A stretch of DNA of 64,000 nucleotides. It comes from Ilex aquifolium (Eukaryota > Streptophyta > Magnoliopsida > Aquifoliales > Aquifoliaceae). The stretch covers positions 8,026,001 to 8,090,000 of the forward strand of contig OX637402.1 in the NCBI GenBank assembly GCA_951799425.1, given 5' to 3'. The first letter of the stretch is position 1, and every line of letters begins with the position of its first letter. Position numbers and translations under genes: made by a program. Below are positions 1-64,000 of the stretch, piece after piece. The notes beneath the pieces were generated by a model that was not told where the DNA came from, ran no database searches, and was given only the letters and a program-made list of their open reading frames with translations.

Positions 1-299
1 AAAAAAAAATAATTACCCCAAAAAAGTATAATTTTTTTATGTTTCAGTTATTATGGTGTTAGAATGTCACTTTGAGAGCAGGATGTTACAAGGTCGGTGT
101 CAGAATTCTAAATGAGTGATACCTATCATTTAATAGGACATCCGCTGTTATTATTGATACGAGTGACACGAATCATTAACATGATACAATTATGATACAA
201 AATTAGAGAGCTAAAATCCTTGTAAATCACACATTTTATAAGTTTGTAGACCCTACCCGACATGATTAATAAATCGAATATAAGCACAGTCTATCGAAA
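1..299. other. unassigned sequence at window start
   Basis: AT-rich sequence left of the recognisable Tat-type remnant. No reading frame, LTR end or terminal repeat is visible. It may be another insertion or a decayed part of the neighbouring retroelement. Confidence 0.4.
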
Positions 300-631
300 G
301 AAATACACGATCGTACCTCAAGCAATTTTCTGACCTCTTCTTCCCAATGATGTGGCGCAGATCTTCACTACTTTTGCCTGACTGGCTAAAAAGTCAGATC
401 CACATTTAAGTTGTAGCATATGACTTCTATGGGGTCCATGTGAATACATCGATATTTCTCTTGAGGACGGATAACAAATCTTTGTGTTCCTTAGTACTCA
501 ATATGGATCCTACCAGAAAGAATCTTTTGGTGCTACTCTCCAGATACATTGTCGTTAAGTCATCCACGACGTGCTCCGTCAGCTCGTCTGATGGCTCATC
601 AATGGTCGACCTTTCAAACTTTAATTGTTAT

Positions 632-1018
632 TTATTGATTGTCTCCCAGCTCCACCCTATCCTTTTCATGCATACTCTTTTTGCCTTTTATCGAGGCGAA
701 GAGGCAAGTTTGCGAACTCACTTGGTCCCCTTGCACATCAAATGTCCCGCCCTCTATTGGTAATTTGGGGATCTGGTGGTATGTTGACGTGACCGCTCTC
801 AACTTGTGGAGCCAAGTTTGGCCCATAATTGCATTACATGCTGATTCCGCATCAACGACAAGGAATTCTGGCATAGTCCCTACTAGTCCTACACGAACCG
901 GGAGCATGATTCTACCCTTCGAGAGGACGATTTGCCCACCAAACCCAACTAGAGGTGTGTTAGCTAGCTTCAAGTCTTCTTCCCTAAATCTGAGCTTTTG
1001 AAAAAGCCCTATATACAT
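632..1018 (-). pseudogene. retroelement aspartic protease region (Tat type)
   Basis: Minus-strand fragment homologous to the region that follows gag in Tat-type gypsy polyproteins. The visible blocks are LFQKLRFREEDL, PLVGFGG, LPVRVG, FLVVDAESACNAIMGQTWLH and STYHQIPKLP, in the family's usual order. The sequence is continuous with the linker further left, and gag lies to the right beyond the nested SINE and solo LTR. It is part of fossil G1. Confidence 0.8.
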
Positions 1019-1077
1019 TTTTTTTTTTTTTACCTTTTTTTTTTAAATAATAATTTTTTTTTGGGAGGGGGAGGGGG

Positions 1078-3828
1078 TGTAAAACCCGAGGTAATTTAAA
1101 CTTTTGAGAAAAAATGGCAAAACGGTAAATTGCCATTACGGTACAGGTTGTAAACCTGAATTTTTCTAGAACTCGGATGACGAAACGGACCTCACCGTTG
1201 GATTCGTCTCGCGAAATCTAGTTACCACGTCAAATTTCGTGGAATTCCGAGATAGTCGGATTTTTCGCGTTTTACGAGACGAACGGGCCCCGGGTGACCC
1301 TGTACACGAAATTTTTATAAAGTTTCCAGGTTTGGGGAAATATTAAACACAAGTTAAAACAAAAATAATTCGAACTTGAACCGGAGCGAAATTTAATCGT
1401 TTCGGGATTAAAACGGACCCGGAATTAAATAGGACGTGTGGCGAATTGTGGGCCAAGTATTCTAAAATATAAATAGGGGGAAAAATTAGATTTTTCCCAT
1501 GGTTCAGCCGCTTGCACAGCCGATAGAAAAGAGGAGAGGGAGAGAGCTTGAAATCTTCACTTCTCTCTACGATCTAGAAGGCTACGAAGCTCGGATCCAT
1601 TCGGGCCAAGAAGTAAAGTCGGTCTCCTCGTCGAGGGCTACGACCACGTACCAAAAACGAAGGTTTTCACCGAAGGAAAAAGGGGCGGGATTTTGAGAGC
1701 TTAAGATTGGGCTCGGGTTTGAGTTCTAAGAGCTTCTCCACGTCGTTCCTCACGCTTAAAGAGGTAGGGTTCTTTCCTACTTGGGATTATTTTACAACTT
1801 AGGTTGTTATATGTAATGTGAATGTAGTAAAATGGGCATGTTGATTATCAATGTTGTGAAATTGATGGGTAGTTGGATAAGTTCATTATCAATGACTTGT
1901 TGTTGAGAAATTGATGGAATTTGGTGATGGGTAAAACGGGTATATGAAATTAACCCAATTTAAGTGAAATCCCTAACTTGGGAAGTGATGGGTTGCAATT
2001 GTTTGTGTAAATCCATGGAATAGTGTGGTGGGCATGAATTGTGATTATCATGCGGGAATGTGAAATTGCTCTAATGTGAAATTATGTGAATTATTGGCAT
2101 ATGCTATGTGATGATATGCTTGTAAATAAATGTTGAGTATGAAAATGATAAGTTATGTTAATTGATATATTGACATGGCTATGAAGTTGGTAATTATATG
2201 CTTAGGATATAAATTGCTATGATTACGTTAGAATAAGATAAATGTTGCTCACATGGCATTCATTACATGGGGCATGACATTGAAGTAGCATTGGTGCATT
2301 ACAATGCATGTGTACACAAACATCGCATTATGGGTGTGGGTGCATGGTTGAGTTCAAACACCACATAGGTGGATGATGGTGGGCTCGGGAAAGTTGGATT
2401 GAACATCCGGCTGAGTCTCATGGTTCATGGAAAAAGGAATTGGGTCGGGGTAGTAAGAAGGGCTAGACTCGCCCTCGGGTGTGAGACCCGGTGTGACGGA
2501 TACGCACTTCCGTTGGTATCATAGTCCATAAAGTGTGTCGGTGTACACGGAACCGTTGGCGGAAGTCCATGAATTCCGTGTCGGTTGGGCGACCGTTGGT
2601 GCAAGTCCATAAAGACCCACCCCAAAGAAAGACCCGGGTGTTTTAAATGATAGTCATTGTGTGTGAATTAACAATGGCGGGGGCTTGGGAAAGCCCGATT
2701 TTAAACTCATGGCATTGTATGGGGGATAGGAGCCGGTGAGGGCTCGGATTGAGTTGCATGGGAGAGTCTCATCCCATTTCATGGCATTACATGCTAGAAA
2801 TCCAACATTTGAATAGTATGTTGTGGTTGTGATGTTGTTGGTGTGAAGTGTTGCATGAACATTGCATATGCACTTAGGTTGGGGAGTAGCCCTTGTAGGA
2901 AATACTCTACTGGGCGTGGCTCACCCTTTATGGGAAACATATTTCAGGTACGGGACACCCCTCGGAGGAAGGACCTTATATGGGACCCCAAGGATGAAGA
3001 AAGCCGGAATGTGGCTTCTATTTTGAAGTTGTGTAAAACTTTTGACAAACACATATGTTGGCATGTAAATATATGAAAATTCCGCTTTTGATGTGTAAAT
3101 ATGTGGAATTGTACGCTATGGAACTTGTATGGAACATGTATAATGTAGAAAATATAGTTATACATGTTTGGGATGGAATTGGAATGGTTTTGGTTGAATT
3201 GGAATTGAAAAACTAAGGAAGGAAGAAATTCTGGGCAAAACCCTCCGGAAGGTCACTAACACCTTCCGGAAGGTTAAGGCAGAATTGAGATCCAGAAGGT
3301 AAAACCTTCCGGAAGGTTGAGTACACCTTCCGGAAGGACGACTCGTTTCATTTTCAATCTATTTTCCAGAAGGCAAAACCTTCCGAAAGGTGAAGAAAAA
3401 CCTTCCGGAAGAACCTTTCCAGTGAGCAAAACCTTCCGGAAGGTTGAGTACACCTTCCGGAAGGTCGACACGTTTTATTTTCAACTTATTTTCCAGAAGG
3501 CAAAACCTTCCGGAAGGTAAAGAGAAACCTTCCGGAAGAACTTTTTCAGTAAGCAAACCTTCCGGAAGGTTGAGTCAAAAACCTTCCGGAAGGTTCTCCA
3601 AAAATTTGAAATTTTCAAAATGCTTAGCCATGTTTTGGGCTTTGTTTTCTTTGGCTCATGTGACATAAATGGACATAAATCGAGGTATAATTGAACTTGT
3701 GGATGGTAAATCCAGTTAAAGGCAAGTGAATGACGTGGTGTCGGGTTATAAGACAATCACGAGTATTTCCGCGGGTTGACGGATGGTCAACGGTTAATAA
3801 AGGACCCCTGGGTTTTTGGGGCGTCACA
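1078..3828 (+). mobile_element. solo LTR, family A copy 1 (2.75 kb)
   Basis: TG...CA element beginning TGTAAAACCC and ending GGGGCGTCACA, flanked by the perfect 5-bp duplication GGGGG (1073-1077 and 3829-3833). It carries no internal domain, primer-binding site or polypurine tract, so it is a solo LTR. A TATA-like sequence (ATATAAATAGG, near 1467) suggests plus-strand transcription. Both ends match the inverted copy at 34129-36823. The long LTR and its terminal motif resemble Tekay/Del-type chromoviruses; that family assignment is inference only. Confidence 0.88.
3240..3600. repeat. array of about 12 CCTTCCGGAAGG palindromes
   Basis: About a dozen near-identical copies of the 12-bp palindrome CCTTCCGGAAGG, separated by short spacers that include a conserved TTTTCCAGAAGGCAAAA. 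The array lies in the right-hand part of family A solo LTR copy 1. The corresponding place in copy 2 (34398-34650) has a different palindrome. Confidence 0.95.
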
Positions 3829-3959
3829 GGGGGATTTGAATCATTGACCTCAAAAAGGCAAAACATTTACAAGACAAGGAGTATCATTGGACCAAAGGCC
3901 CATTGATGCCCTATATACATGACCTTTGATGAACTCCCTTGATCAATTAGAACTCGCCT

Positions 3960-4400
3960 AACATCAAAATTTGCAATTCGCAAAGTGAGGACGAGTGCGT
4001 CACTATGTGGGTGATGAATTCCGATTAGATATTGGTAAAAAAAACTAATTTTTCCTTCTGTTCGATCGGTTCTGGATCTACGCAGCCTTTTGGATGTATG
4101 CCTGAGCCGAATTTTGTGTGGTCATGTGGGGGTTAGTAGCTGCATGAATCACATTGATTACTCCCGCTGGTGTCGGCCTCTCCTGGGATTGGTGAGCTTT
4201 TCCCTCCTAGTCAGGCTTTCCGTAGTTTCTATCTATAAACTGTGAGAGGTGCCTATCTTGGACCAACTCCTCAAGGTTCTGCTTTAAGGAACAGTAGTTC
4301 TTGGTCATATGCTCCACGTCTCGGTGATAAGAACACCTGAAGTTCAGATTTCTCTTCGATGGATCTCCCCCCAATTTGTTCAGCCATTTGAAAAATGGTT
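3960..4400 (-). pseudogene. retroelement gag C-terminal part (G1)
   Basis: On the minus strand this encodes a Tat-type gag tail. A zinc-knuckle-like CSYHRDVEHMTKNYC is followed by SLKQNLEELVQ, matching the nucleocapsid end of this lineage. It is separated from the rest of gag on its right by the hAT-like MITE and from the protease on its left by the SINE and solo LTR. Fossil. Confidence 0.7.
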
Positions 4401-4454
4401 TACCTTAATCTGGGATAGGATTCTGTAGATCGGCTCTTTGACAACCGTGTTCAC

Positions 4455-5133
4455 TAGGTGTTTCAAATATGTCGGGCTTGGTCATTTCTTGTTTAACTTG
4501 TTTAATAATCGTGTTAAGATATGTAAGCATTAACCTGACTAGGCCATTAAATGGGTTACCCGAACTCGACCTGTTTGACACGTTTAATAAACAGATCATT
4601 TTTGGGTTAACACACATAACATGACCTTTTAATACAAATAACATGACTGTTTAACACACGTAACTTGTTTCTACACCTGTTCATTACTATTAAATACATC
4701 ATTCAATCATTCATCCAAAATTTCAAATAATTTTTTCACCAATAACATATCACATTTCATCAATGAAATTAACTAAAATGCATTCAAGTTTCAACCCAAA
4801 AATTAAAGCAAGACATGATTTTTTGACATGACAGAAGTAAGAACTAATAAGTAATAATGTTAAGATCACATTAGTCATAATAATAGGTAAACTATACTGT
4901 CATAAATGGGTTAAATGGGTCTACAATGCGTTAGGTCGGGTTCGTGTCCGAATCATATCAACCCGTTTAAAATATATGGGTTAATCAGGTTGACCTAATT
5001 TTGACATGAACCGGACATGATTTTTTTCGTGTTTAAGCGTGTTAACCCGTTTTTACCCATTGACCCGTTTAATTTCGTGTCCGACCCATTACTTTTGTGC
5101 TCGATTCATGTCGTGTTGAAATTGACAGCCCTA
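4455..5133. mobile_element. hAT-like MITE (about 680 bp)
   Basis: Non-coding element with imperfect terminal inverted repeats: TAGGTGTTTCAAAT on the left, and a right end ATTGACAGCCCTA whose complement is TAGGGCTGTCAAT. It is flanked by GTGTTCAC (4447-4454) and GTGTTCAG (5134-5141), an 8-bp duplication with one mismatch as expected for hAT. The interior is rich in GGGTT/AACCCG strings typical of this plant MITE type. Inserted in the gag of G1. Confidence 0.75.
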
Positions 5134-5404
5134 GTGTTCAGCCCTATAAACAGGGACTTAGCAGTGAATCCCTCCTTTTCCTTCTCCTTCACCCCAACTT
5201 AAGTTTGAGTGTTTGGTCCATCCTTCTTGAATGGCCTCTTTCCTAATTGATGTCGATGTGCTTCTCGACCCAAATCATCGTCGACTTTTGCGTATTACTC
5301 TACCCTGACCATGAGCTCTTCCATGTCTAGCACAGGTCGCCTTGTCAACGATTGATACAATGGGTTTTCTTTTGACAATCCTATCTTGAAGGGCACCACT
5401 GCAC
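5134..5404 (-). pseudogene. G1 gag segment between two MITEs
   Basis: Minus-strand gag-derived sequence without a usable reading frame. It links the gag core on the right with the gag tail on the left and is bounded by the two MITE insertions. Assigned mainly by position. Confidence 0.45.
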
Positions 5405-5733
5405 AAGGATCAAAATATCATTTCAAAACGGTCGAAACATCCGAAACATTTCCATTTCCAAAGAGACTAAAACAAATCATTGATGGAATTGAAATTCTAA
5501 TATTCCAAGGTATTCCATAATGTTTCAAGATGTATTATAATATTTCAATGCATTTGCACAATTGTTTCGAAATGTTTCAAGATATTTCAAGATAATTTGA
5601 TATATTTCAATCAATATTTTAGAAAAATAATTCTTAAATTTTTTATTTTTTTCATTATGTTTCCGAAACGGGTCGAAACGTTTCCTTTCCTAAGTGACTG
5701 AAACAATACACTGAAACGAAATTTTGATCTTTG
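5405..5733. mobile_element. MITE with CAARGATCAAAAT inverted ends
   Basis: AT-rich non-coding block of about 330 bp. The left end CAAGGATCAAAATATCATTT and the complement of the right end, CAAAGATCAAAATTTCGTTT, match over about 17 of 20 positions. The interior repeats GAAACG and TTTCAAG motifs. I could not define a target-site duplication, so the superfamily is open. Confidence 0.6.
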
Positions 5734-5755
5734 TCACTTCAATCTCAAGATTACA

Positions 5756-6813
5756 TCTTTCAATCTCATTCATCGTTTTCCAGTATCTATGAGCATATTC
5801 TCGCAGTGTCTTTCCGTTCTTTTTCTTCATTGCCAACAATGCTCCAACATCCTTAGGTTGCCAACTATTGGTTATAAATAGAGCAGTGAACTGTTCGGCA
5901 AGCTATCCCCAACTATCCACCAAGTCCCTAGCCAGCCCATCAAGCCACTTCATTGTTGACTCGCCCAAGCTACTAGGGAATATGTTGCAAAGCAAAGCTT
6001 CATTCTTTCTACGAACTGTCATTAGCTGTCTATAGTGTCGAATGTGGGCGGCGAGGTCTGTTTTTCCATCGTATAGTTTGAAGTTCGGGACAGTGAATTT
6101 GCTCGAGATCCTTTCTTGCTCGATCCATCTGGAAAAGGGTGAAATCTCCAATCCTCCTTCATAAGTGCCAATAGTCTTTCTTGCCAACTCTTGAGCTGAC
6201 TTCTACTCATGTCTTTTCTACCAGTTATTGAGTTCCTCTGCAATAAAGCATTTCTAGGCATTCTCTTCATTTTCTGTGCAATGAAATTTTCTCCTAGGAT
6301 TAGCCTCCTGGGAATCTTCCCTTCGTCGATGTCTATCTTTTCTGGGGTCCTTCGTTGTCTACGAGCCTGCTCGGTCCTTGCATTGGCAGTCCGAGTTTTT
6401 TCCTCTTTCTGGATGTTCTCCTCGCTGTAGCTCCCTAGTTCTTCTTTCAATGCTTCATTTTCTTGCATGAGTGCTCTTTCTTTTTTGTATGAATTTTTGA
6501 ACATGGCATCATGCGCGTCCAATTCATCCTGTAAAGATTGGATCAATTTTGTAATTACGAGATTATCCCCCTCTACACAGAGGGATTCATCACGTTTTGG
6601 GTCATTCTTCTTACCGCCATCATCAAGCTTGAAACTTGTTGATGACAATCTATCATCATTGTGATGCTTCTCTTGGATCTCATATGCTTCCTCTCGGATA
6701 TCACTATCTAAGGGGAAGGATACCTTGTAGTTCTGATCGGAGTTTTGGTCAGCGTTATAGCTTACCGGAGATTTGATCATGCTCTTCAATCTTGACATGG
6801 CTTTCTTGTTCAA
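5756..6813 (-). pseudogene. retroelement gag, N-terminal and core part (G1)
   Basis: The minus-strand gag of the Tat-type fossil starts just inside the primer-binding site. The N-terminal part is acidic and coiled-coil-like, with a heptad-rich stretch around ERALMQENEALKEELGSY. The capsid-like core includes FTVPNFKLYDGKTDLAAHI and LLCNIFPSSLGESTMKWLDG, which match the plant Retrotrans_gag consensus (PxFxxYDGxTDPxxHL...FPxSLxGxAxxWF). Two overlapping frames cover the region, so it is no longer one continuous gene. In intact relatives gag packages element RNA in cytoplasmic particles. Confidence 0.75.
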
Positions 6814-6817
6814 TGAA

Positions 6818-6837
6818 TTCCCACAGACGGCGCCAAT
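6818..6837 (-). promoter_or_regulatory. tRNA primer-binding site of G1
   Basis: Directly inside the 5' LTR (minus strand) lies TTGGCGCCGTCTGTGGGAA, the usual primer-binding site position of a gypsy element. The same 19 bases occur in the gag-only element at 36994-37012. Confidence 0.8.
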
Positions 6838-7257
6838 TGTAATGGGTAAAAAGTTATACCTCTCACAATGTGATTCGAGTGGTTGGATTGCTCAAGATCG
6901 AGGTTGACCAATCGAAGACACTCTGATGCTTTTAAGTTGGGGCTTAAGATCGAAGAGAAATGCAAGGGAAATTTTGTGTACCTTTTATGAGTCTCCTTGG
7001 TCCCTTTTATAGGTTCCCCATTTCTCTTAGGGTTTTCCTAGGTTATGGGTTTCGGTGGTATACCCCATTATACCAGATGTTTAGCTGATTGGCGAAGATT
7101 TCTCCAATGCTCCCTAATAGGTTTGTTCTTCGGGATTTGTTGATGATGCTTGCTAAAACTTTCCAGTTCTGTTCTCAATCTTCTGGATGATTAGCCACTA
7201 TTTTGCCTAACTTGGTTTCGGATGTAAATCCCTTAATTCTACTCGATTTTGTCAACA
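6838..7257 (-). repeat. 5' LTR of G1
   Basis: The left edge (TGTAATGGG on the plus strand) abuts the primer-binding site, so it is the 3' end of the 5' LTR in element orientation. The other edge is not certain: GTCAACA at about 7257 or TCCACA at about 7329 would both give a CA end. The partner LTR lies outside the window. Confidence 0.6.
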
Positions 7258-7459
7258 GGTCGGCATTTGACCCTCAACCCGACCTATTGTAGCTCGGTAT
7301 GGCACTATTGCGCACGTGGCTTGTCCACATGCTGAAATGATTACTCTTGATACGTTTTTTGTAATATCCTGCCGCTTCAAACAACATCTTGATCATGGCC
7401 CACCCATTGCGCTATGTCCTCCGATTTCTTCTCATAGTTCTCCAAAACTACTCACAAGT

Positions 7460-7736
7460 TGTTATGAACAAAAGCCACAAATAAATAAACTAAACAAAAT
7501 AGAAAAAATATAGAACACAAATTTACGTGGATTGGCTCAAAAAATTACATTCACGGGCAAAGCACAGCGGCAAAGTTTCACTATCAACAAAGAGAGATTA
7601 TACAAAATTCTCTATCCTAGATAATAAAACAAAACATGGATGCCAAAACTGGGGGCCAAAATTCCCTAAAGAAACTGAGTTATCTATAATCTATTTATAG
7701 ACCCAAAATACTTTATCTCCCAATATAATAGGGTTT
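7460..7736 (-). repeat. Copia-type LTR copy 1, cut by E2
   Basis: Begins TGTTATGAACAAAAGCC and resembles the LTR copies at 17059-17431 and 17795-18184, sharing AACTGGGGGCCAAA, AAAGAAACTGAGT and TTTATAGACCCAAAATACTTT. It stops at AGGGTTT where element E2 starts; in copy 3 the sequence continues at this place, so E2 inserted into this LTR. Only a few bases of the continuation remain after 15743. Confidence 0.7.
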
Positions 7737-8205
7737 TGATGGCGCAACCATTGGTTGGTTGGACCAATACAGTCGATTTTGGAAGCCTAGAAGAAAGACT
7801 AGGAATTTTTTATCCAAAGGGAAGTGTAATTGATAGTTTTATTATTATTATTATTATTTGATTTATGAGTATTTATTTGATTAGGAATAGTAATTAGAAT
7901 TTGATTAGGAAATTATTATAGAGTTTTAATAGTATAAGAGTTTAAGAGTTTGATTATGAAACTCTTTTAGAATTTTAGTAGGAGAATAATTTTTATTTTG
8001 GTAGGGAACTTGGCCTATAAATAATGGTGTAACCCCAACTATTTTTAATTAGAGAGAGTGATATAATAAAAAATTGTTTCTCTGTGGAGAATTTTGTGTG
8101 TTTCTTGACCAATTCTTTGCGAGGATAAAGTAAATCCCTTCCACCCACTCTTCTTTCTTCTTCTCTTTCTATTTTGTGAGTTCTAGTCATTCTCATCTTA
8201 CATCA
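7737..8205 (+). repeat. 5' LTR of E2
   Basis: A 469-bp LTR running from TGATGGCGCAACC to TTACATCA and followed by ATTTGCTATCAC, a degenerate form of the TGGTATCAGAGC primer-binding site. It contains the TATA-like CCTATAAATAATGG near 8011. Confidence 0.9.
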
Positions 8206-8654
8206 ATTTGCTATCACAACAAAACTTCGATCTATCGTTTCTTCCCTTTATGTACATGATCAATCATATTCTTCTTCATTGCTTCCTCCTACTATTCAAT
8301 AGCATCATTCCCCACCATCAATTTCAACGAGTCATTGCCCACCTTCAATAGTTCATTCAACAAGTGGTCGTCACTGGTTGCTACTGCTTGTGACCTCTGT
8401 GTGAGCTGCTGCTAGGGGTTAGAAACAGAAACCCAAAATTTAGAGGAAAAAAACGAGTTTAACCAAAGCCTAAATCCAAAACAAAAAAAAAATCCCAACC
8501 CTTCTTTTATTCAAAAGAATTTCCTACTGGCCCAAATCCACAATACCCGAAACCCAAATACTGTCCAGCCCAAAAAAATATATATAGCCCAAACAATCCA
8601 ACCCAACATTAACCATCAGGCCCAATCACCTTGAAATAACACAAACACCCTCAC

Positions 8655-8870
8655 ACCTTCCAAAATTATAGATTTGACCCTGGAGTTTCTAAAATTACAC
8701 TTTCACCCCCCAGTTTCAAAATTTTCACTTTGACCCCAAATTTTTTTAAAATTATACTTTCACCCCTATTTTCTAAAATTACAATTTTTACCATAAAGTT
8801 TTTGAAATTTCAATTTGGCCCTAAAGCTTTCTGAAATTACAATTTGACCCCAAAATTTTTAAAAATCCCT
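8655..8870 (+). repeat. degenerate tandem repeat in the E2 leader
   Basis: About seven degenerate units of roughly 30 bp (AAAATTACAATTTGACCCC-like) between the primer-binding site and gag. Element E3 has a comparable tandem array at the same place (21321-21555). Confidence 0.75.
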
Positions 8871-8888
8871 AAAACCTCTTCCATTAAT

Positions 8889-9470
8889 ATGGTTTCTAAC
8901 GCCGAATTAAATGCTAAAGTGGAGGATTTATCCTAAGCACAAGTTGATTCATAAAAGACCATGAATGAGAGGATAGATTCACTTAAAGTGTCTATAACAT
9001 CACTAAACGAAATCATGGAAGCTTATCTCTTAGATAAGAATGGTAAAGGAGTTGAGAAAAATGCTGATAATAGTTCATCATTTTCAGTCCTCCATCCTCC
9101 ATAGAAACTTGTATAAACCCCTCCACCACAAGCTCAAGTTCAAGAAGAATTGAGATTGTTTGATATTAATAGAGGAGTTAAGCTAGAAGTTGGAGATTTT
9201 CATGGGGATAATAATCCTGAGATATTCCTTGATTGGTTGCATAGCGTTGAAAGCTTCTTCAGATGGCATCGTTTGACCGACGAAAGGAAAGTATTCTTTG
9301 CAAAATCAAAATTGAAGGGTATAGCAAGACTTTGGTGGGAAAAGTACCAACAAACTCATTTTGATAGATCATAGGATGATATGAAGATTGTTATGACTCA
9401 CTACATTGTGCCTACTAATTATAAGCAACGAGCTCATCTAGAGTTTACACAATTGAATCAAGGAAATATG
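8889..9470 (+). pseudogene. E2 gag, first part
   Basis: Plus-strand gag remnant beginning near MVSNAELNAKVEDL. The recognisable capsid core, at 9150-9374, includes VGDFHGDNNPEIFLDWL and FFAKSKLKGIARLWWEK, matching the chromoviral gag consensus (FxGxxxPxxFLDWL...A...WW). It is interrupted by solo LTR 9471-11297 and resumes at 11303 with SVEEYTGKFYNLATRSE. Relative to E3 gag the same blocks occur in the same order. Fossil. Confidence 0.8.
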
Positions 9471-11297
9471 TGATGAACACAAAATATTGTATATTTGATG
9501 GCCTCATTACATGCATTATAAAATCAACTTTGTAATTAATTACTTATAGTTAGCCGAAATTATGAATAATGTTGAATTTTTGATGTTACAGTAATTATAG
9601 CTTAAATGATGGATTTTAGAACCTTGCAACTAAGTGTGGATGTGTGGTGAAGGCATGGACACATTACTTGAGGATTTGGAGGCTTAAAAGTGAAAGAAAT
9701 CAAGGAGGTATTGGTGTTTGGTAACAAAGGCACCAGCACCCACACCATTTGGTTGTAGTACCTCGGTTTTCCTGCATTTTGACCATGATCTACTTTGAAT
9801 CTGAAAAATTGTAAAACATGAAAGTTGTAGATCTGGATGTCCTGCGTATTGTGTCAAAATTTCAGCTCAATCGGACGGTTGAATCAAAAGTTATGACAAT
9901 TCTACGAAAACTGGTCCGGAGCAGAAGAGTACCGGTATGCTGTACCGGTACGATTTACCTACTGGAGTTCGACGTACCGGTACACTCTTCTGAAACAGCC
10001 CAAAATACCTGTAAGTCTTCTCCCACTTGCTTGGGGGTCCCACCTACACTTCTCCCACTTGTCCCCTGACTTCCCTTACACATTTACATGCCTCCCATCA
10101 CCCATGCTTGGACTTTGGAGACATTGGCATTAATGGGGATTAGAGAGAAGGGGGCTGCCAGGGGAGTTGCTGGGTAGGCTGCTCCTAGCCTATCCAAGCC
10201 ATCATCTAACCTCCCATTGATGGGAGGCCTGCACACAGGCTAGAGGGACCACCATGGACGAAATTACAAGGCACTCACACCATATATTCAGCATTCACAC
10301 AAGAAAAAGGGGTGGCTACCTAAGCTTAGAAATCTCCTAAGGAAGATGATGAATAGTTACATATAGAAGTTTGTATTTTTGCATTTTCCTCTCCATTTCA
10401 ATTGTAGTTAGCTTTAAATATCTTGTAATCTTTAATTCTTGTACGTTAATCTTATTTATTTCAACTGTATTTCAAGTTTAGTTCCATGTTCTTGAATCTA
10501 CCATTAATGCATTTAAGTTTTCTTCATTTTCAAGCTTTGAAATGGGTATTGAATATTTTTCTTCTTAGTTTAAAATTTCTTGCATTAATTTAAGTTTCAT
10601 TCTTCATTTCAATTATGTCTCTTTACATTATGCATTTATTTCTTGCTTAGCATGAGTAGCTAGATTTTTAAGTTGGTTAATGCATGGGAGAACTCCTCTT
10701 GGGTGTGCCACTTCAACTCATTTTCATTCCTCCTCTCAGAGTACGATAGTTCGGTTTGACTGGGTTGAGAGTGGATGCGGTTGTGAGTCTTTGATATCCC
10801 GTAGGCCTGGTCACGGGTTATGCTTGGATCCTCACCTCCATTTTATCCCTAGCTTCCCACGAATCAATCGTTCATCTAAGCTCTATTCGAGGAAGGCTTC
10901 GAGTTGATTTGGGATTCCCATTGGAGTGAATCCTTCGGATTAGCTAACACTTGTTTTCTTGCATTTTCATTAAGAACAAAACTCACCAAAACCAACTACA
11001 AGATTTTACACTATTTATTTTTACAAAATCACCTTCACACACTTGAACTTTCCTTCCCTGAGGAGACGACCTTGGAATACTTTTTCAAGTAAAACATGAC
11101 AAACAAAAGACTCCTTGCGCTTGGGGAGCACTTTTGTTCACACACATTACATTTCATACATTTCATTCATCCACCATTCTGTTGCCCTATTTCCCACATC
11201 ATTCTGAGGGAGAGTGACACTCCCTTCGCACCTACATCATATACACATTAAAGGATGATATTAGGAGGTTATGAACAACAACGGTTTTCACCAAGCA
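9471..11297 (+). mobile_element. solo LTR, family C copy 1
   Basis: TGATGAACAC...CACCAAGCA, 1827 bp, inserted in E2 gag and flanked by ATATG (9466-9470) and GTATG (11298-11302), a 5-bp duplication with one mismatch. It is homologous to the inverted solo LTR 43860-45459 and to the 5' LTR 47842-49566; all share CCTGAGGAGACGA-CTTGGAATA and a GTGACACTCCC-like block near the 3' end. No internal domain. Small ORFs inside it are not credible genes. Confidence 0.85.
9925..9995. repeat. GTACCGGTAC palindrome module in family C LTR
   Basis: Three ACCGGT-centred palindromes (TACCGGTATGC, GTACCGGTACG, GTACCGGTAC) surround the non-palindromic CTACTGGAGTTCG. The same composite module is found in the unrelated family B LTR at 53070-53125. 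Confidence 0.9.
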
Positions 11298-11302
11298 GTA
11301 TG

Positions 11303-11700
11303 TCTGTCGAGGAGTACACAGGAAAGTTCTACAACTTGGCCACCCGATCAGAGTTCCCATGGATTGAGGATGTGATGATTGCCATATATAGGCAAGGTCT
11401 CAATTCACAAATTTCTACATGTTTAGCTGTAAAGTAGATTTTACACCATTGCAGATGCAATTCAGGTTGCCTATCAGATGGAAGATGAGTTGAAAAAGAG
11501 ATCTTATATGAGATCTTCTATGGCACCTCCAACCTGGATCAAGAGAACTGTCGTAGATGCAAGTCAAGGTAAGTCCACCAATAAACCCCTAGAGAATTCT
11601 TTTACTCCAAACAAACCATCTCGGACTAGTGCTAATTCGTCTTCTCAAGGAAGTACTAATTCTAAGACGAGGTGTTTAATTGTCATGGTTTTGATCATCT
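11303..11700 (+). pseudogene. E2 gag, second part
   Basis: Continuation of gag after the solo LTR: SVEEYTGKFYNLATRSEF, then a basic, Ser/Thr/Asn-rich tail (SSQGSTNSKTR). I do not see an intact zinc knuckle. Fossil. Confidence 0.7.
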
Positions 11701-11721
11701 CTCTTTTCAAAATCTGTTGTT

Positions 11722-12290
11722 GTGGTTGAAAAAGAAAATTCCAAGGTGCATAATGATTCTGATGAACCAGAATTTGAAACAGATATCGTAGAACCTCTTG
11801 ATGTGGGTGAGGTTAATTTTGATGATTTGGATGATGATTATTTTATGGGTGTTATCCGTCCTTTACTTATTACTAATAAAGAAGTTGCTAATGATGAGTT
11901 TATTCATCGAGGGAAAATATTTCAGACAAGAGTTTGTTGTGAAGGGCAAATATGCTCGTTAGTGATTGATACGGGAAGTTGCACAAATGTGGTATCATAA
12001 GAGATTGTTAAGAAATTGAATTTGAAAGTTGAACCACATCCAAAGCCATATCATGTGGCATGAATTACTAATACTAAGCTGAAAGTTGATAAGAGATGTC
12101 CAATTACATTCACCATTGGGAGCTTTAAGGAGACCGTTATGTGTGATGTGTTGCCTCTTAAGCTTTTTCGTATACTTTTAGGGCACACTCGGATATGGGA
12201 TCATGATGCACAACATGCAGGGCGTGCTAATACTTATTTTTTTTGCAATTGGAAGAAAGAAGTATACTCTTACTTATGCTACTGAAGCGC
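11722..12290 (+). pseudogene. E2 aspartic protease region
   Basis: An acidic linker is followed by a retropepsin-like segment. LVIDTGSCTNVVS carries the protease signature in its chromoviral form, and the later blocks LKVEPHPKPYHVA and VMCDVLPL correspond to the equivalent part of E3. After this the sequence passes directly into the C-terminal, polypurine-tract-proximal region, so reverse transcriptase and integrase are missing from this copy. Confidence 0.8.
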
Positions 12291-12884
12291 GTACGCTATA
12301 ATTGAAAAAGAGTTCGTTATTGATTCAGAAAGCTTCTCCATCAGATGGTATTCCTGGCCCTTCTCCTTACCCGCCGGAGTCGAGTTCTTTTCTGTAACAC
12401 CCCGCATTTTATTTTATATAGGTATATAGATATATAGTAAATAATTGTTGTAAAAATATGGATATGTGTAGTGACGGTAGGAATAAAAGCAAAAACTAGA
12501 GATACAAATTGATTGGGAAGTTAAGTTTCGAAGGTGTGTAAACTTGAGAAGAGGGATTATGAAAGTTTCTAAATATTTTTAGGTCAAAATAAGTTCTCCA
12601 TTGAATCCGGAAGGTCGAAAAATATTGGGAGAGGTAATATGGGGTGTATTGAAAGCTAGGAAGTATTCCGGAGTGAAAACACACTTAGAGAAAATTTGGG
12701 TAAAAAAGAGTTGGGATACCTTCTAGTATTTAAGTCATAACTTTTGATCCTGATGTCCAATTGATCTGAAATTTTTACAGTAGATAGTAGACATCTAGGG
12801 CTACAAAAGTGTATCTCATGAAAATTTTCCAATTCGACCTCTAAATGGGTCAAAACTGCCCTGGAAGTCGAAGTAGCCGAAGTG

Positions 12885-12970
12885 TACCGGTACACAGTAT
12901 CGGTACGGTACCGTACCGGTACGCCCGAACCAGTAGCTAAACCGTACCGGTACAGCGTACCGGTACGCCC
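12885..12970. repeat. GTACCGGTAC palindrome module in family B LTR
   Basis: Five GTACCGGTAC-type palindromes in about 85 bp, with a complement of CTACTGG between them. Read on the minus strand it parallels the modules at 9925-9995 and 53070-53125. Confidence 0.9.
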
Positions 12971-13961
12971 GATAAAATTCGGGATTTTGGTGTTTTAAAA
13001 CACCCTTTTAAGCCTCATTTGACCCATTCTTCCATCCCACTCTCACCCCAAACATCTTAAAGCCCTAAGAGAAGAGAAAATGAGAGAAAAACACAAAGAT
13101 CTTGAGAGAGTTAACCCTTATAGAGATCAAAACCGAAATTTCTCAAGAACACCATTCTTCTACTCTCTTCTTCTACACTTTCACTACACCCTTACCCACA
13201 CCTCTTGGAATCCTAGAGAGAGTCTTAGAAAAGAATAAAGAAGGAGAAAACACAAGATCAAAAGGGAAAAACAAAGGAATTAAGAGTGATTCAAGATCAA
13301 ACCCTAGATTTCAAGAACACCAAGGTAGGGGTTTTCTTCCATTCTTTTACATTGAGGCTATGTTTATTTATATGTATCTCTTAACTCTAAATGTTATATG
13401 TATGCTATCCCATCCTTAATTCTTGATATTCTTGCAATTGATGCCATATGGAAAATATTGTGATTGTTGGGTAACCCTTGAATCTCCTTGCTTGCTACCA
13501 AACCCTAGTCTTCAAGGGAAATGTGTTTGTCTCTTGACTTCTCTTTTGTTATTAATTTCAATACATGATTGTTCCTTTGTTTTGAATTCTAAGCTTGATA
13601 TTCGATACTTGATATTCTTTATTCTTGGTTCCAAGACTTGAGTGTTCTTTTGGTCTTGATTTCTAAGCTTCAAAATCATTTGTTCTTGATTCCATACCTT
13701 GATAGTCGTTTGTTATTTATTTTCATACACGATTGTTCCGTTAAATCCTAATTTCTCCGTTGTCCATGACTTTCAAGCTTGGTGTGCCTTTATTCTTTAT
13801 ACTCCAAGCTTAATATTCATTTGTAATGATTCCAAGGTTTGATTACTCATATGTTCTTGATTTCAAAACTTTAGTGTTTCATATTGAACAACAAAATGGT
13901 ATTTATGGTGATCTCATGTATTTTTCTTAGTTGGTTGTGGAATTGTTACATGTTATATTTT

Positions 13962-14680
13962 GGGGGTGGAGGTTACCCTAAAGTATGCCACCTACCGAAA
14001 GAATGGGGGTGGAGGTTACCCTAAAGTATGCCACCTACCGAAAGAAGTGTGAGAGGTTCCTTGTAAGGATGCTCACCCCTTCCCAAGAGGTTCCTTGTAA
14101 GGATGCTTGGGAAGCAAAGATGATCTAACAGGGGGTGGAGGTTACCCTAAAATATGCCACCTACCGAAAGAATGGGGGTGGAGGTTACCCTAAAGTATGC
14201 CACCTACCGAAAGAAGTGTGAGAGGTTCCTTGTAAGGATGCTCACCCCTTCCCAAGAGGTTCCTTGTAAGGATGCTTGGGAAGCAAAGATGATCTAACGA
14301 GGGGTGGAGATTACCCTAAAGTATGCCACCTACCGAAAGAAGTGTGAGAGGTTCCTTGTAAGGATGCTCACCCCTTCCCAAGAGGTTCCTTGTAAGGATG
14401 CTTGAGAAGCAAAGATGATCTAACGGGGGGTGGAGGTTACCCTAAAGTATGCCACTTACCGAAAGAATGGGGGTGGAGGTTACCCTAAAGTATGCCACCT
14501 ACCGAAAGAAGTGTGAGAGGTTCCTTGTAAGGATGCTCACCCCTTCCCAAGAGGTTCCTTGTAAGGATGCTTGGGAAGCAAAGATGATCTAATGGGGGGT
14601 GGAGGTTACCCTAAAGTATGTCACCTACCGAAAGAATGGGGGTGGAGGTTACCCTAAAGTATGCCACCTACCGAAAGAAT
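13962..14680 (+). repeat. two-module higher-order tandem array
   Basis: Module M1 (about 41 bp, GGTGGAGGTTACCCTAAAG...) occurs about nine times and module M2 (about 83 bp, GAGAGGTTCCTTGTAAGGAT...) four times, mostly in the order M1-M1-M2. Units are nearly identical, so the expansion is recent. M2 itself contains GAGGTTCCTTGTAAGGATGC twice. The related LTR at 51342-53278 has only a short array of the complementary core. Confidence 0.95.
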
Positions 14681-15265
14681 TGTTGAAATAGTGTATGGTG
14701 GACTGGATTATATTTGAAACGGTTTGCTAATTGTATAGTGGTTTCACTTATTCATTCAATTACTGTTGTTCCTTAAACTTGAGATCTATTTAAATGTCCT
14801 GGTTTTACTTCAAAAATTATATATGATATTTGTGAAATGAGACCTACTTGTTTTACATGTTTTCTAAACCTTGTTTGAGTTTGGGAGGATTTTCCTACAG
14901 AGCTTAGTGCTCACCCCCTACAAACCAACACATTTTTCAGGTGATGCTGTAAAAGCGGATCAGTTTAGAAGATGAGTAGGGGGATCCGGAGAGGGATATC
15001 TCGACGGTCCTTCGTTGTATTAGATTGAAGGGTTATTTTGGGATCATGTAAAATATAATCTTTTATTATTCCGCTGCTAAGTTACGTTTAATTCTTTTGG
15101 GATGTAATTGCCATGATTTGGCTTATTCTTTTGGGATAATGTTATGGACATGATATATGATGAATGAAATTTCTTTATTTATGAAATTTATTTAGTCACT
15201 CTCATGTTGTGAATGGTCTCGAATAGTAATGCCGTCCAGGGTGTGTTTTGGGGTGTTACATTTTC

Positions 15266-15278
15266 AGCGGGGGAGAAT
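15266..15278 (+). promoter_or_regulatory. polypurine tract of E2
   Basis: AGCGGGGGAGAAT directly before the 3' LTR, comparable to AGCCGGGGGAAAA before the E3 3' LTR. Confidence 0.75.
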
Positions 15279-15742
15279 TGATGGCACAACCATTGGTTGG
15301 TTGGACCAATACAGTCGACTTTGGAAGCCTAGGAGAAAGACTAGGAATTTTTGGTCCAAAGGGAAGAGTAATTGGTAGTTTTTTTTTTTATTATTTGATT
15401 TATGAATATTTGTTTGATTAGGAGTAGTAATTAGATTTTGATTAGAAAATTATTATAGAGTTTTAGTAGTATAAGAGTTTAAGAGTATGATTATGAAACT
15501 CTTTTAGAATTTTAGTAAAAGAATAATTTTTATTTTGGTAGGAAATTTGGCCTATAAATAATGGTGTAACCCCAACTATTTTTAATTAGAGAGAGTGATA
15601 TAATAAAAATTTGTTTCTCTGTGCAGAATTTTGTGTGTTTCTTAACCGATTCCTTGTGAAGATAAGGTAAATCCCTTCCACCCCCTCTTCTTTCTTCTTC
15701 TCTTTCTATTCTTTGATTTCTAGTCCTTCCCGTCCTACATCA
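15279..15742 (+). repeat. 3' LTR of E2
   Basis: TGATGGCACAACC...CCTACATCA, 464 bp, similar to the 5' LTR at 7737-8205 over its whole length with scattered substitutions and small indels. Confidence 0.9.
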
Positions 15743-17058
15743 TATTTCTAATTGGAGATTCAATAGATTGGCTCTGATATCAGTTTGTTAAGAACCAAGA
15801 CCATAAGAAAATAATAACGCAACGAAATAAAAAAAATAGAACACACAAGATTTATTTAGTTCGGCTCAACAAGCAAGCCTACATCCACGAATGAAACACA
15901 GCAGTAAGATTTCATTATCAAAGGTTGGAGATTACAAAGCTCTCAAAATAAAATGACAAGAGAACTTGTCACCACTGTATGCCACACAATAATTTGATGA
16001 CGTAAAAAAACTATATTGCTGAACACGTTGCTACTTCTTTTATACTCCACTGAAAAAATAAAAAATAAAAAAAAGCTCTTCAAACCATTGAAGCTAAATA
16101 ACCTAGTCCATGTTGTTGGACTAAACCACCCTTTGACCAATTAGTATCAAACTAATACAACCTGGCAAAGACTCCTCCAAGAAAGTGACGTGTCCAACAT
16201 GAATCCAATTGCTTGACGACTCCTTGAGTTTGTTCTCGTGACAAACTTCTGCCAAAAGTCATTCTCCAAATACAATCCAATTAGAGTGGAATTCAAATAC
16301 AAGCCATAATTAACAAACCTCTACCTTTAGCAGAAAACTTGCGATCAATGAAATCTAAAGTACCTAAAGAAATTCAATTCTTCTTTAATTCTGGAATATG
16401 ACGTACATCTGTCAAAATTCTTATAACTCCATCACGTGTCTTAATTCGGATAGTACTCATTATTTTCTCATCAAGACTGAACCACCATTAATTGACTCAT
16501 AGATGATAAACTAATCCCTATTAGCACACATATGATAGGAACAACCCAAATCAAGAATCCACTCATCATTAAAACATCCATCAGATACAACAACTGTAAG
16601 GACATTATCTAAACCATCAGATGTATTTTCTCCAACACCAGCAACACTAGAGGAATCGGAAAATTTTGATTTTTTTTAACAACTTTTATTTTTTAACTAA
16701 AAATAATCATGCTTGTAGTGACCAATTTTGTGACAATAAAAATATTCAACATTATTTTGTTTCTTTCTAGACTATGATCGATTTTCAGATTTTCCTTTTC
16801 CTTTATCTGAATTTCTCTCAACGGATCGATCTCTATTATTGTTAGAGAAACTATCATAACGATCCTTCACAAATAGACACTCGGCCTGAGAATCACTACT
16901 TTTACCATTTAATTAAGTACGCAACTCCTTGGAATTCAAAAAGGACTTCACAATCAACTCAGGAGATACAATCTCTCCTATAAAACATTGAATTAACAAA
17001 ATTATTATGGACTTGAAAAATATTGATATTAAAATTGTGAATGAAGATTAAGCCCTTA
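15743..17058 (-). mobile_element. rearranged Ty1/copia debris
   Basis: Minus-strand Copia remains. GGCTCTGATATCAGTTTGTT at about 15768-15787 is the complement of an iMet primer-binding site next to an LTR end, and 15785-16200 looks like that LTR. About 16440-16950 encodes, on the minus strand, a zinc knuckle (YCHKIGHYKHDY) followed by the protease core WILDLGCSYHMC and downstream VRHIPELKKN. LTR and coding part do not form one element in this order, so at least two insertions are mixed. Heavily broken. Confidence 0.7.
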
Positions 17059-17431
17059 TTGTGCAAACAAACGAACGAAATAGAAAAATATAGATCACAA
17101 ATATACATGGATCAACTTAATAACCTACTCCAAGGGCGAAGAGCAACAGCAAAGTTTCACTATCAACAAGGGGAGATTACACAAAATTCTCTAACCTAGA
17201 GAATAGAACCAAATATGGATCCCCAAAACTGGGGGCCAAAAACCCAAAAGAAACTGAGTGGTCTATAATCAATTTATAGACCCAAAATACTTTATCTCTT
17301 AATATGATATGAATTTTAATTGATATTTTATTTGAAATAGAATTCTAAGACATCCACCTTTCTAAATTCCTAAGGAGAATAAAGTTCAAATCAGTTTTCT
17401 ACTAGAACTAGAATACAAGACACCCACAACA
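17059..17431 (-). repeat. Copia-type LTR copy 2
   Basis: GTGCAAACAAACG...CCCACAACA, homologous to copies 1 (7460) and 3 (17795). The left end is truncated relative to copy 3 and no primer-binding site adjoins it. Confidence 0.7.
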
Positions 17432-17794
17432 AATCTCCACATCGGCTTGTATTATATCAAGACAAAAAAGTGAATGAACTAGTTGCCTTCTCCACAAATC
17501 CTATGAGGGAATACAAATATCACAAGCATCCATAACAAATCTCCACCTTGATTTGTGTGTCTACAAGCCATCAAACCAAGAGCAAATTTTTTAGTTGTCT
17601 TCTCCACAATACCAAATCTATTGAATCTCCATCAGGGTTGATTACAGTATCTCCTGAAGAATTTTTGTCAAACCATTTCGTCAAAGCAATGTGTGTAACA
17701 GGATCTGTCGTAGACTGAAATTATTCTGGTCACCAAATTTTTCTACATTAAATTTTGTTGTAGTAATCCCAAAACCGTAGCTCTGATACTAGTT
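17432..17794 (-). other. Copia leader-like sequence between LTR copies 2 and 3
   Basis: Non-coding. The right edge (GCTCTGATACTAG at about 17780-17792) is the complement of an iMet-type primer-binding site, so it is the leader of the element whose 5' LTR is copy 3. CAAATCTCCACCTTGATTTG-type strings are typical of such leaders. Confidence 0.55.
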
Positions 17795-18184
17795 TGTTAT
17801 GAACAAAGGATACAAACAAACAAACGAACAAAATAAAAAAATACAAAACACAAATATACGTGGATCGGCTTGATAGCTTCCTCCACGGGCGAAGCGCATT
17901 AGCAAAGTTTCAATATCAATAAAGGGAGATTACACAAAATTCTCTAAACTAGAGAATAAAACCAAACATGGATGTCCAAAAATGAGGGCAAAGTCCCCAA
18001 AAGAAACTGAGTGGTTTATAATCTATTTATAAACCCAAAATACTTTGTCTCCAAATAAAATAGGGTTTCTAATTTGTATTTTACTTGAAGTGGAATTCTA
18101 GAACATCTACCTTTCTAAATCCCTAAAGAGAATAAAGTTCAAATTAGTTTCTTACTAGGACTGGAATACAAGACACCCACCACA
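17795..18184 (-). repeat. Copia-type LTR copy 3
   Basis: TGTTATGAAC...CCACCACA, 390 bp, the most complete copy of this LTR family, with a primer-binding site on its left. In element orientation it is a 5' LTR and the internal part to the left is mostly lost. Confidence 0.75.
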
Positions 18185-18511
18185 TAAGTATCTGGGTAAT
18201 TTCTCTAAGACTGTGTTTTCCATTAGATAAGGCACCCACCTTCTTTTTCCTTTGTTTCTAGGTGTGGGGGTGTCAACATTTTCTTGCACACCGAGTGAAA
18301 CTGTGGGAAATACCAATATCATCCATTTTCATGGCACCTCTGGCAAGAGTCTGTCTTATGTGGACTTGCTGCATCCACCTTAGCCCCTAGGTCCTCAAGG
18401 TCAACAACGTACTCTGTCAATTGGTGCTTTCTAAATATTATGTCCCAGTCAACAAGTACATCCAACTTTTCTCACAAATTCCTTTTGCAATTTGTTCTTC
18501 TGCACACAACA
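18185..18511 (-). other. possible host exon fragment left of the copia element
   Basis: On the minus strand, TGTGTGCAG followed by AAGAACAAATTG (exon start at about 18499) looks like a splice acceptor, 11 bp after the copia insertion point. Downstream a 50-codon open frame includes LVDWDIIFRKHQLTEYVVD and DSCQRCHENG. I do not recognise the family, and frame continuity with 29596-29686 is not shown. It could be 3' UTR of the PPR transcript, part of a different gene, or chance. Confidence 0.3.
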
Positions 18512-18740
18512 CGATAAAACTAGTGATGAACAGAGGAAAAGTGAAAGAAGAGAGTAGAGGCTTTGGGAAGAAGGTATGTCTTATTCCACTTACTTATCAG
18601 TAGAATATTACAAGTAGTATTTATACACAAGCTCACCGACATTCAAGCATCACTAGAAATCTAAGTAACTCTCACTAATTAAATACTTCCTAACTAATTT
18701 TGTAACAAACTGTAACAAACTAACATATGTATCTTCAACA
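18512..18740 (-). repeat. 3' LTR of the copia element
   Basis: Matches 29226-29505 (GTGATGAACAGAGGAAAAGT and following). On the right it adjoins a polypurine tract, GAGGGGGCC on the minus strand (18741-18749). Confidence 0.9.
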
Positions 18741-18789
18741 GGCCCCCTCAAGATGGAGAGTGGATGTTTAACACACCCATCTTGCTGAG

Positions 18790-19815
18790 GAGAAGATGAA
18801 ATTATTGTATACCAAGTGGCTTAGTGAATACATCACTGAGCTGATGAGCAAAGGAGACATGAAGAGTCTTGACCACTCTTTCTTGAACCTTATCTCGGAT
18901 GAAGTGACAGTCAAGTTCAATGTGTTTGGTACGCTCATGGAACACAAGATTAGCTGCAATGTGGAATGCAGTCTTGTTGTCACAGAAAACCAAAGCAGGT
19001 TGAGGATGAGAAATCTGGAAATCAGCTAGCAGAGCAAGTAACCAAGTTAATCACAACAAGTAGAGGCCATGGATTTGTACTTTGCTTCAGCAGAAGAACG
19101 AGGCACAGTTGTTTGTTTCTTAGATTTCCAAGAGATTAGAGAAGGACCAAGAAAAACACAAAAGCCAGTGATGGATCTTCGGGTGTTTGAACAACCCCTT
19201 CCCAGTTTGCATCACAAATTTTTTTTGAGATGCAGGTCTGAAATGTTTAGGAAGAAGAGTCCTTGTGCTGGCGTAGATTTTAGATAACGTAGCACACGAT
19301 GAGCAACATCTAAGTGTGATTGTCTAGGCTTACCCATGAATTGACTCAAGATCTGAATTGCATAGGACAAGTCTGGTCTAGTGAAAGTTTAGTAGAGTAA
19401 TCTGCCTACTAGTCTGCGATAAGAAGAAGGTTCTGCCACCTCAGGGCCAGAATTTTTATTAAGTTTCAAATGATGCTCCATGGGAGACTTTATTGGACGA
19501 GCACCAAGAAAACCAGAATCCTATAGAATTTTCAAGGCAAACTTTATTTGACATATAGAAATCCCTCATGAGGACCTTGCCACTTCAAGTCCTAAGAAGT
19601 ATTTCAAAGTGCCAAGATCCTTGCTCTGAAATTGACGATGGAGAAAGGCTTTAAGATCATCAGCAGCTAGAACATTATCTGTAGCTATGATAATATCATC
19701 CACATAAATCAGCAAAACTATGAAATAAGAATCAGTACTCTTAGTGAAAAGTGAGTAGTCTGATTTGGACTGGGTGAATCCATGTCCAATTATGACTGCT
19801 GAAAGTTTGGAGAAC
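18790..19815 (-). pseudogene. copia RT C-terminal part and RNase H
   Basis: The minus strand encodes the RT catalytic block LLIYVDDIIIATDN (about 19676-19712). Nearer the LTR is RNase H with FCDNKTAFHIAANLVFHERT, KHIELDCHFIRD and QLSDVFTKPL, the classic Copia RNase H tail. It is fragmented. Confidence 0.85.
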
Positions 19816-20699
19816 TATTGTCTTGAATCTTGTTTGAGCCCATAAAGGGACTTATTCAAACGACATACTTGATGATCCTTTGTTTTGGCATAACCTGGAG
19901 GAAGACTCATGTAGACCTCCTCAAATAGATCACCATGAAGAAAGACATTATTTACATCCACCTGAAATAGGTGCCAGTTTCTAGCAGCTGCAATAGCCAG
20001 AAGACACGTGATAGTAGTGGATTTAGCAACAAGTGAGAAGGTTTCAAGGTAGTTTGGGCCTTCTCTTTGGGTGTACCCTTTTGCCACAAGTCTGACCTTG
20101 TATCTTTCAATGGTACAATTAGCTTTGTATTTGATTTTGTAAACCCATTTGCATTCAATGGGAATTTTGTCAGATGGCAAGGAAGTGAGGGTCCAAGTAT
20201 TGTTAACCTCAAGGGCTTGTATTTCAGCACTCATAGCATCACGCCATTCAGTGTGATGAATGGTTTCATGGAAAAACTGAGGCTCATAGTAAGATGAAAT
20301 GGTGAGACTAAAAATACGATGTGAGTTGGACAACTTATCATAATATAAAAAATCAGAAATGTTATGTGCTTTACCTGACATAGAAGATGAACTGGATGGC
20401 TGTGAAGAGATAAGTTGGCAGTGATAATCCTGTAAGTAACCAGGAGGTCTCCTATTTCTAGTAAGATGTCTAGTAGCATGAGGAATAGGAGAAGGAGAAA
20501 TAGAAGAATGTTCAGAGGAGGAAGAAGTTTCAGTGGGAACACTATAAGTTTTAGTGTAAACACTATCTTGAGTTGTCTGATCAGAACGAGTATCAGCAAC
20601 TGGAGTAGGTATCACCGTGGGATCCTGAGAGAATTGAAGTTTGTTAGAAGAAAAAGGAAAAATGGACTCATAGAAGATGACATCTTGAGATAGAAACAC
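19815..20699 (-). pseudogene. copia integrase tail and reverse transcriptase N-terminal part
   Basis: Minus-strand coding remnant. A Ser/Thr-rich linker (SSSSEHSSISPSPIP, TRHLTRNRRPPGYLQDY) precedes the RT core: EIQALEVNNTWTL, IECKWVYKIKYKA, RYKVRLVAKGYTQREG, FQVDVNNVFLHGDLFEEVY, VCRLNKSLYGLKQ. Block order and spacing match the N-terminal half of plant Copia RT. The chromovirus E3 lies immediately to its right and separates it from integrase. Confidence 0.9.
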
Positions 20700-20707
20700 G
20701 GTCTTGG

Positions 20708-21015
20708 TGATAGGAATCAGATTATATTTCGTTATAGTAGGCGTAGACGTAAGGATTAGGAGTTATTTGTCATTTTATTTTTCAGGGATTTAGTTGTCAT
20801 TTTGATTATTTATTTATTTTAGGGTTTGTGATCTCCTTATATATATAGGATTTGTGAACTCCTTATATATATAGGTGATACATATTTGTTGTAGGATATT
20901 TTTGATTATTATTGATTATTGATATTGAATCATTCTTCCTCAAATTATCTCTCTGTTCTCATTTCCTTCTTCTTCCCTTCTCATCCCTAATTCTTCTTTA
21001 CTACGATCTACATCA
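20708..21015 (+). repeat. 5' LTR of E3
   Basis: TGATAGGAATCAG...CTACATCA. It contains a duplicated CTCCTTATATATATAGG-like segment (20832-20877) that probably holds the TATA box. Confidence 0.95.
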
Positions 21016-21016
21016 A

Positions 21017-21032
21017 TTTGGTATCAGAGCCC
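21017..21032 (+). promoter_or_regulatory. primer-binding site of E3
   Basis: TTTGGTATCAGAGCCC one base after the LTR; TGGTATCAGAGC is the standard plant iMet-tRNA primer-binding site. Confidence 0.95.
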
Positions 21033-21070
21033 AATTTCGATTCGTACAACTCACAAAAAATCTCAGCAAA

Positions 21071-21262
21071 CTGTTCATCGAAGGAAAAAAAAAAAAATTT
21101 CATCCGTGCATTATTCATCGCAGAAAATATTGTTCATCGCAGAAAGCACTGTTCATCGACAGAAGTACTGTTCATCGAGTCAGCCAAACATCCAACTGTC
21201 TAGGTTAAAAAAAAAAAATTCACATCGCGGTACTGTTCATCGCGGCACTGTTCATCGGTGAC
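21071..21262 (+). repeat. TGTTCATCG short repeats in E3 leader
   Basis: About eight irregular copies of (C/T)TGTTCATCG(C/A) within 190 bp, directly after the primer-binding site. Confidence 0.85.
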
Positions 21263-21320
21263 ACTGCTCCAGCTAACACCCCACTGTCCAAGAAAAGGAA
21301 AATAAAAAATATTCAAAAAC

Positions 21321-21555
21321 TTTCAGAATCACCCCAGAAGTTCCAGAAAATTGCAGAATCACCCCAGAAGTTCCAGAAAATTTCAGAATCACCCTAGAAG
21401 TTCCAAAAAATTACAGAATCACCCCATAAGTTTCAGAAATATCATAAATACCATCCAGAAGCTTTAGAATTGCAGAAACATCCCCAGCAGATTTAGACAA
21501 TTACAGAAACATCACCCAGAAGTTCTAAAAATTGCAAAAACGCCCCAGAAAGTTC
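21321..21555 (+). repeat. about 31-bp tandem repeat in E3 leader
   Basis: Seven or so units related to CAGAATCACCCCAGAAG plus TTCCAGAAAATT, increasingly degenerate to the right, between primer-binding site and gag. Confidence 0.9.
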
Positions 21556-21874
21556 CAGAGTTTGTCAGATCATTATTTAAATTGTCAAGTAGCCACGTAG
21601 AGTTGAATCCAACACCAGGTACGAGTTCTCTTCGTTGGGAATTGGTGACTAATATTTATATTTGTTGGTAAGTCAAAAAAAAAAAAAAATTCTTACATAA
21701 ACTTTCTTTGTTGTTTTCCCATACACCACCTTCATAAATTAGCTTGCTTAATTCCTTGTTAAACTCATTGTTGCTTGTCTCACGTTTATTTGAATCTCTT
21801 GGCCACCTCCTAATACCGCTTTTGGACGAAACGTAGGTCGTAGGAATTTTCAGGAGGACCCCGCTGAGGTAGTC

Positions 21875-22790
21875 ATGTCTGACTATTCAGCAGAGGGTGA
21901 TATGGATGGTTATCGTCAGCCCTTTCGATCACGTGACAGATACCATAGGTCTCCCCCTCCGCGTTACCATAATCCTCGACATAGGCATGTTCATGACGAA
22001 TCTAGGGATATCACACAAAGAGTCAAAGTGGACGCTCCTAGTTTTGATGGTAGGTTAGATCCTGTTGTTTTCTTAGATTGGTTGGATGACATGGATGACT
22101 ATTTTGATTGGTATAATATGTCTGACAACCATCGGGTTCGTTTTGCCAAAATGAAACTCGTTGGTTCGGCTAAGAGATATTGGCAGGGAGTCCAACAAGA
22201 CCAAGAGCGCTTAGAGGGAAAACCCATTACTTTATGGGTTGAGATGAAACAAAGATTGCAAGATAAATATCTCCCTAGTTACTATAAACGCCAACTCTTG
22301 GACAAGTGGATGAACTTGCTTCAATTGACCTCGAGTGTAACTGATTACCTAGCTTGATTTGAAGAGCTCTTTCTGAGATGTGACATAAAGGAAGAGCTTT
22401 GGGTAACAGTTACAAAATTCATTAATGGCTTGAGACCTGAGATTAAGAGAGAGATTAACTTACACTCTCCAGAAACGGTTGAGGAAGCATATTTTAAAGC
22501 CTTAGAAATTGAACAATATCTTAGGCCACCCTTTCAGCGCCGCATGCCTCCTCAAACCGGAGAATCTCAACCATTAAGGTCAGTCCCATTTGGTAAGTCT
22601 CGAGGCATCACCCAGTCAGGACCTGCCACATCCAGGGGTAGCACTTACCCCAACTTGAGAGGTAATACCACTAGGGGTCGAGATTCTACACTCACAGGTT
22701 CTCGCCAGGACAGTTCTTCTATAGAGTGTTACCGTTGTCATGGCAAGGGTCATATTGCTTCACAGTGCCCTCAGGGTACGTTGACCATTG
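21875..22790 (+). pseudogene. E3 gag with zinc knuckle
   Basis: Plus-strand gag. A basic Arg/Tyr/His-rich N-terminus is followed by the capsid-like core with FDGRLDPVVFLDWLDDM, RFAKMKLVGSAKRYWQG and VEMKQRLQDKYLPSYY, then a basic linker and a CCHC zinc knuckle, [14 protein letters not shown] (22727-22768). This is the standard plant chromoviral gag layout. In living relatives it forms the virus-like particle and binds element RNA. Fossil, not one continuous frame. Confidence 0.92.
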
Positions 22791-22919
22791 ACCAGGGGTT
22801 AGGGAATTCACTTGACGGAGAGGATGTTGGTCAAGAAGTTGATCATTTAGATGAGGAACCCCTAGAGTTACTAGATGAAGGTGAGGAAGAATGGCAGAAC
22901 GATAACACCCGTGTCAGTG

Positions 22920-24900
22920 TGATGCGATACATCTTGTCCACCCCTTTAGACAAGGAAGCATGGAAACGCACCAGCATTTTCCATACTCTAGTCCGATGTG
23001 GGGGTCAAGTTTGCAAGGTCGTCATTGATGGGGGAAGTTCATTGAATGTCATCTCTAAGTCGGCTGTAGCACAATTGCAGCTTAAGCCAGAGACACACCC
23101 ACAACCTTACAAGGTTGCATGGGTTGACAAGACCTCCTTACCAGTCTCACAGAGATGTTTGGTCCCTATTCAGATGGGTGACTATTCAGATCATATATGG
23201 TGTGATGTCGTACCCATGGATGTTGCTCATGTCTTGTTAGGTCGCCCGTGGTTGTTTGATCTAGATGTGACAAACTATGGGAGGGAAAATACCTATGTTT
23301 TTAAGCACAAGGGGAAAACCATCAAGTTAAAACTTGTAAAACCCTCAGAATGTAATAATTCAAAGCATATGTCATCTTCCCAAACAATTCACAAGAAAGA
23401 CCTTCACACCTTGACCCATAGGGAATTTAAAAAAGAGAGAAAAGAGTCTGGCATAGTGGTAGCTCTAGTTGTCAAAGAAGTTTTCCAGCGTCCTTTGGAA
23501 TCTAAGGACGATCTTTTACCTGAGGTTGATAGTCTATTGAGAGAGTTCCACGATGTGATTTCTGAGGAACTACCCGATGAGTTGCCACCAATGAGAGATG
23601 TTCAGCATGTTATTGACTTAGTTCCAGGATCTCAATTGCCTAATCTTCTCCATTATCGTATGAATCCCACTGAGCGTGCTGAACTCCAAAGGCAAGTAGA
23701 GGGACTCTTGCAAAAGGGGTCTATTCGTCATAGTCTTAGTCCATGTGCTATCCCTGCTTTGTTGACCCCTAAGAAAGATGGCTCTTGGAGAATGTGTGTT
23801 GATAGCCGTGTCATTAACAAAATTACAATCAAGTATCGATTTCCTATACCGAGGCTTGAAGATATGCTTGACCTTTTGGCCAGTGCACTTTGGTTCTCCA
23901 AAATAGATTTGCGCAGTGGTTATCATCAAATCCGAATTAGACCAGGAGACGAATGGAAAATCGCCTTTAAAACCGAGGATGGACTTTATGAGTGGTTGAT
24001 CATGCCTTTTGGATTGTCTAATGCACCTAGCACATTTATGAGGGTTATGACTCAGATATTGCGTCCTTTGCTAAGAAAATTTGTGGTGGTTTATTTTGAT
24101 GACATCTTGATCTACAGTCGGTCTAAAGAAGAGCACTTGGATCATCTTCGACAGGTTTTTCAGACATTACGTGTGGAAAAATTCTATGCAAACCTTAAGA
24201 AGTGCTCATTTATGCAATCTCAAGTGCTTTTTCTTGGATTTGTTATTTCTACGCATGGTATTGCAGTTGACCTAGAGAAAATTCGTGCTATTAGGAATTG
24301 GCCAGTGCTACGAACAATTTTTGAGGTTCGAAGTTTTCATGGTTTGGCCACCTTCTATAGACGATTTATTAAGGGGTTTAGTTCCATTATGGCTCCCATC
24401 ACAGAGTGCATGAAAAAAGGGGAGTTTCAATGGACTCTTGCTGCAACTAGAGCCTTTCAAGAAGTTAAGCACAAGATGACAGAGGCACCCGTCCTTCGAC
24501 ACCCAGATTTTTCTAAGGTGTTTGAGGTTGCCTGTGATGCATCTGGTGTAGGAATAGGTGGAGTTTTGAGTCAAGATGGTCATTCTATTGCTTACTTCAG
24601 CGAAAAACTCAATGAAGCTAAACAACGATACTCTACATATGACAAAGAGTTCTACGCTGTGGTACAAGCTCTCCACCATTGGAGGTATTATCTATTGCCA
24701 TCTGAGTTTGTGTTATATTCTGATCATCAGGCATTGAAATACCTTCATTCCTAGAGAAAATTGAGTGTTAGGCACGTTAGATGGGTTGAGTTCTTTCAGG
24801 AGTATACTTTTGTTCTTCACCACCGAGCGGGCATTGAAAATAAGATTGCGGATGCTCTTAGCCGTGTAGTTGCTGTTTTACAAATTATGAGTGTCCATGT
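22920..24900 (+). pseudogene. E3 pol: protease, reverse transcriptase, RNase H
   Basis: Plus-strand pol domains in Ty3/gypsy order. The protease region has [13 protein letters not shown] (about 23020). The RT carries [51 protein letters not shown] and the catalytic box [11 protein letters not shown] (about 24085-24117). RNase H begins at [18 protein letters not shown] and includes [19 protein letters not shown] and [11 protein letters not shown]. The length and spacing of these blocks are normal for the family. It is fused in frame to the gag tail, as is usual in chromoviruses. Confidence 0.95.
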
Positions 24901-25049
24901 GATCGGCTTTGACAGGATTAGAGATGAGTATGTCTCTTGTCCTGACTTTAGTATCATTTTTCAGGATGTTCAGGCTGGTAACCGTCATGAGTACATTGAC
25001 TTCCTCCTTAGAGATGGTTATTTGTTTAGAGGGTCGCGCTTATGTATTC

Positions 25050-26040
25050 CCCGTACTTCACTTAAGGATTTCCTGATTTGGGAATTACATGCGGGAGGTC
25101 TGGCAGGCCACTTTGGTAGGGATAAGACATTTGCACTTGTTGAAGATAGGTTTTATTGGCCCATTTTGAGGCGTGACATTATTAGGATAGTGTCACAATG
25201 TCGCACTTGTCAGTTAGCAAAGGCTAGGAAACAAAACACGGGGTTGTACACACCATTACCAGTTCCACACACACCATGGAGAGACCTTAGTATGGACTTT
25301 GTCTTAGGCTTGCGTAAAATAGCCCGTAATCATGATTTCATTCTAGTTATCGTGGATAGGTTTTCTAAGATGGCCCATTTCATTCCTTGCACTAAGTCTA
25401 CTAATGTCTCACATGTAGCAAAGTTATTTTTTAGAGAGGTCGTTCGACTACATGGGTTGCCTATTTCCATTGTGTCTGATAGGGTGTCAAGTTTGTGAGT
25501 TATTTTTGGAAGACACTTTGGAAACTCTTTGGGACTAGTCTTAAGTTTTCATCTGCCTTTCATCCCCAAACTGATGGTCAAACTGAGGTTGTCAATCGTA
25601 GTTTGAGAGATTTGCTTAGGTGTCTAGTGGGTGAGAAGATGAGAAATTGGGATTTGTTGTTGCCTACTGCTGAATTTGCCTATAACAACTCCGTTAACAG
25701 GTCGACTGGTAGATCCCCTTTTGAGATTGTTTATGGCCATTCCCCTAGACAACCTATTGACTTATTACCTTTACCTCCTGATTCCCGCCCTTCACACTCA
25801 GCCGAAGCTTTTGCCCACCATATTCATGACTTGCATGCTGACATAAGACAGAAAATTACATTAAGTAATGAGAATTATAAATTGGCTGCAGATGTTCACC
25901 GTAGGAATAAAGAATTTAATGTGGGAGATTATGTCATGGTTCGTGTGCGTCCTGAACGTTACCCTAAAAATTATTTCAAAAAGTTACATGCTCGAGCCAC
26001 TGGCCCTTTTCGTATTCTTCGTAAGCTTGGACCTAATGCA
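25050..26040 (+). pseudogene. E3 integrase
   Basis: The HHCC zinc-binding domain (HAGGLAGHFGRDKTF ... CRTCQLAK, 25088-25220) is followed by the catalytic core with MDFVLGLRK, VDRFSKMAHFIPC, FHPQTDGQTEVVNRSL and LLPTAEFAYNNSVNRSTG. A C-terminal GPY/F-like module (FNVGDYVMVRVRPERYP ... GPFRILRKLG) comes last. Integrase after RNase H confirms Ty3/gypsy rather than Copia. Fossil. Confidence 0.92.
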
Positions 26041-26224
26041 TAGCACCTTGATTTACCTTCGAATATGAGTATTAGTCATATTTTCAATGTGGAGGACTTG
26101 TTTCCTTATCATGGTACTTTTGAGCCTCCTATATTGCCAGCAGGTGTTCCTACAGGTGGAGTTGCTTCGTCATCAGTATCACCTACAATTCCTATTCTTC
26201 CACCGTTTCCACCACAGCTGCATG

Positions 26225-26420
26225 ACCAGATTGCAGATGTACTTGACGATCAGATTGTGGGCTCCTCGGATGGAGGATATCGTCGTTATCTTGTTCGGTG
26301 GAGAGATCGTCCAGAGACTGATGATTCATGGATTACTAAGGAGGAGTTTCGTCGGCTTAACCCTGGTCTTCTAGAGCATTATCATGATCGTATCTCTCTG
26401 GAGGCGAGTTCTTTTCAGCC
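26225..26420 (+). pseudogene. E3 integrase-tail chromodomain
   Basis: After a Pro-rich linker comes a chromodomain-like module: YRRYLVRWRDRPETDDSWI, TKEEFRRLNPGLLEHYH. The YLVRWxDxPxxxDSWxxxEEF pattern is that of plant chromoviruses with a group II chromodomain, which in relatives helps to target integration. It lies directly before the polypurine tract. Confidence 0.85.
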
Positions 26421-26429
26421 GGGGGAAAA
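26418..26429 (+). promoter_or_regulatory. polypurine tract of E3
   Basis: GCCGGGGGAAAA ending exactly at the 3' LTR start. Confidence 0.9.
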
Positions 26430-26759
26430 TGATAGGAATCGGATTATATTTCGTTATAGTAGGCGTAGACGTAGGGATTGGGAGTTATTTGTCATTTTAT
26501 TTTTCAGGGACTTAGTTGTCATTTTGATTATTTATTTATTTTAGGGTTTGTGATCTCCTTATATATATAGGATTTGTGAACTCCTTATATATATAGGGGA
26601 TATATATTTGTTATAGGATACTTTTGATTATTATTGATTATTGATATTGAATCTTTCTTCCTCAAATTCTCTCTCTGTTCTCATCCCCTTCTTCTTCTTT
26701 TCTCATCTCCTTCTTCTTCCCTTCTCATCCCTAATTCTTCTTTACTACGATCTACATCA
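26430..26759 (+). repeat. 3' LTR of E3
   Basis: TGATAGGAATCGG...CTACATCA. About 96% identical to the 5' LTR, plus a 22-bp duplication of a CTTCTTCTTY-rich tract. Confidence 0.95.
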
Positions 26760-26764
26760 CTTGG

Positions 26765-27500
26765 TAGTAAGGTCATACATCTTATAACCCTTCACACCAT
26801 GGGGATATCGAATGAATATGCATTGACTAGGCCTGAAGTCAAATTTGGACCTGTTATGAGCAAGAGTAGCAGCATAACAGAGGCAACCAAAAATCTTGAG
26901 ATGAGAATAATTGGGTTTTTGAGAAAACAAAATTTCATATGGAGATTTTCCTGAAAGATTAGGGGTTGGAATGCAATTGATCAAATAAGCAGCAGTCAAT
27001 ACACAATCTCCCCACAAAGAAGGAGGTAGCTGAGCTTGAAATCTAAGAGCTCTAGCTACTTTTAAGAGATGTTGATGCTTCATTTCTACTACTCCATTTT
27101 GTTGGGGTCTTCCAACACAACTAAGCTGATGTATAATGCCACGAGAAGAATAAAAAGATTTCTTGCAAATTCTAGTCCATTGTCTGTTCTTACAATCTTT
27201 ACTTTAGTTTGAAATAGAGTTTCAACCAGAGCAAGAAATTAACACAACAAAGGTCAATTCTCAAATTTGGATTTCATCAAGTAAATCCAAGTACATTTGA
27301 AAAAATCATCTACAATGGTTAGAAAATATTGAGAACCATCCAATGATGGAATAGGAAATGGACCCCAAATATCACAATGTATGAGTTCAAAAGGAACAAC
27401 TTAAACAGTACTACTAGCAGGGAATGAATTTCTATTCTGTTTTGCATAGTGACATGTACTACAATGACTATCTTGAGAAGTAGTAATATCAGAAAAATCC
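26765..27500 (-). pseudogene. copia integrase
   Basis: Minus-strand Copia integrase remnant, cut off from RT by E3. The C-terminal part is clear: [50 protein letters not shown] and [10 protein letters not shown], the standard end of the core and the start of the linker to RT. The catalytic core further right (27084-27500) is decayed but recognisable from GLQTVCSDNG-like context. Fossil. Confidence 0.8.
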
Positions 27501-27607
27501 TTATGCAATAGTTCTAGTCTTCGTGAAGACAAATGACCAAGTCTAAAATGCCATAAGTTGGAAGACACTTATGTTTGGTGGTGAACTGATGAAACAGAGG
27601 AAGAAAA

Positions 27608-28228
27608 CTACTTGTTTGGTTTCTGCAAAAAGATGTACAGACCATTTCTCTCTTCACCCATCCCAATCGTCTTCCATGTTGATAGGTCCTGGATGAAACA
27701 AAAACCAAGAAGAAACAAGAAACAACAAGAAGAATGTTGTGTGAGTCTACTTGCAGAAATGAGATTAAAACTGAAAGAGGGAACACAAAGTACATTGGTT
27801 AACACAATTGATTTAGAGAGTTTGACAGTACCAACATGACTGACTGACACAACACTTCCATTAGGTAGTTTCACTGATGACTTAACTGTGGAAGTGATGG
27901 AATTAAGATGAGAAACTAAACACACAATGTGATCAGTTGCTCCTGTATCTATAATACAAGGAATTGAATTTGCAGAATCAAAAGAATTGATCAAGGAAAG
28001 AGAGGAATGTTGAGCAATGGTTAAGGAGTATGAAGATGCATTATCTGTAATGTTTAGTAATGACTGAGTATGAGAGCCCCTTATGTGATTTGCAAAAGAC
28101 TGGCCAGCAGTGTTAGATTGAGGTTTCAAAAGTGCTAACAGTTGTTGATTCTGATCTTGTGTGATTGATAGTTGTGGATCTGGTTTTGTCTCAAATTTGT
28201 CTTCAACTATTGGATTCTCATTATCCAC
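27608..28228 (-). pseudogene. copia aspartic protease region
   Basis: Minus-strand segment with IPCIIDTGATDHIVC (the Copia protease signature), then VKLPNGSVVSVSHVGTV, NVLCVPSFSFNLISASRLT and TWKTIGMGEERNGLYIF, which is the usual run from protease to the start of integrase in Ale/Retrofit-like Copia elements. The zinc knuckle CSHCGILEHTIDKC (about 28313-28354) lies just upstream. Fossil. Confidence 0.9.
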
Positions 28229-28289
28229 ATGTCCACTGACTTGATTTGTCCCTCTTGGATTATTCTTGCCTTTGTTGAAACGAAATCCT

Positions 28290-29165
28290 GGAGGATATCC
28301 ATGCAGCTTGTAGCACTTATCAATAGTGTGCTCTAAAATACCACAATGTGAACAGGTTGGTTTGGATTTGTTGGAAATCTGTTGATTTCCACCTTGTTGT
28401 GTTGAAGATGATCTACTTAAGAAAGCTGCAAATTCAACACTTCAAGGAATTGATGAAAACACAGCTCTTTGCTTTTCTTCTTGAAGAATCAGAGAAAAAA
28501 CTTTATTGATTGCAGGCAGTGGATCTTGGAGTAGTATCTGACTTTTGATGTGAGAGAATGAATCATTTAATCCCATTAGGAATTTAATGATGTAGTCTTG
28601 TTGTTGATACTAGATTAGAGTCTTCAAAGCTCCACATGAACAAGTAGGTAAAGGTCGATAGTTCATCAACTCATCCCAATAACCTTTAAGCTGAGTATAA
28701 TATGAACTCACAATAAGCTAATCTTGCATTAGAGATGAGATCGATTTTTGCAATTGGAAGATCTGTGGTCCATTTGTTTGAGAGAATCTTTCTTTGAGAT
28801 CATCCCAAATCTCCTTTGCTGAATTCACATATAGAACGCTCTTCGCAGTGTCCTTCAACAAAATGTTTAAGATCCAAGAAATCAACATATTATTGCAGCG
28901 AACCCAAGGGTTGAAGAGAGGATATGTCTCTGATGGTTTACAAGCAGTTCCATCGATAAATCCTACTTTGTTTTTAGCACTTAATGCCATAAACATGGAT
29001 CGATTCCAGGAGTTGTAATTTTCTCCTTTTAATGGTTGAAAAACCAGTAATGCACCAGGACTGTCTCCATGGTAAAGAGAATGGATGAGAAGCATCTTCA
29101 ATTTGTTTTGAGGAAGAAGATGCAGAATTCGAAGTTGTCTGTGTTTCGGCTGATGCTGTCATTGA
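28290..29165 (-). pseudogene. copia gag
   Basis: Minus-strand gag. FQPLKGENYNSWNRSMFMAL, SAKNKVGFIDGTACKP and SAKEIWDDLKERFSQTNGPQ match the plant Copia UBN2-type gag core, and the knuckle CX2CX4HX4C follows at about 28313-28354. The N-terminus lies just inside the primer-binding site. Fossil, not continuous. Confidence 0.88.
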
Positions 29166-29212
29166 TGAGGAGTAAACTTTGCAGAGTCAAGCTTTATAGA
29201 GGAAGCTTAATA

Positions 29213-29225
29213 TGCTCTGATACCA
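29213..29225 (-). promoter_or_regulatory. primer-binding site of the copia element
   Basis: The complement of GCTCTGATACCA is TGGTATCAGAGC, the iMet primer-binding site, adjoining the LTR end at 29226. Confidence 0.9.
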
Positions 29226-29505
29226 TGATAAAACCAGTGATGAACAGAGGAAAAGTGAAAGAAGAGAGTAGAGGCTTGGGGAAGAAGATATGTCTTATTC
29301 CACTTACTTATCAGGAGAATATTACAAGTAGTATTTATACACAAGCTCACCGACATTCAAGCATCACTAAAAATCTAAGTCACTCTCACTAATTAAATAC
29401 TTCCTAACTAATTTTGTAACAAACTGTAACAAACAAACTGTAACAAATTAACAGCTGGCTCTGTTTGCTGACTTGTCTTTACTGATATGTCTTGTATCTT
29501 CAACA
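29226..29505 (-). repeat. 5' LTR of the copia element
   Basis: TGATAAAACCAGTG...CTTCAACA, 280 bp. TTTATACACAAGCTC on the plus strand marks the probable TATA region on the minus strand (TATAAATAC). Confidence 0.92.
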
Positions 29506-30829
29506 CAGCATATAGTTAACTGAATGTGTAAATGGTACCTCAACCTTCAGCAGATACCTCCCAGTTTCAAAATTTTTACACCAGTACAAAATTACCTTCA
29601 AATACTCTAGTCCATATTCTTCTTGTACACTTTTCAGACTGAGTACGCCCTTAAAATGCAAGCTTTCAGCACTTTCTGTTGATGCACTAAAAAACAGCAA
29701 TATGCATGTCATGTTGTATGCAAATCAATATTTCTAAAATAACAAGCCAGAACGAATACAACAAATTATGTTAAATCAACCAGCAGATTGCATCAATGTA
29801 ATAAACAATAATTAAAAAGCAATGTTTAAATGACATAATGCTAGGTTAAAGGTAATAAGTAGAATGTAATATGCTATGTCATAATAACCTAGTTGATTCT
29901 GTTCTTAAATGGTACTCTAAATTTTGACCCTCTCAAATCTACTAATAAAAGGAATAATGTTTACAAGCCTTTTTTTGTGGGAGCACTTATTATGAGTATC
30001 ATCTATTTTGTTAATATTTTTTGGTAACGTTTGAACACAAATTTTTAAGTTTTTTTTTTCTTTTTCTTTTTGTTTCTTGAAGTAGTTTTTTAAGTAGAGC
30101 TTTTCTTAAGTGTTTTTTTTTTTTTTCCTTTTTTCTAATCCGGGTTTGCTCCGCTTGATCCCATGTATATTAGTAGACAAATGCACGATATAAGTGAATT
30201 ATTTGTTTATTAAGATGCATATAAATTACTTTTATGCAAAAAGTAATTAAACACACTTTTCTTTCTTGACAATTATTTTGTTGTTTAGACAAAAGTACAT
30301 TAAAAAATGTTTTCAAACCGTGCATTTTTCTTTTCCTATGTAGGAAAGCAAATTTCCATTTAATTTCTAATATTACTCCTTTGTATTCATTGTATGAAAG
30401 TATACATATTAAGTATCATACAGTGTTTAACTTGCCATTAATGTCAACGACCTCTTACAACCAGACAACAGTGCCAAGTAAACTGATCGAAATTTTGGTC
30501 ACAGACATACCTCCCTAGGTGATGCTAAAACTCAAAATGTTATATGTTGAACATTAACCAAGAGCAAATGATGATAAAGCAAGAGGAATGACTTAATAAC
30601 AAGGCAAACAGCTCTAAGAAAACTGAAAGAGATTTTGGTGATAAACATACCTCGCAAGGTAATAGACAATACGGTGATAAAGCAAGAGGAAAGGACCCAG
30701 AGTCCATAGTAACACCTAAAGTTGGCAGTCCTGCATAATACTAACAATTCTTGCTCCACAATCATCCAACCAAAAACATCCTAATTCCTTTTGAATTCAA
30801 ACCAATGATCTAACTGAGGTTGGGAGACA
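29506..30829 (-). other. 3' flank of the PPR gene, probable 3' UTR with intron
   Basis: Downstream of the PPR stop codon on the minus strand. It holds two copies of a roughly 140-bp duplication (about 30477-30520 and 30616-30660 are the clearest parts), each ending in a consensus splice donor. GCGAG/GTATGTTTA has its intron start at 30650 and GGGAG/GTATGTCTG at 30510. An acceptor TGTTTTTTAG at 29687 opens a 91-bp exon-like stretch to 29596, followed by donor GTAATTTT. The rest is AT-rich. Whether these exons belong to the PPR 3' UTR or to another gene is open. Confidence 0.45.
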
Positions 30830-33412
30830 TCAAACCTCGTGATTAAGAGACGGGCGCAAGCTGACCTTCATTTCAACATCTGAATTACTAAGATGTCTTG
30901 GAATGCTGCCCTGTTCCATTAGATATTTAACCCTTGATGAAGTCCTGGCATCCTCCGACAGTTTTAATATAGCCACTTTTAACAATAAATGGTTCTTATC
31001 ACTTGCAATAGGAAAATTTCCATTGTGAACCATCTTTTTTAATACGTCAAAAGCCAAAGTTGGGTCTGAGATGAATATAAAAGCATCTATGAGCCCAACA
31101 TAGACGAAAGGGTCAGGTGTTACCTGCTTTTCTTCCATCTCCTGCAAATGCAGCAGAGCATCATGTGGCCTCCCACACTTGCAAAGCCCATGAATTAGAG
31201 CCATAAAAGCAATTCTGTTTGGAGAACACACCTTTCTCCTCATATTGTTCCAAAGGCTGAGAGCATCATTTGGTCTTCCAGCATTGCAAAACGCATCTAC
31301 TAAAGTTGTGTAAGTAATAACATTAGGCTCCCGTTCTTTTCCAACCATTCTTGAATAGCAAAGAATGGCTTGATCAATATCACCATTTTTACACAATCCA
31401 TCAATGAGTGAGTTGTAGGTAACAACTGATGGAACAAGCCCCTTCTCCAGCATCTCATTCAGAATATCCTGGGCTTCGGATACTCTTTTGGCCTTACACA
31501 ACCCATTTATTACAATGTTATATGCAACCACATCAGGACCATAGCCATGAGCACAAATTTCTCTGAATAACTCAAGTGCTTTGTCCACTTCTTTAACCTT
31601 GAGAAAACCATCAACAACTGCAGAATAAGCAATTATATCAGGGAGGAAACCTTCTTGAACAATGTCAGCAAGAAAGCCACGAGCCTCAACTGCCTTCCCA
31701 TGGTTGCACAGTTTCTTTACAAGCAGTGTAGAATATTTTATCCATGGCTCATGCCCATGAGCACGCATCAGTCTTATTATGTCAAGGGCTCCTGCAGTGT
31801 CCGCTCTTCTACATAAGCACCCAAATATGGAATTGTGGGTAAACTGTGTAGGTTCAAATCCCGATTCCTTCATCTTACTCAGAAGCTCAAAACATTCCTC
31901 CAATCTATTTGAATTGCTCAAACAATCAATCAAATTATTATAAAGTAATACACTACGTTTACAACCAATTCGATCCATTTCTAGAAAAAACCCTAGAGCC
32001 TCGTCCAACTTATCAGTCCGACACAAACCATCAATAACTATTTCAAAAGAAGTGGTATCCGGGCGAACAAATTGCTTAACCATGAGTAGTCTTTCCACCT
32101 CAACATCACCATCAGAACTATCCCCCATTCTTGCCCATAGTAGATGATAAGCCTTATCAGTAGAACCATAATTAACTAGACCTCTCAGAGCAGAATTATA
32201 TAGCACAACCATAGCTTCCGAATCCAGATCCTCCTGCCCTTTCTCAAGTAGTTGCATCATTTCTTTCTCTCCAGACAAACATGACATAATCACTGTAAGT
32301 ATTTTAACATCAGGACAAATGCCCATCCTTTTCATCTGGGTGTACAAGCGCAATGCTTCTTCCATATCCTTATTCTTGCATAGGCCTCCAATTAATACAT
32401 CATAAACTGAAATGTCAGGAGCAAAACCCAATTCCTGCATTTTATTTAAGAGTTGCAGAGCCTTATCCACTCTAGACTCTGTCACAAAGCCATGAATCAA
32501 TACACAAAAGGTCTTCTCATTCAAGTTAATCTTAAGTTCTTCCATCCTTTCAATCAATTCAAAAGCCTTATCCACCTCTCCCCACTTGCTAAAAGCGAGC
32601 ACCAAGATCGCCAGCACATGCCCATCAACCCAATCCTTGGCATACATTCGATTAAACACATCCAAAGCCTTTTCAAACTTCCCGGCATTGCAGTAACACT
32701 TCAAGAGTGGTGTCAACGCGTACTTATCCAATTGCAACCCCACATCACACATTTCTTTCACTCTGTCCTCAATTAAATCAACTGAATTAGACTTGGAAAT
32801 AGCTTCCAACAAACAGTTATAACTATAGCTATTCGGAATGCAAAGACCCATCTTTTTTACCTGATCAAAAAGCCAATTGGCTTCATCAACCAAACCTTGA
32901 CTACCCAAACACCTTACGAAGAACCCCAAAGCCCCCGGTGTCATCCAACACCGAGAATTCACCAAATCCGTCGCTAGTATTCTGAGTGGGACATTTTGTC
33001 CAACACGTGATAGGATGGAAGCCATAACATTATAAGTATAGCAATTGTGCCTATACCCATATTGATTTGATGCCCAGCTGAAGAACATCTGAGCCAATTT
33101 CCAATTCTTGAATCCTTTCAGCACATCTTCAACAATTTCAGTAGTGAGTTTTGATCCGAAGTCTTCGAGTTCTTGGCTTTCTGGAGAAAAGTCCCTACTA
33201 GTGAAGATGGAGATGAGTCCATCCCTGATTATAGTATGGCCTGGAGGAATAGAATAATGGAGACCGAAATTGTGGGTTTTGGAGCAAATGTGTTTTGAAG
33301 ATGGTGGGAAGTGTCCGTGTGTGGAAGATAACAAGAGGAGAGGATTACAAGGGTTGTTTGGTTTGGCTGATTTGAAGAGAAAATGGAATCTGGTGAATTT
33401 TAAAAGTGCCAT
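30830..33412 (-). CDS. P-class pentatricopeptide repeat protein, predicted organellar
   Basis: An 860-residue intronless ORF, the only complete host gene here. The N-terminus (about residues 1-60) is rich in Ser, Arg, Lys and hydrophobics and nearly free of acidic residues, as in a mitochondrial or plastid targeting peptide. About 18 PPR motifs run from residue 122 to 802. The clearest are 628-662, 663-697, 698-732 and 733-767 (VVTYNSLIDGLCKNGD type), all 35 residues long, hence P class. Residues about 369-452 are degenerate. There is no E, DYW, SMR or LAGLIDADG domain. Such proteins bind single-stranded organellar RNA and affect its stability, splicing or translation. The C-terminal repeats recall Arabidopsis At5g08310 (annotated mitochondrial); that orthology is from memory. 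The start is the first ATG of an uninterrupted frame. A gag-only retroelement begins 312 bp upstream. Confidence 0.95.
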   Translation of the reverse strand: MALLKFTRFHFLFKSAKPNNPCNPLLLLSSTHGHFPPSSKHICSKTHNFGLHYSIPPGHTIIRDGLISIFTSRDFSPESQELEDFGSKLTTEIVEDVLKGFKNWKLAQMFFSWASNQYGYRHNCYTYNVMASILSRVGQNVPLRILATDLVNSRCWMTPGALGFFVRCLGSQGLVDEANWLFDQVKKMGLCIPNSYSYNCLLEAISKSNSVDLIEDRVKEMCDVGLQLDKYALTPLLKCYCNAGKFEKALDVFNRMYAKDWVDGHVLAILVLAFSKWGEVDKAFELIERMEELKINLNEKTFCVLIHGFVTESRVDKALQLLNKMQELGFAPDISVYDVLIGGLCKNKDMEEALRLYTQMKRMGICPDVKILTVIMSCLSGEKEMMQLLEKGQEDLDSEAMVVLYNSALRGLVNYGSTDKAYHLLWARMGDSSDGDVEVERLLMVKQFVRPDTTSFEIVIDGLCRTDKLDEALGFFLEMDRIGCKRSVLLYNNLIDCLSNSNRLEECFELLSKMKESGFEPTQFTHNSIFGCLCRRADTAGALDIIRLMRAHGHEPWIKYSTLLVKKLCNHGKAVEARGFLADIVQEGFLPDIIAYSAVVDGFLKVKEVDKALELFREICAHGYGPDVVAYNIVINGLCKAKRVSEAQDILNEMLEKGLVPSVVTYNSLIDGLCKNGDIDQAILCYSRMVGKEREPNVITYTTLVDAFCNAGRPNDALSLWNNMRRKVCSPNRIAFMALIHGLCKCGRPHDALLHLQEMEEKQVTPDPFVYVGLIDAFIFISDPTLAFDVLKKMVHNGNFPIASDKNHLLLKVAILKLSEDARTSSRVKYLMEQGSIPRHLSNSDVEMKVSLRPSLNHEV

Positions 33413-33723
33413 TTTATAGAGGATTGAATGGACTTGACTCTGACATTAGATAGCAATCCAAAGTTGCTGGAGAAGAAGTCTAGTAATGAAATTAGACTTA
33501 ATGTTAATGTACCATCCAATATGAGAATTTAAAATTTGATTCGTATGACGCAGTGAGAGATGAACGACATGTTATTCCCCAGCCCAGGATGAAGAGAAAA
33601 AATAAATCATTATCTTTATGTCGTTGTAGTTTTAATTAGATCTTGTATTGTGCACTATTCTTTTTTATATTTATTAGAATTTTAGTTAAGTGATAATGAT
33701 TTACTAGGCAATATATTTGGTAG
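33413..33723 (-). promoter_or_regulatory. 5' flank of the PPR gene (UTR and proximal promoter)
   Basis: All that is left of native upstream sequence before the TR-GAG element. I see no strong TATA box at a fixed distance, which is common for PPR genes. An AT-rich stretch at 33600-33720 and a Pu-rich leader are visible. It ends with GGTAG (33719-33723), the target duplication of the insertion. Confidence 0.5.
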
Positions 33724-34128
33724 TGATGGGTCAATCCCAAATAGCCCAGTTTATGTGAAAAGGTCCAACCTCGATTGAAGAGCCCAACTATGCAAAAACC
33801 CACCAAGCCCAAGTTCAAGTCCAATCCAGCTGGGGCTCTCCTCCAAAGGAATTGGAATACGGGGGAGAGAAATGCGGCGCACAGAGAAACCCTACCAAAT
33901 TTGTAATTACCAAAACAAGTAGGAAATCCCTCCCTCACGTCACCGCCTCACCTAAAACCTTAACTTTATAAATGTAAGCCCTCTCATCATCTAGGGCACG
34001 CCTCCCAAAAACCTCCTCTCCTACTTTGCACAACATTGTTGTTCCTCTCTCCCTCAAAGCACTGTAGCTCTCCGGTGTAAACCCTCTGGTGACGATTATT
34101 CATTAATAAAGAACACCAAGGTCATTGT

Positions 34129-36823
34129 TGTAACGCCCCAAAATCCGGGGGTCCTGTTAATAACCCATCAACCCGCGGAAACATCCGTGGATATCGTTCA
34201 ACCCGACACCACATCAAGAATATCTTTAAGCCGGGATTATAACCCATAATGAAAATTCGGTTTAACATTCATTTAATTCAATTAAAGTCTCATACACCGT
34301 GGTTTGTACCCCATTAGGGTCCACTTTGATCATTTAAAGGAAGGAAATTCAAAGCCCAAAGATTTGGCAAAACATTTAAAAATTTCAGATTTTTGGAATG
34401 ACTACCGGTAGCTGTTTATCGACTACCGGTAGCCGAAACATTCTGGAAATCAACTACATGTTGTCTACCGGTAGCTGTTTCCTTCTGGAAAACAACTACA
34501 TGTTGTCTACCGGTAGCTGTTTCCTACTGGAAAACAACTACCTGTTGGCTACCGGTAGCCGAAATATTCTGGATCTACGACTACCTGTTGGCTACCGGTA
34601 GCTGTTTCCTTCTGGAAAACAACTACCTGTTAGCTACCGGTAGCTAAAGGCAGATTTTGTCCATTTCATTAGTTTTTCATTTCCAACTCATTTCAAACCT
34701 TCCCAAGGTCACCCAAAACATGTATAACAAAGTTTCTTACCTTATACATGATCTCTTCAAGGTTCTATTATAAGTATTCAAATATGATTACAATATTTAC
34801 ATGTCATAAACCATTTTAAAACAAAAGGTTTACAAAATCTTGAGGTAAGGCCACACATAGGCCCCCTTCACCCTTGATGCTCTCCATGGGAGTCATCCAC
34901 CGGTGCCAACCCCACACCTGAAATTGTTCCCGTATAGGGTGAGCCAACGCCCAGTAGAAAACTTCCTACAAAGGCTACTCCCTCCCTAGATGCTCATGCT
35001 CATGCAACATTTATGTATAGCACATAACCAATCATTTCACATAAGGATATGCATTCAAAATTAGAATGCAACAATGTCATGCCATGAAATGAGATGGAAA
35101 CTCACTCATGCAACTTCAACCCGAGCTCTCCCCAGCTCCCCAACGCATGCAGGTGTCAATGTAGTCGAAACCGCCATTCTTGTTACACATCAATGACGTT
35201 AATCACTCTAGGGTCTTGTATAGGGGTGGATGTTCATGGGCTTACACCAAGGGTCTCCAACCCACACGGAATTCACGGACTTCCACCGAGGGTTCCGGAT
35301 ACACCCACACACTTTATGGGCCGAGCCAAGCGAGTACGTACCCCAATCACCGGGCTTTGCACCCGAGAGGTCGTCATGCCTCTTCTTGCTACCCCAACCC
35401 AATTCTATTTCATGCATACATACGACCCAAAGGAATCTTCAATCCCTTTCTTCCGAGTCCCTTTATCAATTACCAAGAGTGGCATTTGACTAACCATGCA
35501 CACCCACACTCACACCCATGACATGTGTCCATGAATGTGATGTCATGACCATGCTCAAAATGCAATGACTACCATATGAGCAACATTTCCCACACTCATG
35601 CATATAGCTCATGAATGTGATGCCATGATCATACCCAATATGTAATGTATACTACATGAGCAATAATCAACACATATCTTCACATTCCATGGAATTTAAA
35701 TCATAAGCATATAAATTCCATAAACCATCATAAACAACATATCAATGAGCATATGTCAACACATCCATAACACATTCCAACATGTGATTCCAATGGCATC
35801 AAACAACCATTTAAACAATCAAGGCATTTTATCAAACACCTTATAGGCACAAATTATAAACACATAGCATGCTTATCCAACACTTTCAAGGCACATTTCA
35901 TAACACATAGCATGCCCCCAATAGCCATAAGTCACATAATGAATTACATGTAACATCCTTAAATCAAAATCAAGCTAGGATCTAGCCTAAGCCATTTCCA
36001 TGCTCCCTTTTTCACTTTTATTCCCATAGACACATATATATAAGACAATACATATGCATATACAACTTAATCCTTAGTCTAACAACAACTAAGGTAAGAA
36101 TAGTCCAAGGTAGGAAAACCCCTACCTCAATAGAGATGTAGGCAACCTCTATACACCAAAACCAACCAAAAAGCTTTGATCTCCCAAATTTCTTCCTTTG
36201 AATATTCGGTGAAATCACTCCCCTTTTGGTACGTAGACGTAGCCCTCGACGAGTAGACGAACTTTAACTCTTGGACTATAGCCTTCCAACCAAAGGAACT
36301 TGGTGGATCTTGAAGAAGAAAGGTAGAAAATTATGTTTCTCTTTTCTCTCTCCTTTTTCTCTCCAACGTGTGAGCTCAGCCGGCCAAGAGAAGAAGAAAA
36401 TCTGATTTTTCAGATATTTTGGCCCCTATTTATAATTTTAAATGTGTGGTCTACATCGCACCACTCGTTTATTACCTTCGGGTCCGTTTTTCGTCCCGAA
36501 ACGACTCATTAAGTCCCGGATTAAGTCCAAATAAATTTTATTGGCACATTAATCCAATTATAAGGAATTTTAATATTTCTCATTTTTGGGGACCTTTAAA
36601 AGGTCAATCGCCACGCAGTCGTCTCGATCTACGTGCAAAATCTGACTCTCTCGGAATTCGACGAATTTTCTGGTGGTTACTAGATTTCGCGTTGCGAATC
36701 CAATGGCGAACTTCGTTTCCTCGTCCGAGGTCTAGAACATACGTATTTTAAATACGCACAGTAGTGGCAAAATGACTATTTTGCCCTTTTTCGGAAAAGT
36801 TCAAATTTACCCGGGTTTTCACA
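34129..36823 (-). mobile_element. solo LTR, family A copy 2 (2.70 kb)
   Basis: TGTAACGCCCC...GGGTTTTCACA on the plus strand, an inverted copy of the LTR at 1078-3828, flanked by ATTGT (34124-34128) and ATCGT (36824-36828). The empty site is preserved in the 3' LTR (AAGGCCATCGTTGCCATTC), which confirms the boundaries. No internal domain. TATA-like TTATAAATAGG on the minus strand near 36425. Small ORFs inside are not credible genes. Confidence 0.92.
34398..34650. repeat. array of seven CTACCGGTAG palindromes
   Basis: Seven copies of (G)CTACCGGTAGC with spacers containing TTTCCTTCTGGAAAACAACT. The array stands where copy 1 of this LTR has CCTTCCGGAAGG repeats; the flanking sequence and the TTTTCCAGAAGG spacer are conserved between copies. 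Confidence 0.95.
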
Positions 36824-36993
36824 ATCGTTGTCATTCAAAGTGGACGTAGGCCACGGCCGAACCACTATAAACCTCTGTGTTGATCTTTTATTTGCTATTT
36901 TGGTCATTGATTGTTTGTTTACTGCACATTCATCAATACCTATTCACCTTCTTGACTGTTGAACTTGCACGAAACCAATTTGTGCATCATCAG

Positions 36994-37012
36994 TTTGGCG
37001 CCGTCTGTGGGA
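36994..37012 (+). promoter_or_regulatory. primer-binding site of the TR-GAG element
   Basis: TTGGCGCCGTCTGTGGGAA, within two bases of the LTR end; the same 19 bases as in Tat-type element G1. Confidence 0.85.
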
Positions 37013-37056
37013 ACGACAGAATTCTCACTTCCAAACATTCCATTTTTACTGAAACA

Positions 37057-38148
37057 ATGGCGATCACTACCAGATCCATGAACCAGCATGAGGACAATCC
37101 TCCACGAGAGGAGGAGGATGTTCCTCCACCTGCCAACCATGTGCCGAATGCTCCAGCTCCAAATCCTCAACAAATGTTAGAGACCATGCAGTAGCTGGTG
37201 GCCCAAAACCAGCAGATGCTGCAACTTATGCTCGCTGGACGAGGAGGAGCACAATTTGGCGGAGCACAACTTGGCGGAGCACAGCTTGGAGGAGCTCCAC
37301 GCCTTGCTGCTCCACATCTACGCGCCTCCGTAGGGCTGGGCACTCCCTTTGGAGTCCCCTTGGGCGCCCCACGTAGGGAAGTTCATCATGAGGGACCTCC
37401 ACCCCCTCATCCTCTTGCTTCCCATGGTGAGGACCCTCCTCTCTAAGAGGACGACGGCGAAAACCAAAGCATGGAGCATTGGAGTCACTTTCATGGTCAT
37501 TCCAGAGGAGCTCCCAACCTTTGGGATGAGAAAATTAAGGAGGTGCAAAACCAACTTGGTGATGCCCTCAACGCCATCAAGGCGCAGGCGCCTAAAACAT
37601 TGGACTACCTGGTAAGACACACTGACACTCCGTTTATTGCTGATATTGTCAATTACCCACTGCCTTCAAAGTTCAAGATGCCCAACATCGAGATCTTCGA
37701 TGGCACCAAAGACCCCCTTGACCACCTCGATACGTACAAATCCCTCATGCAACTCCACAACGTGCCTGAGGAAATTATGTGCAGAGCCTTCCCGACCACC
37801 CTGAAGGGATTTGCTCGCCAGTGGTTCTCCAAAGTCAGGCCCTCCTCTATCCGCTTTTTCGCAGAACTTAGCAGAGCCTTCGTCTCCCACTTCATTGGGG
37901 AACGACGGTAGCAGAAGCCTGTCACCCATATGCTCAACATAAAGCAGGACCAAGATGAGAGCCTGAGAAACTACCTCACTCGTTTTAACGAGGGGGTCCT
38001 TCAGGTCGAAGAGCCCGATGAAAAAGCCAGCATGACCGCCTTTCTGGGAGACCTCCGATCATCGAGCTTCCTTTTTCTCCGTGATGAAACGCCCACCAAA
38101 GAACATGTCAGAACTATTGGCAAAAGCTCAAAAATATATGAATGCTAA
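37057..38148 (+). pseudogene. TR-GAG gag region
   Basis: The plus-strand gag begins MAITTRSMNQHEDNPPREEE, an N-terminus common in plant gypsy gag proteins. A Gln/Met-rich and Gly-Gly-Ala repeat segment follows, then the capsid core: FKMPNIEIFDGTKDPLDHLD, MCRAFPTTLKGFARQWFSKV, LSRAFVSHFIG and KQDQDESLRNYLTRFNEGVL. This is the Retrotrans_gag fold of Tat/RIRE2-like elements. No zinc knuckle and no pol follow. It is spread over several frames, with about four breaks. Confidence 0.88.
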
Positions 38149-38199
38149 GGAAATCAACAGGTCTAGGCGAGGTGAATCATCTCGCGGATCGCCAAAAGA

Positions 38200-38420
38200 T
38201 TGACCCGCCTCTGCACTGTTGTCAAACAGGCAGCCTAATTCCAGCTTAGCGACTCTCTCGCGGGTCGCCCAAAAAGCTTGGCCTCTGCACTGTTCTCAAA
38301 CAGGCAGCCTATTACCTCTGCACTGCTCTTAAGCAGGCAGCCCACCTCTGCACTGCTCTTAAGCAGGCAGCCCACCTACCTTTGCACTGTTCTCAAACAG
38401 GCATCCTATACCTCAAGCTT
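38200..38420 (+). repeat. CTCTGCACTG...CAGGCAGCC repeats
   Basis: Five or so irregular units of about 30 bp (CCTCTGCACTG, C/TTCTTAAGCAGGCAGCCCA) directly after gag; small ORFs across them are repeat artefacts. Confidence 0.8.
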
Positions 38421-38739
38421 AAAGACTCTCTCATGGGTCGCCAAAAGCTCGGTCTCAAGAGGCACAGCTCTCTCACGAGTAATTTCAAACTCTGTCTTTG
38501 CTCTCGCGCAAACCGCCTATCTCTCTCCAGGTAATCACGTTAAATATTTTGATGTTTGGAATAACATTATTTTTGCCATCTCTAGGCAGGATCTTGAAAC
38601 TTAGGTCCTTTGCAACCCGAGGGACTACATTAGATCAGCGTACCCAGCTGCCTGGCCCCCTTAGTCAGCTGCCCTGGTCGCCCAGATCAACCTTTGCACT
38701 CCCCTCTACGTAGGCCTCCTCGCCAAAATGCCACCTACT

Positions 38740-39010
38740 TCAGTGGAGCTCGCCCAAGGGAGCTCGCCAAGTCCCAGACTCACCCAAGCTCCCCAAAAGG
38801 CCTCATGCTCGCCAAAGCTCCGAAGGCAGCCCCAGGCTCGCCCAAATGAGCCAAATGGAGAGGTGCAGACCCCCTTTGCTCGCCCAAATGAGCCAAACCA
38901 CTTGGAGAGGTGCAGACCCCCTTTGCTCACCCAAATGAGCCAAAGAGATGAGCAGACCCCCCAGGCTCGCCCAAGGCAGCCCCGGCTCGCCCAAGACAGC
39001 CCCAGTGCCT
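38740..39010 (+). repeat. GCTCGCCCAA-type GC-rich repeats
   Basis: Irregular repeats of CTCGCCCAAATGAGCCAAA and GGTGCAGACCCCCTTTGCTC in the non-coding 3' half of the TR-GAG element. Confidence 0.75.
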
Positions 39011-39666
39011 GCCTCTTTGAAATCCCAGGGGCCACAGACCTCCAAAGCCCCTCATCGACCAAAATCAAGTCAAAGCATGACAGCTATGTGGAGCTACAGT
39101 CCCCGTAGAAGACTGCATAGGAGTCTCAACTCCTATAGCATACAAAGCTAGCACAGAAGTCCCAATCTGGAAAAGAATGGGGGCACCACCAGGACCCATC
39201 TCCCTAGAAGCAGCCTAGCAATCGGACCTTGACCGAAAAGCATTGGGGGCATCAAACCTCATCATCTTGAGAAGAGAGAAGACACCACACCTAAAGCAAA
39301 AAGAGTCTCCACTATCTCCCTATCAACAGGAGCTCCAAAAATTAGAGACAAGGGAAAAGCCATCCTAGTCTCCCTCTCTAGCAAATACCTAGAATGACAA
39401 TTCCTCGCCCACGAATGCCTGACAGCTGCCTGCCAAAACGCAGCTCTCCATCACCATCGGTTTCACTAAATTGTGCTCAAAACTCAAATTCAGAGGGATA
39501 GAAGCATTTTTTGGAAAAAATTGTTGACCAAACTGCCTTTGGCAGTTTGTATGTTGTAGATCTCGAAAAAATACCCGAATTCAAAAAAACATTCGCCTCA
39601 AACGGACTCTCGTGCGCAAAGTTATGGCCGTTCGAAGATTTGCCGGTTGTTCTGATACTCCAGCAG

Positions 39667-40518
39667 TCACCGCGCCTGGAGTGGCGCCCAAACCTGCCCC
39701 TGCACCCAGGATGCTGCACAACTCTCCACGCTGCTCCCTGGGTTGATTTCCTGCATTTTTTGTTGAAAAAATACTGCTGCCCAGCGCTCGTAAGCTGCCC
39801 GAACAGCAGAATCTGCGCTGCCCAGTGCGTCAGAGTTGTCCAGGACAGCAGAAACAGCATCTAAGCTGCTGCCCAGCGCTCCTGGGCTGTCCAGGACAGC
39901 AGAACCAGCGCCCAGGCAGCTGCCCAGCGCGCCAGAACTGCCCAGACCAGCGCTGATCAGCGCATCTGCTGCGCGCCCAAGCTGTCCAACTCGCCTGCCT
40001 CGGCTGCACGCCCAAGCTGTCCAGCTCGCCTGCCTCTGCTGCACGCCCAAGGGGCTGCACGCCCAAGCTGTCCAGAACAGAAATTTCAGCGCCCAAAGTG
40101 GAGTGGCGCCCACCATCTTCTCCATTGCACCCGCACCATCTTCGGAAGGAGCAGCCCGTAGGACCTTCTCGCCCACTGTGTGGGCAGCAGCGCTTGGGGC
40201 CTGCTCGCCTAACTGTTGAACACCCATGGCGGCGGCGGCCAGCGAGGCTCCTCCTCCTTCTCCTCCTTCAATGCTTGCAGCTCCAAGAACTCCATCATGA
40301 CCGCCGGATTCAGATCCAATTTCGCCACCCACCATGGTATCAATAGACCTTTGTACATCTCCTTCCTCAATCGACATTGTCCTCTTAAAAATCCTAGCAA
40401 AAGTGGAAAAAACTTGGAGTATGCACCAAAGCAAAAATGCATCTAGCAGGGGAAGTCTCCACCACCTGGAACTCAAGATGTAAACTAATGCCCTCTTTTC
40501 CAAAGTTTCCTTGGACAA
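39667..40518 (-). CDS. long antisense ORF inside the TR-GAG element
   Basis: A 283-codon minus-strand ORF that starts 18 bp inside the 3' LTR, antisense to the element. The N-terminal part has a hydrophobic segment (DAFLLWCILQVFSTFARIF, residues about 25-43) preceded by basic residues, then a Gly/Ala-rich acidic stretch. The C-terminal half mirrors GC-rich tandem repeats (39830-40080) and has many Trp, Ala and Ser residues. Antisense ORFs in just this position are known from some Tat-lineage elements; I recognise no domain here. The repeat-driven composition could also keep the frame open by chance, so a protein is unproven. Confidence 0.35.
   Translation of the reverse strand: MSKETLEKRALVYILSSRWWRLPLLDAFLLWCILQVFSTFARIFKRTMSIEEGDVQRSIDTMVGGEIGSESGGHDGVLGAASIEGGEGGGASLAAAAMGVQQLGEQAPSAAAHTVGEKVLRAAPSEDGAGAMEKMVGATPLWALKFLFWTAWACSPLGVQQRQASWTAWACSRGRRVGQLGRAADALISAGLGSSGALGSCLGAGSAVLDSPGALGSSLDAVSAVLDNSDALGSADSAVRAAYERWAAVFFQQKMQEINPGSSVESCAASWVQGQVWAPLQAR
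39830..40080. repeat. CCCAGCGC/AGCTGTCCAG GC-rich repeats
   Basis: Roughly 45-bp irregular repeats containing CTGCCCAGCGC, GCTGTCCAGGACAGCAGAA and CACGCCCAAGCTGTCCAG. They cause several overlapping ORFs on both strands. Confidence 0.85.
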
Positions 40519-40536
40519 GGGGCATTGGGGGGCAAA
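40517..40536 (+). promoter_or_regulatory. polypurine tract of the TR-GAG element
   Basis: AAGGGGCATTGGGGGGCAAA immediately before the 3' LTR. Confidence 0.8.
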
Positions 40537-41106
40537 TGATGGGTCAAGCCCAAATAGCCCAGTTTATGTGAAAAGGCCCAACCTCGATTGAAGAGCCCAA
40601 CCATGCAAAGACCCATCAAGCCCAAGTTCAAGTCAAATCCAGCTGGGGCTCTCCTCCAAAGGAATTGGAATACGGGGGAGAGAAATGCGGCGCACGGAGA
40701 AACCCTACCAAATTTATAATTACCAAAACAAGTAGGAAATCCCTCCCTCACGTCACCGCCTCACCTAAAAACCCTAACTTTATAAATGTAAGCCCTCTCA
40801 TCATCTAGGGCATGCCTCCCAAAAACCTCCTCTCCTACCTTGCACAACATTGTTGTTCCTCTCTCCCTCAAAGCACTGTAGCTCTCCGGTGTAAACCCTC
40901 TGGTGACGATTATTCATTAATAAAGAACACCAAGGCCATCGTTGCCATTCAAAGTGGACGTAGGCCACGGCCGAACCCCTATAAACCTCTGTGTTGATCT
41001 TTTATTTGCTATTTTGGTCATTGATTGTTTGTTTACTGCACATTCATCAATACCTATTCACCTTCTTGACTGTTGAACTTGCACGAAACCAATTTGTGCA
41101 TCATCA
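40537..41106 (+). repeat. 3' LTR of the TR-GAG element
   Basis: TGATGGGTCAAGCCC...GCATCATCA, 570 bp, and an undisturbed copy of the site where the 5' LTR received its solo-LTR insertion (near 40929-40944). Confidence 0.95.
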
Positions 41107-41903
41107 GGTAGTATAACTTATGTGGTTTCATTATTTTGTTTTTTGTATTAATAGTTGGTGCACGTGTGTGTTGTACGTCAATTATTTTAATTTTTTTTTT
41201 TATAAAAAAATAGAGAAATTGGACTAATTTTCTTTATATGGAGATGATAATATATTACATGATGATTGTTGAATTTTATGGGGCTTACTTGTCCACTCAA
41301 AATTTTTCTTATATTTTAGGTTGTATAAACTGAATTGCAAAAGGTTAAATTTTTTTTTTTTGAATTGAATTGCATTTAAAAACTGTAATGTTTTACTTCA
41401 ATAAGAGATTAATAGTTGGATGACTGATGATTTATTGAACTAATAAGAAGTTATTACAATAAGTCATTATTGTATTTTTATCTTTTTAAGGATAATATTA
41501 TCAATTAAATTATTTTGACAAGTATTGACATTCAAAAGTAGTATATAGATTATTACATCTATTCAAATATTTATTTTTTAATGAATTTGGATATCCACTA
41601 TATACCTATAAACATATGATGTAATTTGGTGATTATTTAATACAATAGAGGAGAAATCAATGTGCTAAATGTTAAAATCGTCTCTAATCAACTTATTCGG
41701 ATCAGAATGAATATCTATTTTAACGAATTCATATATGCGTTGTGAAAAATAAAATTCGTTAGACAATTGAATAGGATTCGGATCACATTTTTTAAATAGG
41801 ATTTGGATCAAATTTATATTGATTGGAAAGAAGATAATCAAAAGTCAAAAAATGAATTTATTAGTTGAATTAATGCAACTAATAAAAAAATAAAAAAAAT
41901 CCT

Positions 41904-42256
41904 CAAAAATGATAAAGTAGACATTGTAGATTTTTTTAAGGATAAATAAGAAAAATCAAAAGTTTTTCTCTTAAGCCACTTTAAAAATGATAAAGTACAC
42001 ATTATAGAATTATTGAATGATAAATAAGAAAATAAAAAAATTTCACTTAAGTCACTTTTATTAGTCATATAGATATAGATATAGAACCTCAAAAAAGGAT
42101 AAAGTGGATATTATAATTTTTAAAGGATAAATAAGAAAATCAAAAAAAAAATTCCTAAACCACTTTAAAAAGGATAAAGTAGGCATTATAGTATTATTTC
42201 AGGAAAAATAAGGAAATTAAAATTTTTTCACTTAAACTACTTTTATTAGTAGCAAT
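41904..42256. repeat. four tandem units of an AT-rich 75-95 bp repeat
   Basis: Units share GATAAAGTAGACATTATAGA, AAGGATAAATAAGAAA and TTCACTTAAGCCACTTT, with 80-90% similarity by eye. Two units end in TTTTATTAGTNATATAG. A fifth unit lies apart at 42482-42576. Confidence 0.85.
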
Positions 42257-42481
42257 AAAAATTGAAGCAGCGAAAATCATGGGAACATATCCAAAAACTG
42301 GTATACAAACACAATGTAGACCCAAATCTCATAATAATGCTAAAGAACTGAACCCAAAATACATAACATAAATAAAATCGCTTTGAATTTTGATTTTATG
42401 GGGATGTTGGTAGCTTTGAATATTGGATTCTTAGAGCAGTAGTGTAGGATGACGGGAAAAGCCATGTCCAATTGCTCCTCG

Positions 42482-42576
42482 TTGTCGTCAAAAAAAGATA
42501 AAGTAGACATTATAGAATTATTTAAGGATAAGTAAGGAAATCAAAAGCTTTTCACTTAAGCCACTTTTATTAGTAA
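42482..42576. repeat. detached fifth unit of the AT-rich repeat
   Basis: Closest to the presumed consensus: GATAAAGTAGACATTATAGA ... TTCACTTAAGCCACTTTTAT, about 230 bp beyond the tandem block. Confidence 0.85.
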
Positions 42577-43004
42577 TATAGATTTAATGAGTTAATTGAT
42601 ATATGGCGACAATGAATTTTGATTTGTTTTTTTATCAAAAAAATAATATAAAACTATTAAATACGACATAAATTAAAGTGGTTATCAAATATATATTTTA
42701 CGTTAGTTTTCATAATAATTTCTTAAATAGAAATGACAACCAAACATGTTTTCTATTTTAACTTTTTAACACACACAAAAAAAAACAAAAACTATTTATG
42801 TTTTCATTTTTTTAAACAGAAAACTGACAACGTTAACAAATGCAACATTCTCTCTCATGTCGTCTTTATTTCACCTATCTATTAGTGCTTTCATTCATCA
42901 TTGTAATAGTGACTAACTGAAGTAAATCAAAGAAAAATAAATTACTCTAAATTATCCCATGGTCTTGTTGTGCTAGATAATACTAGTGCAACAAATAATA
43001 TAAG

Positions 43005-43168
43005 GTGCATTTGGTAATGTTTTTATTTTTATGTTTTCAAAAAAAAATAGAAACATAATCAATTTTTATTTTTTTTGTGGAAAAAAGCTGAAACAAAAAA
43101 TATGTTTTGTTGTAGTTTTTGTTTTAAAAAATCTGAAAACTAAAACAGAAACCATGTTTAGAAAGCAC
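43005..43168. mobile_element. short hAT-like MITE (about 165 bp)
   Basis: The left end is GTGCATTTGGTAATGTTTTT; the complement of the right end is GTGCTTTCTAAACATGGTTT. The GTGCRTTTGGTAAYG terminus is common among plant MITEs. AT-rich interior, no clear target duplication. Confidence 0.55.
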
Positions 43169-43859
43169 TTTAATTTATGTCATATATTTTAGCTTTATAT
43201 TAATTCTATCCTATAAACACATACATCCATCAACCCATAAAAATAAGGCAAAAAGCAAAATAATAGAAAATCTTTAGTCATTAAACATCCTAATTCATCC
43301 CATTGTTGAACATTCTGCCAAATATAAAATAGTACGCCATAATCACTTAACTACAAATCCTAATAGGTAGTATAAATTTCAAGAACATTAGTGCACAATA
43401 CAAGAACAGTGGTTATCGACCACTATATCTATTCACGTAAGTGATATTTCTCACCACGGTAAGAGAATAAAACACCTGGCATGTTTGTTTAGTCCGAATC
43501 CATAATATAGTATTTATCTGTGAAACACAATATAGGAATTGTATATTATTTGAAAAATATGTCACTTATATATTACTTTTCTAAATTCCACTGATAAATT
43601 TACCTCCAGTCGGCATTAGAAACATGTTGACTGGATTAGTAACACACTCATAAAACACTCTTGAGTCATGAGCAGTTCCTTCTCATCCACTCAACACAAA
43701 TGTAAATCGCATGTCAAAGGAGCATGCATACATTACGTTCTGAGTTGGTATAGTAGCCTTTCCACAGTATCGTACTTGCTCATCTATTGGAACACGTGCA
43801 TCGATATGGGTACTATTAATAGGTTGTTCTCAAAGTACTGTATTTATTTCGTAGCTGCT
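43169..43859. other. host intergenic sequence
   Basis: AT-rich with no gene I can support. A 108-codon plus-strand ORF (43668-43994) runs into the neighbouring LTR and shows no domain. Confidence 0.5.
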
Positions 43860-43999
43860 TGCTTGGTTGTTTCTGTTGTAGTATATTCTAACCTCCTAAC
43901 ATCATCCCTCAATGCGTATAGTCTATGCGTGGAGGGGAGTGTCACTCTCCTTTGGAATGATGTCAAAAGAAAGGGCAACGGAATGGTGGAATGAATGAA

Positions 44000-44000
<1 letters not shown>

Positions 44001-44044
<44 letters not shown>
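44001..44044. repeat. (TG)n microsatellite
   Basis: About 22 TG dinucleotides within the family C solo LTR; the ORF reading THTHTH across it is an artefact. Confidence 0.98.
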
Positions 44045-44046
<2 letters not shown>

Positions 44047-45049
44047 CAAAAATGCTTCCCAAGCGCAAGAAGACTTTTGTGTGTCGTGTTTTACTTGGAA
44101 CCGTATTCCAAGGTCGTCTCCTCAGGGAAGGAGGTGAATCGTGTGTAAGGTAATTTTGGTGAAAGAAAAGTGTAAAATCTTTTGTTGTTTGAAGTTGGTT
44201 TGTGATTTGTGTTGTGATGAAATTGAAATGGGAAACAAGTGTTGGCTAATCTGAAGGGTTCACTCCAATGGGAATGCCAAGTCGACTCGAACCCTTCCTC
44301 CAATGGTGCATAGATGAACGATTGATTCGTGGGAAGCGAGGGACGAGATGGAAGTGAGGATCCAAGCATAACCCGTGACAAGTCTACGAGATATCAAAGA
44401 CTCACACCATGTCCTCACTCAACTCAGTTAAACCGAACCATCGTACACCGAGGGGAGGAAAGAAGATGAGTTGAAATGGCATACCCAAGAGGAGGTCTCC
44501 CTTGGATTAGCCAACTTAAAGACTTAACTACTCATGCTTAAGGTAAAGACAACAATGTAATGAGAAGACATTATGAAGAAATGAAGATTGGAGCTAAGCA
44601 TAAATGAAATACACCAATATAAGTTTCGGATAATTTATACATGTCCATCACCTCTTACTAAAGAGTGAATGAGAAACAATTCATTCTTCATGGCTTTGGT
44701 AAAACTAGAAAAGTGAGTGATGCTCATCCCTCCAAGTAGAGGAGTTACAAGGTAAAACCATATTACACAAGGAGCCGATTTTCGACAAAGAATGAGTGAA
44801 TCACGTTCCACCTTTCATGACTTTGGTAAAACTCTAGAAAAGTGGAAGAGTTTCACTCCTCTAAGGGAAAAAGGAAGCTCAAACAAAGTAAAAGAAAGCA
44901 ATAAATTAAAAGAAAGCAATAATACAATAAAAGAAAGCAATACTTAAATTAGAAGGAAGCAATTAAAAGAAAGCAATAATACAATAAAAGAAATCAATTA
45001 CTTTTGGAGGGTTTTCCACAACCAAAAAAATGATCTTTACAAGCCCCAA

Positions 45050-45310
45050 GTGGTGGTATTTATAGGCAACCAAAAGATGCCATTTACAAGCCCCAAAAGA
45101 TGTCTTTTACAAGCCCAAAGAAGATGCCCTTTACATGCCCCAAGAAGATGCCCTTTACAAGCCCCAAGAAGAGCTTGAATTACACTTTGATCCCCCTTTG
45201 TTTTGAGCTTTAATAATTGACACCCTATAGTTTGTAGCTTTGATAATTGGCTCCCCAGTAATTTGTAGCTTTGACACAATTGGCTCCCCAGTAATTTGTA
45301 GCTTTGACGC
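45050..45310 (-). repeat. short tandem repeats in family C LTR U3
   Basis: Five copies of about 22 bp, ATGCCNTTTACAAGCCCCAA (45070-45170), then three of about 30 bp with CCCAGTAATTTGTAGCTTTG (45215-45310). Confidence 0.85.
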
Positions 45311-45616
45311 ACAAAACCCTGAAAAGAACAACAATTAATGCATTATCCATAATTCACACACTAACCCTAATTTGACTTATTTTGACTAGTTTAACTTTGT
45401 TTAACTAACACAATTGTCTTATTAACTTAATTAAATTATGCATTAATTAGGGTTAATCACTGCTCATAGTTGTATTTATACTCTGTTCTTCCTTTCAATT
45501 GGTCTATTATTTTGTTCCAAGTTGGTTTATCAAAAGTAGATGAGTCTTTGCTCTAACCTGAAACTTCTAAATCCATCAATTCAACAAAAAATGCCTCATT
45601 TTAAGACGACCATTAC

Positions 45617-46120
45617 CTTTTAGCTTTTTTAGCTGCAATCTCAACAACATCATCATCCTTATATGTAATAGCCTTAACAAAAAGGCAGAAACATATAACA
45701 CACAGGCAGAAACAGACACATGCACACATAAACACGCGCGTGCATATACACACACATGCACACACACACACACATGCACACACCAAAAAACGTAGAAACA
45801 CACACACACGCACACACATACACCAAGAAACACACATAAACACACATTAAGAGAGAAAGAGATGGATCAATGTATAAATACTCTTAGATCTGCAACAACA
45901 CTCTTAGATATGCACATATACTCTTATATCTATGTATATATCTAGAGAGAGGGTGAGATCCATATAAAATACTTACGTTTCAGAGAGAGTTGAAGATTGA
46001 GCTTGAGAGATTGCTTAAAGAATCTCTCTGCCTGAACAACGCATATCAACTAGAGACCGACAAAGAGAAGGCAGTTGAGAGGAAGAAGAGAAACCCTAGT
46101 GAAGGGGGGGTTTAAATACT
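45617..46120 (-). other. possible 5' end of a small host gene
   Basis: Minus strand: GTATTTAAAC at 46112-46121 as a TATA-like box, a telo box (the complement of AAACCCTAG, 46091-46099), and a pyrimidine-rich leader CTCTTCTTCCTCTC. A donor AAAC/GTAAGTATTT ends exon 1 at 45977. After a (CA)n-rich intron, acceptor TTTTTGTTAAG opens an exon at 45672 encoding AITYKDDDVVEIAAKKAK, which ends at a donor (AAAAG/GTAATGG, 45617) or in a stop two codons later. A telo box with such a leader is typical of genes for the translation machinery or of nuclear basic proteins. I do not recognise the protein; the family C solo LTR lies 153 bp downstream. Confidence 0.35.
45715..45840. repeat. (CA)n-rich interrupted microsatellite
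   Basis: CACACA/CGCGCG/CATACA tracts; Cys/Val-rich ORFs on the minus strand here are artefacts of the repeat. Confidence 0.95.
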
Positions 46121-46357
46121 TCCAACAAAAAAGTAGCATTTTTGCAGCCAATAAGGTTCGATGGGTGGATAAACTCTCCTTTCACCGCTTGCTTGTTTCC
46201 CTTTTTTTGTTGTTTTTAAAAACAACAATTTGTTGTTCGTAAAAATGGGTCTTGTTTTAAAAACAAGGTAGATGAAAAAAAAATACGAAAACATAAACAC
46301 AAATGCATTTTTTTTTTCGCAAAAACTGAAAATAAAAACATGAAAACCAAAAATAAA

Positions 46358-46785
46358 GGCCCTATTTGATTGGGATCACCAAAACTATTTTTCTGTTTTT
46401 AGAAACAGCTTTTGGAAGAAAAGTTGTTTGACCAACTGCTTTCTGTTTTTATTTTTTGAAAACTAAGAACAAAAAGTGGATATATTTAGAGAACAAATTA
46501 TGACTGTTTTATGTGTGTTTGGAAACAACATTTCCAGAATTTAGAAAACACCACCACCATCACCACAACGTCCACCACCACCACCACCACTACATTTCTA
46601 TTTTCATTATTTTTTAGGTCACTGTCCAAACAAGTTTTACCATTTTCTATTTCGTAGAACTGGTTTTAGAATCATATAACCAAACAAGTTATGCGACACA
46701 AAAAAGAACAAAACATAGTTTTTAAAATTTTTTCCCAAAAATAGTTTTCAAATATTATTTTTTGAGACGCAAACCAAACAGGGCC
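46358..46785. mobile_element. MITE with GGCCCTRTTTGRTT ends (428 bp)
   Basis: The left terminus GGCCCTATTTGATTG and the complement of the right terminus, GGCCCTGTTTGGTTTG, form inverted repeats. The interior is AT-rich with further self-complementary pieces (AGTTGTTTGACCAACTGC). Flanks are AAAATAAA and AAAATGGT, only partly alike, so the target duplication is uncertain. This terminus is frequent in plant hAT-derived MITEs. Confidence 0.6.
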
Positions 46786-47841
46786 AAAATGGTTACCAAA
46801 GACAACCATAGAAACTTCTACGTTTTTATCAAAATGAGTACCACAATGAAAAAGAAGATGATAGAAGTATGTATTTAATGTTCTTTGGTGATGTAGACAA
46901 GGTATTTTAGTGGGTATAGTATATAATTCTATCTAAGGTTTGTTTCCTTTTCTTGGTAAGTACATGCATCAATGGACTTTTTCATATTTCTCTTTCCTAC
47001 CAAACAAAAATCCCATCATATGATAAAATTTTCATTTCTTGCATATTCATTCCTTACGCGTTCTCAACAACTTTACAGTTGTTTGCCAACCTGGATTGGC
47101 CATTGGTTGTGGATTTTTTTCTTGTTTTTTTTTGGTGAACATATCAATGAATGAACATTCAACCTTGTCTCATTAAATTGGAATCTATGGAACCCAAGGA
47201 CAGACTTTTTCTCCAACAAGTCCAACTAACAAAGATCAAACATACTAGAGTGCATCTACCTTCCACCATAGTTTTTCATAGGTCCTGAGGAACATGATGT
47301 TTCTTGATGACTTCTATCTTTTATTTTTCATAGTTGGTATCTAGGGATCATCATGTGGTTGTTGAACTGCTATAATTTCCTCTTCTCAGAAGGTGATCGG
47401 GTTATACAAGACTATATATATCAGTGAGGAATCCCCTCTACTTCTGGAGGGGATTGCTATAAAACAAGACTATGATGACCAAATAAATAATTATTATGAG
47501 TATGAGTATGCATGACGACCACGTAAATATTTATTACGAGTATGATAATGCGATATGACTGTGCTCGATAGGTACCTGCTAATTAAAAATGGAACATTGA
47601 TTAGGTGTAGGATAATTAAATGGGTATTGCATGTGACATAATTAATTTCCTTGATATATTTTAGTGCACATGGAATTAAGTGGGATGGTGAGCATGTAAT
47701 ATTAATTTGAGTAGGATGTATATAAATGTGTATATGTGTACACAAGGATATATATGTATATATAAATAAATTGTGCAAAGTCTATATATATAAGAGCAAT
47801 GCTATTGAGTCCTAATTTACTGACATAATTTACTGACCTAA
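46786..47841. other. host intergenic sequence
   Basis: No gene supported. Contains a small hairpin (AATCCCCTC/GAGGGGATT, about 47429-47454) followed by a directly repeated stretch of about 45 bp (ATTATTATGAGTATGA and ATTTATTACGAGTATGA), and a TATATA-rich tract at 47740-47795. Confidence 0.5.
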
Positions 47842-49566
47842 TGATGAGTGTGGAACATTGCATATTAAGCATCTTCATTGCATCAAATTTAAATTTTTTT
47901 GTAATGAATTTTTTGGGAAATGGATTCAAATTGACAATTAATGGAGACTGGCCTGATTACAGGTGATTTGGTTGGAAAGGCAGGCATAAAGCACCCCATC
48001 AAGTGATCGAGGTCAATGGGGAAGAAAGGACCTCATGACGGATGGCTTGGGAGTTCAAGGAACCAAGAATTCCAAGACAAGGGAAGACCTACCTGTAGAA
48101 GCCATGCAAGACCTATTGGTATAATCCATGCAAGACCTACCGGTAGAAGACTTGAGAGCTACTGGTAGAAAAGCCTACTGGAAAGCAACTACCAGTGCCC
48201 CTTGCAAGACCTACCGGTAGCATACTCTACTAGAAATAAACTATTGGTAGGTCACTTACGAGCTACCGGTAGATGATGCCCAGAAAGCCCAGGGTCACCC
48301 AGACCCTTCTCCAAACGACTCCTCCAACTACGGGGGCCCACCTTTTGTCATCTAATCCATGCTTTGATATCTCTAACACCTCATGATGATCTCCTAACCC
48401 CTACATTTATATTTGAAGCATGAGGGAGTGGGGAGCCAAGGGAGAGAGAGAGAGTGGTTGGAAAGCATGGGAGGACCACTCTTTGACTGATTTTGGAAAT
48501 TTTTGTGGACAATCTTTCTCCAATCACTCCAAGTCAGCCACTCATGCTATGAGAGAGGGGGATGAATGAAATTAAAGGCTGGCTACACAAAATTTCAGAT
48601 TATCATACTTTTAGAGAGTGAAGGTCCAAGGTAGAAGATGAAGTTCTAGAGAGAGAAAGCTGAGTTTTACATTTTCCTTCACCATTTTCATTGTAGTAAG
48701 CTCCGTTTCACATGTAATATTTTCATTTTGTACTTTAATCTCTTTTAATCAAGTTGTAATTATGTTTAGTTAAGTTTTCTAGTGGTTCATTTCTACATTT
48801 GGGTTCTATTTCCTTTAAACTTTACATTTTGAGTATGAATGGTTTTTCTTTTGTAGTTTAAACCTTCTCTTACATTAATACAAGTCTATGCTTGATTTTA
48901 CTACCATGTTTCTCTACTTCATATTTGTTCTTGCTTTTATCACACGTAGCTAAACTTTTAGTTGGCTAATCCAAGAGGGATTTCCTCTTAGGTATGTGAA
49001 ATTGACTCTCTTCTATTCTTCCTTGTAGTGTAAAGTGTTTGGTTTGACTAGGTTGAGTGCGGACGTGATTGTGGGCTTTTGATATGCCGTAGACTTATCA
49101 CGGGGTATGCTCTTGCCTAACACTACTACATTAGTCCCTCACTTCCTACGAATCAATTAAACACCGAGACACCATTGGTTGAATGAAATGAGTCAATTTT
49201 GAATTCCCATTGGAATGACGTCTATGGATTAGCCAACCTTGCTTTCTTGCATATTTCTTAACTTACAACTCACCAAATTTCAAATCACATGATTTTCTAA
49301 TTTTCATTTTTTCACAAATCACTCTTCAAACACCCGACCTTGCCTTCCCTGAGGAGACGAACTTGGAATACTCATTCCAAGTAAAACACAAACATTGCAA
49401 GTCTCTTTACACTTGGGGAACACTTTTGCACACACACGTTTTTGTTCATCCACACAATTTTCCCACTTCTTACATTGAACTTGAGGGAGAAAGACACTCA
49501 CCAATCTATATAAGTCATATACAAATAATCGGGTTCGAGTTAGAAGTTAGGGAAAATGATCAAGCA
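47842..49566 (+). repeat. 5' LTR, family C
   Basis: TGATGAGTGTGG...GATCAAGCA, 1725 bp. The start aligns with TGATGAACACAAAATATTG of copy 1 and the end matches CAAGCA. CTACCGGTAG-type palindromes lie at 48100-48270. Confidence 0.78.
48100..48270. repeat. CTACCGGTAG palindromes in the family C 5' LTR
   Basis: Four perfect and several degenerate (CTACTGGTAG, CTATTGGTAG) copies, in the same part of the LTR where copy 1 (9925-9995) has GTACCGGTAC. Confidence 0.9.
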
Positions 49567-49567
49567 T

Positions 49568-49590
49568 TTTTTGCGCCATTGTCAGGGAAG
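49568..49590 (+). promoter_or_regulatory. degenerate primer-binding site of the outer element
   Basis: TTTTTGCGCCATTGTCAGGG resembles the Athila/Tat consensus TTGGCGCCGTTGCCGGGGA and directly follows the LTR. Confidence 0.7.
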
Positions 49591-49701
49591 GCTAAGTGTC
49601 GAAATTGAAGGTGATTTGGGGACAACAGAGGTAAGTCTCGTGATTCTCATCACGGGCTGAGGTACGTTGCTCCTTCGTACATATTTTTCTGCACATTTCC
49701 A

Positions 49702-50037
49702 ATTATAATTAGTGTTTTTGCATGTGGGGACGTGATAATCAAAATAGACTAGTAAGACGTAATATAGACCAAGACCCACCCGAGGATGCCGAAGACAATT
49801 TTGGGGATAATGGTGCTAATAATCCTAGGGGCAGGGGAGTGCAAAACACCTGAGTGCCAAACCCCTGAGTGCAATTCCACCCTCCGAGAAATGAAGGAAA
49901 TAATCTCCCTTTTGATCCTCCGGCGAGATTAATGAGAGATTATATCCAACCTACTAGAAGCACCACCCTTCATGCATACTTCTACCTGTGCAAGCGCATA
50001 GCTTCCTAGTCAAATCAGGCATGTTGCAATTACTTCA
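49702..50037 (+). pseudogene. outer element gag, first part
   Basis: Plus-strand gag start. RDNQNRLVRRNIDQDPPEDA, an acidic/Asn-rich stretch, then FDPPARLMRDYIQPTRST, which is typical of the region before the capsid core in Athila/Tat gag. It is interrupted by the LTR of the nested Athila-like element. Fossil. Confidence 0.65.
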
Positions 50038-51257
50038 TGTTGTCCGACTTTGATATTGACAATTTACGTGCAAGTATAAACGATCAACAAGTACTAAAGT
50101 GATGAGTAGAGTATCGTTCCCACAGAAAATTATTACTAATAATTTCCAAGTACTAACTTTATATCAATTCTATTTTATTTAATCAATTGAAATTAAACTA
50201 TGAAATTACTAATTTAAAAATAAATCTAAAACTACTAAACAAGGATTGATTCCACCAGATAAAAGAACTTAAGATTACAACTTCCCCTAATGTTTCGTAT
50301 AAATCTTTTCACTCTCCTTCCAGTTAATTAATCAAAATAAGTTGTTAACTGAGAATTCAAAATTATTTATTAAACCTCTTCCGATGGTTAGATAAAAATA
50401 TCTCTCCCAATTAAATCACTGTATTCCTATGCAATATAAATTGGAACAGATTCATTAAGCTCAAACTCTCATAAAAGTTACGCACGACATATAGGTGTAT
50501 TCCTATCCTATACACAAACCCAGTTAGGCCTTAGAATTCACCTTCCAATTTCATCTAGGGAATCAAATTAATTGCTGGCCAAACAATCATATATCAAACA
50601 CAAAATATGATAAACAACTTATGTATGATTAATAATAACTGAAAATGAGAACAAATTAATTTAACTATACATCAGTTTCCATTGCAATCTTAATAAAAAA
50701 AATTAGTTCATAACGTAATTGAAAAACATCATCCTCAAATTAATCAACACCTCAGAAAATCAAAAACTAAAAGTAAGAGAAAAGAATGAAACTGTGTTGC
50801 AATCTTTAATCTCTCTCTAGCCTCCAATTCTGATCTCCTTCGCGTTGCTTACTTCGATCTTTCCCTTTAATTCACTATCAATCATTGGTTCTCTATGTGT
50901 TAGCATCCCTCCTTAACAGTATATATATCAACCCTAACATGTGTGTAGCATGAGAGTTCAATTCCTACTCAAAAACAAGTCAGAACTCGTATCTCAAGCT
51001 GAAGCCTGCGCTGCAACCCCGCAAAACAACGCATCAGCGCCGATCAATTTCCATGGGCGCAGCTGCCTTTGTTGCTCAGTCCTCAATTAATCCAAAACTT
51101 AGGCTATCAAATGACCTTTTTTTCCTTCCAAATCATGATCCCTACAAAACAAAATTAAAACACACAAAACGAATAAAAATGAACATAAAATACTTGGAAA
51201 CTCGCAATTTCATCAAACCAAGAATATTCAATTCGTAGGTATAAAACTCACTCATCA
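50038..51257 (-). repeat. 3' LTR of the Athila-like element
   Basis: TGTTGTCCGACTTTG...ACTCATCA on the plus strand, 1220 bp, homologous to 62059-63314 throughout. Confidence 0.9.
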
Positions 51258-51300
51258 AATACCCACAAACTTAAATCTTTGCTTGTCCTCAAGCAAAATA
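51258..51300 (-). promoter_or_regulatory. polypurine-tract region of the Athila-like element
   Basis: On the minus strand CTTGAGGACAAGCAAAG is followed by TTTAAGTTTGTGGGTATT and then the LTR start TGATGAGT. This is the conserved Athila context (TTTAAGTTTGGGGGTRTTTGATGAGT) in slightly decayed form. Confidence 0.8.
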
Positions 51301-51974
51301 CTAAGAACAAAAACTATAAAAATTAACTCTAACAACCAACTTGTAACGCCCCAAAATCCACCTTGGACGGCATTACAATTTAAAACCATTCATATCATGA
51401 GAGCAACTAATAAATTTCATAAACAAAGGAACTTTCATTCATCATCCAAAAGAATAGACCAAACCATGGCCATTACATCCAAAAGAATATGCCCAACTAT
51501 GGCAACTACATTCCAAAAATCAACTATTAATTTGCAGCGGAATAACAAAAATATTAATATGAACAATATTCCCAAAAGGAATCCCCTCGTCTAGCACGTA
51601 ATAAGCAAGATCCTATATAGTTCCCTCCGGATCTACATGCCCATCAGCTTGAGTTTCCCAAGGCACCTGCTCATCAACTCCGAGCCCTTCCTCTAAATCA
51701 TAACCTGAAAATATATTATTTGTAGGGGGTGAACACTAAGCTCTGTAGCCACATCCTCCCAAACTCGAACAAGGTTTAGAAACATATAAAACAAGTCGGT
51801 CTCGTTTCACAAATATCATATATATTACTTTTGAAGGAAAATCATGACATTTTAATAGATCTCTAGTTTACGAACAACAATAAAGTTAAACGGAGAGGGG
51901 AAACCAATTATCAACATGGAGCCATACAATTTCCCAAAAGTAAACCAATAACTCACACATGATATAATATGGTT

Positions 51975-52112
51975 CTCTTTGGCATGAGCATCCTTACAAG
52001 GAACCTCTCACCCTCAAGGTCTTGTTTCTTTGGCATGAGCATCCTTACAAGGAACCTCTCACCCTCAAGGTCTTGTTTCTTTGGCATGAGCATCCTTACA
52101 AGGTGCCTCTCA
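51975..52112 (-). repeat. 51-bp tandem repeat, about 2.7 units
   Basis: TTGGCATGAGCATCCTTACA... repeats at 51-bp spacing (51981, 52032, 52083). The core GCATCCTTACAAGGAACCTC is the complement of the M2 core of the array at 13962-14680. Confidence 0.95.
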
Positions 52113-53069
52113 CTCATGTTCATCAAAACAACCATACAAAAATACAATATCCACAATTTCTCAAAAACAACAAGCCATTCCCAAAAAAAATTCCCAAATT
52201 TCTCATAAAGTAGCACAATAGAGACAATGTGAGAAAATATACAAGAGATCCTCATGAATATCATTTTGTGATTCAATTTCAAGCACTAAAATTTTTGAAT
52301 TCAAGAATCAAGGAAAAATCAAGAGAAAAACCCCTTTTCCTTGAGAATTAGGGTTTGAGACCAAGAAAAGAGTTTTAATGGTGATTCCACCATAGCATTG
52401 TTTAAAACATGACCACGTTTGCATAGATATCAAGAATCAACAATTTCATAGCAAGTATATAAGATTTAGAGTCAAAAGAATGTATATATATGTATGCCCT
52501 AGCCTCAATGCAAGAGAGTGGAAGAAAACCCCTACCTTGAATCAAGATTTCCAAGCTAAACCCAAGCTTTATAGACCTCCTTCCTCCATTTTTTTTCTCC
52601 CTTAGTCTTCCTTTAGGGTTCTAAGAGGTGTGGGTTGAGAGTGGATTGAAAGAATAAGAGAAAAATGGAATGAGAATGGTGTTTTAAGCCTGCCCATTCC
52701 CGATTTTTACTGTTTACTGGGCCAAAAATTACATTTTTTCTTGAAATTACAATTTTGCCACTAACTATCTCCATATTGATTTCTATGACCATCCTAAGGT
52801 TTTTAGACGTTCCGAATTCATTTTTAATGTTATTTTATCCTAAAAACATTTAGTTTTATGATTTATCATACTACTAAAGTAAATTTACCGAAATTTTAAA
52901 ACACAAGGCCTATGTATATTTTTAATCGATTGACCTCTCCTAGGCCCAGCATACCACCATCCATAGTATCTATAACATCATTTCAAACTATTTAAGACAA
53001 ATAAGGATGAAAGGGTAGCTTGGGGATAGCTCAGGAGAGGAGGAAGTCAACAAATCAAGAAGTCAGCCA

Positions 53070-53125
53070 AACCGTACCGGTATGCGTACCGGTACGCTAA
53101 GGCTACTGGAGTTCGGCGTACCGGT
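53070..53125. repeat. GTACCGGTAC palindrome module, family B copy 2
   Basis: Three ACCGGT palindromes (GTACCGGTATGC, GTACCGGTACG, GTACCGGTACAC) with CTACTGGAGTTCGG between, almost the same as the module at 9925-9995 in family C. Confidence 0.92.
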
Positions 53126-53619
53126 ACACTTTGCCTGATCTGCCCAAATGCCTTGTGCATTCACATTTCACATTTCCACTCCATTCCAAACCCTTCCAAA
53201 ACCAACCCAAATTTATACAACATACATTTGTATATTAAACACAGTTGGTACAAGTTCTATTATATGTGAGGGTTTACACAACTACTCAAACAATGGATTG
53301 ATATGAATCTGAATAAAAGCCCCAAAAATTACTACATCTAATAATTCACAGGAAGCTTCACAACAGTGTAAAGTCTAAAAATTCAACATACTCCTTACTT
53401 TTACCTCTGCTCATGACCCTCTAAATGCATATGTACATCCGAACTGTTCAAACTAGTTATAACCTAAATAAATCTACGTAATCAAATGCTTCATGGAAAA
53501 TACTCAATATGAACTCTATGAACTTACGTTTCACGTCAATCTCTGCTAATTAAGGCAAAACATATAAGTAGAAGGTATAAAGACTTTTTTCATCTCCCTT
53601 TTTTTTTTTTTTTCTCTTT

Positions 53620-53790
53620 GTTCGGTGAGTGCATTTTATGCTCCATCTCACCTCCTATTGAACGAATGTGTTTACGCTCCATCTCGCCTTCTCTTAAACG
53701 AGTGCGTTTTACGCTCAATCTCGTTCTCAACATGTGTTTATGAGTGAGTGCGTTTTACGCTCCATCTCTGCTCACCACATGCCCCTTTAT
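53620..53790 (-). repeat. GAGTGCGTTTTACGCTCCAT repeats
   Basis: Four irregular 40-50 bp units in the untranslated 3' part of the Athila-like element, each with TTTTACGCTCCATCTC or a variant. Confidence 0.8.
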
Positions 53791-54356
53791 TTATTTATTT
53801 ATTTTTACTCATGAAGGATCAAATCAAAATAATTTTCAAAAACTTCCTTTTTTTTTCCAAATAACCCATCATATCCAAGATTTCCCCCAAACTTATATGA
53901 ATACCTCAATTTGCTTTAAATGATGCTTAAATAAATTTTCTAGAGTTTCAATGATATCTCCCACAAGAATTTAACCAAATAAATTATCTAAATAATAACT
54001 AACCAAACATATGGATATGTGCTCAAAGATTGAAAGGATCACAAACAGTGTAAAACCAACTAGTACGTTAAACTTCAACCTCAACATGTTCATCAATTTC
54101 CCTTGAATTAAAAATTAATTACATTCATCATTGGCCATAATCAAATTCAATCAAGCCATTGCTCAAGTTGTACTAAAACATGCTAAGTTGTACTAAAACA
54201 TGTTATCTAAGTGCAAAACATGCTATCTAAGTACAAAACATGCTATCTAAATGTATACCTAATTCAAACAAGAATACACTCCCAAACTTAAACTAAACAT
54301 TGTCCTCAATGAATAAAATAGGAAGAATTAAGATAGAGGACTTTCCTGAGACTACG

Positions 54357-55598
54357 CTAGTTGGCATCATCGTCAGCGTCCTCGTCGTCCGTTGAGTCGG
54401 GAGTGTATTCGGAAAACATAGGTGGACTAGGAAAATGCAATGGAGGTGTGCCTGAGTTGAAACCATAGTTATTAAACATCTGCGATAACATGAAATTGAA
54501 TTCCGTTGAGTACTCCATGAACAAGTTCAGTCGATGTGCAAGTCGATCATTTCGTCTAGATTGATGTCGAGATTCCATACGTAACTCTTGAGTCTCCCTA
54601 CATAACTCCCCTGTTTGTCGACATAATCCTCGCATTTCATGGAGATGAAGCAGCAGCAGGCTGAGGAGTCTCCGATGGTTCCCTAGAATCCTGAGGCATA
54701 TCAACCAAATAATAACCGGCACCCCTATGATTAGAAAAACCACTCTTCCACACCTTAAAGCGGCTGATGATTTGATGGTCAATTAGCACTTTTAGGTGTT
54801 GAACAAACTCATCATCACTCCATGTGACTTTTGCCTTCTTACACAACCCACAAATTAATGATGGATGAGGCATCCCGCTAGTTGAACTCCCCTTAATAGC
54901 ATGTGTGATCGAGTCTTGAATAACTTGGCCCACATTAATGCTTTTTCCCTTAACTATGCAATAGAGCAGTACCGCCCTGTCTTTGAGTACATCACTAATG
55001 TATGTGGTTGGCATTAGCTTGACACATATAAAGTAGTACCATGCCTTTCCAAACCGGCTCAACTCGCTGTGTGAAAAATGAAGTATCTCAGTTCTCTTTA
55101 GCGTCCACTCAGCACCTGGCCTACACAGGCACTTAATCACCTCGGATAAATCGAGTTCTTCAGTCCTGTATTTCGTAAACTCATCGTCATCTGACATATT
55201 ATCTATGTTATAATAAGCGTTGATGCGTGCCTTGTCAAATAACACTAATTTGCCCCGGACTTGAACCACATGGTTTTCGGCCTCCTTGGCATTGGCGTAA
55301 AACTCTTTTACAATGGGAACTACAGCGGCCTCCGACTGTTCTGTGAATTCTAACCAACCCCGATCCATAATCATGTCATGTACGTACCCATCATATGTCT
55401 CATTTGGGCAAAGGCCTCATTTGGGAAGCAATGCCTTTTTCGCCAACAATGTATGAAATCGCTCCAAAGCCGCTTCACTAACAAACCTCTTTTTTTCGTT
55501 TGGCTTGGAGGATTTAGAGCTTTCCTCTCTTTGGCGTTTTGAATACATGATGAATAATCAATTATGTAACCCAACAAAACCAAAAATAAAATCCACAA
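54357..55598 (-). pseudogene. Athila env-position ORF (plant transposon protein-like)
   Basis: Minus-strand coding remnant between integrase and polypurine tract, the place of the env-like ORF of Athila. The main part includes GWLEFTEQSEAAVVPIVKEF, NHVVQVRGKLVLFDKARINA, CLCRPGAEWTLKRTE, LSRFGKAWYYFICVKLMP and HPSLICGLCKKAKVTW. It resembles the plant family variously called ATHILA ORF-1 or putative plant transposon protein, whose function is unknown. A Glu/Arg-rich, probably coiled-coil stretch (ETQELRMESRHQSRRNDRL) and an acidic tail lie toward the end. I see no clear signal peptide or furin site, so true envelope function is doubtful. Broken. Confidence 0.75.
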
Positions 55599-56119
55599 AC
55601 TAGCTAACTAATCTTTGTTTCCACTTAGGCAATTTATCAAACACCTTATGTGCAATGCCCAACTCTTCATTACTAAGCCACCCCAAATCTCATAATCTCC
55701 ACCAAATAAACCACACAACAATCTCCCACAAGCATTTCAACAAGATTAATCTTTACCAATTGCGAAGGAACAAGTTTGTTACCTTACTTTGCAAAGTTTT
55801 GAACACTGTGGAGATAATGGAGGAACCCTTGCAGCTACTTGATACAAATTGATGCAACTTGAAAGGGAATATTGTTATATGTAGGAGAACTGGAAATCCA
55901 AGATGATTCAATAGAATTATGAGTGATTAGGAGTTGGAGAGAATAGGATTTAGAGCTTTGAAATTTAGGAGGAGGAGGAGGAGGAGGAGTAGGAGTAAAT
56001 TTCATGTGCCCCAAATCCCTGAGATTAGCGTTGCTGCCCTTAATACCCCAATCCATGTTGCCCCTTTTTTTTATTGTTGAATTCAGTGTGTGGCGCTGCT
56101 GTGCTTTAAATGGCACTGA

Positions 56120-56400
56120 GGTGCTGATGATGTATTAGTTAATTGCTGAAGTGCTACGGAGTAGTGCTGCAATGCTGTTTGCGCAGTAGCTTAGCGCTTA
56201 GGCGCTATGGACAGCTCTGCTGCGCTGGATGAGGGGCTGAATGTCCAGTAGCTTAGTGCTGAGGCACTGTGGACAGCATTGCTGCGCTGTTTTTGCAGAA
56301 GGTAAGCGCTGAGGCGTCGTGGAAAGCACTGCTGCGCTGTTCATCCAATGGGTTAGGGCTGAGGCGCTACACTCTAGCGCTACGACACTATCTTACTGAT
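56120..56400 (-). repeat. AGCGCTGAGGCGCT-type repeats
   Basis: Four units of about 60 bp rich in GCTGCGCTG, TTAGCGCTTAGGCGC and GGACAGC, between integrase and the env-position ORF. Related AGCGCT strings occur in the LTRs of the same element (63040-63100). Confidence 0.8.
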
Positions 56401-56662
56401 CTTGGCTCATAGTGTAGACTTAGTGCATGGTCCATTTTTATGTTCGATACTTGGTACCTGCAAAAAATTGACACACTAATTAAAATGCAAAATCTATCCA
56501 ATATCATAACTTCTCATAAAAAACTAAATTGAAATAAAATGAAATAAAACTTAAAAACTAAAATTTGGGTTGTCTCCCAAATAGTGCTTGTTTTATAGTC
56601 TTCAGTCTGACTACTTCCTGTTTCATTCTAGGCCAACAAGGTTAATTGAGGTCTTTTGGCGA

Positions 56663-57810
56663 TCAATGTCGTCGCCCCAATAGTGCTTCAGTCTCTGCCC
56701 GTTCACCCTGAAAGTTCTCTTCGAGTTGGCTTCCTCGACTTCGACTGATCCATGTGGGAACACCTTCGTAATAATGAATGGCCCTGACCTCCTTGATTTG
56801 AGTTTTCCCGGGAAGAGCTTTAACCGCGAATTGAAAAGGAGTACAGTTGACCCGGCTCAAACTTTCATTCAATGATCTTCTTGTCATGCCACCTTTTTAT
56901 CTTCTTTTTATATAGCTTGGCATTCTCGTACGCTTGGAGATGGAACTCATCCATCTCATTCAATTGCAAGAGACGCTTCTCACCCGCTACATGCAAGTCA
57001 AAGTTCAGTTTTCGAATACCCCAATATGCACTATGTTCTAATTCTACTGGCAAGTGACAAGCTTTGCCATATACTAGCCTATATGGTGACATCCCAATTG
57101 GCGTTTTGTATGTGGTTTGATAGGCCCACAATGCATCATCAAGCTTCTTCGACCAGTCTTTTTGGTTGGGATTTACAATTTTCTCCAGAATCAGCTTCAC
57201 TTATTTATTTGAAACTTCGGCTTGGCCACTAGTCTGGGGGTGATTAGCTGTGGCGATCTTATGGGTGACTCCATATTTAGCGAGAAGGGCGGCAAAATGT
57301 TTATTACAAAAATGTGTGCCTTCATCGCTAATGATCGCTCTCGGTGTACCAAACCTTGTGAAGATGTTTTGCTGGAGAAAATTCAACACCACCTTTGAAT
57401 CATTGGTACGCAAAGCAGCTGCTTCAACCTACTTCGAGATGTAATCCACTGCAACTAGTATGTAAAGGTTATTGTAGGATGATGGGAACGGGCCCATGAA
57501 GTCTATACCCCAAACGTCGAAGATCTCAACCTCCAAAATACTGTTTAAGGGCATCTCATGTCGCTTTGAAATATTTCCAGTTCGTTGACATCTGTCACAC
57601 TTTAACGCGAAAAAATGGGCATCCTTGAAGAGAGTTGACCAATAGAAACCTGATTGAAGTACTTTTGTTGTTGTTCTCTCTCCCCCATAATGTCTTGCAT
57701 AACCTGATGAGTGGCAATGATGCAGGATCCATTCGATTTCTTCCTTGGGCACACATCTTCTTAGCATCTGATCCGCACATTTTTTTAAATAGGAATGGTT
57801 CATCCCAGAT
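56663..57810 (-). pseudogene. Athila-like integrase
   Basis: Minus strand. The HHCC domain includes ILHHCHSSGYARHYGGERTT and LKCDRCQRTG. The catalytic core includes [40 protein letters not shown] and [16 protein letters not shown], and after it [20 protein letters not shown] and [17 protein letters not shown]. The last block ([17 protein letters not shown]) is diagnostic of Athila/Tat pol. A basic tail ends the domain. In several frames; fossil. Confidence 0.92.
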
Positions 57811-57965
57811 GTAATTCTTCACCTTGTGCAAGAAATTTTTTCGTTGTTGGTTGCTCATTTTAGGGGGAAGCACATTAATCACTATATAGTTCACATAATC
57901 TGCATACCATGGTGCTTCCTCTGCGATATAGAATAATTGCTCATCTGGAAAGGATTCATTGATCA

Positions 57966-59152
57966 TTAAACCATCTCCCTTTTGCTGTACGGTATTCTCA
58001 AGTCTGGAGAGTGATCCGCCACTTGGTTTTCTGTCCCCTTCCTGTCCCGAATCTCTAGATCAAACTCTTGAAGCAAAAGGACCCATCGAATCAAGCGTGG
58101 CTTAGCGTCCTTTTTTGAGATCAAATACTTTATGGCGGAATGATCTATGTACACTATCACCTTCGTACCGATGAGATAAGATCGAAATTTGTCGAAAGCA
58201 AAAACAACTGCTAATAATTCTTTCTTAGTGGTTGTGTAATTGAGATTTGCATTCGATAACGTTTTGTTAGCGTAATAGATGGCATGAAACACTTTTTCTT
58301 TACATTGGCCTAAGACCGCGCCAATCACAAAGTCGCTAGCATCGCACATTAGCTCAAAGGGCAAATCCCAATTTGGTGCAACTATTACGGGGGCATTTAT
58401 GAGCTTCCTTTTCAACACCTCAAAGGCCTCTAGGCATGCCTTATCAAAATTGAAGGGCATGTCTTTCTCTAAAAGATTGCAAATAGACTTTGTGATCTTG
58501 GAGAAGTCCTTGATGAATCGCCTATAAAATCCTGCATGGCCCAAAAGACTCTGAATTCCCTTGACGGATGTTGGTGGTGGTAGATTTTCAATAGTCTCTA
58601 TTTTTGCCTTGTCCATCTCTATCCCATTAGCAGAAACTTTGTGCCCCAAAATAATGCCTTCTTGAACCATGAAGTGACAGTTTTCCCAATTTAACACCAA
58701 ATTTGTTTCCACACATCTTTTCAACACAAGAATTAGGTTCTCTACACATAGGTCGAAGCTATCTCCGAATACCAAAAAATCGTTCATAAATACTTCAAGA
58801 TTTTGCTCGACCATGTCGGAGAATATTGCCATCATGCACCTTTGAAACGTTACAGGTGTGTTGCATAAGCCAAAAGACATCCTCCGGAGTGCAAAGGTTC
58901 CATATGGGCAAGTGAACGTAGTCTTTTCCTGATCTTCGGTGCTATTGCAATCTGATTATAGCTGGAATAACCATCCAAGATACAATAAAATTCATGCCTA
59001 GCCAACCTGTCAAGCATCTGATCAATGAGCGGTAGAGGGAAGTGATCTTTGAGAGTTGCCTTATTGAGTTTGCGATAATCCATACATACTCGCCACCCAA
59101 TCATTGTCCATGTTGGAATTAACTCGTTGTTCTCATTTGGAACTACCGTCAT
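57966..59152 (-). pseudogene. Athila-like reverse transcriptase and RNase H
   Basis: Minus strand. The RT has [47 protein letters not shown] and [20 protein letters not shown], followed by the catalytic-box region and [17 protein letters not shown]. RNase H has [38 protein letters not shown] and [20 protein letters not shown], then [20 protein letters not shown]. Block order and spacing are those of Athila. Fossil, with several breaks. Confidence 0.93.
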
Positions 59153-59278
59153 GCCTCATTTCTTTGGAACACATTGAACTGGACTTACCCATGAACTGTT
59201 TGAGATGGGATAAATGATTCCGGCATCCAACCACTTAATGATTTCCTTCTTGACCACCTCCTTCATGATAGGATTTAA

Positions 59279-60696
59279 TCAGCGTTGTTGCTCAATCACT
59301 GGCTTAGCATCATCTTCAAGAAGGATTTTATGCATACAAATCAAAGGACTGATTCCCTTAATATCTACAATAGTCCATCCTAAAGTCGTTTTGTACTCAC
59401 GAAGGACTCGTAACATCTTACTTTCTTGAAATTCGTCAAGTGAAGCAGAAAAAATAATAGGGAAAGTACAAGAACCACCCAAATATGCATATTGTAAATG
59501 CTTTGGAAGAGGTTTAAGCACCAATAAAGGTGGTTCTTCCAAAGATGACTTTGAACGAGTAGTAGAGCTTCCTGAATGATCCAAAGTCTCAAAATGTTGC
59601 TTGAACTTGACAAACCATAGAGAAGTGTTCAACAACTGCACATACTCTAGAGGAGTAGGAAAGTTCGAAGCAATGGGACTAACAAGTGATGTCTCAAGAG
59701 GATCTGAAATACAAATTCCTACGAATACCTCATTCACTACCTCTTCAACCAAATCAAACCGAAAACACTCTTCCGCTTCCTTTGGAAATTTTATAGCTGA
59801 AAATACATTAAATGTAACCTCTTGATCTTGGACTCACATAGTTAGATCACCTTTCTGTACATCAATGAGTGTTCTCCCCAATGATAAGAATGGTCGTCCA
59901 AGAATAATAGGTATTTCTCTATCTTCCTCAAAATCTAATACTATGAAATCAGCTGAAAAAATGAACTTATCCACTTTAACTAAAATATCCTCAACTATGC
60001 CCCTTGGATAAGTGAGTGATCTATCCGCAAGTTGCAACGTGACATTAGTAGGTTTCCCTTCCTTCAAACCCAATTGTTGATAAATTGAGAACGCATCAAG
60101 TTAATACTAGCTCCCAAGTCACACAATGCTTTCCCGAAAAATTGACTGCCTATTGTGCATGAAATTGTAAAGCTACCCGGATCTTTGAGCTTTGGTGGTA
60201 GCTTCTTTTGAAGAATAACACTGCATTCCTCCGTAAGTGCCACTGTCTCAAAATCACCTAGTTTTCTCTTCTTTGATAGAATTTTCTTCATAAATTTCAC
60301 ATAGCTAGGCATCTTCTCCAATGTGTAGGCAAAAGGGATATTTATTTGGAGCTTCTTAAACACTTCCAAGAATTTAGAGAACTGCTTATCCAGCTTCTGT
60401 TTCTGCAAACGTTGTGGAAATGGAGCGGGAGGCACAATAGGTCTCGGATTGCCTCTATTAGAACTTACAACTGGATCTTCTTCCTTCTTTTCATGTTCCA
60501 CATTCTTACTATCTTTTTTTTTCACCCTCACTATCATCTCCATGTGATTGTTTTGGAGTTCCACCAACAACTTCAGGTAACTCTTTTCTGCTACGTAATG
60601 TAATAGCCTTGCAGTGCTCCTTACCTTCTCTCTTAGGATTAATCTCCGTATCACTAGGTAGAGTGCCTTGAGGTCAGTTGTTAATGGTATTAGCAA
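59279..60696 (-). pseudogene. Athila-like gag end and aspartic protease
   Basis: Minus strand. A charged linker (VKKKDSKNVEHEKKEEDP) and VPPAPFPQRLQKQKLDKQFS are followed by FLEVFKKLQINIPF, the protease signature in FGKALCDLGASINLM, then LADRSLTYPRGIVEDILVKV and PIILGRPFLSLGRTLIDVQ. This series is the standard Athila/Tat gag-protease junction. The RT linker region follows (59279-59752). Fossil. Confidence 0.9.
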
Positions 60697-60755
60697 GCTG
60701 GCCCATTTGATTTTCTAGGTTTCGGATTGATACTTCCTGACTATTCATCCTTGTC

Positions 60756-61960
60756 TTATTCTGTGCTATGTACTTGGAAAACAGCTCCTACAAATTTGAC
60801 TTTTTTTCCTGTGTGGTGGAGCTTGATTCTGAAAGCCTGGTGGGTATGATTGTCTTGAACCAGAAAGTTGGGCTTGATTATTATTCCAAGAAAATTTCGT
60901 ATGATTCCTCCAACTAAGGTTATAAATGTTGGAATTGTTGCTATATTGTTGCCTGTTGTGGTTACCAATGTATTGTACCGACTCTGAACTAATTGCACAT
61001 TGATCACTTGGATGGTTCCCTGCACACAATTCACAAACAACTGTCATACTCTAAATAGGCTGCACCCCTAAAACATCAATCTTCTTTGTCAATGTAGCAA
61101 CCTGTGCAGCCAATGCAGTAACTGCATCGACTTCATAAATCCCTGATACCTTTGGCTGATTGATCCTTGTAGAGGGCCACTGATAATTGTTGGCAGCCAT
61201 TGTCTCCAATAACTCGCAGGCTTCATCAAAATTTTCCCCATCTATGCTCCACGTGCAGCTGCATTGATATTGCTCCGAGTAGCACTAAACAACCCATTGT
61301 AGAATGTTTGAACTTGCAACCACTTAGGAATGCCATGGTGAGGGCATTTTCGGAGTAAATCTTTGAATCACTCCCAAGCTTTATAAAGAGTTTCAGAATC
61401 ATGTTGTGCCAATGAAGTGATGTCGTTCCTCATCCTCACAGTTTTGGCTGGCGGAAAGAATTTAGCTAAGAATTTTTGAGCTAAATCTGTTCAATAGTAA
61501 CAAAACCCGGCGGCAATGAATGCAACCAACTCTTTGCCTTATCACGAAGTGTGAAAGGGAAAAGTCGGAGTCTAATCGCATCTTCGGTAACCCCGTTGTA
61601 TTTGAACATGTCGCAAATCTCCAGAAAACTCACCAAATGATCGTTTGGGTCGTCATTAGGCAAACCCCCAAATTGCACTGAATTCTGAATCATTTGAATG
61701 GTACCCAACTTGATCTCAAAACTGTTTGCTTGAATTGCAGGCCTTTGAATGCTCGATTGTATTTTTGTAACAAGCGGCATAGCATAATCCCTTAGCGATT
61801 TCTATTCATCTTCAGTCATAGTTTCTTGATTTTTTACATCTTGACAATGCTTTTGCAAGTTTCAGAACTTTCTTCCGATTTCGTCTTTGTACGGTAGTGG
61901 TTCCTGACCTGTAGATCGTGTTTGCATACGAAATTCAAGAACGCCTGCGAAAGCAATTAA
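60756..61960 (-). pseudogene. Athila-like gag
   Basis: Minus strand. The capsid core has SFEIKLGTIQMIQNSVQFGG, DDPNDHLVSFLEICDMFKYN and AIRLRLFPFTLRDKAKSWLH, matching the Athila/Tat gag consensus (H...FLEICDT...RLFPFSLRDKAKxWL). Further along is a knuckle-like CELCAGNHPSDQC. It is split among several frames; fossil. Confidence 0.9.
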
Positions 61961-62035
61961 AACATAAAATTAAATATGTTTAAACTAAGATCAAATTGAT
62001 TGAAATTAATATTGAAATAATTACTAGAATAAGTT

Positions 62036-62057
62036 CCCCGGCAATGGCAACCAAAAC
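62036..62057 (-). promoter_or_regulatory. primer-binding site of the Athila-like element
   Basis: The complement reads TTGGTTGCCATTGCCGGGGA two bases from the LTR end, close to the usual Athila site. Confidence 0.85.
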
Positions 62058-62058
62058 T

Positions 62059-63314
62059 TGTTGTCCGACTTTGATATTGACAATTTACGTGCAAGTATAC
62101 ACGATCAACAAGTAATAAAGTGATGAGTAAAGTATCGTTCCCACATAATTATTACTAATAATTTTCAAGTACTAACTTTATATCAATTCGATTTTATTTA
62201 AAAAATTGAAATTAAACTATGAAATTACTAATTTAAAACTAAATCTAAAACTACTAAACAAGGATTGTTTCCACCAGATAAAAGAACTTAAGATTATAAC
62301 TTCCCCTAATGCTTCGTATAAATCTTTTCACTCTCCTTCCAGTTAATTAATCAAAATAAGTTGTTAACTTAGAATTTAAAATTATTTATTAAACTTCTTC
62401 TAAAAATTGGAACAGATTCATTAAGTTCAAACTCTCATAAAAGTTACACACGACATATAAGTATATTCCTATCCTATACACAAACCCAACTATTCAATCC
62501 TAAGAATAAATAACTAGACACATGTTATCATATTCAGATCTTGACCTTAGAATTCACCTTCCAATTTCATTTAGGGAATCAAATTAATTGATGGCCAAAA
62601 AATCATATCTCAAACACAAAATATGATAAACAACTTATGTATGATTAATAATAACTAAAAACGGGAGCAAATTAATTTAACTAAACATCAGGTTCCATTG
62701 CCATCTTAATAAAAAAAAATTAGTTCATAACGTAATTGAAAAACATCATCCTCAAATTAATCAACATCTCAGAAAATCAAAAACTAAAAGTAAGAGAAAA
62801 GAATGAAAACTGTGTTGCAATCTTCAATCTCTCTCTAGCATCCAATTCCGATCTCCTTCGCGTTGCTTACTTCGATCCTTGCCTTCAATTCCCTATCAAT
62901 CATTGGTTCTCTATGTGTTAGAAGCCCTCCTTAATAGTATATATATATCAACCCTAACATGTGTGTAGCATGAGAGTTTAATTCCTACTAAAAAATTTGT
63001 ATCCCAAGCTGAAGCCTACGCTGCAGCCCGCAAAAAAGCCCAGCAGTGCTGAAATTCTGCACCTATAGCACTGCAGTTCTACAACTAGCGCTACAACGCT
63101 GATAACTTTCCATGGGCGCAGCTACCTTTGTTGCTCAGTCCTCAATTAATCCAAAACTTAGGCTACCAAATGACATTTTTTTCCTTCCAAATCATAATCC
63201 CTAAAAAAACAATTAAAACACACAAAACGAATAAAAAGGAACATAAAATACTTGGAAACTAACAATTTCATCAAGCCAATAATACTCAATTCGTAGGTAT
63301 AAAATCCACTCATA
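62059..63314 (-). repeat. 5' LTR of the Athila-like element
   Basis: TGTTGTCCGACTTTG...CCACTCATA on the plus strand, about 1256 bp, homologous to 50038-51257, with GCGCT-rich strings near 63040-63100 that are shorter in the other copy. Confidence 0.88.
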
Positions 63315-63315
63315 A

Positions 63316-64000
63316 ATTCCTCAATTCCATGGAATGGAATGAGAAAATCCTTACCTACACATTGAGGAATTTGAGGAAATAGTTGGAACATTCATTACAA
63401 ATCATGCCATGGAAGACATGGGACGCATGAAATTATTTCCCTTCTCCCTCAAGGACAATGCAAAAACTTGGTTGAACTCGTTGAAACCCTGCTCGATAAG
63501 TTCTTGGGCACAAATGTTATCCGAATTTCTAAACAAATTTTTTTCAGTGCCCAAGCCAACTGCTCTAAAGAAACAAATTCAAAAATTTTCAAAAAAAACC
63601 CAATGAGCAGTTCTATCAGTGTTGAGATAGATACAAGGACTTGTTACACTCCATTCCACATCATGGATTCGAACAATGGAAATTGGTTAGTTTCTTCTAC
63701 GAAGGAATTACGTCGGGCCACTGACAATTTATTGACATGATGTGCAATGGAGAGTTTTTGAGTAAGGATCCCGATGAGGCCCTCGAGTACTTTAACATAT
63801 TGGCAGAAAATGCCCAATCTTGGGATATCATGGATCCCACCGATGTGTCAAGGTCCTCTTCGGGAAGTCAACCAAGTGGAGGAGGGATGTATAACTTGCG
63901 TGACCAAGAAGACTTACTTGCCAAGATAACAAAATTATCCTGTAAGGTGGAGAGCTTAGAGGTGAATAGGAGGCATGAGGTGTCAAATGTCACGATGGCC
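63316..64000 (+). pseudogene. outer element gag, second part
   Basis: Gag resumes after the nested element: HIEEFEEIVGTFITNHAMED, GRMKLFPFSLKDNAKTWLNS, LKPCSISSWAQMLSEFLNKF. This is the Athila/Tat capsid core (RLFPFSLKDxAKxWLNSL). The later part is in several frames and reaches the window end. Fossil. Confidence 0.88.

Follow-up and report, generated by a model that had tools for sequence, protein, structure and literature searches.

Solo LTRs and Neighboring Features of the Locus

The window considered here, a 64-kb stretch of holly (Ilex aquifolium) DNA, is full of the remains of LTR elements, and four of these are solo LTRs belonging to two families. Family A is represented by A1 (1078–3828, + strand; 2751 bp; TGTAAAACCCG...GGGGCGTCACA), which carries the 5-bp duplication GGGGG on both sides, and by A2 (34129–36823, − strand; 2695 bp), whose duplication, ATTGT/ATCGT, contains one mismatch. 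An empty site for A2 also occurs in the window, where a copy of the host sequence runs without interruption at 40537–41107. Family B is represented by B1 (12393–15260, +; TGTAACACCCC...GGGGTGTTACA; duplication TTTTC) and by B2 (51342–53279, −; duplication AGTTG), the latter nested between long direct repeats at 50038–51263 and 62059–63320. All four elements begin with TGT and end with ACA, and so have the TG...CA ends of an LTR; all are surrounded by the target-site duplications of ~5 bp that mark a solo LTR, and they have no internal coding region of their own. From these ends, one might guess at a Tekay-like lineage. A polypurine tract adjoining A1 was also considered and was ruled out; the G run in question matches the target-site duplication.

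Early work with this DNA, a sequence-only reading by a model, had treated the two A elements as copies of one LTR family. They are indeed related, but their aligned parts are only ~67% identical (834 and 217 aligned positions), and they are therefore better described as related subfamilies. Families A and B have in common a box of ~96 bp with ~70% identity, B being a second LTR family, and three further repeats, C1, C2, and C3, belong to a third repeat family. The putative “sense” orientation used for the LTRs was assigned by TATA-like words, splice-like words, and the box common to A and B.

The window also includes an open pentatricopeptide-repeat frame at 30830–33445 (−) that matches an Ilex paraguariensis protein with 97% identity across 99% of the frame, the next match, from Nyssa, being at 70%. 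By this single gene, the window was placed as probable nuclear DNA of Ilex. A plant C/D-box snoRNA, snoR71, is located at 61330–61436 (+; Rfam RF00097, 59.8 bits), within the element flanked by the long direct repeats mentioned above. It was the sole hit in an Rfam scan of the window at gathering cut-offs, with no match at the arrays described below, and ARAGORN returned no tRNA for the window. A Pfam scan of five ORFs from other elements (18 ORFs were listed) gave retroelement and plant-transposon domains only, and a protein search with two frames that read through the arrays gave no matches.

Palindrome Arrays at a Homologous Place in Family A

The arrays at issue are tandem, self-complementary units that occur within retrotransposon LTRs and in one other repeat family. 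About 12 copies of a palindrome had originally been reported from the first A element, and this was borne out: the A1 array (3241–3595, +) contains 12 CCTTCCGGAAGG-type palindromes, of which 8 are exact copies of CCTTCCGGAAGG, 2 end in GGAAGA, and 2 have one other mismatch. The units are separated by TTTTCCAGAAGG and AGATCCAGAAGG spacers and are organized in a 127-bp higher-order repeat. At the homologous place, the A2 array (34402–34647, −) contains seven CTACCGGTAG palindromes in a 42-bp unit. Seven copies of a longer word had been described for this inverted element; the 10-mer CTACCGGTAG is in fact present in 7/7 units, but its extension to the full GCTACCGGTAGC in only 3/7.

The claim that the two places retain conserved flanks and the same spacer was confirmed. 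Both elements have the outer flank CCAAAAATYTGAAATTTT (A1 at 3598, +; A2 at 34379, −), the outer flank TGAAAAACTAA (A1 at 3206, +; A2 at 34669, −), and the spacer TTTTCCAGAAGG (A1 at 3362 and 3489, +; A2 at 34481 and 34608, −). A rarer spacer variant, AGATCCAGAA, is likewise common to A1 and A2.

One way to account for two different words at this place is that the A1 and A2 arrays arose as independent amplifications of unrelated palindromic seeds or imported segments, with no joint change of the arms at all. Their unequal repeat units, 127 bp in A1 and 42 bp in A2, would be expected on this account, as would the palindrome module, described below, that different repeat families have in common in inverted form. 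However, the outer flanks and spacers that A1 and A2 share, including TTTTCCAGAAGG and AGATCCAGAA, make their sub-unit homologous, and hairpin units in B1 show the same type of arm change around an identical interior. Independent seeding is, on balance, improbable.

Paired Change of the Two Arms

A sub-unit of 36 nt is common to A1 and A2, and one of the three A1 units was compared with one of the five A2 units. The two differ at 10 positions. Four of these lie within the 12-nt palindrome and resolve, with none left over, into two complementary pairs (C-G to G-C and T-A to A-T). Two such pairs would arise in the palindrome by random placement with a probability of 0.0034, and a complementary-pair difference was seen in 0/24 of the other twelve-nt frames of the sub-unit. 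The earlier claim that both arms differ while self-complementarity is kept is thus supported by two complementary pairs, the inner of which is intact in 7/7 A2 units, but it is weakened by the outer, which is intact in only 3/7. Because the arrays are homogenized, the paired change must be counted as one event and not as seven.

A second case was found in B1, where another array (14042–14581, +) is composed of four hairpin units of one type, alpha, and four of another, beta, all with the same 18-nt interior, AGGTTCCTTGTAAGGATG. The alpha units have the arms GTGAG/CTCAC, with pairing unbroken for 5 bp outward; the beta units have the arms CTTCCCAAG/CTTGGGAAG, with pairing unbroken for 9 bp and with a mismatch in one copy. 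When the two types are compared, the interior 18 nt are identical, while 10/12 flanking positions differ on each side; at five positions, both types keep the pair although both of its bases have changed. Random flanks produced pairing of at least 5 in 0.18% of trials and of at least 9 in 0/200,000. In B2, the units found were all of the alpha type, two of them with the exact core.

It had been proposed that homogenization within the arrays acts together with selection for the paired structure. Homogenization and paired change of the arms are both supported by these comparisons, but selection is not established by them, because template switching at a foldback would also change the arms as a block and leave the interior untouched. 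Compensated substitutions at five pairs around an unchanged interior are unlikely to have accumulated stepwise, and the alpha/beta case therefore favors conversion.

CCGG-Palindrome Arrays in Other Repeats

Beyond the two arrays of family A, four more CCGG-palindrome arrays occur in the window, at 9930–9983, 12882–12968, 48089–48272, and 53075–53127. The B1 array (12882–12968, +) has four perfect TACCGGTA palindromes, and the B2 array (53075–53127, −), with three palindromes, can be aligned with it. The C1 array (9929–9983, −) is made up of the same three-palindrome module found in B1 and B2, inverted relative to both. A further inverted repeat, CAGAAGAGT/ACTCTTCTG, bounds the array of C1 (9910–10000, +) and lengthens the stem of its predicted fold. 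The C2 array (48089–48272, +) is again built of CTACCGGTAG, with 3/9 units perfect when all units with at most two mismatches from the word are counted; it shows the reverse of the conservation seen in the module, and its imperfect units carry changes in the core (e.g., TACTGGTA and TACCAGTG). C3 (45036–45307, −), a relative of C1, contains non-palindromic tandem arrays with 24- and 33-bp units. At similar distances from the conserved part of the family, C1 thus has GTACCGGTAC, C2 has CTACCGGTAG, and C3 has its non-palindromic arrays, and the place occupied in C3 is perhaps a hypervariable array site.

The module common to B1, B2, and, in inverted form, C1 spans 55 columns, of which 1/30 palindrome columns and 11/25 spacer columns are variable (p = 0.0005). 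Similarly, when two of the A1 repeats are compared, 1/48 palindrome positions and 12/79 other positions differ (p = 0.017). In A2, every unit in the regular series of 42-bp repeats has the exact 10-mer, and the 32 columns that precede it differ on average by 0.55 per pair, a contrast that is inflated by locating the units through the 10-mer and by first and last rows that lie outside the 42-bp repeat. All of these conservation figures carry an ascertainment bias toward intact palindromes, the arrays having been found by means of these same palindromes. The exchange of whole units (42 or 127 bp) would homogenize the spacers as well, and so something, be it selection or conversion, acts on the palindromes themselves. 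Preservation of CpG sites was also compared in the aligned flanks, where 15/32 are kept in family A, 3/11 in B, and 4/13 in C; at the center of the module, by comparison, B1, B2, and C1 have each preserved all three CpGs.

The relationship between B1 and C1 extends beyond the module. A block of ~120 nt adjoining the array is inverted between B1 (12734–12855, +) and C1 (9777–9897, −) and is 66% identical (E = 9e-11); the alignment of this 122-nt block scores 40.5, compared to ≤19.5 in 500 shuffles. Block and array are each inverted, yet their mutual order is kept, and the exchange between B1 and C1 therefore cannot have been one simple inversion. Amplification of an imported segment had been named by the sequence-only reading as an outcome that would speak against its proposal, and this picture holds in part, in that the three-palindrome module is shared, in inverted form, with another repeat family. 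Decayed arms in most family members had been named as a further contrary outcome; within the window, the instances bearing on it are C2, with its 3/9 perfect units, and C3, with its non-palindromic arrays.

Over-Representation of the CCGG Words

The four most over-represented 8-bp palindromes of the window are TACCGGTA, TATATATA, ATATATAT, and TTCCGGAA. Under a first-order Markov model of the window, TACCGGTA was seen 20 times against 0.25 expected, and TTCCGGAA 10 times against 0.89. Sites of these two CCGG words fall within the six arrays in 30/30 cases, and TACCGGTA itself is present in 5/6 CCGG arrays, across three repeat families. CCGG sites form the center of an 8-bp palindrome in 30/32 cases inside the array limits, versus 5/46 outside, a contrast that is purely descriptive, as the same palindromes served to define the arrays. 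An LBD-type binding motif was considered for TTCCGGAA and was rejected; the word occurs in none of the papers among the matches listed.

The general excess of palindromes in the window is only mild. Those with arms of at least 5 number 97, where shuffled sequences have 80.5 on average and 97 at most, and those with arms of at least 6 number 34, where shuffled sequences have 20.4 on average and 30 at most. As for clustering, at least two near-copies within 200 bp were found for 17/55 palindromic 10-mers, versus 626/5477 sampled non-palindromic ones (p = 0.0001), in a count that excludes A1, A2, and low-complexity words. Of these 17 clustered words, eleven are members of CCGG arrays. When the 30 units that have a perfect 8-mer are considered, the arms remain complementary at pair 5 in 28/30 and at pairs 6 and 7 in 16/30 and 17/30, respectively; beyond pair 7, complementarity is near chance (7/30, 6/30, and 9/30 units).

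Folding and Spacing of the Units

These arrays may also have a cis role, either as two-fold protein sites or as RNA hairpins. Folding of the transcripts had been suggested at the outset as a check on the hairpins, and the predicted folds of the arrays are indeed more stable than those of shuffled sequences, with z-scores of −10.5 for A1, −12.9 for A2, −4.95 for B1, −2.3 for B2, −3.3 for C1, and −4.3 for C2. Such stability would be expected if, once transcribed with the element, the units served as hairpins or as kissing palindromes, with their pairing under selection for dimerization, packaging, or dsRNA effects, and the alpha and beta units do resemble a stem, an internal loop, and a second stem. 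However, any array of palindromes folds well, and the z-scores are therefore no argument for RNA function; moreover, the alpha/beta arrays, taken whole, show no clear gain in stability over shuffled sequences (z = −1.2 in B1 and −2.0 in B2), and pairing alone would need no identical word in B1, B2, and C1. A role in RNA seems unlikely.

Another means by which the arrays could act is as two-fold symmetric DNA sites for a dimeric factor of the host or the element, forming an LTR enhancer or an anti-silencing platform, with the family-specific word arising as factor and site evolve together. Several features of the sequence would suit such sites. The module of B1, B2, and C1 conserves sequence and not complementarity alone, and it is found in both orientations; TACCGGTA recurs from array to array; and, with the LTRs oriented as above, the arrays of B1 and B2 are toward the 5′ end. 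In family A, the spacings of perfect units cluster around whole turns of 10.5 bp (R = 0.76, p ~0.009, 8 distinct spacings). A precedent for arrays of short motifs that diverge together is provided by the VANC targets of VANDAL transposons (PMC5735166).

Nevertheless, the phasing signal is weak outside family A (R = 0.45, p ~0.19, 8 spacings). The pooled spacings give R = 0.65 at 10.5 bp (p ~0.0002, 20 spacings) and a higher value, 0.69, at a period of 10, in a test that was chosen after the spacings had been seen and that counts homologous arrays more than once. Helical phasing of the units is, in short, weak. Furthermore, the A arrays are situated near the opposite end of the LTR from the B arrays, the interior of the alpha and beta hairpins is asymmetric, so that they are not two-fold sites, and C3 has no such palindromes. 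A dimeric factor is thus a possible but doubtful explanation, though a better prospect than RNA hairpins.

Arm-to-Arm Copying as the Favored but Tentative Explanation

The sequence itself shows palindrome arrays, arms that differ in pairs, palindromes that vary less than their spacers, and a module shared in inverted form. To explain them, we infer that the arms change together mainly through foldback copying of one arm from the other, along with tandem duplication and homogenization, and not by a long series of double substitutions under selection. This explanation is tentative, with a probability of roughly 0.4. While an element is being copied, by reverse transcription or by replication, a strand could fold back on itself or on a neighboring palindrome, and the polymerase would briefly take the wrong arm as its template, with the result that the arms match. 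Arm copying of this kind could spread one word along the array, such that a new word would replace the old as a block while the spacers drift. Copy number would be set by tandem duplication, and whole modules would be moved between families by recombination. In the case of alpha and beta, duplication may have given the core a new left flank, which foldback copying then transferred to the right, although this order of events is itself conjectural.

The alpha/beta pattern fits the product of a foldback template switch, and the A1/A2 difference is compatible with one. There is precedent for such events. In yeast, mutations that extend the identity between the arms of quasi-palindromes have been ascribed to template switching (PMC3820800), and template switching is among the mechanisms proposed for the mitochondrial palindromes of Nematomorpha (PMC6649704). 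In both reports, much as is proposed for holly, one arm is rewritten to the other and perfect inverted repeats can arise without functional selection; unlike the situation here, the available text concerns yeast assays and Nematomorpha mitochondria, and not tandem arrays in plant LTRs.

Foldback copying does not account for everything. A mechanism that is blind to sequence leaves the recurrence of TACCGGTA in 5/6 arrays without an account, and the word is identical in B1, B2, and C1 though their spacers differ. The recurrence and the constant word would fit selection on sequence through a binding factor, common ancestry, or module exchange. The outer pair, retained in only 3/7 A2 units, and the decayed units of C2, which have been left unrepaired, also speak against copying.

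Relation to Known Systems

The nearest functional parallel is found in the VANDAL transposons of Arabidopsis, where short VANC-target motifs occur in tandem repeats, diverge together, and differ between relatives (PMC5735166, PMC10398659). Arrays of short motifs in non-coding element DNA that differ between relatives are found in holly as well. In contrast, the VANDAL motifs, as described, have the same orientation and are bound by element-encoded VANC, whereas the holly words are located in LTRs and, being palindromic, have no orientation. The parallel is accordingly one of analogy, and membership in the VANC class is not claimed.

Retroviruses provide a second comparison, their dimerization-initiation signals each consisting of one palindromic loop within the 5′ leader. 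Like these, the holly words are self-complementary and, in the RNA of an LTR element, would be able to pair two genomes; unlike these, they occur as 3–12 units within the LTR. A third comparison is with the tandem enhancer repeats that Tnt1 and other LTR elements have in U3. These are also short tandem sites within an LTR, but their boxes are not known to be palindromes with jointly differing arms.

Among the matches listed in a literature search, which were mostly titles and the beginnings of abstracts, no description of palindrome arrays in plant LTRs was found, and the text on beet chromoviruses (PMC3605345) does not contain “palindrom” or “tandem”. Pattern scans of IMG/VR yielded 0, 18, and 22 stretches, and when these were compared with the window by blastn, 0/40 matched at E ≤ 1e-8. 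One IMG/VR contig, L036, was examined as a candidate relative and was rejected when its repeat proved to be protein-coding: at 4222–4406, eight GTACCGGTAC palindromes lie in an open frame and encode the repeat VPVPRTGTL. Possibly, and this is a guess, they are iterons inside a replication-type gene. The Ty3-type pol frame of the window had no match among the viral contigs; searched against genome contigs, it matched two loci, neither of which has a repeated 10-bp palindrome.

Significance of Jointly Changed Arms

Covariation of two arms is usually taken as proof of selection on structure. The holly window offers two cases in which the arms differ and pairing is kept, with signs that this may be owed to copying between the arms. 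At stake are the distinction between selection and templated conversion and the possible use by plant LTR elements, as by the VANDALs, of fast-changing motif arrays. At its most far-reaching, and with little likelihood, one could conceive of arrays of CCGG-centered two-fold sites that are interchangeable across the retrotransposon families of one plant genome, each family with its own word, switching as a block, co-evolving with a dimeric factor, and being swapped in either orientation. If this were true, such arrays would be to LTR elements what the VANC anti-silencing system is to VANDALs. The jointly changed words of these LTRs may, in any case, show how palindromes stay matched or what they serve.
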